In this document: positions 1-64,000 of the stretch, one piece after another
How the letters are laid out: each line of letters opens with the position of its first letter
Position numbering within the stretch: the stretch's first letter is position 1
Origin: Parelaphostrongylus tenuis
Lineage: Eukaryota; Nematoda; Chromadorea; Rhabditida; Metastrongylidae
DNA: 64,000 nucleotides
NCBI GenBank assembly: GCA_019055375.1
Contig: JAHQIW010001260.1
Span: forward strand, 166,251-230,250
Direction of reading: 5' to 3'
The notes under the pieces: model-generated
Told to the model about the DNA's origin: nothing
The model's database searches: none
What the model saw: only the letters and a program-made list of their open reading frames with translations
Position numbers and translations under genes: made by a program

Positions 1-146
1 TACCGCCAGTGCTATTGATACTGATAGTACTACCACTATTTCCAATCGCTCGTCGATTATGCAAAATGAGTCTTTCGGATTTACATAAATTGATTTGGTC
101 GTACAACACGTGTCATGAATAATTTTGTTAAACAATTGCAATTCCA

Positions 147-3100
147 ATGTTTCTTCTACGGTTACTGGTGCTCCTAGTCGCACTATCGCTGACTTTGTTG
201 ATTGTCTACCAAGTTATCCAACAGAACGAACTATGTATTCAAGCTAGTGGCGATGCTGTTACATATCAAGGTTTGTTAGCTTTCCCGTTAAACTATAAAA
301 GTAAAGGAAATTCTCCTTTATTTAACCGCTTTTTGGCGGTGGTATGATGTTATGAATTCACCCAGTGATGTAGAGTGATGTAAAAAACTTTTTTGTCAGG
401 CGGGACTCGAACCCACATCTCACTCTATCCGGAAGTTATTCATAACATCATACCACCGCCAAAGAAGCGGTTAAGTAGGAAGAAATTCATTTGATCATCA
501 ATATCCAATGTCTGTCAGCCTGAGTGAGGTTCAATGTCAATACTGACTATCCGGCCCTGGCCGTTGACGGTTGGCGGCTGACAGATAGATGCGCAGTCTC
601 GTTGAATGAGTGGTGTGCAAAATGTGCGTCAGCAGTGCAACGGGTTAGAGCACGCCCTCTCAGATGGAGTGAGAGTGGGTTCGAGTCCAGCCTGAAGCAA
701 AAGTTTTGCACATCACTGGGCATAGGAGTAAGAATAATTGTTTGTTGGATTATTAATAACGTCACACTTCAACTCTGTTTAGATTGTAACCTTCGCACTA
801 TCGCTCTCACAGCGTGGGTGAAAGATTATTACACGAAACAGGCATCTGAACGAATTGTTCTTCTCAGTAGAAAGAGTTTTGTTGTGGGCTTTGGCAACTT
901 CTACAATGTGATTGTGCCAGAGGTGAGTAATCTACAAATTATTTCTGATCAGTGGGACTAAGATTACCCGCAGAACTGCCACCTTACAAAGGAGCAGTGG
1001 CAATGGCATGGCCCGAGAGACAGCATGTCGAAGTTTTTGTTCACTACACAGCAGCCCTAGTATGACTTGAAATCAGAATAGAAACGTTGTTCGACTATAT
1101 GTGTGAAGCGCAAATGCGATGTTTCTCATCACGTGTTCATCGCTGCTCCACTCTGAAAGTGCTCCAGTTATGAAAACGTGTTACCTAGAAAGTGGTAGAT
1201 GAAATATTACTCTTCATGCAAGCCCTAGGAGGAATTCTAGTATTCCAATTACTCAGTCATCAGAGATACTCCTTCAAACGTCGTTAAAAAGTGGATTAAA
1301 TGCAATGGAAGCGCTATATGTCTACTAACCACAGTTGAACGTAAACAAATAGGCTTCACGTGATATGGGATAGACAGAACGAAGAGCTACAAGTTGATGA
1401 TCGGCCTAGCTTACACCGTCTTTCATAACCGTCGACACGCTTCGGTCACTCGACTCTCAACACAGCAATGTGATATTGGAACGCTGACAACATTTATTAT
1501 CACAAAATTACTTCCTGTAGGAGAATAGATGATGATCGGTACTCTGTTGCCGGCAAAGTAGCTTTTAGGCGCGATGTCCTGATCTGGTTCGGATGGGAAG
1601 GACGGCTGATGGTGGAAAGTACGTGTGCAATCCAAATGCGTTCCTCATGGGAAACTGCAGGTACATCACCACGGTGATTTTCTAGTTTCAAATGAAGTTC
1701 TTGGTTAGTATGCAATTGAGAAATATGAGGAGCTAGGGAATCTTTAAGTCGTCCACTTTCTCACTTGCTTATGAAATTGACAAAGTAGGCGACATAGGTT
1801 TCCCGGTGTAAAGTATCCGTGAGTGAGCTAAGAGACGAATCGCGAACACTCTTGCATTGTTGTCGTCCACATTTGCTATCCTACTAACGTAACTTCATAT
1901 CTAGTGTTTCATTTGCAATGACATTAGAAAGTAAAACACAGATTCCTCACACTGTGAACGTAATATTGATGCGTATTCCAGTATATATTCATTTGGACTG
2001 AACAATGAAGTGTCGTTCGACGTTGAGATTCAACAAATGACTGGATGTCAACTATATGGCTACGATTCTGTAGGTTTTTAGCGAATTTATTCCAAAATGA
2101 ATATACAGGATGAGCAAAATCTTTTGTCAGTTTTGTATTTTGTTAATTGTAGCACTGGTGTAATATTTTTTCAATGCTAATATTTTACTGAACTCTTTGT
2201 TTGATCTAGGTCTAAAGTCTGCTTTACTTATTTGCCTCTTTCAAATGTGTTCAAGCTATGGATCAGAAAAATTAACGTATCTCACTAGTTGATTTGCACA
2301 CGACGGGAATGAAACGGCCGACGTTGCTAAAACTGGCTGGTCTCAAATCATCAAGTGCCCATAGAGACATGAAATGTTTCGAAGAGATTGGAGGGGTTTA
2401 GGACCGTCCCCAAAAAGTTCTTCCAAATACCTCGTCTACTCCGGAGAACATACAGACAATCCGTTGCCAATTTCAACAAAATCCGCAGCGTTCTCGAGAA
2501 GCTCGGAATCAGCGAGCGAAGATTGTGAAACATAATTTAACTTGAGGCTGGCAAACTACAAGGTCACGCGTGTTCACGCACTCTTTGTATCAAAACTCGA
2601 TAACTGCCGTCAATCGTATACGTGTGATGATAATCTGCTTTCAAGCAGGTCATAGTTTTTTAAATAATCCATGGTCGTGGCGTATTGTTTGTACAGTCGC
2701 CGACAACAATGACTGCTTGGCAAAAAATTCCCACACTGAAAAAAAACCGATGAAACAGGGCAACAATAAAGAAGCGCTCTTTAAATGCTTTTTTCAGCCA
2801 AGTACAAATAACCACGAATTTTAGTCAAACCGTAGAAATGAGTTTTTTTCTAAATTTAAAGGCTTACACTTTCACATACGTCTATTAGAACCGCGGTACT
2901 GGATGTTTTAAGACTCAAGTGAAAATCAACTTATGTAGATTTTCTCTGTATTGAAAGTACGGAGCATGAGCTTGCATGAGGTTGCTACCAAGCCCTCTAA
3001 TCGGCTAACGCCTTGACGTTTTCGCCTACTTCAGAAATGATGATTCCAGTTGATTGCCCATTTTCCCCGTCGTTTTCCTTTGCGTTATGATTTTTCGTTG

Positions 3101-6100
3101 TCTCTTGAGTAGAATATTCTAAGTGGAGCAGCATCTGAATGAAGTAGTCTCATTCTACGGCGGCTTTCCATACAGAGCTCTTGCTCTTTTTTAGCGCTTG
3201 TCGAATTTTAATATTTCCTTTTATGTCGGAAATTCATACTGTAGCAGTCGGTATAAACCCAGGTAGCATCAATGAGGCAATAATGCCTTATTGACCGCCT
3301 TTCATTGAAGCTTCGTTGAAACTAATCAGCAATTCTGTAAAATTACAAAGTCCCAAGTCAGCATACTTCGGTGTCTTCTTCTTCAGAGGCTGATGATTCG
3401 ACTCGATTCTCCACTGTCGGCAAACAGCAAGCGTCTTGAAAAAAAGGCACTGTCGAGTGAAGTTAGTTCAGTTCAGTGGTAGCCCATTGAAGAAGTTTCA
3501 ACTCGGACGACAACAAAGAACTACGGCGGAAACACCACGATTGTGGGTAGTCGATTCATTCTCGCGTCATGATAAAACCCATTCTGAACGTCGTCTGCTA
3601 CACTATCTATGCTGATAATCAGCTAGTGATTATATAAAGTACAGCAAGCGAGCTCTAGGCGACAATTAGACACCCGTAAAGGAAGCGTTTTATGTATGAT
3701 GAGCTTGGGTCAGTTTACCTCTGAATATCGTACATGGTGCACCTCTCTGCCAATGTGTTAACCTCTTTCACAATCGACGGTAGTCCCATGCGATTGGAGT
3801 GCCACATCTATATGCATTAAAAACATTTTTTTTTGCAATCAGTGACTAGTAAAAGCACGCCAAACTATTTTCTCGGAAACTAACTTCAGATTGGCTCCTC
3901 TATATTTTTCCTTCGTCTGAAGAAGAGAAATTAAATACCTGAGCACACAAGAGGGCAATTTGAAGGGTAGTTTAGTAGTGTAAAGCTCGGAATCGGAATG
4001 CATGGCCATGAATGACTTTATGTGTCAGAGATTGAGGATTTGTTGCCAGTGATTTTATAACTGCATAGCCCATCTAGTACTAAATTACCCAGGCTGAATT
4101 GAATCTAAGTAAGCTGAATAGTCTCACACTCAGCAGCTGGAATAGAAATGTTTTGCAGTTGCAAGGACTAGCGGATCGCGACGATGTGATTTTTTTTTAT
4201 CTCATATATGAGATTTGTTTGGAACGTTCCAGAGTAGAACTCAATTTGCTTTGGAAGCAAATGCTATTGTTGCTCTGATATGCATGATTAAAGAATCGGG
4301 AAAGTGTGAAACATGTAAATTTGCATTTGATTCACGAACATAAAATATGGAAGAAAATTGAAAAACAACAAACAGCCTAATAAGAACGTCTGAACTTAGG
4401 CTCCAGGTATTTAGGAACGATATTAGGTTGTTTTTCATTACCGAAGTGTGATTTTTTTCCAAGTGTGGCTACACATCCAAACAAAGGCTTGAGGTTTCTT
4501 GCAGTACCACCGCACTCTTGGTCAACCCCATTCCTACGGCTCGCCAAGCGCTCCGTACTTCCGCGGTCGACAAAGTGGTACCGGTTTATAAAAAAGAATA
4601 GCAACATCAACTTTATACATCTGTAAGTGGTCATAAGTTTCTTGATAGGCCAAATATGTATTCAGTTACGTCTACGATACCACGGATTTTGAAGCTTTAC
4701 GGAGAAAAATGATAGCCAAGATGCAGACCACATAGCTATTGTTACTAGTTACGTTTACCTGCTCATTTCCAGATAACTTGGAAATCACGTCAGGCTTAAT
4801 GCAAATAGAATCCCCAATACCGATGGAACTCCACAGACTGCCAATGATTGCTGCGTTCTGCTTTTTCATTCCTCTAGGGGACCACCATATTTGTATATAA
4901 AGCGATTAGACATAAACAGACAGCAGGACATTCTCTGGAGAAAGAAAAATAAAGGAAAAATAAACAAAATTTAATTGAATTTATTCTAATGCTATAAGAT
5001 TCAAACGAAAATGCCTCAAAAGAACAGAGTGACTGTGACTCAAAATTAGGGCTAAGAAAAGTGTCTTGACTGAGCTTTCATCATAATACCGTAGGCTACT
5101 TTTCCGCTATCCGCACCCTTTCTTGAACTTTCAAAAAGTTTCAGTAGTTATTCAATAGCTTAACTCTCAACAATTCAAATGGTATACTTTAATTCAAAAG
5201 AAACCTTTTAGAGATTTTGTGTAATGAAAATAAAGTTATCGTTTACATTTGGTGCGCCTTCGCGTGTATCTCTGTTATTTATTCACAGTGCTCCGCCATT
5301 TCGTACAAATTTTTAGGTTTTCTGTGTCGTGATTGTGGAGGAATTTTTGTTCTATCATTTTGCGGGTTAAGATTTTTCATTTTCACTTTATATTGCCAAA
5401 CAACCCGCTGCTAAGCCTATGCCTATGCAGCTGAAGCCTGTGCACGAAAAGCATATGAACAAGTAGAGAAAATCATAAATTACTGTAGGCAAACGTTTTA
5501 TCTGGAGTTTTTGTCAAGGCGGAGGGTTGACCTAGATTTAGTAACAAAAACTGCACGGCACAACCGATTCGCGTTGCGTGCTCAATTAACAGCGTTATCG
5601 CAGCACTACCTTACATCCACCTAGCCCACAAAAGGTGCATTAAGCGTGAAATCGAATCTTCTTTGGGTGCTACAGCGCACTAAGTCCTTTTCAAATATCA
5701 ACTACATTATTGGGACTTTCCAAACTTGAGCTATTAGATCATTGGCGCAAGTCCAAGGGTTAGGCGCTATGAGCTTTGCTCAGCGAAAAACGCCCGAATG
5801 TGAAACATTAATTATGTTTACTGCTACAGTCACTGAGAAGACCATTTTGAAAATAAACTACACAATTGAAGTTTTCGAAATTCAAGTTATCGAATAACTG
5901 CTAAACTTTGTAAGAATGTTCAAAGCTTTGCCGAGGTTGTTATATCAGAGCCAATACACGTGTTCCGGAGCTATTGCCTTCTTCATCAGTGCCCCATGCC
6001 ACACACTTAGCCCTACCTTCAAAGAGTTGAAAATGGGTACGGGTGGATAGGGGAAAGGCGCTCAACATTGCGGTGATTACGAAATCACGATGTATTGGAA

Positions 6101-9100
6101 CTGTAATTTTTTTAGGATCAACAATCAGAGGAGACAAAAAAGAATTATGACAACGTTGGCGGCAAACTTAGCGTCGCCATTATTTCACCAGTGGCTGATG
6201 CCAAAAATGTCAAATTGAAAACTATCGGTGAGTAATTTTTGGAAAAAGGTTATCGCTGATTTATTTTATTGATTTATTGATTTATTTTATGTTGAAATGA
6301 ACGTCTGACTTTAGTGACTGCGTAGCGTTATTTGATATCAGCGATCTGTGGCATTCATAATTTTCTATGGCATTTCTTAAAAAGAAGGCTACTCTAAGAT
6401 ATCTCAAGGATTGTGGGCAAGGTTGACTGCGGTTCCTACCATGAAAGCTTGATCAGTCCATTCGCATGCGCCTACACTATAGGTGTGACGGGTGCGTTAC
6501 CCAGTAGCACGGCCCTCCGATCTCCTACCTGTTGATTGATCGGGGCAAAATTCATTGTTGTTCTCCGTTGAAACGCGTTCCAGCTTTCATATGTTGCTTG
6601 TTTGTTAAAAAGACAAAAGCCGTAGGACTAGGTTTGGCCCCTAGAAGTACTCACGGAGATCAACATTTTTGAACGAAAACGAAACTAATTGAGCCAACTA
6701 TCACAAGACTCTTTCACGAGCTGTGCAGCGCCTGCTCAACCACAGTGCTACCACTCTATACAATAACATTGGGATGAAGAGAGTGGGTTAACTAAGGCTA
6801 TACCAATTTGCCAATATTGTTTGTAGTACGTCTTGAATAGTGGTGTATGATATTATGCGGATGAGAGTCGATAGCGTTTATCTACATCATTCTCGTCTTA
6901 CTGATAAAATCGTTCTCACAACAGTAAATTTTGGAAGTATACAACAATATCTTCCAACCGACTATGTTCAAGGCATTGCTAAAAAAATTTAATGTATAAT
7001 CTGATGGAATTGTTTAGTCTTTTAGAAGTGTGGTATGGCATTCCTAGTGGTATACGTGTGTTTCAGCATTCCTGCACGCTTGACTAATACCACATGCTTT
7101 ACGGCTAAGCCCTACTAATAGCAGCGGAGTCGAATACGTATCACTGTAGAGGAGTGAAGATCTTGATGTTCGCTTAAGGATCTAGTCCATGGCTACGGCT
7201 ATTACGATTCATATAACAACGCATTCCAATCTACTATGTTTGAGACTTCGCTTAAAAATTTAGAGGTTAACCGTAAGGACTGACGATGACTACATGAATG
7301 TCGAAAGGTACGTATACTACTAGAGATGTCATAGCGGACCTCTCCAAAGCTTGGCCATTCTATCAGACTATATAATGAGTTTGAGCCAAGCAGAGCGATA
7401 CTGGCCGATTACGATGGCGCAGGATTATTCTGCATGTTGTTACGTAATCACATGGATGAATTATCGTCCGTATCTCCTGATCGTCGACTGACTCGAGCGA
7501 GCACCAGTAACTTTTTTTCCTCGCCTATCGCGTGAAAAGTATCTTATTTGGACTTGTAGAACGGCATCTTTAATCTCGATCGTTGATGTAGATCAGAAGT
7601 TTGAATCCTTTCTACCTCTAAAAGGGAATGTCCTAACAACACTTTGCGATCGCGTGTTTAATAAGGCCGAGTGATCTGTCATCCTGCAAACGTATCGACG
7701 AAGTTTCAGTATTCGCATTGAACGTCTTGGCTGCCTTGTGGGGTCCACCATAAGGATTCGTATGCAGGTGGTCGTGAGCTATAAGTACAGACCGTTGGGA
7801 ATCCTAGATGGCTTTGAGCTCTAAACGGGCTTTCCGTATTCGTTACACTCAACGTCCCGCATCATGACTTCAATCCGCTTTCCTACTGTGTATGCCTCTA
7901 GATGCTCAACACATAGTTTACAATCCTTCTCAGAACGGTAGGAGATGAAGTTATTTATCAGAAGAGGCTCCTAACCCCCTCTCATATACTTTCTAGTCGC
8001 TAACTGCGGAATATTGACCAATTTGACTCAAAAAATAAACTCGTGCTAATTGACGACGATCAACAGGAACTCCATGCTCTGAATCCTACTTCTCAAGAGA
8101 GCACACAGTCCTTTTTTTCTTGCACTTATTTCTCATGTCCACCACCTGGGAGGTGCGGTGAGGGGGAAGGGGGAGGGGGAGGGGAGTGGCGCTGTGTGCT
8201 CTCAAGGCTAACCGTGGAAATATTGCTCTATAAAGGAGATAAATGAAGACTACCTGTGTTGATGTATGATATAAAGACTTCGTAGCAATTTTCATCGAGA
8301 TCGTGATTCATAAACCATGGATAGAATGTCATTTTAGAGGATCTCTTTCTGATCAATGGTGACGATTCCGCCGAAGTGGTCAAGATGGACATTGAAGGTG
8401 CCGAGCACTCGACACTTGTTCCCTTCCTAACCAAACATAAAGTGTGCCAGGTAAATTATTTCTTTTCTAGAAAACCTTCGTAAAACGATTAGTCAGAGTG
8501 AACACCTTACAGTGTAAAGAGAACAAAAAATTGAAGAGAAAGATATTGAGACTACATTGGTAGTATGAGGCGCCCCTGACAAACTTTATGTCAACTTACA
8601 GCCCGATTATGCAGCAAATTACCAAAGGAAAGTTTTTAAAGGAAGAGGCCGAGATTCGCATAGCTTATTTTTTGACTTCGACACAGTTTGTGACAGATAA
8701 CTGTTGCACTTTAAGTGGTCCGTTCAATTTGCTTTTCCTTATGACTTCTGACTCTAATTGCTCCAAGGCTGCATCATCATTGAGAATTTTGCATTTAGAT
8801 TCTTCTTGAGATTCATGGGCAGCCAGACGAGCACCTCAGACTTCTTACTTCTATCGCTAAGTAAGTATTCTTGCAAAATCATTTCGCTTCAAAAATTTTT
8901 ATCTCTTTCAAAACCACACATGTGCCTTGTTCTTTCACAACATTTCTCCGCGAGTCTCTAGTAGTGGTTAATAATGAAAATACGTAAATTGTTGGCTTGA
9001 ATTGATAAATTAGATCCGTCTCGGCTATAAATCTTCGCCGCAATGAATCAGTTCTTCAACTTCTGCCGATTGAAATAAAATTACTCTAAAATATCACTGA

Positions 9101-10280
9101 TAGGGGCGGTTTGATTTTTGCAGAAAAAATGTCCGAAGAGACACGCGCTTTTCGGTAATAAAATGCTTTTTCATGTTCTTATTTTTATATTTTGACCCTT
9201 TAACAACTGCAAAAGTAATAAAACTTAACTTCAACTTCCGATTTCTACCTGGTCACCATCCTTTCGATTCACACCGACAAAATAGCTTTCAATCAAGACT
9301 TGCAACATCACATAATACTTTTTCGAAGCTATGTAAGGTAAAGAACGCATGTGGCGCAATGGATAGAGATGTTCTGCGTTGTACACGAGGTCAATGGTTT
9401 GATCTCGCGCTCATGGCTCATCAAGCCATCGATCCCACCGGAGTCGGTAAATCGCAGACTGGTCTCAGACTTGTCCGAGAGCTTAAGCAGCTTTGACTCG
9501 GTTCAGCAGGAGGCCACCGCGAGTCATTGTAAAGGCCAGATATGCATTCAATCACCTCAATGTCAAGGATTAAAGACGAATGCATGCCGCATCCCTCAGG
9601 GATCGATTAATGTCTAAAGCTTTATCCTTTATTTCATCCTTTATGCAAGATAGTCTAGGAAGAGATGGAATGAAAAATACCAAAGAAAATTTGAAGAAAA
9701 AGAAGGAATGAGAATGAGCATTTTTTAGCACTATATTTGATCCGTCATCACAGTGTGTTTTTTCACTATGCGGATCCCGGTACTTCTAGCAATCAGTTCG
9801 TTTTTTTGTCATCTTCTTGAACGGCGCAAAATACTAGTTGAGCGAGTCTCCCTGCAATCTCGATGATAGCCTTGTTGTGGCGTTCTCATAGGACGCTGTT
9901 GTTGACTGCCGGAGAGGTGGGGGGTGGAGTTCGGCTTTACGCGCCCTTCGACGGCCATCAAAACCGCTCGGCCACGACGCCTTCAATAAGAATAGGAGTT
10001 TATAAAATTTACTAAATTATTGAAGCTACTAAATTAGTGAGATTTAATATTAAGTATTAATTTCTAGCATAGACCGCTCTTATCTATGGATTTTTAGGAT
10101 ACTTGTCATGAACGTTGTTTTCAGGAACTCTGTTTCAGACTCGGCTATGTGCTCTTCTCGTATGAAGTGAATGGTTGGGCAATGCAGGCGTGCGAATATA
10201 GTTTGATTCATACGGACTGCATGAAACGTCACGGTGCCGCTGAATTGAAGAGATATCTACATGAAGTCGTACCGGTCTAG
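147..10280 (+). CDS. FkbM-type methyltransferase-like protein, membrane-anchored/secreted (multi-exon, one or more middle exons not found)
   Basis: Seen: exons 147-270 (ATG, phase 1 donor GTTTGT), 813-922 (donor GTGAGT), 6116-6227 (acceptor TTTTTTTAG, donor GTGAGT), 8338-8450 (donor GTAAAT), 8799-8860 (donor GTAAGT) and 10139-10280 (stop TAG at 10278). Phases join exactly across 1/2 and across 6116/8338/8799/10139. Residues about 2-22 of exon 1 are one hydrophobic signal or anchor segment. The joined 6116 and 8338 exons read KTIEDLFL then KMDIEGAE, the conserved acidic motif of the FkbM (Methyltransf_21) fold; exon 8799 gives ILLEIHG and the last exon LGYVLFSYEVNG. Known: this family is predicted to be SAM-dependent; nematodes have many secreted or membrane members of unknown substrate. 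Missing: the SAM-binding part between 922 and 6116. A phase-0 candidate at 3387-3461 has good splice sites but no recognisable motif. Introns hold SINE, transposase and RTE debris. Confidence 0.82.
319..475. repeat. Long hairpin around a reversed SINE fragment
   Basis: About 33-bp arms at 319-355 and 436-475 are inverted copies of each other (both contain CCGC, GGCGGTGG and ATGATGTTATGAA blocks). Between them the minus strand has a tRNA-like B box (GTGGGTTCGAGTCCCGCC). It lies in intron 1 of the methyltransferase-like gene, just after the exon 1 donor. Confidence 0.7.
612..725 (+). repeat. tRNA-derived SINE, family 1
   Basis: It carries an A-box-like stretch (GCAACGGGTTAGAGCACG) and a B box (GGGTTCGAGTCC) at the expected spacing, followed by the AAAGTTTTGCACATCACT tail shared with the copies at 45.4-46.0 kb. 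There is no folded anticodon arm, so it is not a functional tRNA. Intronic. Confidence 0.65.
925..2285. other. Intron sequence, no clear feature
   Basis: AT-rich. A 45-codon open stretch at 1530-1665 (either strand) has no recognisable motif or convincing splice pair. Nothing else can be supported. Confidence 0.4.
2290..2690 (+). pseudogene. Tc1/mariner-like transposase relic (N-terminal HTH part)
   Basis: Plus-strand frames with stops and shifts read a proline/arginine-rich linker then STPENIQTIRCQF and a QNPQRS stretch, typical of the helix-turn-helix linker of Tc1/mariner-superfamily transposases. A second relic at 33.3-34.2 kb has the same STP-N-I block. No catalytic part is recognisable downstream. 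It lies within the large intron of the methyltransferase-like gene. Confidence 0.5.
2830..5050. other. Intron sequence, mostly featureless
   Basis: It contains the weak exon candidate 3387-3461 (acceptor CTTCTTCAG, donor GTTAGT). A minus-strand open stretch around 4757-4869 ends at a GTAAAC donor-like site but matches no known family. The locally GC-richer patch 4490-4600 is unexplained. Confidence 0.35.
5050..5910. repeat. Diverged dispersed repeat (family Y)
   Basis: Blocks such as GTGAAACATTAATT..., a CTGCTACAG block, AAAATAAACTACACA and TTATCGAATAACT recur in diverged form at 12.9-13.17, 21.6-22.4, 28.85-29.0 and 55.2-55.65 kb. There is no coding capacity. The class is unknown; it could be an old MITE. 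Confidence 0.45.
5937..5992 (-). repeat. Penelope-type end motif, degenerate hammerhead-like
   Basis: On the minus strand the order is CTGATGA, an AAGGC...GC hairpin, CGGAAC (expected CGAAAC), then ACACGTGTA. This is the order of a hammerhead core with the same palindromic helix III as family HH1, but one core base is wrong and stem I does not pair. Probably the end of an old Penelope-like or HH1-related copy. Confidence 0.35.
7450..7910 (-). mobile_element. RTE non-LTR element, 3' end relic
   Basis: The order (GATCGTCGACTGACTCGAGCG, a CCTATCGCGTG block, then diverged C-terminal RT coding sequence) matches the 3' ends of the RTE copies at 29.05 and 40.56 kb. The reading frame is destroyed. 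It lies in the intron before the 8338 exon of the methyltransferase-like gene. Confidence 0.55.
8162..8184 (+). other. G-quadruplex-type G-run cluster
   Basis: Four runs of 4-5 G at 8162-8166, 8169-8173, 8175-8179 and 8181-8184, separated by one or two A. It sits on the sense strand about 155 bases upstream of the 8338 exon and stands out in an AT-rich region. Confidence 0.75.
9340..9480 (+). repeat. tRNA-derived SINE, family 2
   Basis: GCATGTGGCGCAATGGATAG (A-box side) and a GGTTTGATCTCGC B box. The start matches the copy at 46870-46965. It lies in the last intron of the methyltransferase-like gene. Confidence 0.55.
9860..9970. repeat. Dispersed repeat block shared with the 16.9/38.2 kb repeats
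   Basis: The GACGCTGTTGTTGACTGCC block and its GC-rich continuation recur at 16870, 38200 and 46720. It is probably the body of SINE family 2 or a linked repeat. Confidence 0.4.
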
Positions 10281-11232
10281 AGATAGCCGATTTGCCAAGC
10301 TTACTTTCAAACTCTTATGTTTTCCATTTCACTTAGCACCTTACCTAGTATGCTTGCTGTGGCTCTGGCTGGCATCATCAAAAAAGCTATTTTTTTGTGT
10401 TTTGTAATATGCAAGAAGATTGCTGCTGTTCAAACGGATTCGTCCTTCTTATGAGGAAACTGGGTCCCTATCTAATCACTTCATGTTTTTGATACGTTCA
10501 CTAATCTTCACTGATGTTTCATCCTAAGTTTGTCAGGTGGTACATCTGATTTCATATTGAACTACCGTACAAGTATCAAGTTCCACTGAATCATATTTTC
10601 TTTCACTGAGTGAATTTTGTATCGACACATTCGCTTCACAAGCGGTCTGAGTGATATATAAGTGCAAGCTTTTCTCCTTTACTGTGGTTTCCCTCACAAA
10701 GAAGCTTTTGCGATTGTCGGTGAAGACTGTATTTTGCAAAACTTCAACCTCTAGAGATCGTCAATATTAAATCGTACACCTCTGTTATTTAGCATGTACT
10801 TGCCCTTTTGACTATGTAAGTTGAAAAATATGTCCTGCATTTTCAACTATATTTGAGAAATAGGGAAATATGGCATCTTTATATTATTAAGCGAATACAA
10901 AGTTGTTATAAATGTTTTATTTCTTCAACATTTTGGCGCACTGGCCTTCTACATGTCTGCTGAGAGTCGATATTCCACAGCCATTCAACATGGCAATCTA
11001 AGCCTTAGAAATTATTCGAGTCTAAGAGATTTCGAGTCGTTTAGAAATCGATTTCGTAATAACTATGCCGGCATTGTTAGATTTTTTCATCTTCTTTTTC
11101 ACAACTTCCTTCGTAATACTCTTCTCTTCTTTGCAGTCAATGGTTTTGCCTATAGGACACTCGAAAGAAGATCCATTAAAGACGAACGGGTCTATAGAAT
11201 CACATTCTGAGGATGATTACCTCTAGCTAAAC
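10281..11232. other. Region downstream of the methyltransferase-like gene
   Basis: An open frame at 10953-11210 (85 codons, rich in R, F and N) has no recognisable motif and is probably chance. No clear AATAAA follows the stop at 10280 within 100 bases. Confidence 0.35.
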
Positions 11233-11355
11233 ATTCGTACGTCTTTTTATACCTTTCCTTCGAGTGCTTTATTAAGACCACGCTCAAATTTTAATAGATT
11301 CTTTCATTATTATATGAGCCAACATGTCATGTGGTCTGGTAAAGGCTCTTGTACA

Positions 11356-11398
11356 GCCCGAGACACGTGTTTCGTCCTTACGGACTCATCAGCCGGGC
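11356..11398 (-). ncRNA. Type I hammerhead ribozyme (HH1), intact
   Basis: Minus strand 5'-3': stem I GCCCGG pairs with the final TCGGGC (one G-U); core CTGATGA; stem II GTCC with GGAC around a GTAA loop; core GAAA; helix III is the palindrome ACACGTGT; cleavage triplet GTC just before TCGGGC. Every invariant core position is present. The very short helix III suggests better cleavage as a dimer, which the tandem 319-nt unit would supply. Confidence 0.87.
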
Positions 11399-11670
11399 AG
11401 AACCCGTCGTCTGTCGATCTTTTCATAGTCAGTTCTCTCGGGAACGTCACACTCCTTATATATAGTTATCGACGACCTACGCTTTACACTCTATGTCAGG
11501 TGAAACATTCACCTAACACAGAGTGTTTTCGCACTCGATTGCTAGCTGGCTGGTATTTCATCATATTATACCTTTCCTTCGAGTGCTTTATTGAGACCAC
11601 GCTCAAATTTCAATAGATCCTTTCATTATTATTTGAGCCAACATGTCATGTGGTCTGGTAAAGGCTCTTG

Positions 11671-11729
11671 TACAGCCCGAGACACGTACTACCCGTTCTG
11701 TAAGGACGAAACACGTGTCTCGGGCTGTA
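11671..11729 (+). ncRNA. Truncated HH1 hammerhead in the inverted arm
   Basis: The plus strand keeps TAAGGACGAAAC, ACACGTGT and TCGGGC but the CTGATGAGTCC half has been replaced at the inversion junction. It cannot fold as a complete ribozyme. Confidence 0.65.
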
Positions 11730-11792
11730 CAAGAGCCTTTGCCAGACCACATGACATGTGGCTCAAATAATAATGAAACGATTCGTACGTCT

Positions 11793-11939
11793 CCTGTCCA
11801 TAAAGGTCACCTAAAGCCCAAGATGACGATGACTATGCATTCTCGTGGAGCTGATACAGGATTTTATGGACAGTTAACTCGGCGAGCATTCAACGGCGTT
11901 CATGAAAAAGACAAAGTTTTCATGTATGTTACGAATTGA
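11793..11939 (+). CDS. Unassigned coding-like segment
   Basis: Open plus frame ending in TGA at 11937, with composition unlike the surrounding AT-rich DNA (blocks HSRGAD, TGFYGQLTRRAF, HEKDKVFMYVTN). It starts just after the HH1 target-site duplication. No family recognised. It may be an exon or old repeat coding sequence. Confidence 0.22.
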   Translation, partial: PVHKGHLKPKMTMTMHSRGADTGFYGQLTRRAFNGVHEKDKVFMYVTN

Positions 11940-12088
11940 GCATAACTTGGGAACTGAAACCATGGTTGTAATCATATTTTTGCCTCTGAACCTGCTGCCT
12001 AGTTTTACTTTTTGAAAACGGAATAAAACAAAAGAGTGAACATTGTGGTTTCGGCTGTAACTTCAGCTCAAGTGAGTAGTTAGGTGAG

Positions 12089-12282
12089 TTAACTGATTGC
12101 TGACTGCATTGATAAGGTGAAACATGGCATGGAAAACGGCAAAGAACGCAAAACAAGAAAGACGGTAAAGTGTAAATATGAGTACCTTGGAAAGGTATCA
12201 CGAGTGCGAGGTCCAACTGAGGTTTTCAATTTTGCTCCTATTCTTGGCGTGATTTGCATATTCACAAACATTCCTTTCTAAA
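12089..12282 (+). CDS. Unassigned coding-like segment with hydrophobic C-terminus
   Basis: Plus frame open from about 12089 to TAA at 12280. It has a lysine/arginine-rich stretch (ENGKERKTRKT) followed by EYLGKVSRVRGPTE and a hydrophobic end (FAPILGVICIF). No convincing splice acceptor and no family recognised. It could belong with the 11.8 kb segment. Confidence 0.22.
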
Positions 12283-12439
12283 ATGAGTGGATCCTAACAC
12301 ATGTATTCATGTTACCCACAAAAATGTACATCTCCATTAGCGGTGCACATTTTCAGTGTTTTGCCGACAACGAGTTTTGTGCTTTTTCTAGAGTCATGGC
12401 ACTCGTTTGATAGCTCCAATCTCCACATTCTTTATACGA

Positions 12440-13175
12440 CATTTTTTTAGAAAGCTTTTCTCAATGCACTGCAGCAGTAAAAGCAAAGTTAGGTTCCACA
12501 CTTAGTGCATTTAGGAGCTTTTTTGCCTGACGCACCTCTCGTTCTTGACTCTCATTGAGCATTCGATTCCTTAAATCTCAAAATTCCAATATTGTCCTTA
12601 GTTTATAAAAAAGACTTCTTAGTACGCTGTAGCAGCTAGCAGGATTTACGTTTTGTGCACAATGTGCATTTCTTCTCGCCTAGGGTTTGTGAGTAGCTGT
12701 GTATCGATAGCATGATTGAATGATCGCAAAACGTGATTCACATATGACGCGTGAGTTATTCAATTTAAGGTTTTTTTGTCAGATTTCAAGAAGCTCTAGA
12801 TAGAGCACATAACTGTTATACTCAAAGATTTCCTCTACACTTTACATGCCTTTTGTGCATAGGCTCAACCTCCATTGGCCTAGGCTTATTAGCTAAGTTT
12901 AATTAGCAGAATGAAATGAAAATAAAAAGCTCAACCCGCAGCACAGCAGAACAAAGTTTGTTCTACGATCACAGTACAAAAAACCTAGGAATCTTTCGAT
13001 GCGGAGAAGAAAATATTTTAATAAATAGCAAAATAGCTCGCAAAACGCTCCGGTGTGAAACATAACTCTATTTTTACCGCTACAGCCCCCTAAGCCCGAT
13101 GAGGCCTTTTGGAAAATAAAACACACTATCAAAGTTTCCGAGATTTGGGCTATCGAATGACTACGAAATTGTGTG
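12440..13175. repeat. Diverged dispersed repeat (family Y)
   Basis: It shares blocks with the copies at 5.05-5.9 and 21.6-22.4 kb: CAGCAGAACAAA, a GGAGAAGAAAATAT block and the GGTGTGAAACATAA...CTGCAGCAG-type ends. It ends with the GGGCTATCGAATGACTA block. Confidence 0.45.
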
Positions 13176-13179
13176 CCGA

Positions 13180-14570
13180 TAAACGAATAGTGACAGGAAA
13201 TGTTTGATGGAAATGTGAAGTTGAAGTACTTGAGTTATCGCTGAGTAGATTGCTTTTAAAAGAGGCATTGACTTCATATTTGGTTAAATATGTCTGTAGC
13301 CGGCTGACTGTGTTTGAACAGTACGTGTCCTGAATTATTTTGCAATTCTGGGTTCTTCCCAATGTCAAAGTCAGCGTGTGATATCTGGTCTTCTCGTTTC
13401 TCTCAGGTCGATGAATTCATACTCTGTCTTGTGGTCCACATTATTAGATCCTAAATAGGAGATTCGTATGCAAGTGTACATGTGCTATAGGTATCGATCG
13501 TCACCATAGATTGTTAAGATTTTACCAACTTGTTAAGATTTTAACAATCTATCTCAGCTTTAAGATTCTAGCAGCCTCTCTTTGAGCTCTCTCTAAGTTA
13601 GGCAAATGGAGCTTCTTTCTTCACTGCATTCAGCTTTGGATACTTCGTACAGCTTGCCTAGCCCTGAACGTGGGGCTTGCTATTTAGCGGCAGCTTCCAG
13701 TCTGTTCTGGAGGGACAGGTAACTCATAGAAATAAGGTTGTCACAAATAGGCACCATATAAACTCGAAGCTTAGTGCCTGAATCCATCAATGCTTCGGGA
13801 GAGCATGACCGTTTTTGATCTGTATTCGTGTCCGACATCCACTATATGGAGACATGCCTCATAATCGTGCGAATAACCGAGTAGATATCGTTGTATGAGA
13901 AAAATTCGTGAAGATGATTATCTGTGTGAACTTGTAATTCAGAGCGCTTTCAACAGTTTTTCATAGAGTTCCCTTTTGTCGACTATACATGGAATATCAT
14001 TTTAGAAAAGCTCTTTCAACGCAATGGTGACGATTCCGTAGTGGCTGAGACGGATATTGACGTTGCCAAGCGCTCGACAATGGTACCCGTTTTAATGAAG
14101 CATAAAGTGTGCCAGCTGTATGAAATACATTCGAACAATTATTTAAGCAACAGTCAGTCAGGAAGAACATCTTACGAAATGGGAAGGTTAGAAATTTGTC
14201 AATCGGTAGATTAAGGCTCATCTTGACCTGCCTCATATAAACTACGTCTCCTATATGCAACAGATAACTCACTTGTAGAAAAGTTTTGAAACTGTCAGTT
14301 CTTCGGTGGTTTTTGAAGGCCAATGGGACTTGCATGCTATTTGTCCTTCTCTGGATGATTCTTCTTCATATAATCGCTATGTCCACTCTACGTCCAAATG
14401 CGCAATTATATCGGTGGCTTCTGTAATCAAAAAATCACCTTTCTCAAATCAGTATAATCGAGAGGTGATTTTCACTTGCACACTGTTATGAATTTTACGG
14501 ATCGTCTTACATCGCACATTCATATCTCACGTCATTTTCATATGTTAATGAAATCAGTAAACAGCTCTTA
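13180..14570. other. Non-coding stretch
   Basis: Only a short internal duplication (TTGTTAAGATTTTA- repeated at 13515-13550) is seen. Around 14000-14100 there is partial similarity to the 8330-8440 exon of the methyltransferase-like gene (see the separate entry). Confidence 0.35.
13988..14110 (+). pseudogene. Partial duplicate of the methyltransferase-like exon (8338-8450)
   Basis: The stretch runs AATATCATTTTAGAAAAGCTC, then AATGGTGACGATTCCG, GTGGCTGAGACGGATATTGA, GTTGCCAAGCGCTCGACA and CATAAAGTGTGCCAGCTG. It follows the exon at 8338-8450 almost base for base, including the upstream CATTTTAG acceptor. Changes: KMDIEGAE becomes a T-D-I-D-V-A-K-like reading, and the CAG|GTAAAT donor has become CAGCTGTA. 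So it is a decayed exon copy, evidence of a duplicated neighbour gene. The similarity begins about 50 bases before the exon and fades after it. Confidence 0.7.
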
Positions 14571-14639
14571 ATCTACCTTTATTTCGAGTGTTTTATTGAG
14601 ACCATGCTCAAATTTCAATATATCTCATAATTGTTAATA

Positions 14640-15054
14640 GGATGAGGAGAAAGTTTCCGGAATTAGCTTATAAAAACTTTATTTATGCATCAATTAAGTC
14701 CAAGAAAAAAGACAGTTCAATAGTCAGTGAGTCAATAATTAATAGTCAATAGTTAATAGTCAATAATTTAATATTCGTTGAAGTGATCGTAGACAGCTGT
14801 CTTTCCAACACTTCCTTCGCCCCATGCCTCATTGATTCGACGAACAGTGTCAGCGGCATTTGTGCCCACTTTGTACTCGTGAAGCATCAACAGTCGTTTC
14901 TGTTCGCGGTTCAGTTCCATCTTGCGGCAGTATAGAAGAGTTATATATCAATCGATGCGCAAGAAAGTGAGCTTTCAAACCATGTGAAAATCGCATATAA
15001 AACATGCGAACATGTTAAAGCTATGGGCAAATTCTAGAAACTTTCTCCTCAACC
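14640..15054 (-). mobile_element. Deleted mariner element with TA target duplication
   Basis: Inverted ends GGATGAGGAGAAAGTTTC (left) and its near-exact complement (right) are flanked by TA at 14638-14639 and 15055-15056. Minus-strand ATG at 14920 opens 50 codons starting MELNREQKRLLMLHEYK and including NAADTVRRINEAWGEGSVGK, the first helix-turn-helix of mariner transposases. The D,D34D catalytic domain is deleted. It sits inside the HH1 copy and so is younger than it. Confidence 0.8.
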
Positions 15055-15103
15055 TATTATTTGAGCCAACATGCCATGTGGTGTGGTAATGGGCTCCTGT
15101 ACA

Positions 15104-15146
15104 GCCCGATACACGTGTTTAGACCTTGCAGTCTTGTCAGTCGGGC
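15104..15146 (-). ncRNA. Decayed HH1 hammerhead
   Basis: Stem I (GCCCGA with TCGGGC) and the ACACGTGT helix survive. The core has changed to CTGACAA and TAAA, so activity is not expected. Confidence 0.6.
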
Positions 15147-15326
15147 AGAACCCGTCGTCTTCCAGTCTTTTCAGGCAATCTCTGTAGGTGCTCCAGTCCC
15201 CATACTATTAGCAAAGACGAACGATTTGCACTTTAAGTCAAATGCAATATCACCAAACTTACAGTGTTTTACTCCCTATTGTACCCACAAAGGATTGAGT
15301 AAAAAGACTGAAAGACAACGGGTTCT

Positions 15327-15369
15327 GCCCGACTGACGAGGCTGTGAGGTCGAAGCACGTGTATTGGGC
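15327..15369 (+). ncRNA. Decayed HH1 hammerhead in the inverted arm
   Basis: The plus-strand core CTGACGA is acceptable, but GAAG replaces GAAA and stem II is wobble-rich. Activity doubtful. Confidence 0.55.
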
Positions 15370-15429
15370 TGAACAAGAGCCCATCATTAAACCACAGGAC
15401 ATGTTGGCTCAAATAATAATTATGAGATT

Positions 15430-16285
15430 TCTTACTCTGCTAATTTCCACACTCTGCCCTCTGCTTAATCATTCTTGATAAGTTTCTTATTTGAATTCAC
15501 GATATTTAATACCTCCAAGGCAAGAAAAGCTATTTGTTTTACTTCATATCCAAATATCGAAAAACGTTTTTGGGAACAGATTCATAAAGTCATCATTTCT
15601 TAGAACGCAGAGCTGTTTCCTAAATTGATAGTGAATTTTTCTGTATCTTGAAAATGAGCAGCAGAAAAGGCTCGAAAGTCTGTCACAACGCTCGACTCAT
15701 GCTCTTCAACAGGCACTTCATATGGGGCCAAGGAAAAAGGCTCGGAAACTCTACCGCAATTGGCTAATTCATTCGGACCTCTTACTATCTGGTCATCACT
15801 TCTTTGTGCATTTCGACAGATACCAGTCCTAAAATTTTTTTACCAGCGAAACCACTATCGATACTGCCTTAGAAAGATTCGTCTATTCCAAAGTAATAGT
15901 CCAATGTTACTCGAAATAATAAACTCATATCCCTTCCGTGAATAAGTGTTCGAGCTCTAATGGCTCTCAAAGTGTATTAAAAATGTATTTCGCAAAAGCG
16001 CAATATTTATATTTTGCATTAAAATTTGGCCATTGCTTATAACCTGATCATAAGTGTCTATGTTAAAGACCATAACTTGTCATATTATCGTTTACTAAGA
16101 GCTTATCCGGTTGACCTCCGCGTAGCCACGCTGAGCGTGTTCGCCAGCGTGGGAACGGCTTCACCTCCTCTTCCTCGATTAGTCGCCGCCTACAGTACTT
16201 TTTGCTGTAAGACCGCACGCGAATTGGTCCAAAATTTAGCTGCTAGTCTTGCAACGAAGAGTCGATGATACTCTAGTTGTATGGT
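15430..16285. other. Non-coding stretch
   Basis: No recognisable gene. A GC-richer block at 16100-16260 is unexplained. Confidence 0.3.
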
Positions 16286-16289
16286 TCTG

Positions 16290-16930
16290 CTGATTATTTT
16301 CGATATCGTACTAACTGCTGATTCTGTTTAAGAAGTACAAATACTTTCCAGGAAAAGTGAAGTCTTGACCAATAGCCATTTATCAAGGTCAATTCTTACA
16401 AGGCCGACTGTATAAGTTAGTGATTGCTGAATAGATACTCTACACAAGAACGTAAAACTAAGTCAAATGTGTTACAAACTATGGGCGAAGAATATGCATT
16501 TTTTGCCAAAGGAATGCTCTGTACATTGGCGATAGCACATTCTTTTACGCATACATCAGCTACATGTTGAAAACACCTCGTAAAGCTTCGCCTAGTAAAA
16601 TACGTGTTTTCGAGTTGCATTCTCCCCAAGATAAAGCCATGGAAATGAACACTAGAAGCTTTGATTATGTTAAAACATGTAGCATTGTCTTGGGAAATGC
16701 AGATCCTATAGGCACGTGAGCGTTCTACTTTTTTCCGAAAGAAAGCCTTTGTAAAGGTTCCAGCATTGAGTTCTAGTTCATTTCTTGTAGAGAATGAAAT
16801 GCTACTAAAATACAAACTCTACTATACAACCAGTGAATCCTCTGTGAATCTCTGTGAGGTTGAGGTGAGTGTTCCACAGGGCGCTCGTTATTGATTGCCA
16901 GAGAGTGTTGAAGGAGAGGGTTGAAGAAAA
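16290..16930. repeat. Dispersed repeat X, copy 1
   Basis: Nearly collinear with 37590-38240. Shared blocks: ACTAACTGCTGATTCTGTT, AGAAGTACAAATACTTT, CAAGGCCGA-TGTATAAGTTA, ACCAGTGAATCCTCTGTG and TTGACTGCCAGAG. A 132-codon minus-strand open frame here is interrupted in the other copy, so it is probably not a gene. Confidence 0.7.
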
Positions 16931-16939
16931 TAAATCTCT

Positions 16940-18400
16940 TTTATTGAAACCCGAAAGGAATATTCAACGAGAATAAGGCGTCGAAATGGGTGAGATCTTG
17001 ATGAGAAGAGCTCAACATCTCAAGTACGAATTGGCACATACGAGGAGACATTTCACTATAAACAGATCTATAGTGTATTCAGAAGAGAAATTGCTCTTTG
17101 CTACATACGATGGCAGAAGGGTCGAGCGGCTTACAAAAATTTGGTGGAAAGTAAACGAGAAAGTTTACTTTTTTTACCAAAAGCGTGATGTAGTGCTGAA
17201 TAATCTATGATCACTCAAGTCCTTTAGGCAATCGGATTTTGATTCGGTCGGTTTTCAAGCATAATGTTATGGAATTCATCTTACTTAATGAGGATGTGAA
17301 TATGGTATTCAAAGTGTAGTTTTAGAAAATATTGGAAAGGACCGGAATGTTATGCTAAGACAACCAGATACTACTGTGCAGTTCTTTGATACAATTTCGA
17401 TATCAAAAAAGACCATGAGAGTGCTTCATGGCATCTGATTTTTTCACTAATAGTCTTACATTGCAGAGTTCCATTACAAGGAGAGAAAACATAAGGTTTC
17501 TTTCTTGGTAAAGTAGGCCCTTCGTTTAGTTATTGAAGACGCAAATTCGTCTTAGTGATCACCTAAGAGATTTCACTCTATCAATGTCAGATTTTTCATG
17601 TCAGATGTCAGCAAGTAGTAAACCTCAAATGATATTGTGTCATTAGTCTCTTGAGAGACGTCTTTTCTCTCCTTGCTGGGAATGTTTTTAGTGAGTCGTC
17701 GACATCGGTTTGGCTTTCATCAACCATCAGCACACGATATTGACGTGTACCGATTTTGGACTTTGAACTGATGTGAGACCTCCTTTCGCTTTCTTTGGTT
17801 TACCGCACATCACGATAGTTAACATGGTCAACATTACCGAACACACATGGAAAAGCGAATTTTGAAATATTGATATATCTGACTTAGAAATGAATTCATT
17901 GAGCGAATTGGAGCAATTCACGTAAAACGTGCGAAGAGTCCATTAGTTCACCACTTAGTATGTGCCTGCTTTTGGAAATGAATTGTACCTTAAAGAACGA
18001 TGGGTGATTGTATACTTAGATATCACTACACTTTCATAAACAAACCGTATCTGAAAGAAAACACAGGTTTGAGAAGATTGGACCCCATGCGGACAGCCAT
18101 CAGGACTTCTATGGTGCAATGAGAGATTGGTCTTTGCGGATTCACGACATACCAAACTTTAGATGGACACGAAACGTTTAGATATACGAAGTACCCAAAT
18201 CTTTATAGCCTCAGCTTTTTCTTTAATTCGTTTAGTATATGACGAAAGGACATTCATGTAATTACCGATTTCCCACAGGGCTCAACACGTACGTTACAGT
18301 TCACGTGTGTTCGACAATTATAAGGTGTGGAGACAATTACTTTTAGAGCTCCCAAGTCTTTCCTTTTATTTTATGAATGGAGCTACGATCTCATAAAGTC
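16940..18400. other. Non-coding stretch
   Basis: Open frames (for example 16986-17210, 74 codons) show no motif or splice context. Nothing can be supported. Confidence 0.3.
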
Positions 18401-18419
18401 AGTTTTTTGAGATCTTATT

Positions 18420-19105
18420 AATTAACAGTTACCAAGATTCTGGTTTTGCATGGCCATAAAATACATAACCGTATTTCTCATCATTTTTGTGATAACAAAA
18501 AAGAAAAACTTTCGAAAAAACTCCTCTCTACTGTCTAGTTGGAAATTTGCAGCAACATGGTATCTGCCTTCGCTGAGGAGAGTGAAGGGTTTTATCACGC
18601 GAGTTTTCAATGAACTATAAAGGCCTTTATTTGTTTTTCCGTCTAGGTGTTCTTTGACGCGAATGTGAAGTGATCTGCCTGTTTCGTCAATATATTCGCC
18701 ACCAGATGTCTTAGAAGAGATAAAGTATATTGTACCTACGCTCGTGCAATCGCCGTCTCTACCGTTGGGACAAATAACGTAGTCCTTTGTATTACATAGA
18801 CGGTCATACAAGCGGTTTCGAACTATTGACGGCGCAATGTTTCAGGAGGGAATTCTAGAATTCCTACAAAATCTTCTAGACCACTGTTTTTTAGACACTT
18901 TCTAATAGCGGTACTGACTTCGTCTGTTATGAAAGGTAGTATAAGAGGTACCTTATTGTTCAGGTGTGGCGCCCTGTTGTTCTCATTGCGAGGCTTTTCG
19001 CTCCCTTTGGGCCTGAGGTTAGTTGCTGATCTTTCTTTGTACCCATTAGAAATGGCTACTTTTCGCGCTCAGTCTAGTAATTCTCTTCCTTCATCGTCCT
19101 TTCAT
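18420..19105 (-). mobile_element. Penelope-like element fragment (RT tail + GIY-YIG), minus copy
   Basis: Minus frames from 19105 down: SARKVAISNGYKE linker, VSTAIRKCLKN, then at 18811-18650 MYDRLCNTKD...CPNGRDGDCTSVGTIYFIS, GGEYIDETGRSLHIRVKEHLDG. These are the Cys cluster and GIY-YIG endonuclease module of Penelope-like elements (YIG reads YID here, probably a mutation). It is then frame-shifted and truncated. It is joined head-to-head to the next copy. Confidence 0.75.
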
Positions 19106-19109
19106 AGCA

Positions 19110-19910
19110 GACGAAGTCAACACTGCTATTAGTAAGTGTCTAAATAACAGTGGTCCAAAAGATCTTCTAGGAATTCTAGAAATTCCTCCTACAACATTCG
19201 TCGTCAATTAGTTTGAAACCGCTTGTATGACCGTCCATGTAATACAGAGACTGCGTTATTTGTCTCAACGGTAGAGACGGCGATTGCATGAGCGTATGTA
19301 CAACATACCTTACCTCTTGTAAGACGTGTGGTGGCGAATATATTGGCGAAACAGGCAGACCACCTCACATCCGCATTAAAGAACATCTAGACGGAAAAAC
19401 AAATAAAGACCCAAGTAAACCTCTAGGTACACACGGGATACAAAGACACAACGTTGGCGACTTCGAGGTAGTAGTCAAAATCCTAGGGCACGAACCAAAA
19501 CATCGGCGCGAAAGATCCTAGAAGCATTCTGGATAAATTCCAGAAATCCGCAACTTAAGAGAAAGGGAGAATTCCTTAACATAACCAACCACAAGGCACC
19601 TTACCTCAGATTGATTTTCTAGAATGGGCCTTAGTTGACACCTATCCATAGTTTAACCTAGTGACATGGGGGCGGGTTCGTACGTCACCCTAGAGCTAAC
19701 CACATAGGTAGTCCCTAAACTAGATTGCACGGTGAGTGGCTTTTCCTGAATCAATCATCGCTTGTCGACACCCTAGATTTTCAATTTACTTTCCTTCTTT
19801 TTCTCACGGTATATAGTCATATAAATGAAGCTACAAAGAATAATACGTTCAAGCTTTGAAGAAGGCGTATTTGCCGAAACGTCAGCCACAAGCAACCGCG
19901 AAAACCCATT
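19110..19910 (+). mobile_element. Penelope-like element fragment (GIY-YIG and 3' end), plus copy
   Basis: The plus frame 19288-19520 reads TSCKTCGGEYIGETGRPPHI and RIKEHLDGKTNKDP, a GIY-YIG module with the YIG and Arg/Glu positions in place. It continues out of frame as ARKILEAFWI. The 3' region to about 19900 contains GAAGAAGGCG...GCCGAAACGTCAGC, also found at the end of the 61.4 kb copy. The sequence around 19122-19200 mirrors 18840-18920. Confidence 0.75.
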
Positions 19911-20524
19911 GAAGGGAGGGAAGAACAATCGATGGGAAAAAGTACAAACTCATGAAGCTTCAAATGAAGATTGGTTTTCTAAGCTTCTCTTCTCATTTTC
20001 AAAGTTTTATGTTATGAACATGACGAGGTTTCAAGAAAGTCGGTCTTTCGAGTTGTTATAAAACGAGACTCTTCCGTCATTCTGCAGCCGATGAAGTACA
20101 TTGTGTTCCCAGTGTCATGGACATGTTTCGTGCCATTCTCGTCGAAACGCTTCAGATTTTAGTAATCAGCTGTCTGAACAGTGAGAAAAATGCGAGATGA
20201 CGTTGCTGAGTTGGTAGACTACAAATCTATCTTGTGTTCTGAACGAGATGACGACAATAGATTCCAATCAAGTAACATCTGCCTTAGTTCAGAACCTTTT
20301 GTGACGCCTTTTTTCTATCAGTTGATAAGCTCATCGACAGTAACAAAGTATCATTTCACAACTTTTGGAACACGCTACAGAAGTACGGCAGCCACATTTA
20401 AATTTATTTCCAACCTCTGAGGAATGACAAAGTCGCCTCCATTTGGTTTGGATTAGAACTCTCATCATCAAACAAAGCAATTCGAATGAAGAATTTGTAT
20501 CATTTCCTATAATTCTAATGCTAT

Positions 20525-21145
20525 TCAGCAGTGACCATGGATCTCAGTCTCTGAGGGATCCCGCACGGTTAGTTGCGAGGGCATGTAGCGCGTCCCCATG
20601 TGGTGGACAGGGGAATAAACGCGAACGAAAAGCGACCGTGTGCTTCCCGGAGACGCAGGTGGATTCAGGAGCTGAGCTTCATACTTCTGCAGCTCCGATT
20701 TGACATAACTCTATTTCTACGAGTCAAATCGGCCAAAAGTCTGCAATCAAGCTGCTGGGAAGTACATGAGAGGCGGTTAGGAGATGCCTACAACAAATAA
20801 GCTCCTCCCGGTCTTTCGAGAGAGATTGACAAGCTATTTCTGAATACCCAGTCCCCACGTTCAGAGTCTGGCTAGCTATATGTTGGGTATCAAAATGCCA
20901 AAAACAGTAACAAATATGGGTGATCCGAAAGAGCCCCTGGTACAGCAACGCCAGGTAGGACGAGTACGGAGAGGCTGCTAAAATCTCAGGGTCGGACAAA
21001 GCTGCCAAAACAGAAACGGGCTAAAATGACGATCTGTACCTACAATACAAGAACACTTGTTCACAAATCCGCTATAGAAGATCTATTGATTCAAGCAAGA
21101 AGAATGCAGTACGACGTGATTGGCATGGCTGAGACTCAAATAGTT
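20525..21145 (+). mobile_element. RTE non-LTR element, 5' end fragment
   Basis: A GC-rich leader (20540-20660) is followed by a frame at 21025-21140 starting MTICTYNTRTL and reading IEDLLIQARRM, YDVIGMAET, the first strands of an RTE apurinic endonuclease. It is cut off at about 21145. The 3' piece at 23640-24540 may be the same family. Confidence 0.65.
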
Positions 21146-21559
21146 GTCTCTTTCTCAACCCCATAGAGATCCTCGAACATTTCACTTTAACTCCTGTTGC
21201 TGTCTAAATGTTTCGTCTTTTCAAAGAATACCACATAAGTGATAATTGAGACGTTTCTTGTTGTAGCCTCAAAAGGCGGCAGATCTAAGGCTTTTCTAGG
21301 CCGTTAGTTGATTGATTGCAAGGAGCGTTGAAAAGAGGAGATGTAACCAGCGCATCGTTCATCAAATTAATTTTTGAAGCGCTGTGTCTCTAACCACTCC
21401 GTTACTCTTTCTCAGTTGTTGACAACATAGGTTATTTTCTGTCTTCGATAAGAATTTTTGAATAGGCCTAGACAAAGGCTTTCTGCTGCACTTTCAATAA
21501 TCATCTGAAAGCTTTGACCTTAAAATATATGAAAATCCACTTGTTCTTTTTTTTGAAAA

Positions 21560-22370
21560 GCGCTCATTACAGCTTGCAGCATTGAAAATGAAGCCGTGTT
21601 TCACATGAATTGAGCGTCATTACGCGTGTTTTTTGCAAGGCAGGTCTTTTATTTGGACCATTAATCATCCAATAGCGCAAATTTTGCAAAAGGAGAAGTG
21701 CATCGTTGTTTGAGAAAAGTTTTTTCACACCGAGGAAAAAATCAGAGTTGTGTTTTATACAGTCGCATTTTTCACAGGACAGAGTTTTCCTTTCAGACTA
21801 TAACTAATCATTCGATAGCGCAAGTCTTGACAATTCTAAAGCAGTACTTGTTTTCGAGAATACTGTTTTGCTCCAGTGTACCAGGTTTAGCTCAAACATG
21901 CCGCGCACTCTCTCTCGCTAAGACGCGTGAGTGGCTGTGGTCGATGAGCGATTGACTGACCGCGCACAGCACTTCCTCTCAAAAGCTATCCGTTTCGTTA
22001 GTGAACTAGAGTTTTTCTATGTTATGAGAAGAAAAACTCTTGATAAATCACATGAGTGATCCTGCAATATTTGTTCTACTCGTTTAGATGCTTTTCGTCC
22101 AAAGGCCTGAATTTGTTGTACAACATGAAAATAGAAAGCCTAAACCGACAGAACAGCAGAACAAATTTCCTTTTACAACTCCAGCGCAAGAAACTTAGAA
22201 TTTGTGCGAAACGGAGAAAAAAATTATGGAAATAAAAACGAAATGCGGCTGATAGCTTGCGATGTACGTGAACTATGAATATATATTTAGTGTTACAACG
22301 CTATTGGAGGGCCTTTTCGAAGATCTAGAACATTTTCGAATCATTCGAGATGTATACTTTCAAATAAATA
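21560..22370. repeat. Diverged dispersed repeat (family Y)
   Basis: Blocks TCATTCGATAGCGCAAGTC, ACAGAACAGCAGAACAAATT, AACGGAGAAAAAAATTATG match copies at 5.0-5.9, 12.4-13.2 and 28.9 kb. Confidence 0.45.
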
Positions 22371-22379
22371 TTATATTGA

Positions 22380-23210
22380 AAATTTGATGGAAAGTTTTTT
22401 TCCAGCAGAAAATTCCTTTTCAAACAGCCCATTCTGATAAGAAAACAATGGCAATATAGAGTACGCTAGTATTTGAAATTGCAGTATTAACTCCATTTGA
22501 TCAACCCACAAAGGACTTATTACTTCGGTATGGAAAAGTACCGCAAAACAAATATGGCATTAATCACGTGCGTTTGTGGTGCTTCTTCCTCTAGTAAAAT
22601 CGGTCAAGAGCGTCTTAGCGGTCCCTGCTACGATGGGAAATTGGTTGATATTCGCTGCAATAGCCCTGATTCGTACGCCTTGAGGTCAATCTCCTTCATG
22701 TCCGCTGTCACAGGGTGCGGCTTTTAGGGCAAACAATAGTGCTATATCAAACTATTATTAAGTATTGGTGGAAATGTATCCGCGTACAAGCAGTGTCGTT
22801 AACAGCTACAATTCTACTCAAATCACCGCACGCGGGAAAAGTGGTTTTCCTTTGTGGTACGCTTGATTTCACAAAGAATTTGTAGAAATCCTTTACATTA
22901 TATTTATTGACAATTGTTCTTTTATTTAACAAGGATTGTACACTTTTCGGACCAATAGGGCTGGCTTCCGTTGCACACTATCAACAATTTGCACAACAAA
23001 GCATAGGAAATCTTACAATATAATATTTCAGCGGTGAAATGATATTACAAATATATTTTCGACAATGTTTACTGATACGCTTTGAACTTCATACGAAAGT
23101 TATACCTCCATTTCACCTGTTGCGGGAGCGTGTGCTTATTCAATTGCACTACCAAGGCTCTTGTTCTTCTAACGTTCTTTCCCAATACAAAATACTGATA
23201 AGAGTGATAG
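22380..23210. other. Non-coding stretch
   Basis: No gene or repeat recognised. The 22497-22727 frame (76 codons) has no motif. Confidence 0.3.
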
Positions 23211-23212
23211 CA

Positions 23213-23295
23213 GAACATGAGCCTCAGTAGCGCAACTGATTAGCACGCGCCATCGCAAAGAGTAGAATGCCGGTTCCATTCCACTTAAGGTTCAA
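23213..23295 (+). repeat. tRNA-derived SINE, family 1 (diverged)
   Basis: A GCGCAACTGATTAGCACGCG A-box segment and a CCGGTTCCATTCC B-box relic, with no closed cloverleaf. Confidence 0.5.
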
Positions 23296-23639
23296 TGTGT
23301 TGCTTCACTCTATTATGGAGTAGCATAGCAGTAGCTAAACATCTTCTATGATGAGGAAAGGTTAAGCCGATTCATTGTGTAATCTTGTTTTTTGCTACAT
23401 TATAATAAGAATCTATCACCGTAGCGATAATATTTTGATTTCTTCGAACCGTCTGTTGTTGAACCTGCCTATAAACATTCAATATAGTTTGTAAGAACAT
23501 TAAGTACGTACGCAGGCCACTGATGTACCAACCTCGAAAAGGCTTTCAACATTCTCACAGATTATTTCAATTTTTATCTGTAGCAAATACCAATAAATTT
23601 GAAAGGTATCAAGATTTTATAAATCTATTAGTAACCATC

Positions 23640-24540
23640 TATTTTTGAAGAAGAATTTGTGGTGAAGAATGATAGTAACGTTTACTCCTTTGGGCATGGC
23701 AAACAAAAACGCTAGCCCAGCTCTTCGCTGCACGCAGCGGCGAACAGAGAAAATGCTTAAGGAACTCAACGAAGTGGGGAAGAAGATTGAATTAAGCATA
23801 AATCGCATGAAAACTCAGTTTATGGAACACCAACGGTGCGATGTTGAGAATATCAGACTGGATGGATCTTTGATTACGGAGACTTCCTCGTACGTGTACC
23901 TTTGTCCTTCACTGAATAATGAAGAACAATATGAAGGAGGAAGTTGACAAAAGAAGGAAAGAAGCATGAGCCAAATCCAGGCCTCTCAAAGAAGCCGCCC
24001 GATCAAATAACGGACTCCAAATTACGTAATAACCTTTTCGATTCAACAGTCCTTCGAGTGTCCTGTTATGAGGTGAGGACGTGGGCTGATACTTCGACCA
24101 CGTCAAGACTACTACGGACGACCCACAGAGCGTTTAAACGATGTCTTCCAGAATCAGTAGGCACGTATAACACTTAACCTGCTTGCGCAGCTCAGATCTC
24201 AGAAATTTATCTGATGTTCTTAATCCCAATGAATTCACATGATAGCGTAGCACAGATGGACCGGTCATATAGTGAGAAGATCAGACGACAGATGGGCGGA
24301 ACGAACTGTTGAATGAATTCCACGAAAATGCACCCATCCCAGAGGACGACCACCCACACGTTGGGCGGATGCGTTCGTTGTAAGAATTAATAGCTGTATT
24401 CATATCTGTATTCGCACCAGGTGTATTCGTACCTGCCGATGTTCTACAGATCACGGTATGAAACTCGCGCCAGTGGCCATCCTTGAATGGAAGCACCGCC
24501 ATAGGTGACCAATACGTGAAAACGGGGCGTCAATGTATTC
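23640..24540 (+). mobile_element. RTE non-LTR element, RT C-terminal fragment
   Basis: Plus frames: NEVGKKIELSINRMKTQFM, SYVYLCPSLN, RNNLFDSTVLRVSCYEVRTW and LRTTHRAFKRC, the post-catalytic part of RTE reverse transcriptases. It then runs on as a stop-filled tail to about 24540. 5'-truncated and dead. Confidence 0.75.
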
Positions 24541-24729
24541 AAGTAAGTTGTCAAATCACATTGAGCACAATGTCAACGAAAATTTTTATCGAAATCAAAA
24601 AGTCTATCAACAAAATCAAAAATCAAAAATCTATTCCATCAAAAAGTTCGTGATGAGATGAGTTCAAGGAAACGCCATGAATACTGAGCGTTAATCATAA
24701 TGTGTTATCTTAATCAGTCAGCACCCAGG

Positions 24730-24950
24730 CTGGTAATGGTAGTAGTAGGACCTGTAATAGCAGTAGGAGTATGATGGCTGATGTTAGGTGACTCGTTTTC
24801 TTTAGAGCGTGGACGTACGTTTTATTAGACTACAACTTATCACTGCAGTAAAATGTGTGTTCAGGCTCATAAGAGAGCGAGTCACTGAAGCGACAGGCGT
24901 CAAACTGCTAATGATTATACTGCTACTACTACTACTGCTATTAGCATCCC
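24730..24950. repeat. Inverted trinucleotide tracts
   Basis: GGTAGTAGTAGG plus AATAGCAGTAGGAGTAT at 24735-24772, and the complementary ATACTGCTACTACTACTACT plus GCTATTAG at 24917-24945. The two tracts can pair across about 150 bases. Confidence 0.55.
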
Positions 24951-24959
24951 CGCGTCAAC

Positions 24960-26245
24960 TATTCAAGATAATTCCTTACAATTTACATATACACTGTGTC
25001 AACTTTTCTTCAACTCAACAGTCGTATTTCAAACTAAGTTCCGCGTTTTTCTCTTCACTTTAGTAACATCAAAAGGATGCAGTTGGCAGTCACACAAAAT
25101 AGGAGGATAAATGAAACTGATGCGAGGATGACACTTTTGTTTTCTAAGCACTCGAGCAACATTGCCGTAATGGAGGCCATTTAGCTATAAAGTAGGTATT
25201 TTGTAAAAACACAGTGAAAATATCAAAAGTTTATTTGACCAATAGTCAAAAGATGAATCGAAACCTGTTGTTTTTTGTTCGAGGTATTGATAATTTATGA
25301 AAATGGGCTGATTTTTGAGTGAACAATCATCGGTCGTTCCGTAAGGTGCAACTCATTTTCACAAGCAAGCACATATTGAGTAGTGAACTAATGGACTCTC
25401 CGCATCACTTTTACGTGAGTTGCACAACTTCGCTCGTTTAATTGCACTCCAATTCAAAGTGCATAGTTTTTCAGAATTGACTTTGCCATGTGTGTTCGGT
25501 GATTTTGATCATGACAGTTTCGTTATGTGCATTAAAGAAGAAGAACAGAAGGAGGCATCAGTATAAGTCAATCTCCAGATCAAAACACAGCACGCGTGAG
25601 TTTTGTGCGGTAAATAATTTGGTGATTGCTACCCCGTTAACTTCCTCAACGCCTCAACGACGACGTTCTTTGGATAAGGATTAAATTTTCTTGAGAGATT
25701 TGCGGTGAAAAATCCATTTACTTTTGCAGTTTCCTAACTCAGGAAAATAGTTTTTGCAGTACCAAGGCCTTTTATGCGTTCGAAAGGCTAACATGGCCTC
25801 CCAGTGATCAGCCGAAACCTTAAAATCGTTTTATGATGAACTGCCATCAAAACACCTTTTGTGCGTATAACGTGTTAGATAATGAAGTTATTAGTTAGAC
25901 GGGGTCCGTGATGTCGCTCTCATCACTCTAGCCTATCTCTCATTAATGGAACACTTCCATACTTCCTTGTAACGTACTAAAATCTGCTAGTTCGTATCGG
26001 ATTTTTTGAGCTTGCATCATTACAGTCACCCATCCCTTTGCGTAATACAGAACGATAACAATTTCGAGACTACCGTGGGTGATGAGCATGTTCACACCGT
26101 CGCTAAAGGAGTGGCTAATTAAGCAGTTCTTATTGATAACATGGATTCAGTATCTGTTAGCGTGACGGGGTTCAATGCCAATTTGTGCTTATCAAGTCAA
26201 TCCGATGACGGTTGGTTGCTAAAAAATCAGTTTTTCACATCACCG
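24960..26245. other. Non-coding stretch with one basic ORF
   Basis: The only coding-like item is 25490-25684; see that entry. The rest is AT-rich and featureless. Confidence 0.3.
25490..25684 (+). CDS. Small hypothetical ORF, hydrophobic N-terminus and basic tail
   Basis: 64 codons: a short hydrophobic start (SVILIMTVSLCAL), then LKKKNRRRHQYKS and PQRRRSLDKD. It looks like a membrane or signal segment with a basic tail, but no splice context or family is recognised. Confidence 0.2.
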   Translation: MCSVILIMTVSLCALKKKNRRRHQYKSISRSKHSTREFCAVNNLVIATPLTSSTPQRRRSLDKD

Positions 26246-26249
26246 AAGG

Positions 26250-26400
26250 AGTGCTAGCAGAACAGGAGCCTCGACAGTGCATCTGGTTATTACGCGCTCC
26301 TGCAAAGTGTAGAGTAGGGGGTTCAAGTTCTCCAAGAAGTTGAACGTTTTGCATTACCACTTTATATTTGTGCATATACAGTTATAACATCATAACACCG
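26250..26400 (+). repeat. tRNA-derived SINE, family 1 (diverged)
   Basis: CAGTGCATCTGGTTATTACG A-box region, GGGTTCAAGTTC B box, then the ACGTTTTGCAT and ATAACATCATAACACCGCTAA tail blocks seen in the 319-475 hairpin. Confidence 0.55.
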
Positions 26401-26409
26401 CTAAAAAAG

Positions 26410-27960
26410 CATGTAAATAAAGAACATTTGTTGATTACATACATCTAGTGCTGGAATAATCAGATTTCTTCTCATATGGTGATGCCCGTAATTCGAAATT
26501 CTTGACCATGATACTGAGACTCCCAGTAAACACCACATTTTATGCAGACTTCATAGAGGGTGCCGTCTCATTCTCAGTTTGACATGGAAATAAAATGATT
26601 TATCGCAATCTTATGCTTTGAATTCGACCTTGTCATGAAAATTTTCGACGTTTTGACTTGAAGTCCACTCTTACGTGTAGTGATTTTTGACGACACCTCT
26701 AATGTTCATCATGCGTTCACTGGTCAGTAGATTATCAGGAATTCACTGCGTTATACAGAGTTCAGAATTTTGTGAAAGTCACCATTCATTATTAGCATTC
26801 TTAGTTTCTATGCAGTCTCCCTTACAAATTTGAACAAGTTAGGTTGTGTATATTTCAAATAATTTGGCAATGGAAGTAGACTCTTGAGATAAAAGAAAAG
26901 AATGACAGTTTATGACCGCGAACTATACATTGGCGAGTAGCATCGTGCTTCTTTATTTACATGCTCGAACGTGAAATAGAACAGAAATTCAGGATGTGAG
27001 CTTTAGAAAAAAAAAACATAATTTTAGCGTAGGAAACAAAAGGGAACTTTTTTGCAGACAATAAAGCTGTAGAAACCGATGATTGATTAGATAACGAATA
27101 TAGCTTGATTACGTCGGCTGAGGTTGAATGGAAGATTTCCGCATCATATGACTCTATGTCGTCGAGAATATGTTGATGACCCCAATGGAATGTTATCCCA
27201 ACGTTTAAGGAGAGCCATCACTTAACATTTTATCATTATTGCCACATGAACTCTGCAACATTCTTGTATCTTTACGAAATTTCAGACCAGTAGTCTTTCA
27301 GTTGTCGTATGAAACTCGTTGGAGAAAAGCGGACGCCAAGCATCAGTGGACAAATGAAGAGTAAGCACAATGAGAAAAGGATAAAAATTCATCAATATAA
27401 CTCTGAGCTGCATCCATATAATTAAATTATACAAATCAAGGTTGAATCTGGCATTACCTGACCTAGTTTTTATGTTTTTTTTTGACAACCTACAACCAAA
27501 TTTTGGAACAGAACACGACTAATACTCCAGTGTGCTTGTTACAAAGATAATCTCTAAATTTAAGAGTGGGGAAATTGCAGCTCAATTAACCTGTTCATTG
27601 CGCGCAACAGAATGATATCCTTTAGCACTTGCTGGGAAATATGCAGCTAGTTTCTGTTGTAGCTGTTCTGGCCTGCCTTCTTTCTATCTAGAACGCTCTC
27701 ATCGTAATCAATTGAAGGATGGGTGACACCGAAAAAATCAACATTTGTTGTCTTCATTCCTATTGCTGAACGTTTAAGAGTGGAGTACGGTCTCAAAATG
27801 TCAAGTCTACTAGGAAAGTACCTCTTTTCAAAAGTCTGCTATTCAAGTCTATATTTCAGACCACTGAGCAGCCAAAAAAAGTTGGAATAAAACGGCATCA
27901 AAAAGGATAAAATGTTTTTTTTGATATTAGGCAATTACAAGGAGTAACAAACGCAATCAT
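26410..27960. other. Non-coding stretch
   Basis: AT-rich sequence with no supportable feature. Confidence 0.3.
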
Positions 27961-27969
27961 GACAGAACA

Positions 27970-28434
27970 GTGAGTAGAGTGCAGAGGGCCGATTTGGAAT
28001 TACTACAAAAAGTGGAAAATGAGTACGTGAATCAGGCAACTCAATTAATTTGTCTCATAATCATATATTTTTTAGAGAACGAAAAAGCCACATATGAGAA
28101 ATTTGGACGAGGTAAGGACGACGCAGGTGGAATGAATATTGCAAAGATGGCAGATATAACAGACATCACAATGTAATGACAGAACATTTGTGATTGAGTT
28201 GAAACAAGTGCCGGTGTGGAAGCCACGCAGTCTGCAATCAAGCCAGTCTCAGGGCTCAAAGTGTAGTGATCAATCAATCAAAGAAGGCAGCACGACAACA
28301 ATTGCAACATGATATTAGAGCGACTATGCTTGAGCTGAATAAGGATGCTGATGTCGCTCAGGAAACTACGCAGTACCATCAGCCAATTTCTAAAATCACG
28401 CCAGTGTTGGACTTGAAGTGCTATAGTAACTGAA
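27970..28434 (+). CDS. Unassigned coding-like cluster, coiled-coil composition
   Basis: Three plus-strand pieces look coding: RADLELLQKVENEY near 27990, ENEKATYEKFGR after a TTTTTTAG acceptor near 28077 (followed by GTAAGG), and AARQQLQHDIRATMLELNK...DADVAQETTQ from about 28290 to a TGA near 28432. All are rich in E, K, Q and L in heptad-like order. The junction phases could not be settled and the family is not recognised. Confidence 0.3.
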
Positions 28435-28439
28435 ATTTA

Positions 28440-29045
28440 TGATCTCTGAAATCTGTCAGTATTCCAGGCATCATTTTCATTGTTTTCTGCCACATTATAC
28501 ATAGTTACTTCGCATTGCAATGGACGATGAATAATTTTAATCCGTGCATATCATACACAGATATTACTGCCTAAATCGCTATTAGAGTGTTAGAAAATAA
28601 TAGGCAAAGATTATTATTGAGCTGATCCTGGTACAGATTGCCTTTCAAACCCGTATGCTCGATTTGCAAGTGCTCTCCAAATTTCAAAGATTGGATAGAA
28701 TATATTTCTGGTATTGTAAGATTTGAATGACAGTATTTCTTCGTTAGACGGCACGGAATAGAGAAACGATCCCACCCGATGAACAAGGACTTTATATGGT
28801 GGTTTCAAATCATTTGAAAACCGAAATTTTTAGCCAGAGCACTGCGCAGCGCTTTTTTAAGAAAGTCTTTTTATAACGCTCAGTGGAAATTAAACGCGTT
28901 TCACACACGTTTATTTCTCGAAGGACAGAGCTCTTGATTTAGACTACTGATGATCATTCGATAGCGTACGACATAGCGATTCCGAGTTTGTGCTCATTTT
29001 CCGGAAAGACCGCTTCTCTGAAGGTCACCTGCCACCTCTCACCTG
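28440..29045. other. Non-coding, includes a family Y repeat end
   Basis: 28855-29000 matches the family Y blocks (TCACACACGTTTATTTCTCG, ATGATCATTCGATAGCGTA). Nothing else recognised. Confidence 0.35.
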
Positions 29046-29049
29046 TCAC

Positions 29050-31710
29050 CCGCCGCCCCGTTGATCGTCGAGTGACCCGAGCGGGCACCAACAACACCTC
29101 CTATTTTTCCTATAGCGTGCAAGAGTAGCCCTGTAGGACCTCTTCACTCATCAAGTATCATATCTTTCTTCTATGGTTTTCGCACAGAAACCGGACCAGC
29201 GGGTCGGTGGTCTTTCTGTAGAGCGCTTGATATTCCGGAAAATCCAGTCGGTAAAGGCTGTCGTCCATCGGTTGTCGTTAAAGCGCATCACGTGTCCAAA
29301 GCACCTTATTTTCGACATCCTGGCGTTTAGAACGACGTCTTTGACCTTCGATCGTTGACGTAGGCCGGAACTTGGAATCCTTTCTCTCATTTGCGAGATA
29401 CGGGATCTTCCTACATCGACCTTTCGACTGCGCGTTCGATAACGCCAAGTGATTTTTCATCCTGCTTACTTAGCTACCACGCTTCAGCTGCATATGCTAG
29501 GGCAGGGATAATCGTCGAGTCGAAAAGGTGGGCACGGAGTAGGATTGTTCTCCGCCCTCTTCACTACGTTCTCGATGCTCTCTAACGCTACCAAAGCTAC
29601 ACATTTCCTTCTGCTCAACTCTGGAGCTAGGTCGTTCATCATATTGATTTCACGACCTAGATAGCCATAACTGGAGCATTCGAAATTTTCGTTCCGTTGA
29701 GTGTGAATGCGGCATTGACACCCATGCGTTTCTCATGAACATCGTTTTTAGTTATTTAGTTGAAGACGAGTCTCTCCACAGCGTTGTTGAAATTGGTCAA
29801 CATTCGTCCCGCTCTGTTGATGTTTGCTGTTATGAGGACTGTATCACCAGTAAAGCGAAGATGGTTTAATTGTCGACTGTCAATTTTCACTCGCATGTCG
29901 TCTCATTCTAGTGTTCGCATGACGTCTTGGAGGGTGACAGTGAATAATTCTGGCAAAATTGTATCGCCTTGTCGAACCTTTCTTCTTACGTCGATGGTGA
30001 TATTGTTGTAGAATGGAGATATCTTGGACCTGAAATCTTTATATAGCTCATGAAGAGTCATTATGTATTGAGTAGGGATGCCCTGGTTATTCAGAGCCTC
30101 TATAACCGCTTCTGTTTCTACTGAATCAAAGGCTTTCTTCATATCGATGAAAGTGAAATAGAGCGCATGTTTGTGCTCTCATAAAACATCAATGAGTCTT
30201 GTAATCATGAGGATGTGGTCTATCATACTAAATCCTTTTCGGAACCCTGCTCATTCGCATGGCTGCCCTATGTCTAGTGTTCTCTCAATCCTGATTGGGT
30301 TTGAAAAGTTTATAGACATCGGACAGCAAGCAGATTGGGCTATAATTGGCTATGTCGTGGAGGTCTCAGTTTTTGACAACAACAAGGTTTTGCTGAATTT
30401 CCATTCATTGGGAACCTTGCAATCTGGCAGGTAGTGAGGGAAGAGCCAAACTAGGCTGTTGATGAGAACTGGCGGTAAGTTCTTCAGGTATGCTGGTCTA
30501 ATCCTGCTCGGACCGGGTGTTGTTCCGTTGTTCACCGACGATTCGCATGTCGAGTTTTGGATGGGAGGATTAGTGGAACGACAGGTACATGTTCCTTCAA
30601 TTTTATGACGGTAAGAGAATATGGCTAGCGAAGAGATTCGACTAGTACTCATGGATGATTTCCTCCATTGCCCAAGCTGTAAGTGTCACGTCAGGGCATC
30701 GGAGTGTATCATCTTGGCCTCATAATTGGCGATACCTCGCTGGGCTTTGCGAATGCTTTTTCCAGCTTCTGCAGCTTCTGCCATAACTGCTGCTCGTCTC
30801 TCTTTGAGATCTTCTTTCATCGCTATTTGCAGCGTTGCGCAAGTTCGCACGTCAGGTTTTGTTGCGTGCAGCTCGTGCGATTCCACGCTGACGTATCAGC
30901 TCGAGTGTCTGCGAAGACAAGCGTCTCTTCGTGACCTTAGGACTCTCGGCTTTCGTAGCGCTAACGTGCAGATATTCAACGACTAGTCGTAATCTCGTCG
31001 ATGTTGTCGATAACGATATTTTCCCAAGAGCCGACTAATGATTTGAATACATCCCAATTTATGGTAGTTCTGGGACATTCGCTGTTTGAATTTAGCAACA
31101 TTTCTCACCTCTCCGCTTAAAAACGGAACGTTTGCGCGAAGGAGGCGATGGTCTGATCTCGTGTAGAACTTAAGACAACAGCGACATCGGTCAGGCAAAA
31201 TCTTCGATCTACTAAGATGTGGTCTATTTCGTTATGGTACTCTTCATTGAGAGACTCCCAAGTGAGTCGTCATAATAAACTCAGATACCCTCTCAGACTG
31301 TTCATTCCATTTTAGCTCGTGGGTCCCAATATGGCGTTCTTCAGACGTCCTTCTAGCTCCAGTTTTCGCGTTAAAATCTCCAACAATGACCTTGAAGAAT
31401 GTATGATCTTCTCTGAAGAATTTTTCGAGGTCCATATAGAACGCTTCGACTACGTCTTCGTCATAGCTTGATGTTGGTGCGTATGCGACGAAGATGGTCA
31501 AAGCCGGCATAGAACCACATCGTTTCAACCGTAATCGTCCGATACGGATTGTTAGTTGTTCAAACGAATCAATGTTCACGGTCAAATGCAATTTGACGAG
31601 GACGCCAACGCTACCTACACCTCTACTATCGCATGCTCCAAAAAACAGCTCTTCACCGGTGTCATAAATACCGTGAAAAGGATGGCGGAAGAAACGCAGT
31701 GTCGAAACAA
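29050..31710 (-). mobile_element. RTE non-LTR retrotransposon, nearly full length, dead
   Basis: Minus strand, 5' to 3': endonuclease 31700-31000 (DTGEELFFGACDSRG, ALTIFVAYAPTS, KVIVGDFNAKTG, SDHRLLRA); linker 30890-30690; RT palm from about 30650 (GPSRIRPAYLKNLPP, LPDCKVPNEWK, MKKAFDSVETEAVIEALNNQ); C-terminal domain 29390-29151 (FGHVMRFNDNRW, RPPTRW). The RT active site that should be FADD reads FTGD near 29850, so it is catalytically dead. It has several stops and shifts. The N-terminal endonuclease start is missing. The 3' end has CACCTGTCACC-type short repeats. Confidence 0.88.
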
Positions 31711-31719
31711 ATGAGGAAA

Positions 31720-33320
31720 GGTAGTCAAAAAGCTATGGAATGTTAGACAAATGAGCAATTTTTGCTATAATTCTAACGAAGTGCAATGTAAAGCACGAAG
31801 CTGATCACTAGCAGCGCTTTCGCAACAGACGAGGAATTCAAAACTTCCATAGTGGTGTTTTGCTAAAACTACGTATTACCGCCCGTCCTAGGAATAAGAT
31901 ATTAACAAAGTGACAAATCTCTCTCTTGAAGTGCAGGCCCCTTCCCATGGTGACCACAAATGTGGAGCTGTTTCTTGGCCAACATCCAAAACCTCCCTTG
32001 CTCGACGCCGATCCATGAGAAAACCAGTAATTTGGACTGAAATCTCATATGCACAGTGCGTCATTGGAACGCGAACCAGCGAACACATCACGACCCAAAC
32101 TCCACGATACTTCTTGCTCCACACGTATAAGGTCAGAACAGTCGTTCAGACGACGAACTCTACGCTCTTGTTAAGGTTGGTTGCGCATCAAATTCTACAC
32201 AATAAACAACAGCCCTCAAGAACGAGAACGAGGAGTGATGCGCGTCTATTAGATGACAAAATTTCTCTTAGTGGAAATTTTTGTCACGACTTATTGGTTG
32301 CATTGGTTTTATTGTACAAAATCACGACGTCACAACACAGACGGAAAAACAGTGAGATAGAGAATAAAATTTTCATCAGTTGTAAATAATTGATAGGTCT
32401 TCACTACTGATTGTTTTCCAGGGTCTCGTCAAATCATCTCCGTTCCAATTACAATCGTTTACCTAGTCTATGAACATAGTCACTGCATTCTGTGCAGTCT
32501 TAAATTTTCAGCCAAAGATACGGCAGATATTACCGACCTTAGTGAGAACATATTTGACTCAGAGAGTGTATATACCTCACAACGATGATCCATAAAAATG
32601 CCTATTACATTTGTCTTGTTGCTTCATGAAGTTATTTTAAAGATGTTTTCAAATCACAACTGAAATACGAGGATTCGTTCAACTCACCGAAAGGTGATCT
32701 GCGCTACGGTAACGATCAGTAAAAGAAAAGAGATGAAACCAAAGTACAAGGTTTAAAGTGATGTTTGGCGAAATTGCGTTCATATTTATTCAAATTTCTC
32801 TGTTGCATGTACGGTTTTCCCTCATCAGTGTAGAGTCAGATATTCTTTGTGACATACTTTATCCAACATTTCAGTTATCCAAACGCAACAGCTGAGGAGA
32901 AAACTCATCAAATATGTGAATTGTGCAGGACTTATCTCACTATTAATTTTCTCATTCGAGTTCATACCAACATTTTCTGAACAGAGATTTCCTTCGGTGC
33001 ACACCATTGGGTCCTGACGACTGATTCGATGTATTTATGGAAGTTCAATAAACGGGTGATGAATTAGGCAAAAGTGTCGAGCTCTCGCCAGCACTAGTTT
33101 TTTTGCATAGACAAAGAAGACTTCTCGATGTCGTAAATTTCAAACATTGTCGGATCTAAAAGTTCAGTTTTTTGCGTGGTTAAACAAGCTGCGAAATCAT
33201 TCCAAAGTTGAGCATAATAACACGTTTGCAGGAACGCGAGTTAAACATAACTTACATGTAAAGTTAGTATAGTGATCCATGTACAGGAAGCACAGAATTT
33301 CTGATAAACTGTATTTCTGC
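31720..33320. other. Region with one long but unrecognised open frame
   Basis: Plus 31910-32389 is open for 159 codons, and the opposite strand is open too at 32124-31888. Composition (R, S, T, H rich) and lack of motifs suggest repeat DNA rather than a gene. The rest is featureless. Confidence 0.3.
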
Positions 33321-33329
33321 AATCTTAGT

Positions 33330-34230
33330 GTGTATGCTTTTTTTTACAAATGCTGATAGTAAAGAAACGGGTACGAAAGCGGTCGACATTGATAAAAATC
33401 GAGTGGTTTCAGAACATCAATTGTCTACAGAACCGTGTAATGTTTCAAAGAGACTGCAGGGTTCGCGGACTGTCCTTGAAAGTGTCGCCCAACCACCGTG
33501 TCTACTCCGAAAAACATTCGGAAGATCTGCTGCCAGATTCAATGAAATCAGAAGCATGCGATGCGCAAAATGGTCCAGAAAACTTGAGAGTGGATAGTGG
33601 AGCGCCCGAAACATTCTTAAAAGGAAAACAAAGCTATGCAATCACAATGTCGTCCGTGTTCACGTTCTAGAAGAAAAAAGAAGAAAAAATGGCTTTTAAA
33701 GGCTGGCCGAATGATTTGCTTGATAGATAATGCTCGTTTGTCAAAGGTGTTCTTTACGAATAAGAAGATTACGGTCGAATCACTCCACAATCGCCAGAAT
33801 CGACGTGCTTTCTAAAGAAAACGCCAGTGAAGTCTGCAGTAGCAAAAACCATGAGCCACAGTCATTTTGCGGACTCTGTGATGGGTTGGGACGGCTTTTG
33901 TGCCACCGTAAGGATGCCGTTGTTCTTCATCGACAGAAACGTGAAATTCAACGCTGTCAGCTTGCAACAGCCACTCTTACGGAGCGCCCTGGAATCTTGC
34001 AGTAATTAAAACTTTGTCGTCAACGGATTCACGCTTGCGCAGAACTGGTGTCTTGGGTACTCAGTCGGCTTCAGGCTTTTGGAGCAACGACATTTGGCTG
34101 CCAATCTCAACGGATCTCAACCCGTTGGATTACACCGTGTGGTCCACGCTGGAGGAAGAAGTCATAGCTATTGTTATAATTGCTGTTCTACTAAACATGA
34201 TTATTTCTTCAACTAAATGAAATCATTTGT
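33330..34230 (+). pseudogene. Tc1/mariner-like transposase relic
   Basis: Plus frames in order: RDCRV...STP-type HTH linker near 33490, KVFFTNKKITVESLHN near 33745, VGTAFVPP-like and PLFFIDRNVKFNA near 33920, then STDLNPLDYTVWSTLEEEV near 34110. The last is the DLNP-x-D-W-L-E block around the final catalytic acid of Tc1/mariner transposases. Stops and frameshifts throughout. Confidence 0.75.
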
Positions 34231-34239
34231 TCATGAATA

Positions 34240-35080
34240 ATTTTTATTACTATTGAAACAGCTGAAAACAATTAGGCTTTTTCGCGCACCATGGAAGTGT
34301 GTATGAAGTTATCTTTTCACGTCCCTTAGTCTGCTGAGCAAAGGAATCTTATTTAGACGATTGTTAACAATGAAAAGGGTATTATGGCATCCACTTTCAA
34401 AAGAGATTTCAATCGTAGTAGACATGACTTTTCACCACAGCAAGAATTTATGATATTCAAATGCGTGGAAGGGCACAGAAAGTGAAATAAAGGTTACGGG
34501 CATAGCAGATGGTAGATAATAGCGAAAAAAACATAAAATTGAATTAAATCATTAAGCAAAAACTTTGTTAAAACCAGAAGGCTTATTTTCAATAAGGCCA
34601 CTTCGTTTGGTTTACATTAAGTTGACCTGTTCGACAGAGCGGGCAATGAACGTCGTCCCTGTAGTCACAGAAGATTTCAACGTCATCACGAATGGGTTGA
34701 ATTTTGCGATGTGGAATTTAACTTTTAGTGGTAATTGTTGGTTTTAGTGTAGAAAACTACAGGTGAACGCCATTGCTCGTTCGTTTCTCAAAAGAGTACA
34801 GATAAATTTTTGAAACAGAAAGAATGTCATTCCAGTGATTGGAGCTTGGATATAGACACTAAGGTGTTACCATATAAATTCAGAACCTAGCCACCTTACG
34901 TAACCGTAAACAGTAATGAGTAAAAATGCCTAAACACACGAAAAAACATTACAAAGATCATTACATACGCAATAATATAAGCACAATCATCGTCAAAATC
35001 AAAAGAACTTCGTAGACTCTCATAATAGAACTTTCAAATTCTTCTTTGCCAGCATAGTGAGGTGATTTTGAACATTAGGT
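34240..35080. other. Non-coding stretch
   Basis: AT-rich; nothing recognised. Confidence 0.3.
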
Positions 35081-35082
35081 TA

Positions 35083-35410
35083 AGGAAAAATTTCTTACCA
35101 CCAATTGTAAATTCAAAAATTGAAATAAGTTCTGTTTAAAACAACAATAATTATCCTTAAAAATGCAGGCCATCACTATCAGCGATCTTCTGGCAATGGT
35201 ATGCGAGCTTCCGGATTTGCTCGAAATCGTCATACATTGGATTTTGTATCCAAATAGTTCCTGAGATGCCTCCTCAACATAATATAATTTCTCGCACTCT
35301 GTTCATGCAGGAAATGTTCTGTTGAGCTGAACTGGATTATAATCGGACGCCACAGCATCTGGACTGTGGGATGAGTTCGGTAAGACCTCGACCCTCCAAT
35401 TCATCAAAGC
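35083..35410 (-). pseudogene. mariner relic, C-terminal end
   Basis: Minus frames: SPDAVASDYN near 35350 (mariner SPDLAPSDY-type block) and DFEQIRKLAYHCQKIADSDG near 35200, ending at TTAGGTTAAGGAAAAATTTC at 35083. The same arrangement occurs at 52262-52560. Confidence 0.6.
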
Positions 35411-35419
35411 TTTTCCTAG

Positions 35420-37580
35420 TCTTCTTTACAGTAGGAGGTTCGGCACCGAACTAATGAAAGAGCGTATCAATGTCAGGTACTTCATCTTCAACGTATCGCT
35501 GCTATGGAACTTTCTTACGGAAATATTTCTGAGAAATTCCCATATATCTGACTGTGTGGTTCTAACATAGAATTTGAATATGTCGCAGGGGTTGCGGGTC
35601 TTGTGGTGCTTTTTTCTCAATCTTGTACGACCTCAGCGAGGCCTAGATATGATCAAAACTGCGAAACTCAGGTAATCATTCGACATACAAATACCCTTCT
35701 CGTAGGCTCACCTACAATCCACCGAGGCCCATGATTTTACTTTCTCTCAGCCATAATTTAATCCATGAATTGTAATTTTGAAAATGCCTTCATTAATTCC
35801 TTGGCAACGACGTTAAGATCTTGCGTGGGCGAGCGCAGAGCCTGCAAAAACGATGTGGTAGGTTCCTAACGAAATTTGGATTTTCATTGTTACTAAAGGA
35901 GATTTCTTCTACAGTAAATGATAAAATATCATAGAAGAGAAATCGATAAAGCTTTTTGCGCTACGGAGAATGACAATGCTTCCTCCTAAAACCCCGCTTT
36001 TCGAGGAAAAAGCCAAATATTCACGAAAATATTATGTTTTCCACCGTTTTGAACACTGTGGGCAACTATCGCTTATCAGGACTCATCTCTCAACCTTTCA
36101 AGGACAAGCCTTCTTTCTTTTTTCTTCTCAGGCTTGATACTCATATAATAGTTGATTCTTTGGCGACTGATAACTCCTTGCAGCAAAAATAAAATTTCGT
36201 TCCGCAATCGACGCGCATTTTTTCGTTTGCCTCAGACTTTGAGTACTTAGTCGATGGCTTCAAATCTCAGCGATTCTAACCCTGTTTGTCTATCCGAAAA
36301 GCCCCTTTACTTTGGTGCAGTATGACAGGTAAAACTGAAGCAAATGGTTTGCACACTCCTTTATGATCTCGCTAGAGGAAGTCGAGTCGTGGAGTTCACT
36401 GCTCATTAAACAACGACTTACATGAAATTTATACTTAACAGTCCATGCAACAAAGCAGTGATTATCCGTAACAACTCGTTATTCTGTACATCCAACAATG
36501 CTACACAACATTTTTCAACTAACATTACTTGACATGTACTGTTGCTGCTTCTCATTGGTTACGATATTCATTACAGAAAACCACATAATCTGAACTTTGA
36601 AAATTGCCGCTTAAATCATAAACAGTCACATGTAATATTGGCTCCGAGAGTGTTTTAAGCCTTTAGGGGGTAGGTACGTCAGTGGCTTACGTACATTTTG
36701 GCGATAACGACCGAGGTTTGATAGGCTCTATTTATGTGTTTTATAAAATTATTATTTATTGCGGAGACATTAATCACTGGACATGCGCAATAATTCATGT
36801 GCTCTACGCATTTCTGTCTACTCTGATGTCCTCACGAAAATTTTTTTGCACTTCGATCGTTTCCCACCTCTTTAATTGAATTCATTGCCGCAACGGGCAA
36901 GGGGTTTTGGAGGTCTTAAGTACATTGAAGATCTTTTGATTCGTCATCCACCATTAACGAGTACCGTTCTCGATTATACCAAAAACTTCAAGCAATGCGA
37001 GTCAACTCTTCGCACGCTATTGTAATGCTGCTAATTATAGAAGTTGCGAGAACGAACGTGTCCGAAGAAATATTTCAAGTAAAAGTACTGAGATTCTGCT
37101 GGCAATCAGTGACGATATGTAGGTGAGTGATAAGGTCGTTACGGCATACATAACAATGGACTTGTCAGGTGCTAGTCCAGGAAGCAGTGACTGAGAGGAT
37201 GAAGAACGAAGCAGGTGAGAAGATGAAGAGATGATTGGCAAGTGCTCAAAGGAGGTGCTGTCGTGCAGAATCTCATCTTACGTTAGGCGATGTGCAGGTG
37301 TGCGAACTGATGTACGCAGACACACAAGAGATGTTGATGGTGCACGCAAGTGCAGGCAAAACACTCAGAGCGCTCGGACGTCTTTAGATAGTGTTCTGAT
37401 GAGCCCTATGAATGACATGCTAGATGGAAGAAATCACCTCTGCACTAAAAGCCGGTATACTAGCATTTCCCATACTGAGAGTCTATAACAAAGGAAAACA
37501 GAAGAAAATGAAAATGTTGCAGATGTTCGTGAAATTGCTAGAAAAACTTCTAGATGCGGTTCATGTAAGCGTTTCAAATG
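35420..37580. other. Non-coding stretch
   Basis: No gene, RNA or repeat could be supported. Frames such as 37231-37488 have no motif. Confidence 0.3.
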
Positions 37581-37589
37581 ATCGATTGC

Positions 37590-38240
37590 TGATTATATGC
37601 GGGCTGCTGACTGTTTCCGATAACGTACTAACTGCTGATTCTGTTCAAGAAGTACAAATACTTTTCAGGAAAAGTGAACTCTTGATCGATAGTCATTCAT
37701 TCAAAATTTAATTCTTGCAAGGCCGATTGTATAAGTTATTGATTGCCGAATAGATATCCCAGGCAAGAATGTATAATTCAGTCAAATGCGCTACAAACCA
37801 TAAGCTAAATATATGCATTTTTTAACAAAGGCAATGCTCTGTGTATTGACTATAGCACATTCTTTTACGCGTACATCATCTACATGCTTAAAAGACCTCG
37901 TAAAGCTGCGCTTAGTAAAATACTTGTTTACGAGTTGCATTCTCCTCAAGATTAAGCAATGAAAATGAATACTGAGAGCTCTGAATACGTTATTATCTTA
38001 GAGATATAGCATTCTCTTGGAGAATGCAGATCCTGTGGGTACGTGAGCGTTCTATTTTTATTCTAAAAAAAGCCATAATAAAAGTTCCAACAAAAAGTTA
38101 CATTCCTTGTAGAGAATAAAATGCCACTGAAACATTAACTATATTATCCCACCAGTGAATCCTCTGTGGATCTCTGTGAGGTTGGAGCGTTCACAAAGTG
38201 CGTCGTTGTTGACTGCCAGAGGTGTTGAAGAGGGGTGGGA
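37590..38240. repeat. Dispersed repeat X, copy 2
   Basis: Collinear with 16290-16930 (see the shared blocks there). Small indels break any common reading frame, pointing to a non-coding repeat. Confidence 0.7.
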
Positions 38241-38244
38241 GGGA

Positions 38245-39250
38245 TCAACTTCACGTCGAACTACGCCGAGCATAACTATCTACTTAAACACCAACTTCAT
38301 CTTGTTATTCTAATATTTGAAAAAATATGTAGACATGTCCCCACTATTACCATCACGCTATTGCATCTGAAGTCCTTTTGTTTCCATGAAGAGATCTTAA
38401 CATTGGGAGGAGCGAACGTGACGGAGCCGTTGTGATGTTCGTCGCAGCGTGAGGGGGAGGCGAACCCCACCTTCTGACACTCATCGGTAGTCAACAACGA
38501 ATGCCCTATGAAACGCTGCAGCCAGGCTATTTTCATGATTGCAAGATAACGTGCTCTACCAGTATTCAACGACGTTCAGAGAAGAGGAAGAAGTGAATTG
38601 AATGCTAGAAGTACTGAGATACACATAGCGAAAAAAATGTGATAAGGACCAGATACAGGATTAATAATAATAAATACCTTAACATGAGTCCTTTGTACTA
38701 ACATGTGTCAAACTATTTCATCCATCAACAATGCAATGCGATGAATTTAGCACAGTAACTCAAGGTGACCCTTTGGCACGTGGTCACTGCTTTGATCTCG
38801 CTTCCTAGGTTTACCATGTTTCTAATAAACTAAGAATAAGTTTTAAAATGATAGTTCTGTGCCATTATCGGCATCTTCAGGGGCGCAATCGTTTGAGTTG
38901 AGCGCTGACCGCCTAATGAAACTTAGCAGTAGTGTGATGGCTTTCTATGCCTGAAGTAAATTGAGTGCTTTGATTTTTTCTTGTTCCAAATCGTCATTGT
39001 GTTCGGTTTAGTAGGCGAAATTTCCTAAGTACATTGATGCTTGGATTGAGTGAGCTGCCTTTACATGTTTCACAGGCTCCTTTGACCGTTTCGTAGACAC
39101 ACGTCGTACTCCTTGTAAACGACTAGACCAAGGCACAGACACCCACAACGTAGAATATATTTATTTCCACAATATTCATGTTCTCTCCCCAAACAATTTC
39201 TCCTGTTGATCGGTGCAGTTTCACTAAAACATGACTGCGTTAGGCAAAAT
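38245..39250. other. Non-coding stretch
   Basis: Nothing recognised. Confidence 0.3.
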
Positions 39251-39254
39251 ATTA

Positions 39255-39640
39255 GGGTTGAGCAAAAGGTTTTGAGAAATTGTCGAAAGATTCATTTTTT
39301 ATGTGCAAGTTAACAAGAAGAACAACAGCAATTTCTCTTAAAAGTATTGACCACCATTGCGAGACTGTGCGGATTTTGGCGAGGCTTCTTGTGGACAGAC
39401 TCAATTGGTGATTTTATTGAACGATCCACCTGGAAGCACCAAGTCCTCAGCCAAATCGCGAGTGCTTGATGAAGGCTCAGCATCCAAAGCGGCCTACAAG
39501 TCACTTTCGTCGTTAACAGACTGCCGGCCAGAACAAAGCATCTTTTAGAGGTTAAAACTGCTGCTTTCAATGGCTTAAACCATCCGCCCACAGTCCATTT
39601 TATCTCCATGCCAGCACCTCCACCCACATCAATCTAATCG
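39255..39640 (-). pseudogene. mariner relic, N-terminal HTH part
   Basis: The minus frame near 39510 reads AALDAEPSSSTRDLAEDL, matching the second helix-turn-helix of mariner transposases (L-A-D/E-P...TRDLA). The low-coordinate end TTAGGGTTGAGCAAAAGGTTT resembles the inverted ends of the 14.6 and 52.3 kb elements. Most of the catalytic part is missing. Confidence 0.6.
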
Positions 39641-39649
39641 ATGGCTTTA

Positions 39650-40550
39650 TAAATCGTTGAGCTTTTTTTAATAAGTTAGGATTAACACATGGACATCAAG
39701 CCGCTCAATACGCATTCTAGAGCTGAAATTAGTGAGCTGGTTAATGTATACAAAACTATCAAAAAAAAGGAGCACAAGGTTATCGGAGGTTGGAGCTTCC
39801 AAAATTTTCCCGAAACCTTTTGCTCCCCTAGCAGTTACGGCAAATGATTACAAGCCTTCATGGATAGAGAAAAAGGTTGTTGCATTGTTACTCGAATTCT
39901 TCCAGGGAGATGAATATTTTTGTGGGCTGCAATAGAGCTTTAATTAGTAGACGGACGAGGTGAAAATCAATAAGATCATTGTCTGTGTGACTGATCGATG
40001 AGCGCAGATGACGCAAATTTCCCAACCAACATTTTTCTGCTTTGTTATTGCCCACATTCTTGATCAGGAGTAGAAGAAATGTTAAGATAATTTTATCTTA
40101 TCAACGGAAATCTTCTCTTCAGCTAGCGGCAGCTTTTCAGTGTTCGGGATACTCTATCAGGTTTTCCTGCATTTCCTCATATTTTCAATTTCACTGCTCA
40201 AAGACTCCACTTCAGCAGTTGCTTCCATATGAAGCTTTACAGTCGTGATCGTTTTATTTAAATGGCTTTATTGGTCGGAACTTGTAGGTCTACTCGTACA
40301 TTGTTCTCTCAACAAGGCGTATTTGTTTCTTCGTAAAAGTTTGCCTAGTGAACTCTTTGAAAGTGATTGTACGGTTGGTAGATACCTAAATCCACATGCT
40401 TATTGTTTTCTCTTCAATTTAAACTATCTACGCGATTCGAAGACTTGGAAATGAACGCTTTCAACACTCCAACTTTCTCATTTCTCAGCTAATTCAAACA
40501 TCTAGAAACTTCTTTCTATTCAGAATTTGTCTTCCATTCTTGAATCACCT
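39650..40550. other. Non-coding stretch
   Basis: Nothing recognised. Confidence 0.3.
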
Positions 40551-42390
40551 GTATCACCTGTATCACCTGTCTTCCCGTTGATCGCTGAGTGACTCGAGCG
40601 GGCAAAAGCAACACATACATTTTTTCCTATCGTGTGCAAGAGTAGCCCAGTGAATCCTCCTCGCTCAAGGGATTCACTGGTCATCGTATCTTTCTACTAG
40701 TCTTTTCGTGAAATCGGACCATCGGTTCGGTGGTCTTCCTGTAGAGCGCTTGATGTTCCGAGGCATCGAGTCGGTAACTGCTCTCGTCCATCGGTTGTCG
40801 TTATAGCGCATCACATGTCCGGCCCAAGTTATTTTCGATATGCTGGCGTGTAGAGCGGCGTCTTGAATTTTGGTCGCTGACGTAGGCCCAACTAGGGCCC
40901 TTTCTCTCAGTTGCCAGATACGGAATACTCCTAGCATCGACCTTTCGACTGCGCGTTCAATAACGCCAAGTGATCTTTCATCCTGCTTACGTAGCGACCA
41001 GGTTTCTGATGAATACGTTAGGGCAGGGATAATCGTCGAGTCGAAAAGGTGGGCACGGAGTGGGATGTTCTTCGTCCTTTTCACTACATCCTCGATGCTC
41101 TCAAACGCTCCCCAAGCCTCTCGTTTCCTCCTGCTTCAACTCTGGAGCTAGGTCGTTCATCATATTGAATTTCACGACCTAGATAGACGTAACTGGAGCA
41201 TTCGGAAGTTTTCGTTCCGTTGAGTGTGAATGGGGCATTCGAAACCCATCCGTACCTCATAAACATCGTTTTCGTTAGATTTGATTGAAGCCAATCCTTC
41301 CATGGTTGTTGTCGGAACCGGTCTACATTCCTTCTCCTTGGCTGACGCTTGGTGTTATGAGGACGATATCACGAGCAAAGCGAAGACGGCTTATTGTTGA
41401 CCGTCAATTTTCACTCCCATATCGTCCCATTCTAATGTTCGCTTGACAATTTGGAGGGTGGCAGTGATTAATTTTGACGAAAGTGTATCGCCTTGTCAAA
41501 CATCTCTTCTTACGTCAATATTGATATGTTCAGAGTGGCAGTATTTTGGTCTGAAATCTTTACATAGCCCACGAAGTATCGTTACGTACCGAGTAGAGAC
41601 GCCCTGGTTATCTAGAGCCTCTATAACCGCTTCTATTTCCGCTGAATCAAAGGTTTTCTTTAGACTCAATGAAAGTGAGACAGAGTGATTGTTTGTACTC
41701 TCGTGAAACTTCAATGAGTCTTGTGATCGTGTGTATGTCGTCTATGGTACTAAATTCTTTTCAAACCGTGCTTGCGCACATGGCTGCCCTTCGTCCAGCG
41801 TTCTGTCAATCCTGTTTAGGATGACTCAAGTGAAAGTTTATAGACAACGTACAGCAAGCAGATTGGGCGATACTGCCTATGTCGTAAAGCTCTCCCTTTT
41901 TTAACGACAACACGGTTTTGCTGATTTTTCAATGATTGGGAACTCTTGATGGATTCTGACAGGTAGCGTGGAGAGCCGAGCCAGGGTGTTGATGAGAACT
42001 GGTGGTAGGTTCTCAGGTGTTATGATCTAAACGTGTCTGGAACGGATGTTGTTCTGTTCTTCACCGACAATATAGCATGTCGGATTTAGAAGGAAAACCG
42101 GTGCAACGGCAGATTCCTTCTCCTTCAATTTATATGACGGTAAGAGGACATGGCTAGCGAAGAGATCCGAAGTAGTACTGGTGGATCATTCCCTCCATTA
42201 CCCTTCTGGAGCTGCAAGTGTCTCATCTGGGTGTCGGAGTGCAATCATCTCGTTCTTGTAATTGGCGAAGCCTCGCTGGGCTTTGCGAATGCTCTTCCCA
42301 GCTTCTGCCACGACTGCTGTTCGTCTCTCTTAAAGCCTGTGCACAAAGACGAAAGATCCGCCCAGAGCAGATCCTCCACTAAACCTGCTG
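40545..42390 (-). mobile_element. RTE non-LTR retrotransposon, 5'-truncated, dead
   Basis: Minus strand: RT palm region about 42390-41490 (KKTFDSAEIEAVIEALDNQG near 41640), APFTLNGTKTSECSSYVYLG near 41200, LRAHLFDSTIIPALTYSSETW near 41050, AGHVMRYNDNRWTRAV and RPPNRWSDF near 40750. The FADD motif reads FARD near 41375, so it is inactive. The 3' end carries ATCACCTGT repeated three times at 40545-40572. Same family as the 29.05 kb copy. Confidence 0.85.
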
Positions 42391-42399
42391 GCTTAATCA

Positions 42400-43025
42400 A
42401 GCCGTGAAATTGATTTGCCACGATGCGTTACAAATAATCTTAATTCTATGCGATAATAATAGCATATTTCACTCGTTTTTTAATAAAAATTTGCTCCGTT
42501 TATTGGAGAGTAGATGTAAACTTTCAACTACTCTCTGGAAACTAAGTCCTAGAAACCATTCTCGATTTTACCATCGTCAAGTTATAAGATTTTAGGAAGG
42601 TGAACCCCTAAAGGACAACGTGTACCAGCTGAGGTACACGAATGCTTGAAGTCATTTCTCGCTACATAAAAGTTACCTCCTAGACGTTTGATAATCGCTC
42701 GAAAGCTTGAATCTCTGCCACTTTAATAATCTGTTCATTTTTGGAAAAAGACTTTTTCTTACATTGTAACAGCGAAAATAGAATTGTGTTCCACACTCAG
42801 TTTTATTCACTTGCTCAGTTCGGGCTTCCCCATTACTCTTCCAAGAAGAAATCTGTCTTTGCGCGAAAGAGGCAACGAATCATTTGCAAGTACAGATCCG
42901 GCTAGCTCATTGTTCCTACTCGACTTTGTTTTTTTATGAAGGAATCTAGAACGTAAAAATAAGGCTCATTTGAGGTTTCCACAGATGTAGTTACCGTTTC
43001 TGCTCTCAGCGCTTGTAAGAACGTA
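42400..43025. other. Non-coding stretch
   Basis: Nothing recognised apart from weak family Y similarity near 42700-42800. Confidence 0.3.
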
Positions 43026-43039
43026 ACACATCTTTTTAT

Positions 43040-43190
43040 TCTGCGAATGTCCTCGATAGATTCTGGTTCTGATGAGAGACCTCCATGAAGGCAAAGGATC
43101 TCTCCGCAAAGTAAATCAGCAAGTGGAAGTTGGGTAAATTTAGGGATAGAATTTGCGAATGAAAGCCCAAAGGACAGCACACTGGACAAT
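43040..43190 (-). pseudogene. Isolated PP1-type phosphatase exon or fragment
   Basis: The minus frame reads LPLADLLCGEILCLHGGLS followed by EPESIEDIRRIKR. This is the PP1/PP2A catalytic core block that holds the metal-binding His of the C-x-HGGLS motif. No exon with GDYVDRG, RGNHE or the later His was found within several kb on either side, and no convincing acceptor or donor frames it. It is either one exon of a gene with long introns or a stray copy. Confidence 0.55.
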
Positions 43191-43259
43191 GATGTGAGGT
43201 ATCAAAATGCTTTCTGCCCAACACTTTCCTGCATGTCCATGTTGAACATCTTAGCTAGA

Positions 43260-45410
43260 CTATTGCCGGATCGGCGAGAAGGGTCGTCTCGATCAGCATC
43301 TAACGACCATTCACAAAGAGGACAAAATCTGCAAGCAAGAGCCGAAACACGTCACTAAAAACGTTCGAAGGCCGTTGTCGGTTATGAATGAGAGGAACGA
43401 ATCGAGTGCAAGATCTGCTTGATTCTGCGCTATATGTGATGACGGGTCATAAAAAATAAAGCCTAAATAAACGATAAACCATGCGATTTGATAAGAACTC
43501 CTGACGGACACCTACGCACAAACTTTTGCTACTGTATCCAGGAGGATTTCGCTTTCTCTGCCATCCGGAAATCTCAATCGAAGGTCAGCGTAAAATCCAT
43601 GGTTTCTGAAGAGTGTCATAATAGCATTTTTGATTCAGCGTAGTTACACGGATATTCATGAGTACGTTCTAGTGATAAACGAACGTACACACGCATTTGA
43701 TTTCGTGGTTTTAAACGAAGTAAAAACTCATAAGCATCTCTATAGTCGGTAGCGATAGCCTAGTGCCTGAAGATGTATCATGCCAGTGTTTCCATTCTCC
43801 CAGATAAGTCTGTTACTAATTTTCTGACCCGAAATACTGGAAAGTATGACGAGATCAGGGTGCGGATCATATTCACGACCACATTTGCGATGTACCTTTT
43901 GTCAATGCCCTATGAACTCGTTTATACATGGTGGCGTCGATAGCCTGGTGAAGTGGACAGATAACATTTGTTAGAAATAACTGCGTGCCAGGATCCATTG
44001 CCTTAATCTAAGGATCATCAAAGACACTACACCAATGTTTACCGATGTGATAACTAAACATTCCTACAAAGGTCTTAGAAGAGGAGGAAAAAAGTGTTCA
44101 TGATATTTGAGCAAACAGGAAGCAGGTAGCCCGACTGTAGTGTAGAGTTGGTGATGCTCTAGAGATATAGAGTTTATTAGTCTATGCCAATTTCATTAAT
44201 CAGGAAAATTTTTCCTTCTTTTCTATACAATCAATATTGAATACAGATCTCGGCTTTGTGATATAATTCCAGTAAGAACGCGAACGAATAAATGTGATCA
44301 ACGGGGCCACTTGCGAAATGGTCACGAATGACCTGTTTCAAGATATACGTTATTCTGAATCAGAAAATTTTTCTGACTACAGTACCTATCAGAAGTCACT
44401 CCTACAGGTATGAAGAGACCATTTTTGTTCATAGGAATGACCACAAATTCTGAGGAATCTTGGGAAATCTCTAACAATCAAAATATATGGTTATAATTGT
44501 TCAGAGTGTTTTCAAGCGAAACCCCTTGTGAAGATAGTGCTCGTCACACTTCAACGTGTTGAGCAGCTACAATTTTATTTTATGAGATTTAGCTACGATT
44601 ACACTCTCGACAATTTTGCAAATTTTGCGACAGCTGAAAGCTAACGCGTAATTATTTCATACTTTGAGAGTCAAAATGCCATGGAACTCATGAGTCACCT
44701 TTGATTGTATTTTCAGCGAAGAACCCTGAGCAGGACTTCCTTCTCATGATCTTCCAACCATATTTACTGTCTAATCTTCATCTCAATGCTGAAATACGAA
44801 TAAAGCTGGAACCTAAGGATGTGAACCCGCGATTACTCCTCATGTGAGCTCACTACGTTTTCCATACAGTGGCCAAGCACACGCTGTGCCTTTCTCTCAT
44901 CCATGTTTTGATTTATTCAATGATTTTTTTCATGGTTATACCTAGTGTAATTTGTGTGTGCAATATATTATGCCTGATGTTAATTTAGGTTGAATTTTTC
45001 GTGTTTTTCGTAGATTGTCTAATAATACCAAACGCAGGCAAATTTGTACTCAATAATTGCCGTCGTAGGGACCGATCTAGAGAGTACAGATCACTGTGTA
45101 AGCACATCTTCAACAACCTTCTTATTACATTTCGTCTCAAAAGTTTTAGAGCTCATTTAGCACAGTTGAAATTTACCAGCAGTGTCTTTGTAATTGTATA
45201 GAAGACTTTCTAAACTACACTGCTTGCAAGTTCGCATACATACGCATTTTTATGTGGATTTTACTATATTGTATGTTTGTGCTGTCAATAACTAGGTTAG
45301 GATTTTCTTATAGGATTGGCGAACTGAGATATGTTATTTCACATAACAGGTTGATTTTTGGCAGTAGTTTCAGAACGACAATATATACCGTATGTTCAAA
45401 TAAAGTTAAT
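43260..45410. other. Non-coding stretch
   Basis: No further phosphatase exons and no other recognisable feature. Confidence 0.3.
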
Positions 45411-45415
45411 TTTAT

Positions 45416-45605
45416 TTAACCGCTTCTAGCAGTTTTATATTGCTACAATCATATCCATTGATGTTGAGTGATGTGAAAAGCTTTGACGTCAGCCCGGACT
45501 CGGACCAGCATTTCACCTCTTTTGGTTGCGCGTGCTTGAGCAGTCGCATTACTGACGCCTGTTTCGTCACCACTCCTTCTACGCTACGATCGGTTGCGAT
45601 TCATT
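45416..45605 (-). repeat. tRNA-derived SINE, family 1
   Basis: Minus strand has AATGCGACTGCTCAAGCACG (A-box side) and GGTCCGAGTCCGGGC (B box). The low-coordinate end has the TTTAACCGCTTCTAGC block of the 319-475 hairpin. Confidence 0.6.
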
Positions 45606-45639
45606 GCCCTACGAATAGTACGTTGTAGCACAGAAATAT

Positions 45640-45745
45640 AAATGGCAAAACTAACGTTGGTAATGCAGTTGGTTAAGCGCGCGCCCCTGGAAAGAATGAA
45701 GTGCGGGTTTGAGACCCGACTCTTGTCAAAGTTTTGCACACCGCT
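45640..45745 (+). repeat. tRNA-derived SINE, family 1
   Basis: AATGCAGTTGGTTAAGCGCG A-box and GCGGGTTTGAGACCCG B box, then TCAAAGTTTTGCACA. Confidence 0.65.
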
Positions 45746-45934
45746 TAACACTATTAGATATATCTGTAATATCATAGATCGCTACAAAGCAATTAAATAA
45801 AAACAATTCTGCTTGATCATACATATATTCACATATCTGTTAGCGAGAATGGGTTCACTGTTAATATGTCAATATCGATTATCACGACAAACCGTTGATG
45901 GTTCTTTGCCGACAGATTGGTGTGTCATAGCGTA

Positions 45935-46040
45935 GAAAGAGTGGAGGCGTCGGCGATGCAACTGGCTAAGCGGGCCTCTGAAATCAGCGAAATGCGGGTT
46001 CGATTCTCGCCTGACGTCAAAGTTATGCATATCACTGAGC
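45935..46040 (+). repeat. tRNA-derived SINE, family 1
   Basis: GATGCAACTGGCTAAGCGGG A-box and GCGGGTTCGATTCTCGCC B box (near consensus), then GACGTCAAAGTTATGCATAT. Confidence 0.65.
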
Positions 46041-46179
46041 ATCATTGTACTATGTATATCATTTGAATGCATGCGTATTACTTACCTCTTTAACAGATTA
46101 GATGTGATATACAAGTGCTATCGCTTGACAATATTGAAAAAACAAAACATTCTTCTCGTTTGCAACATCGTTTGCAACA

Positions 46180-46322
46180 TTCATAAGATAAAGGGTTTTT
46201 ATTGGTTCAAAACCACTCTTCGCAGAGGTTACGATTTGTCTTTAGAAGCAGAAATTGTAGATGAAGTGGATATGCCTAAATTTGCGAAGGAAATCATAGA
46301 CCATGTACAGCCCACTTGTTGA
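46180..46322 (+). CDS. Unassigned coding-like segment
   Basis: The plus frame ends with LRRGYDLSLEAEIVDE, VDMPKFAKEIIDHVQPTC and TGA. The acidic/basic alternation looks coding, but there is no acceptor and no family recognised. Confidence 0.22.
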
Positions 46323-46699
46323 TCGAAAGGAGAAAGGCGGGAGGCAAGGTTAATTAGATTTGAACTTTTTCCAATACGGACAGCATGCCCTCCATTACGA
46401 CCAAGCCAACAAAGGCGCTGGTTTGACCCCGTCAGGGCCCACTAAGTCTCCCACATCCTTGAGGTTGGGAAAGCAGTTACCGGACCTATTGTATTAGCCT
46501 ATTTCCCCAGCGTGGGTGAGAACGCCATTTCATGTTATTGTCGATTTCTTTTTAACATATAATGGCCCTTTTTTCGACTAAGCAAATCCAAATATTTCTT
46601 ACAATTCAATCGCCTCGAGTTCATCGCTTCATTGAAGTGTCTTCTTCGTAATTGTCGCAGAAGACTGATCGAGCATCTCTCTTTGCACTATCTCAAGAA

Positions 46700-46965
46700 T
46701 AGCCAGGCCGGTGTGTTCCGTAGGACGCTCGTTATTGATTACCGAAAATTGTCGAGGGAGTTGAAGATCAGGTGCGCGTAGAGCTGTACCAAGAATCACT
46801 AGAAAATCGGCCACAGGTGCCCGTAGTTCAAAAAAAAAGCGCTTCATTTAGACTATTTCTGGATTATGAGAGAATTCGCATGTGGCGCAGTGGTTAGAGG
46901 TGCTCTGCGTCACACACGATTTCAATGCTATTCTGCAAGGCGCATCTATCAGTGATTGATCAACA
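46700..46965 (+). repeat. tRNA-derived SINE family 2 with linked repeat
   Basis: GCATGTGGCGCAGTGGTTAG at 46875 matches the 9345 copy. The upstream GGACGCTCGTTATTGATTAC block matches 9890 and 16870. Confidence 0.5.
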
Positions 46966-46969
46966 CTGA

Positions 46970-47910
46970 AAGCCTTATTCTTTTATCCTTATGATCGAAT
47001 TCGATATAAAACAGATCACCAATAGGCAACATTTATTACAAGAGTGAATTTTTCTGTAGAATCCATGGAGAAAGCTTCGATGACTTTCATGACTGGTTAA
47101 TGCAAAGAAAGAAACGGTGAGTCGGATGAAAGTACCACATTTTTCAAAGTGTTAAATTCATCGAATTATTTTAAAGAAATTTCTTGTTAGTTGTTAATTA
47201 TCACAATTGATTGCAGCCGTTCTGCTATTTTGTCTCAAGAGTGGCACACCTAATAACCTTCTTCAAAGTCATTAACTCTGTATTCCAGGGAAGAATGTTA
47301 TTTACACACATGAAATGTACTCTGTTCTCCATTGATTGCATTACCAATATCTCATTTACATGATCTGCCAAAATACTCTGTGAATTCTAGCGTTTTCGGC
47401 GCTACGTATGCTTATAAACATTACTCCTGAAAATTAGCTCACTGAATTCCACTCTTGTCCATTTGCATTAGATGGGAAGGCCGTCTGAATGATTGTCAAT
47501 TTTGCGAAATTTTGAACTTTGTAACGCGGCAACACATCTATAAAATAAGGAGAGAATTCTGCACTCCCGTTTTACTTGCATTTAATTTCTGTTGCATCCA
47601 GTAATAGATGTATGACATGTATATTTTCGTCTGAATTCTTATGGTGTAAACTGATGACTGTCTTCACTTTAAGCCAAGAAAACCCTATTCAAATTGATTT
47701 TCTTAAAAACCAAAAGTACATCTATTGTATGGTACCGTAAAGGAGAGCATTCTCAGTTAAGCTCTAAGCCTGTGTAACTACTACGTCACTCTAATAATCA
47801 AAAATAAGAATGGTTTTGAAGGATGTAACGAAAACTATGTTAAATAAAACAGCTCAATGTGATATTACAGGTTTAGAAAGTGAAATTGAAAACAACACAC
47901 AACTGCGGGC
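46970..47910. other. Intergenic region beyond the kinase gene
   Basis: AT-rich; nothing recognised. Confidence 0.3.
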
Positions 47911-47917
47911 AAGAAAC

Positions 47918-47923
47918 TTTATT
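47918..47923 (-). terminator. Polyadenylation signal of the kinase gene
   Basis: AATAAA on the minus strand about 100 bases past the TGA at 48024-48022, the usual distance in nematodes. Confidence 0.6.
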
Positions 47924-48021
47924 TTAAAGTAAAGTAGCAATGCAGCGTTTGCTTTTGCTATGGCAGCATTGCAACTGTAATAGAGTGAGATGAGAGATTG
48001 AACGACTTTGACATCCCTTTT

Positions 48022-51000
48022 TCACTTCTTCCAATGACGTTCTGAAAAAATGAGCACTTTTGAAAACAATGTAGACCGTCTCAAATTTACGTGAAGAGCG
48101 AAACTTACTGAATATTGATCTTCGGCCAAATACTGGTTTCTGTCGAATTTCTACGTTCACCTCGTCTTTTTCTCTTCGTGAATCAATTTCTAACTGGGGT
48201 GGTTTACCAGCTGCAGGTTTTGCTTCAATCATCGGACGATCTATTTTGTTTCTAGTTTGTTCACTTGGAGACGGATCTTTACAGACTGATACTTCAATCG
48301 TCTTTTTCTTTGCTGTTTTTTGTGGTTTCGTTGTTTTTGTGCTTACTTCCACGTCCTTTGCGCTGCTCTGCGTTATGTCCGCCTCGGTTTTCTTTGCTTT
48401 TTTCATGACCGTAGTTTCGTGTAAGTCAATCTCAACAGTACCTGCTACGCTGATCGTCATCGCGTCACTGGCCTGAAAAGCATGGAACTACATTGATAAG
48501 GCATGCAACCAATTTTCTTAGTGACTGAAGCTCTTAGTCGGAGCCATTGCTAGTGTTTCGTGTTATATAGTATCGCTCACAGCAAATGTCACGTCACCAG
48601 CTTTCTGTTCATCCACACCTTCACGTTTATCTGCATCGAGATTGGCCAAGGTTTCTAATTGTTCCTTTATCTGAAACTAACTTCTAAACTGAGCCGACGG
48701 GTATCTGCACATTTTTGATTATATTCAATAACCACTCGGTGAAATTTTGATTATTGATTAGGAGGTAAGAACGAATCCGTACGTCATTATCGGTAAGTCA
48801 CCTGCTCAGTTATTCCATCACAAAATATATGCTTGTACTGCAAACGAATGCCTTCATTAGCAGATGTTTGAGGACGTTATCATGAAGTAGTTTTTTCTGT
48901 GCATGGGAAAGTGGCAGCTACCAAAGCCAAGACCCTTCCTTGACGAACTAATTGATATACAGTACTGTTGCCACTGGATACGCGCTGTCTAGCCAGACGA
49001 TTTTGAGTGACAGAGTTTGAAAATTTCGACAGAACAATATCAGTTAAAGATGCAGCCGTTCTAGTTGTATTTTGTTAACTTTTAAGTGAGAAATATCTGA
49101 GGATGTAAACCCTCCAAATTTTAAAAAGTTACAGAGGACAATCCTTTTGATATACTCTGATGATGATATATCATGTTTTGAGCTGTTAAGGTCTAAGCGC
49201 TAGACAGGCGCCTGTTTCGTCCTACCTGGATTACTCAGTAGCACAGTTCCTTGGTCTCATTTCAACAGTCATAAGCTAGGCTGCTAGTCTCTACAGTGTC
49301 AGGTGATTCTATCACCTGCTTTGCGAAGATTTATTGCTCGGTGTCGATTCATTCATAGAGGAGCTTAGCCTCTAGGGATTGGCTGATCCGAGGAACTGTG
49401 CTACTGAGTTCAAGTAGTACGATACACTCGCCTGTTTAGTACCTAGACCTTAGCGTCTTAAAACATGCTATATCATTATCAGAGTATCATCGTTCTGAGC
49501 GCGGTCTATGAAAGAGTGGTCGAATGTAGTGGTATAAAAATCACTCTAATGTCTGAATTGGAACTTTCGCAGCTTTGATAGATATCAAATCGTTAACTCC
49601 AAAAAATTATATATACTACTGCACAACTTTTTTTTTACGAACAAAGCATAAAAGACGAAGCTGTTAGCGTTGGCCAGTCTTTAAGGTATCCGTCTTGTAT
49701 TCAACTTCACTGAGTATCGTCAGAGGTGATTGAATGTGTATGTGGTCATTGAAATGAATTTCTGTGTCACACCGAAGTGTCAGTATTGCTTTTTTTCTGA
49801 CAGGTTTGGCACCAATTTGCTGACTTTGGGGGTACAAGGCCTGATGAGATCGAGGTAGCATGGAAGCAACAATAAGAGCATGTAAATAGTACGTCTGTGC
49901 CTTCTCTATGTAAGAAGTTGTCTCTTGCGGAGCACTTTGAACCATTCAGCCAACCGCACCTCTTACGGAGAGACAGACACCACATCAATACTCCCTAAAA
50001 TCTGATCAATTTCTTTGAAATTTACAAGCGTTGAAGAAATACGTGGACTCATAGGATAAGTGGAATAAGCATGCTCAAATATGATCAACTTTACGTATTA
50101 TGTAGAGCTCTGTGGTCCATATTTTCATCACATTCAAGACATTGAAAAAAAAACGCAAAGCAGACCATTCAGAAAAAAACGATAACGCAAACCGTTAGGG
50201 CAGAGGAGTGTAGGAGAACCTACCGAAGCAAAATTAGGCCGCTTATCAGGATCTTTGCACCACAGTTTCTCATTGACAAATTGCACAATAACCTCAGGCG
50301 TGTTGGGTGGAAATTTGTTCACTTTACCTTCGACAATCTAAATTTTATGACTAATATTCAAACACTTAGAAAGAAAATAATTTCAAACTCTATTACGCTG
50401 CATAATCATCAGAACGATAAATTATGGGTGACAAAATCGTCCAAAACACTGTGTCCTCCTTTTTATAAGAACGAGTCGTTTAGAAAAAAAAGGAGGAAGT
50501 ATAAACTAACCAGCTTCTTGACGATGGTGTTTTTCATATCATCATATGGTCCGATTCCGGCGAATATCTCATATATTAACACCTGAACGATGTTCTAGCC
50601 GCTTTGTGTTAACATTTAAACTGCTCGCTGAATATGTCATATTGCTTGCTACTTATATCAGTCTAGTGCGAGACCCGTCTAGGATCAGTTTGCGGCCTTG
50701 AAACCATAAAAACTGGTGAAAACCTGTGACGTAAATTTGGGAACGCCCTAGCATTATTACACCACAATATCAATAGCCATCAATCACATGCGAAAGGATA
50801 CGAGAAATCATCAAGCTTCAGCCGCATCAACAAGCAGTCCCAAGATTTCCGCTGGAGAAGGATGTGAAAAAGCGAATCCAGAAAAATGCTGAGGCCGCAT
50901 ATTGTAAAAATACATTTAATAGTAGGCTTCATTGGGGTGTATCCGATTGCTAAGGCTCTCATTGGAATCCCAGTACAAGTGCTCCTTTTGTAGTTGAAAA

Positions 51001-54000
51001 GCTCGGTGTTAATCAATTCCTGAGGGATGGACCATGTATTCGTATTCAATTTTTGCTCCTTTGCGGTGGTTGAATGCATATTTGGCCTTCACAATGACTC
51101 GCGCGTGGCCCACCGATGTATCACAGTTGGTGCTGCTACGTTTCCAGTCAAGTGTGTTACCAATTGACCAATCCCGGGTGATGACATGCTTTGTGAGCTG
51201 TTAGCGTTCGGTCGAACCATCGAGCATTTGTGCAATGCAGATCCATTCTAGCCACTGCACCACATGCTCTTTAGTTGTTCCATTTATACCTACATTGAGC
51301 ACTATGAGCAACACTGCAAAAAACAGTGAGAGAAATGATTTATCTGATAAGGATATGACATATTTTTGAGCCATAGGTCTAGTGCTATATAGGCGCCTAT
51401 TTCGTCCTATTGGGACTCATCAGTAGCACCCTGCCTCGGTTCCGTCGATCCCTTGAGGTGAAATAATCCTCTAAAGGAACCGACGCCGAGTAAAATTAAA
51501 CACCCAAAGTAGGATGATGGTATTACCTGACTTTGTGGTGACCGGCAGTCGAGCTTACGGCTTTAAAATGAACTATACTTTGCTGTCGACTGCTTTTTTA
51601 CAGACCCGCTCAAAATGATTTAATCTGATAAGGATATGACATATTTTGAGCCATAGGTCTAGTGCTATATAGGCGCCTATTTTTTTTAATTTTACTCGGC
51701 GTCGGTTCCTTTAGAGGATTATTTCACCTCAAGGGATCGACGGGACCGAGGAGGGTGCTACTGATGAGTCCCAATAGGACGAAATAGGCGCCTATAATAG
51801 CACTAGACCTATGGCTCAAAATATGTCATATCCTTATCAGATTAAATCATTTTGAGCGGGTCTGTAAAAAAGCAGTCGACAGCAGAAGTGAGAGAAAATT
51901 AAAACATCAGGCTATATGTGTTACTTGTCCATGAAGCGCTCATTCAAGTGAGAATAGTTTAAGGATGGACTGAATTTTTACATACTACGGAGGCAAATGA
52001 AATTTGACGATCATGAAAGCGGTCAAAGCAGTTAGCTAGTACATCAATATAAATTGTTTTTAGTATTGGAAGAATTTTTTCGATGTGCTCCTTATGTGCC
52101 GGAAGACTGTCTTTTTTACTGATGGAAGATATCATAGTCGATGTATGACATCTACGAAGCTGTAGCCACTGAGCTTTAAATTTCACTATTTTTAACAATT
52201 TTTATTTGTATGTGTCTTACATGGTTCTTTGTGGTTCCATATGTGAATTAATACCATGTATTAGGTTGAGGAAAAACTTCCTCAACAAGCGCTTGAAATT
52301 CAGAGCTTGTACATTAATTTAGTCAAAACAACAATAATTAGTCTTCAAAATAAAGGTCGTCAATGTCCACGATCTTCTGTTAGTGATCTGCAAGCCTCCG
52401 GATCTGCTCGAAATACCATTTCTCAAGCTTCGAATTAAAAAACTCTTCACATGACTCTTCAGATTAGTCAAATCTTACAACTCGGCGCCTACGCAGAAAA
52501 TGTTCCGTTAAGCGGAACTGGACCATAATCGGACACGCAGCATTTCTGAGATACCCACGAATTTATAATAGCCGATACTATGTGAAACAAATACAAAATT
52601 AATTCTTCGCGGGTGTTAAGGATTTTATTCCTCAAATAGTAAGCAGTCCAACTGCCATTGTTTTTTCCCTATTGAGCAAGTTCTGTGTCCTATCTTCTGA
52701 TATCTTCGTACTACGTGTGAAGTGAATAAAGCAAATAGATTAAGAGTTACTCCAAAGGTGTAGACGTCAGTCTTCTGTGTAAACGTATATGTCTGAATGC
52801 TTTCCGGTGCCATCCACTTTATAGGCATTTTCTGAGCCGTCTTCATTTTATAGGTGGCTCCGGGTCGTGATAGGCCAAAGTCAGATATTTTTACCTAAAC
52901 TGCAGTATAAGGCTGGTCTATAATTCTCCTCAAAAAGCTACTAGGGAAAAACGATACCGTATTATTTCTGTCGTAAAGACAGTTTCTAGCAGCAAGATCT
53001 CTATGCAGGATATTTGCTTTGTGAATATAATCCATTCCCGTTGCGACACCAATAGTCATGGCCAGTCGTTCATCCTTCGTAATCTTTGCATGTTTCCGCT
53101 TTAGGTAAACGTCTAGGGCAATACCTGATACAAAAATATCCTATTACCACTCAATTCTCTTAGTTATATAAGAACATAATAACACCACTCAAATCTCTTA
53201 GTTATATAAGAACATAATAACACTGCGAAAAAAGCAGTGAAAATACTGTAATTTCGAACTATTATTGCTATCAAAAATGATTTTACTATGTACCAATATG
53301 TGCAGTAATCATAAGCGATCTTGAGCCACCGCAACCACTCCAAATTAATAAAGGGTAAGCGGTGAAAGTTAAGCAAAAGTCATCTTGTAATTGTCTTAAG
53401 GATTCATGGACGCGTGGATTCAATGTCACGTCACTTTCAACAAATAGGAGCCTATGCTCAATTTGGGATACCCCCATAATATGGCGTGTGACCATACCTT
53501 TCTAATAGGATAGCAACAGTATCCCCGTGTAACTTTCTCACAAGAAACGCCTAGGCTAAATGGCCTCATATAAAGATATATAATGGCTTCACATCCTTCA
53601 AACAAGTAAAAAACATCAAGGCTCTGACATGCCACAAAGATAAATTGGAATTTTGCTGGTTCTCGTATCGTCTACTTCGTGATTAATGTAATACAGGTCT
53701 TCCTGATGAGCAGTTTGCTTATCACTGTGACCAAAATTGGGCTCACGAAAACCGATTTGTCGCAAAATTCTAGAACGATTAGAGTTAGGATCACCTGATA
53801 CGTATTCCAGAAGGATGTATAACGGATGATCGATGAGTACAACACCAACTAAGCCGACGACGTTAGTGTGGTGAAGACAGCGCATGATTCGAACCTCCTT
53901 CATGATTTCTCTAATTACCTCTCGTGTCATCATATTCGTCATCGTTAACTGAAAATGGACATATCTTGTCATTATTATTTGAGCCAACATATCATGTGGT

Positions 54001-57000
54001 ATGTTAAATGGGCTGACTTATAGAGCCCGATACACGTTTCGACCTTGGCAATTTCATCAGTCGGGCCTTCGTCTTGAGTCAATCCTCTCGGAGCGCTTAG
54101 TGTCCTATACAAAGAGTAAGCGACGACGAACATTTCACACTGTACTTCAGGTGAAATTATTACCGAACACACAGTGTTGTGCACTCGATTGCTCTTGGTT
54201 GATATCGTCAGTATAGCGCATGATAATTACGAGATATGTTAAAATTTGAGCGTGGTTTTAATAAAAAACTGGAAACAAAAGGCATGAAAATGGACATTTC
54301 TCAATATCTGCTAACGTTCTTTCCAACGACTCAGTTTTCCAGTATATATAGAGCATATCAAAAAGAATACTAGACCGCAAACATAAGTGCTAAGATACCG
54401 TTTTTATTTCTTTTCATTTATTTAGCAGGACCGCGTAGTGCGTACGCAATCATCAGATAGCCCTCCTTATTGGCCAGTGAACTTCCCAACTCTTCGTTGT
54501 CTTATAATTGCTATCTGTGAGGGAGAAAGTGACAGCAATCCGCACAACGAGACTGCCTTTGGTTCGAACAAGTGAACGCTCTCGCAAAGTTGTCTAGGCA
54601 TTTCAGAATGAATCAACTTGTCTTACAATTCATAGCAAAGACCAGGACTAAAATTCAAAAATGCGAACTAAAGAGAGATACTGAAATGAGAGGAATGTCT
54701 AAGTTTGGCCAGTTTTCATGAATTGGAGGGATTGGAATGATTCTAGACAAGGCTTGTGCAAAGCTCTCGAATTAAGATGCAGTGGACTTGACTGGTTCGT
54801 CGCTATATCGAAACAGGAACATTGTACGTAATTAATCCCACCACTTTCACTCTGCTTCTCGTAAAACGCATCCTAACATACAGCCGAACATGCGGGCATC
54901 TATAGACCAAGCGTATCGAACTATAGAAGGAAGCTATAGAAAAAAATGTGATTTTCTGCGAATTCCTAGAGTGAAGGGGATCCATTGGGCTGCTCCTGCA
55001 CGGGTTAGGGAAAAATGGAAGTGTTGCTGGTGTTCGCTCGAGTCACTTGACAATCAACGGCACGGCAGGTGATACAGATGATCAAACTATTCAATGCAGA
55101 GGAAACAAACTTTCTAGGAATATACCCATTTTTGGTCCGTGTACAATCCATTATCCGCCGAGTCGCAAAATTTGGAGGTTCTAGATGATTTCTTTAACCG
55201 GATCTGGCCCTTCGCAATTTTAGTAATCATTCCACAGCTTAAAGCTCTGTGATTTCGATATTCATAAGATTTTGAAAGCGCCTTTTCCAAGTACTGTGGC
55301 AGCGAAAATAGAACGCTTGGCTAGTGTACGTGAGTAGCTTTTTACCAGAGTTTTAGTAGTTATTCGATAGCTTGAGACACGTTAACTGTAAAACTGGGTT
55401 CGATTCTGAAAGAGCTTTTTACAAATCGAAGAAAATATTACGTTTCGCATTTATGATTTATCATTAAATAAAGAAAGTCGCCCATCTCTTTTTACCTGTT
55501 CGTTACCGACCTTTTAGGGCCGCAGTCAAAATCGCTACGAGCAACACTTTTTGAGAGAGCGCAATCCTCGTTTTTGTTTGAAATTTTTTCTTCGGTTCCA
55601 AACTTCGTGGTTACTCGTATTACAATTGCAGAAAAATCTTTGTTTTGTCTTTCTGTTAGCAATATGCTCACTGAATTTCATATTGCCAATCAAAACAGGA
55701 TAAATCAGCTATCAAGTTCAAGTAATGGTCTGATTACATGGAGCTCGAATTATAATCTTCTTTTCGATTTTACAGCGCTCTATGAAGACCTTCTCGAGTC
55801 TCAAACTTAACCTCAGATCGACAAGATCCATACTGTAAAATGGTACCGCTTGATCAAAAATCATTCATAGGCCTTATTTGAGCGAATAAAGCTAGCCGAT
55901 TATGGAACATTTATACTGCTCCAGCGCTCTAAAGCGATTTTCTCGGGAACGAAATACGGCACTGACATCCCCGCTTCCTAAACTAATGAATGTCCAAAGT
56001 CTAGGAAAAAATACTTTCTCTAGCCAAAAGAGCCTCCAAATAGCCGTGAATCTAAAGAGATACACGCGGCCGACTGGGTTGAATACACTCCTGTCGATAC
56101 GAGCCGGAGAATTTTTATGTGGCATTTTCAAAACTCTTGAATTTTCTTAAGCAGTCGAAATTAAACACGAGGTCCTGCAAATTATTTTCTGGCTCGAATT
56201 CATTGATGATTTTTTTCGCTTAAAGAGCTTCAAAAGGTTTTTTTTTTCGAGTCTCTTGTAGTACTTTCCTCTGCTTTTCTTCGGAAACCAACTGTATAGC
56301 AAGGTATTTCTAGCATCATTATCTTAGTTCATGCTCTAAGAAAAGCCTATTACAGCTCGTAGCAGTATTTTTTAGTAACCGCAATTTGGGTGACAATTGA
56401 ACTGATTTCTATTTTTGTCCTCAATCCACTGCGAGCAGTATGTTTTGATTGACATATCATACCATAACAAATCATCGAACTAATTATTTATGGTTTTTTG
56501 CAGTTTTTGCCTATTTCAATATACGACACACAATACGAAACCCACCGTTTTCACTGCCACATTCACAATCTTCCCTCCTTTTCGTAAAACTGTGCCTTTT
56601 CGTACTTCACCGTATGCGCCTTTTCCCAATAATCGCCCCACTTGAACGTTTTCGTGTCTAAATTCCCACCTACACAAGCCAACACCTCTCTTGAGAAAGA
56701 TCGTCTCCTGAAAGATGCCAATTCTACTCTTGAAACACTACTGCATCGATGATTTCCTTGCCACCTCGGTTGCAACTTTGTCAACAGTCCAAGATAGAAA
56801 CCACGAGAGCATTGTTCTTATAGAACAAAAAATGGTAATGTAAAAGATATTGCCGATTTGATTTAGATGGTTCTTCAATGATTTCCGGACTTGCCTTGCC
56901 AACGAACTTCTACCTTAGCTTTAACTACGGATATTTCCAACTATATTAGGTTGATGGTGAAGTAATTACTGTTTATGCATTGCTGATATTAACCGCTGAA

Positions 57001-58908
57001 TTTTGAAATATATTCCTAAATAGACATGGCTGTGTTACACAGCAATTCAATGTATACTTTTTGCTTCATGTTATATTGCAATGATACAGTATAGCTGCTT
57101 ATTATATGAGTAGACTACGGATAGGAAGTACTGATGTTAAAGTAATGTGGTTTAAGATTGTGGGTCTAAAATGGGTCGCAAAGCAGCAGAAGCAAGTGGC
57201 AACTTCAGTAAAATAATGAATTTGGCATAAAAACTGCTAACGAACGTGCAGTGCAGTGACGATTGAAGACGTTTCGTAAGGTAGGCGCATTTTAAGAAGA
57301 AATAAGCCTCGATTACTTTTGCGACAACTTCGTCGAAATCATGAGGAAAACATTCGTCGAAGCTGATTTTTCTAAGATTACGCAAGATATTGCAAAGATA
57401 CCCTAAAAGCCATTCAACCATTATCACCATTTGAATTGATTTACAAAACTGATAGTAGTCTACGGCGTTGAAACTGCAATTAATTTTACACCATGCTAAT
57501 GCATCGCGTACTCGCGGGAGTTAAAACAGGACACTATCAATCAATAAACTGAAATGATTTTCAGCTTAACTAGCTATCGCAGTGATACTTGAGTTTATCG
57601 AAACATTCGCTAAACATATAACTGAGAGCCGTCTTGATTAAGAAGTTTCTATTTTTTACAAAACACTTTTCTATCGGTTTGTGCACTTTCCATAGGATCC
57701 TACCTTTTCAATAACTAGTGGTTTCGTCGCATAACTTTCAAAGAGTGCAGGCAGTGTTTCAAATTGATTATTTGGATCGATCCACCACTTCTTATTCTTT
57801 TGCATTATTACAATATTTTTAATCTGAAATAAAGATACCATCTGTCATTTATTGTGCCCAATACTGAAAATTACATAGCTCAATGAAGACCGAGTTTGGT
57901 GTTTAGATACTTCACATCGGATATTTGTGATTCCTACAAAAATTGTCCGCTTCATACTGTAAAGCGGCAATGCAAGACGGACAGTAAGCGATGGTGCGAA
58001 GTTCTCTACGAAGCCGATGCTGCTCTGTAGCTATACGGATATAATGCAGTGATACCAAAGGCACGAAACGAGAGCTGACGACGGGTGACGGTTAAAGACA
58101 AGTTAAGCTTTCTTATGATAGTTCTTTGACTAAGCGGATTGAATAATAACAAATTAAAAAAGGAAATCGATTACAAACACAAGCGCAGATTGATAACCGC
58201 TCTCATCGCAAAACACTAAAAAAAATGGCAGCTGTACTTTGAAAAAACATTGACAGTTCAGAACGTCTCTTTACGGTCGATTACAATTCACACAGGTAAG
58301 TATGTCTCATTAACGAAACTAGTGTATGATCTTAATTACATGAAAAAAAGCAGAACTGACTAGTGAAGTTCTTTTTTCTAGCGGTACCAACTCGTCATTG
58401 TTCCGCGGATTTACGAGCACCGATATCACTCGAGATGAAGCTCTTTCCCCAACTTTACTCTTTTTCCCTTTGATTTTCGTCTGTAAAATTATACCAGTAC
58501 AGTGGGCAAAAAAAGTCGGAATTAACATGCCATATATTGGGTTCGCCATAAATGATAATTTCGCTAGTGGCGAATAAATATGAAAGCCATACTAAGAGCT
58601 CTCTGGAGATTACCAACCTCACTAATACGTACGAGAAAATCGCCATTTCTAAGAAGAAGTGGTGGGATGTCTTCACGTGGAAGATGTCCATGGTAAAAAT
58701 CTTTTGATTGCAACCAAGCATCACCAGGACCGACCTGAAAATCTACAAGAAGTTTTTACAATCTATGAATGCTGTATAGCAAACACAAACTCACATCAAA
58801 GTCAGAAGCGGAGTGCTGGCTTTTTAAACTAGTGGTACCGGCAGAACCTTCGGCAAGACTCCTTTCACCGAATAGCGAGTTGTCTAGATTGTTGTTGTCA
58901 CCTGGCAT
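48022..58908 (-). CDS. Fer-like / SPE-8-type SH2 + non-receptor tyrosine kinase, 13 exons, complete
   Basis: Exons (minus): 58908-58795, 58734-58618, 58480-58340, 57823-57704, 56707-56546, 53948-53795, 53124-52958, 52894-52751, 50582-50511, 50337-50224, 48670-48581, 48472-48109, 48041-48022. They sum to 1779 nt (592 residues) with all phases consistent. An 38-residue acidic/Ser N-terminus leads to SH2 (about 45-165: [15 protein letters not shown] with the phosphotyrosine-binding Arg, [12 protein letters not shown]). The kinase runs about 185-460: [18 protein letters not shown] helix [24 protein letters not shown] and DPDKRPNF. All catalytic residues are present. The tail (about 490-592) is rich in K, E, S, T and ends in a basic RHWKK. 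Known: nematodes have a large expanded group of such kinases lacking F-BAR, many sperm-enriched (SPE-8). The last intron is 67 nt. Introns carry hammerhead elements, mariner and RTE debris. The start ATG follows AATCAG, a possible trans-splice acceptor. Confidence 0.93.
49150..49490. mobile_element. HH2 hammerhead element, copy B (inverted arms), in kinase intron 10
   Basis: Inverted ends (TATACTCTGATGATGATATA against the complement of TATCATTATCAGAGTATC) and two long inverted arms related to the 51.3 kb element (GCGCCTGTTTCGTCCTA, CAGTAGCACAGTTCC and complements). No clear target duplication. The ribozymes in both arms are mutated. Confidence 0.65.
49197..49244 (-). ncRNA. Decayed HH2 hammerhead (sense to the kinase)
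   Basis: Minus strand: stem I GTGCTA with TAGCGC, GAAA, helix III ACAGG-CG-CCTGT and GTC cleavage triplet are intact. The first core block reads CTGAGTA instead of CTGATGA, which should block cleavage. Confidence 0.6.
51381..51430 (-). ncRNA. Type I hammerhead ribozyme (HH2), intact, sense to the kinase pre-mRNA
   Basis: Minus strand 5'-3': GGTGCTA pairs with terminal TAGCACT (stem I, 7 bp with one G-U); CTGATGA; stem II GTCC and GGAC around CAATA; GAAA; helix III ATAGG-CG-CCTAT; cleavage triplet ATA just before TAGCACT. All core positions are present. Confidence 0.87.
51754..51804 (+). ncRNA. Hammerhead ribozyme (HH2) in the inverted arm, one extra A
   Basis: The plus strand repeats the full HH2 core (GGTGCTA, CTGATGA, GTCC-CAATA-GGAC, GAAA, TAGGCGCCTA, TAGCACT). 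It has a second A at the cleavage position (51796-51797), which may reduce or shift cleavage. Antisense to the kinase gene. Confidence 0.75.
52262..52560 (-). pseudogene. mariner relic, C-terminal end, in kinase intron 8
   Basis: Ends with TTAGGTTGAGGAAAAACTTCC. The minus frame reads EQIRRLADH and [13 protein letters not shown], the C-terminus seen also at 35.2 kb, preceded by a [11 protein letters not shown] block. The catalytic part is mostly lost. Confidence 0.6.
53146..53222. repeat. Two-copy 38-bp tandem duplication
   Basis: ACCACTCAA-TCTCTTAGTTATA through AATAAC is repeated with a 38-bp period, just upstream of the exon 7 acceptor in kinase intron 6. The ATAACATAATAACAC-like block resembles the SINE family 1 tail. 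Confidence 0.75.
53950..54297 (-). mobile_element. HH1 hammerhead retroelement, copy C, inserted in the exon 6 splice-site tract
   Basis: TGAAAATGGACAT (13 bp) occurs at 53950-53962 and 54285-54297, flanking HH1 sequence (TTGAGCCAACATATCATGTGG to an inverted end AAATTTGAGCGTGGTTTTAA). The left copy of the duplication is the complement of the TCCATTTTCA tract of the kinase exon 6 acceptor (exon starts at 53948). Insertion therefore duplicated the 3' splice-site tract and left a working acceptor. Confidence 0.85.
54025..54066 (-). ncRNA. HH1 hammerhead with weakened stem II (sense to the kinase)
   Basis: Minus strand: GCCCGA pairs with TCGGGC; CTGATGA and GAAA are intact; cleavage triplet GTA. 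Stem II (AATT against GGTC) is mostly lost and helix III is shortened to ACGTGT. Weak activity at best. Confidence 0.65.
54900..55085 (+). mobile_element. RTE 3' end fragment in kinase intron 5
   Basis: Plus strand: TCCATTGGGCTGCTCCTGCA, a CGCTCGAGTCACTTGAC-AATCAACGG block and AGGTGATACAGATGAT. This is the reverse orientation of the RTE 3' ends at 29.06 and 40.56 kb, including the tail repeat. Confidence 0.6.
55200..56540. other. Intron 5 of the kinase gene, diverged repeats
   Basis: 55200-55650 carries family Y blocks (AGTAGTTATTCGATAGCTTG). 55870-56150 is an unassigned GC-richer stretch open on both strands. Confidence 0.35.
56710..57700. other. Intron 4 of the kinase gene
   Basis: A minus-strand open frame at 57430-57152 ([20 protein letters not shown]) is coding-like but has no family or splice support. 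Probably transposon debris. Confidence 0.3.
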
Positions 58909-58914
58909 CGCCAC

Positions 58915-59470
58915 TGATTCACATCAAATGGTTCTTACCGAGAGCATGAGTGATTCTGAGACTTGAGCAATATCAGCTATCACTCAAAGATATAAACAAT
59001 ATAACAAAATTTATGTTTGGGAAAGAATTCGCTAGTGCGGTTGTGCAAAAAGAATGAAGTGACTTTAATGCACATTTATTTTTATCATATCTTGCAACGT
59101 CAGAAACTATTCTTTTGTGAGAAAATATGCTATGATTGCTCGAGTATCGCAGAAAACAATGCCTGCAATCACTACCGAACAATTCTATTACTTAATTTTC
59201 TTTCAAAACTATTGCTACACTTCCTAGTGGTTATGAATTTCCACCAATGAAGGATCCACAGGCGGATAAAAGTCAATGCAAGTATTTTGTCCTTAGAAGA
59301 GTGAGATGAGTAAAAAGCGTATCGAAATTGGTCTTTGAGGATAAGCACCTTGGGGAACGAATGAACTGATGTTGTTGTCTGTCCCACTGCTATGCCAAAT
59401 TCGCATACACGTTCTGAATGCGGAAGGCATATTCATAGTTATGTCTAGGGACATCTGCCCTGATATTTGA
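58915..59470. promoter_or_regulatory. Upstream region of the kinase gene
   Basis: Expected promoter side of the minus-strand gene, bounded by the Penelope-like element. No TATA box or other motif could be supported. Confidence 0.3.
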
Positions 59471-59479
59471 ACAGTTTCT

Positions 59480-61510
59480 AATACTTACAACAAGCGAAAA
59501 GCCTTCAATGAAGTAAGAATAAGGCTATCAGTTAGTGATAAAGGTGGAGAATTTGTTGTGATTTCTCGACAGTTAGATATCGCAATAACGAATAAGCATC
59601 TCGAAGATGCTTCGCTTTACGGATCATCTTCTGTAAAGGATATAAAAAAGGCAAAACCGTAAATTAAACAATAAGTGGGTCCGTACGGCAGAAGCGGCAG
59701 GCTTAAGACCATCTATCATTTCACAATTGAAAATCCAGTCACCAACATGTCCTGTCTTATACTTACTTATGAAAACACATAAGTTACTATCCACTGATGA
59801 TCTAATGTCTAACGATCCATCTATATTCAAAGTTAGACCTATCATCAGCTGCGTAGGCGGACCGACGGATAGGATAGCATGGTTTTTAACGTTAATAACA
59901 TCCCAGTTGCTAGGGCACATTCCAGCCCATCTGACGAACACTCAGATGTTCCTGGATCGTCTACGTAACGTGAATCCTAACAGCGCGTACGTAATGGAGT
60001 CATTTGACGTCATTGCTTTATACACCAACGTATCGAATGACTCCGCATTGAAAGCCACACATGAGCTTCTGATACAACACCAGGGAGCTGTAAACATGTA
60101 TGGCTTGTCGATTGAGCAGTTCATGGTCCTATTAAAAGAGTGCCTGTACTGCTAAATTATCAGATGGTCCGGGAATTATTTCGCACAAATCAGAGGACTG
60201 GCAATGGGGCAGCGACTGGCACCTAGCCTAGCGATTGCCTTTATGTCGAAAGTGGAAGCACCAGTGATGGATCTCCGGCCATTACTCTACTGTAGGTATA
60301 TAGATGACTGTTTGGTTATCTGTTTCACTCAAAAGGAGCTAGATAATTGCTTTAGATTGTTGAATGAACAGTCATAGTATATAAAGTTCACCCGTGAGAT
60401 ACCAAAAGATCATTGGCTTTCTTTCTTGAACGTGCAAATAAGCTTAAGCAAGAGCGGCTACGTCACAAAGTGGTACCGGAAGCCAAGTAGTAAAAATATT
60501 CTGGTTCACTATCTCTCTTCTCATCCATCACATACGAAAAAGGCGCTGGTAAAGAACATGTTTCGAACAGCAGCCAGCGTATGTACTAGGGAGGAGCAGA
60601 GAGTAGAATCCGTGAAATTGGCTCGGGAAATAGCCATTTCTAATGGATACGGATTTGTAGCACCTCGGCTTAGGTTTAGAGAAAATGGTACGCCTCCGAA
60701 AGAAAATTCAAATGAAAAGAAAATCCCGTTCATCCTCCCGTTCTTTTCAAAGCGGGTTTAGAGCTATCGGTGGCTCTTATTGAAATACCACCGAATACTC
60801 TAAAACGCCAACTAGTTCGCAACCGCTTATATGACCGTCTCTGTATGATGAAAGATTGCAAAATATGTCCCAACGGCAGAGACGGTGATTGCATGAGCAT
60901 AGGTACAGTCTACCTAATCTCTTGCAAAGCGTGTGGTGATAAATATATAGGCGAAATGGGTAGGCGGCTCTACGCACGCATAAAAGAACACTTAGCTGAC
61001 AAGCGTCTTAATAGACGGAACACCCCGCTAGGGACGCATAGAGCACAGAAGCACAACGGAGTTGATTTTGAAATCGAAGTCACCATCCTTGCGCAGGAAT
61101 AGAAAACATCAGCGCGAAAGCTTCTTGGAGCACTCTGGATTAATACCACCAATCCAACTATGAACCGCACGGAGGAATGCCTCGTAATCACACGTGATTT
61201 TAGTCAGTATATAAGACTGTTATTTTGATGGATTAAGTGCATTACGAGCCTATGTGATTTCCTTGCGGTGGTCTCCACTTGAATCATTCGGTGGGACACA
61301 TATAAAAAGCGGTGAGTATGTTGAGAGTTGATTTTGTGCTTGATGCGATTGAGATCTAGGTCTGGTGAATTTTTCTGAGGGAGTATTTGAGGTGTTTGGC
61401 CTATTGGATTGCGAACAATTTGACCTTTCCAGGCTCTGAAGAAGGCGAACTGCCGAAACGTCAGCTGTGAAATAAAGTTTATGTAACACCTCGTGTTTTT
61501 GCTTAAAAAA
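59480..61510 (+). mobile_element. Penelope-like element with RT and GIY-YIG, nearly complete but frame-broken
   Basis: Plus strand: SDKGGEFVVISRQLD near 59535; PVLYLLMKTHKLLS near 59745; KVRPIISCVGGPTDRIAWF near 59830; VMESFDVIALYTNVSND near 59990; GLAMGQRLAPSLAI near 60190; active site YCRYIDDCLVI near 60290 (intact YIDD); LSFLNVQ and TKWYRKPSSKNILV near 60430-60500; Cys cluster CPNGRDGDC near 60870; GIY-YIG module GTVYLISCKACGDKYIG and RIKEHLAD near 60900-60990; then an ARKLLGALWI tail. Breaks: frameshift near 60153, stop near 60378, shifts near 60760 and 61100. The N-terminus is lost. The 3' region to 61510 holds the GAAGAAGGCG...GCCGAAACGTCAGC motif and AATAAA. Confidence 0.88.
61436..61466 (+). 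other. Hammerhead-like core at the Penelope-like 3' end
   Basis: CTGAAGA, a hairpin AGGC-GAACT-GCC, then GAAAC fits the CUGANGA / stem II / GAAA order. No stem I partner or cleavage triplet could be placed. The 19850 copy has TTGAAGA in the same place. Confidence 0.4.
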
Positions 61511-61519
61511 GAAAATCTT

Positions 61520-63350
61520 CAATGAAGTGTTTGGCGGGTTTACGAAAAGCGGCTAAGAGCAACTTCTTTGTAGTTTTCAGTAACGAAATTCTATCAATCA
61601 TAAATCAACTCAGTACAGCAATCATCGTTAACGTATTTACAACCAAAACTCAGAACGCAAAAGGCTTCATTGCCTTCACCACGACGATGACGGTGATTTT
61701 TAGTGCAATAAATCAGGGTAATAGGCTAGATTTTAGGGCCATTTTATAAAGTTCAAATCTGAAAGCCAGTCAAAAAAATCTACTATTCATTGCTTGTTTT
61801 AGCAAAATGACGCCCACTGTCTCAATAGAGTTAAGGAAGTGCGCTAAAAAATGAAGCTTATTCATAATGCTGACGTAACTGGTAATATGACAAGATAACC
61901 TGTAAGATCGTATAGCCAATTGTATCCAGAAGCGTGCAGTAGTAGAGGGACAGGTGGCTTCAATACGCTCATCAACAGAAGCTTTGCCATAGAAATCGAC
62001 GTTGCTGGGCAGTACAACTGGACATCAAAACGAAATCGAGCACTTATTCATAATGGGATGGAATATATTGGCATAGGGTTTCAATAATTCAAGTCTTACA
62101 TAAGTTGGCATGTTACCAGTTTGCTGGAAAAGCTCCAGACATCCGTTTACTTGTGGAAAAAATGGTTTTGCTTTACACATGCATTCTCAATTGCGTACGA
62201 ATGCTAGTAAAGTGACTGTACTCAAATTGATCCATAATAATGATTCCAAGCTGCTAACCAGCCCAATTTCCTTCAAAACAATGTTTGTGCGTTCCATCCG
62301 TTCTAACCCTTTAAGGGCCATGAGAGTCATTTTGATGCTCACCGCGCGACGTCAAATCTCATTCAGCTACTGGAATGGCGGTGTTGCACGTCATGTGAAA
62401 TAGGCAGGCAGTCAGACCACGCTTGCGTAGACATGCAGAGCCGCTTGTCTGACAGCATCGCAAGTGACGGCGCGACGCTGCCTGCTTATCAACGCTGGTT
62501 ATCAAAGGGTTAAAGGATTGTGGAGTATACATAGTATTGCATTGCATGTGTTAATTTCGCTTCAGTTGGTTTATCGAGAAGTTTTGTCTCAAAGACTGAA
62601 GAACTATTCAATGTTCAACTTTCTTTTCGAAGCGTCCTTTTGAAAGTTTTGTTTTGAGGATTTCTTGAATGCAGTAATCCTCCAGATTTTCACAACTTAA
62701 TAATGCTATTACCTTTAATATAGTCGACAACACTAATTGTTCTGATCGCCTTGTGCCAGCTTAATATTCCATTGATTACTGATAATGCTAGATTCGGAAA
62801 AATCACTCTCTGCAAACAGCATTTCGTCTTTTCGATATTCTTCTCGCACAAATTGAATTCTGAAAAGGTTTTTTAAGTTTCAGTTATTTCTCATACTTTT
62901 GGCATCTCTATAAGTCAGTCTGATTGCTATTCACAGTCCTTGTTTTTTTTCAGCTCATTTCTTGTAGCATCATTCTCAATGACTTTCTTTCTCGTTTGCT
63001 TCCGTTCTATTGCGAAATAATCTGACTTGCCAATTGGGGCCAATTTCTTACGTAACCATCTCATTCATCAAACAACGGCTTTGGAGATTTTTAAAATGTT
63101 TTTTCCTTTCAAATACCGTAGAACGATCTCAATCAAAGAAGAAGCATATTTGTCTAGATTCAAAAACAAATAACCCAAAAATTTGTTACCATATGATTGG
63201 TGAAAAACGTTTGTGGCAGTGAAAATGATGAATAACACCTTTTCGATGCATTTTCTTTGCAAATGTGACCAGCTTTGCTCATCAGTAAAATGACAACATG
63301 ATTTAGATCACGTTTTTACATAATATATTGATTTATTTGGGTAAATCTCT
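61520..63350. other. Non-coding stretch
   Basis: Nothing recognised. The GC-rich block 62340-62510 contains imperfect inverted words (GGCAGGCAG..., GCTGCCTGC) that could form a hairpin. Confidence 0.3.
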
Positions 63351-63381
63351 TCAGTATAGTGTATGCATGATTTTGCTAATA

Positions 63382-64000
63382 ATGCAGCACAGGCGCACTC
63401 ATCAGCTTCCATATTTGTTCAAGCCACCACCACAATTTGGTGAACCCTGTGAGCTTTGTTTTCTTTATGTATTTCAACTCAGTATCTTTCTAAACGTTCT
63501 CTTCGTTGAATCCTTTCTCAGTTGTGTGCAGTGAATAATCCTGGTGACCGTATTCTGGTCTGAATAAACAACAAGCATATTAATTTTGAAATTCAAAATT
63601 CTCCATTCACTAAGTGTTATTCAGAAAATGAACGTACAGCAAGAAGCAAACTCTCAGTTGGATTTATTTGGGAGAGGTGAAGCCAAATTCGGTCGACGAC
63701 TATCATCCAAATGTGAACATCTACATGTTCGGCACTTATTTCATCTAACAAGTTCCTATATCAATAACATAGCCTTTTTCGGAATATTGACGATGACATC
63801 TCTCTAATGTTAGCGGCTGATGCATCTTTCTCCACCTAGTAGTTTTGCAAAATTTCAATGCTCCTAACAAAACAAGAGCATCACTTTGACCTAAGAAATA
63901 CGTCACGATTTCTTCGTGAATCAGCAATAGAAAATTTTGTCACAAAAAGAATCTAATCTCATAATTGTTCTTATTTATAGGTGTGGCCAAAGTTGGTGAT
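63382..64000 (+). CDS. Possible exons of an unassigned gene running off the window
   Basis: Candidates: 63383 onward after AATGCAG (HRRTHQLPYLFKPPPQFGEP, then GTGAGC), 63628 onward after TTATTCAG (KMNVQQEANSQLDLFGR, then GTGAAG), and 63982 onward after TTTATAG (reading GVAKVGD to the window edge). The last two join in phase; the first does not fit. No family recognised. Confidence 0.25.

Follow-up and report, generated by a model that had tools for sequence, protein, structure and literature searches.

RESULTS

A type I hammerhead ribozyme lies in a short inverted insertion

The 64-kb stretch of Parelaphostrongylus tenuis DNA analysed here (64,000 nt, hereafter the window) contains a type I hammerhead ribozyme at 11398-11356 on the minus strand, within a copy designated E1 (locus L001 in the genome mapping). 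The initial annotation had described a complete type I hammerhead with all its core elements on this strand, and the sequence bears this out: stem I GCCCGG/UCGGGC, CUGAUGA, stem II GUCC/GGAC, GAAA and GUC preceding the cut are all present. A covariance-model check with Rfam Hammerhead_1 (RF00163) gave 38.0 bits against a cut-off of 34 (E 5.1e-6, computed for both strands of 64 kb), the model being matched over its full length. No other match to any Rfam family in the window reached that family's cut-off.

The ribozyme had also been placed in a 319-nt tandem unit. The repeat spacing of 319 is real, with 11242-11368 and 11561-11687 showing 95% identity, but the direct portion amounts to only about 1.4 units, and a third piece, at 11697-11780, is inverted. 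E1 is a single 536-bp insertion (11245-11780) made up of about 1.4 units and this inverted arm, and it is bounded by a perfect 12-nt target duplication, ATTCGTACGTCT. The initial annotation had recorded neither the inverted arm and target duplication nor the defined ends. The features of E1 are as follows, where p is the position on the unit counted from the first base after the ribozyme cut.

11356..11398, minus strand: type I hammerhead ribozyme of E1 (Rfam RF00163, 38.0 bits)
11245..11780, minus strand: retrozyme copy E1, family 1, 319-nt unit, head-to-head inverted, 536 bp (from repeats, boundaries and unit map)
11233..11244, unstranded: left target-site duplication of E1, ATTCGTACGTCT (flank comparison)
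11781..11792, unstranded: right target-site duplication of E1, ATTCGTACGTCT (flank comparison)
11247..11687, minus strand: E1 long arm of 441 nt, going round the 319-nt unit more than once, with its outer end at p117 (distal site)
11697..11780, plus strand: E1 inverted short arm; outer end p62 (proximal site)

Four further copies of two families occur in the window

The window holds four copies besides E1, falling into two families: E2 belongs to family 2, and self-comparison revealed E3 and E4 as relatives of family 1 and E5 as a relative of family 2. E2, a second hammerhead element at 51336-51886 and of another family than E1, had been missed by the initial annotation. Its hammerhead scored 29.5 bits, short of the type I cut-off, unlike that of E1 at 38.0.

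51336..51886, minus strand: retrozyme copy E2, family 2, 280-nt unit, head-to-head inverted (locus L031)
51382..51429, minus strand: E2 hammerhead, cleavage triplet AUA in our own reading (29.5 bits, below the cut-off of 34)
51755..51803, plus strand: second E2 hammerhead, in the inverted arm, with one extra A at the cleavage site
51325..51335, unstranded: left target-site duplication of E2, 11 nt, AGTGAGAGAAA
51887..51897, unstranded: right target-site duplication of E2, AGTGAGAGAAA
53963..54284, minus strand: retrozyme copy E3, family-1 relative, decayed ribozyme, inverted
53950-53962 and 54285-54297: target duplication of E3, TGAAAATGGACAT
14566..14634, minus strand: retrozyme copy E4 (family-1 relative), left piece, distal end
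15055..15420, unstranded: remainder of retrozyme copy E4, inverted arms 15055-15180 and 15293-15418
49148..49523, unstranded: retrozyme copy E5, family-2 relative, inverted, decayed

All five copies, E1 to E5, are head-to-head inverted. One end lies at about p52-64 in each of them and the other at p88-120 in four, the alignment of E5 stopping at p82. A target duplication was present in three of the five (E1, E2 and E3); for E4 and E5 it was looked for at the flanks and none was found.

Several other features were noted in the window. E4 is interrupted at 14635-15054 by an element of roughly 420 bp with 38-nt inverted ends (84% complementary) beside TA bases, which we take to be a Tc1/mariner-type MITE. 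Exons of a protein kinase gene (PF07714) lie at 52628-54017 on the minus strand, with E3 some 27 nt away from the kinase-matching stretch of one exon and two 38-nt tandem copies (97%) between kinase exons at 53146-53223; a Pfam search of ten window frames (E up to 0.01) returned kinase matches only. Another dispersed repeat (17799-18070 and 25261-25536, opposite orientation, 74% identical) contained no hammerhead core by pattern scan. LINE-type reverse transcriptase remains occur at 29154-31732 and 40677-41741, where the RVT_1 piece at 29906-30178 is presumably RTE-like and the other pieces were recognized by resemblance only.

Both families are dispersed through the genome

The assembly searched comprises 481.5 Mb in 5105 contigs. 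With E1 as query, at least 239 genome matches were found (40 of 4051 candidates scored), and one family-2 unit as query gave at least 211 (40 of 1742 candidates scored). The Rfam hammerhead model had at least 31 matches in the genome, at least 20 of them above the cut-off (74 of 119,811 candidates scored), and E1 itself was not among the 31 listed. The same model had no match in 14 control genomes.

Mapping of 80 loci (L001-L080) gave 65 insertions, among them E1 and E2; 28 belong to family 1 and 37 to family 2, and older relatives inside the mapped loci were left out of the counts. Fifteen loci were dropped as repeats or as not clearly mapped: L021 runs off its locus; L023, L032, L038, L039, L043-L046, L050, L055 and L056 are copies already counted as L011, L042, L040, L049 or L036; and L063, L064 and L068 have the same arms and flanks as L058. 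This last insertion occurs with identical flanks on C4926, C3537 (twice) and C1553, as duplicated segments or uncollapsed haplotypes.

The results showed that 47 of the 65 mapped copies are head-to-head inverted and 18 are one-armed. Because the family-1 query contained the inverted arm, whereas family 2 was searched with one unit, family 2 gives the less biased share of inverted copies (28/37).

The two ends of an inverted insertion usually start at different fixed sites

In the inverted copies, both outer ends read inward in the antisense direction, the arrangement that priming of a cDNA by each target 3′ end would produce. Two clusters per family, whose limits were chosen after inspection of the data, accounted for 107 of 112 reverse-transcription starts: in family 1 a proximal cluster at p55-71 (median 63) and a distal one at p105-123 (median 113), and in family 2 a proximal cluster at p35-55 (median 42) and a distal one at p84-96 (median 90). 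A proximal end was paired with a distal end in 40 of the 47 inverted copies; the seven exceptions comprised one distal-distal copy, one proximal-proximal copy and five with an end elsewhere. Both ends fell within the clusters in 42 copies, 40 of them mixed (binomial test, run on 40/43, 3e-9). The inner arm ends lay 16-149 nt apart on the unit, and in none of the 47 copies within 10 nt. In the predicted circular folds of both families, judged by eye, the proximal sites would lie in the apical part of a hairpin and the distal sites at the next hairpin.

Exact flanking repeats of at least 8 nt were found in 55/65 copies compared with 3/195 swapped-flank controls, and repeats of at least 10 nt in 50/65 compared with 1/195; in this comparison boundaries were movable by 16 nt, and the controls paired left and right flanks of different copies. 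The target duplications of the retrozymes were mostly 10-15 nt; the one listed for L004 falls inside the element.

Distal-first priming was also considered. The distal arm was longer in 12 of 15 family-1 pairs, yet in only 14 of 25 family-2 pairs, and no claim is made.

Penelope-like elements of the same genome insert with the same layout

The window also holds remains of Penelope-like elements (PLEs), as follows.

59646..61099, plus strand: PLE remains, with reverse transcriptase pieces at 59646-60152 and 60378-60758 and a GIY-YIG endonuclease piece at 60716-61099
61436..61462, plus strand: pattern-level match to a minimal hammerhead core, downstream of the PLE ORF
18425..19518, unstranded: second PLE remnant, itself head-to-head inverted (18622-18936 versus 19098-19411)

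The GIY-YIG piece scored 21.8 bits, just under the Pfam cut-off of 22.6, and the reverse transcriptase pieces were named from their relatives. The best-scoring named relatives of the window PLE piece came from Angiostrongylus, at 66-77% identity across the nine top rows, of which one is unnamed; lower-scoring ones belong to Necator, Parelaphostrongylus, Nippostrongylus, Heligmosomoides and Ancylostoma. These relatives suggest a strongylid nematode as host, the protein being that of a mobile element. A sequence comparison of the piece with PDB chains found nothing at E up to 1. Rfam returned no hammerhead match on the minimal core at E up to 10, and the minimal hammerhead pattern was present at 10 of 12 PLE ends read in the genome.

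All 150 PLE candidates scored, out of 6054, were at least 90% identical to the window piece, and 14 of these 150 had an open frame of exactly 893 aa. Some of the scored PLEs stood in tandem at 2984-2985 nt and some formed head-to-head pairs. The PLE looks young and abundant in this genome.

Six head-to-head PLE inserts were examined, a set outside which the pairs on C4864, C2049 and C1472 lie. In all six, one end was short and the other carried a tail of about 40 nt. In the five inserts with a clear duplication, the ends lay 48-61 and 102-118 nt after the ribozyme cut. Three of these duplications were 12 nt and exact, and two (C406 and C4780) were 16 nt with one mismatch; the end distances of C406 and C4780 are approximate because their 16-nt duplications reach into the element. 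The PLE end distances resemble those of the retrozymes. Between the 319- and 280-nt units and the window PLE remnants, no sequence likeness was detectable. A UCG after C-rich bases occurs near the distal start in the anole RNA, the PLE and both retrozyme units, and is suggestive only.

cDNA arms run across the cleavage site and often beyond one unit

The ribozyme cleavage site was crossed by 110 of the 112 cDNA arms, and 76 arms were longer than one unit, the longest reaching 7.1 units, indicating that the template was either a circular RNA or an uncut multimer. Circular RNA may be the intermediate, although an uncut multimer could also explain most of the arm observations.

Copy L054 has a long arm of 1560 nt in which no base difference was found between passes (0/3520 comparisons) and one position varied by indel. 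Compared with the partner arm, 5 of 244 positions differed, three of them common family polymorphisms, and the two arms were discordant at 3/3 common polymorphic sites, that is, they are of different haplotypes. The long arm looks like several turns of one circle, and its partner like a copy of a different RNA. L080 was also considered as a two-template copy and is not used as one, five of its seven arm differences lying at p93-104, beyond the start site.

At the three common polymorphic sites of family 2, arms of the same copy were discordant in 7/71 comparisons versus 968/1931 between copies. The contrast was weaker at the common polymorphic sites of family 1, with 5/21 versus 194/469. Overall differences in family 2 were 0.99% within the same arm, 1.32% between opposite arms and 2.11% between copies, and in family 1 they were 2.98%, 3.21% and 3.81%, respectively. 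Within-copy differences in family 1 nearly equal those between copies, so that single-circle templates are not evident in this family. Among the passes there was no clear excess of substitutions or indels at the cleavage junction that would mark a ligation scar; the extra A at the E2 cleavage site is one case in about 128 passes.

The ribozyme is maintained and the units are probably non-coding

The search for further genomic copies proposed in the initial annotation yielded many of them, and the core letters CUGAUGA...GAAA occurred with correct spacing in one pass or more of 28/28 family-1 and 37/37 family-2 mapped copies, a count that scores letters and spacing alone and not stems. Passes were identical over the whole motif in 39/59 cases in family 1 and 88/108 in family 2. 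In an alignment of nine diverged family-1 hammerheads, 92.6% of pair cells held standard pairs (0/500 shuffles as high), and the covariation score exceeded that of all 500 shuffles; this set includes two pairs of arms from the same copy (E4a/E4b and L028b1/L028b2), and E3, L011b1, L007b2, the family-2 sequences and other partial ones were left out. The second pair of stem II was UA in four sequences, AU in three, GC in one and GU in one. Two pairs changed on both sides, a number equalled in 98/500 shuffles. Judged from its sequence, the ribozyme would be expected to cleave itself.

The units are 319 nt (family 1) and 280 nt (family 2) long, inside the retrozyme range of about 150-450 nt. Both have a GC content of 0.44, and their circular folds had z values of -5.5 and -5.0 against 100 shuffles. 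The longest stop-free run on the circle in the sense direction was 51 aa in both units. In the antisense direction it was 47 aa in family 2 and 129 aa in family 1, where the 95% value of shuffled units is 116.

11227-11613, plus strand: 129-aa stop-free frame, antisense to the ribozyme, through E1

An antisense run of at least 120 aa was found in 11 of the 28 family-1 copies, and the 129-aa frame had no Pfam match at E up to 1. The units are likely, but not proven, to be non-coding.

DISCUSSION

We interpret E1 and its relatives as nematode non-autonomous non-LTR retrozymes inserted by PLE machinery, and put the probability of this reading at roughly 0.8. The insertions have defined ends, consistent arm directions, target duplications, arms that cross the cleavage site and a PLE-like layout, and a PLE protein would be the insertion agent. 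The initial annotation had proposed a nematode retrozyme-like family moved by an outside reverse transcriptase; this is still the best reading, and the insertion signature now allows the enzyme to be named, probably as that of a Penelope-like element.

In the mechanism proposed, a retrozyme copy would be transcribed and its hammerheads would cut the RNA to unit-length pieces, which would then be closed into circles. A Penelope-like protein of the same genome would bind the retrozyme RNA just downstream of the ribozyme and cut both target strands with a stagger of about 10-15 nt. Each target 3′ end would prime a cDNA inside the RNA, one at the proximal site, about 35-71 nt after the ribozyme cut, and the other at the distal site, about 84-123 nt after it. 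Both cDNAs would run antisense round the RNA, often for more than one turn, and their free ends would be joined head-to-head. In a wider sense, animal retrozymes may be circular-RNA satellites of Penelope, both inserting by two-ended target-primed reverse transcription in which the target strands prime at different fixed sites (proximal and distal) beside the ribozyme, an extension towards which we lean slightly. Two-site, two-ended priming would explain why Penelope inserts have inverted ends and a tail on one side.

The biochemistry of a PLE bears on this mechanism. Purified anole PLE protein (Poseidon) cuts and extends both strands in vitro, and it begins reverse transcription next to the hammerhead, at a pair of adjacent internal sites whose positions define the tail; a start-site difference between the strands was not reported in vitro (PMC11167929). 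Equal use of the sites by both strands in vitro is no contradiction, because the rule observed here concerns the pairing within one insertion. RNA-seq reads neither start nor end at the hammerhead cut (PMC11167929). In the same work, insertion in vitro was unaffected by hammerhead mutations and used mainly uncut RNA, implying that ribozyme processing may not be needed for insertion.

Other origins of these copies were weighed against insertion by PLE machinery. One is that the retrozymes were mobilized by a LINE of the same genome and owe their 5′ inversions to ordinary twin priming. A LINE-type reverse transcriptase remnant does lie in the window (RVT_1 at 29906-30178), and LINE inserts can carry 5′ inversions and 10-15-nt duplications. 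However, under twin priming one 3′ end should be fixed and the inner priming point should vary, whereas both outer ends are fixed and different in 40/47 copies, and the PLE inserts of the same genome have the same layout, which makes a LINE an unlikely agent. That PLE inserts share the end layout and the hammerhead core would also suit copies that are solo pLTRs or deletion derivatives of a PLE and not a separate element. Against such a derivation, which we consider very unlikely, the units had no sequence match to the PLE remnants of the window, with which the comparison was made, and the retrozyme hammerhead differs by eye from the minimal PLE core in its longer stem I and looped stem III.

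The head-to-head arms might alternatively arise by fold-back self-priming of the first cDNA, as discussed for the same layout of Adineta Penelope in the accessible part of PMC3846280. Arms of the same copy usually share alleles (7/71 discordant in family 2), as a copied arm would. Fold-back, however, predicts an identical start site for both arms, while 40/47 copies end at the other site, and the arms of L054 are of different haplotypes. The separation of the inner arm ends (16-149 nt, within 10 nt in 0/47) and the difference between the outer ends exclude fold-back copying as a general route, and as an account of these arms it is highly improbable. Least probable is that the copies are tandem satellite DNA spread by DNA recombination with the ribozyme as a passenger: an array of about 7 units in L042 and several neighbouring matches spaced about 323 nt apart on C885 and C4968 have this appearance, but dispersed copies with exact target duplications, fixed ends and maintained ribozyme pairing speak against it.

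Insertion by PLE machinery bears on the question of what moves animal retrozymes, for which PLEs have been proposed from co-occurrence and shared hammerheads (PMC7229834, PMC7761336). A PLE as copier of retrozymes was formerly only suspected, and the insertion ends now point to Penelope. Because the insertions carry a readable signature, the question of the mover can be tested in any genome by end mapping, and the pairing rule also bears on Penelope insertion itself. The new part is the proximal/distal pairing within single insertions, which was not found in the available portions of PMC3846280 or PMC11167929. Literature searches, as far as the texts retrieved extend, returned nothing beyond an unrelated mention for retrozymes in nematodes and no report of head-to-head retrozymes.

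Among known systems, the plant LTR retrozymes (Cervera 2016, PMC4918200) are alike in being non-autonomous and ribozyme-processed, with a circular RNA model. As described in the accessible part of that paper, they have a type III hammerhead, LTRs and 4-bp duplications, whereas the elements here have a type I hammerhead and duplications of mostly 10-15 nt; the same part of the paper gives 15-bp duplications at Nematostella repeats.

Adineta Penelope, in the sections of PMC3846280 available, inserts with inverted pLTRs, mostly head-to-head, with an optional short tail on one and with target duplications. The retrozymes are like PLEs in the head-to-head insert with a tail on one end only (40/47 inverted retrozyme copies; 6/6 PLE inserts). 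Unlike PLEs, their units contain no reverse transcriptase or GIY-YIG frame, and their hammerhead is canonical where the PLE form is minimal. Lacking such a frame and any match to the PLE remnants, the retrozyme inserts like a PLE and is not filed as one.

The closest likeness is to the metazoan non-LTR retrozymes (Cervera and de la Pena 2020, PMC7229834), for which PLE mobilization is a strong candidate only, in the part of the paper accessible. Features shared with that description are the type I hammerhead, a unit of a few hundred nt, tandem copies, low GC, strongly structured RNA, target duplications of more than 4 bp and co-occurrence with PLEs. The retrozymes there are tandem repeats, unlike those found here, and head-to-head copies or paired fixed ends are not mentioned in the accessible text; the host groups it names omit nematodes, in a list that closes with 'among others'. 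The E1 family belongs, as a nematode representative, to the metazoan non-LTR retrozymes and inserts like a Penelope element.
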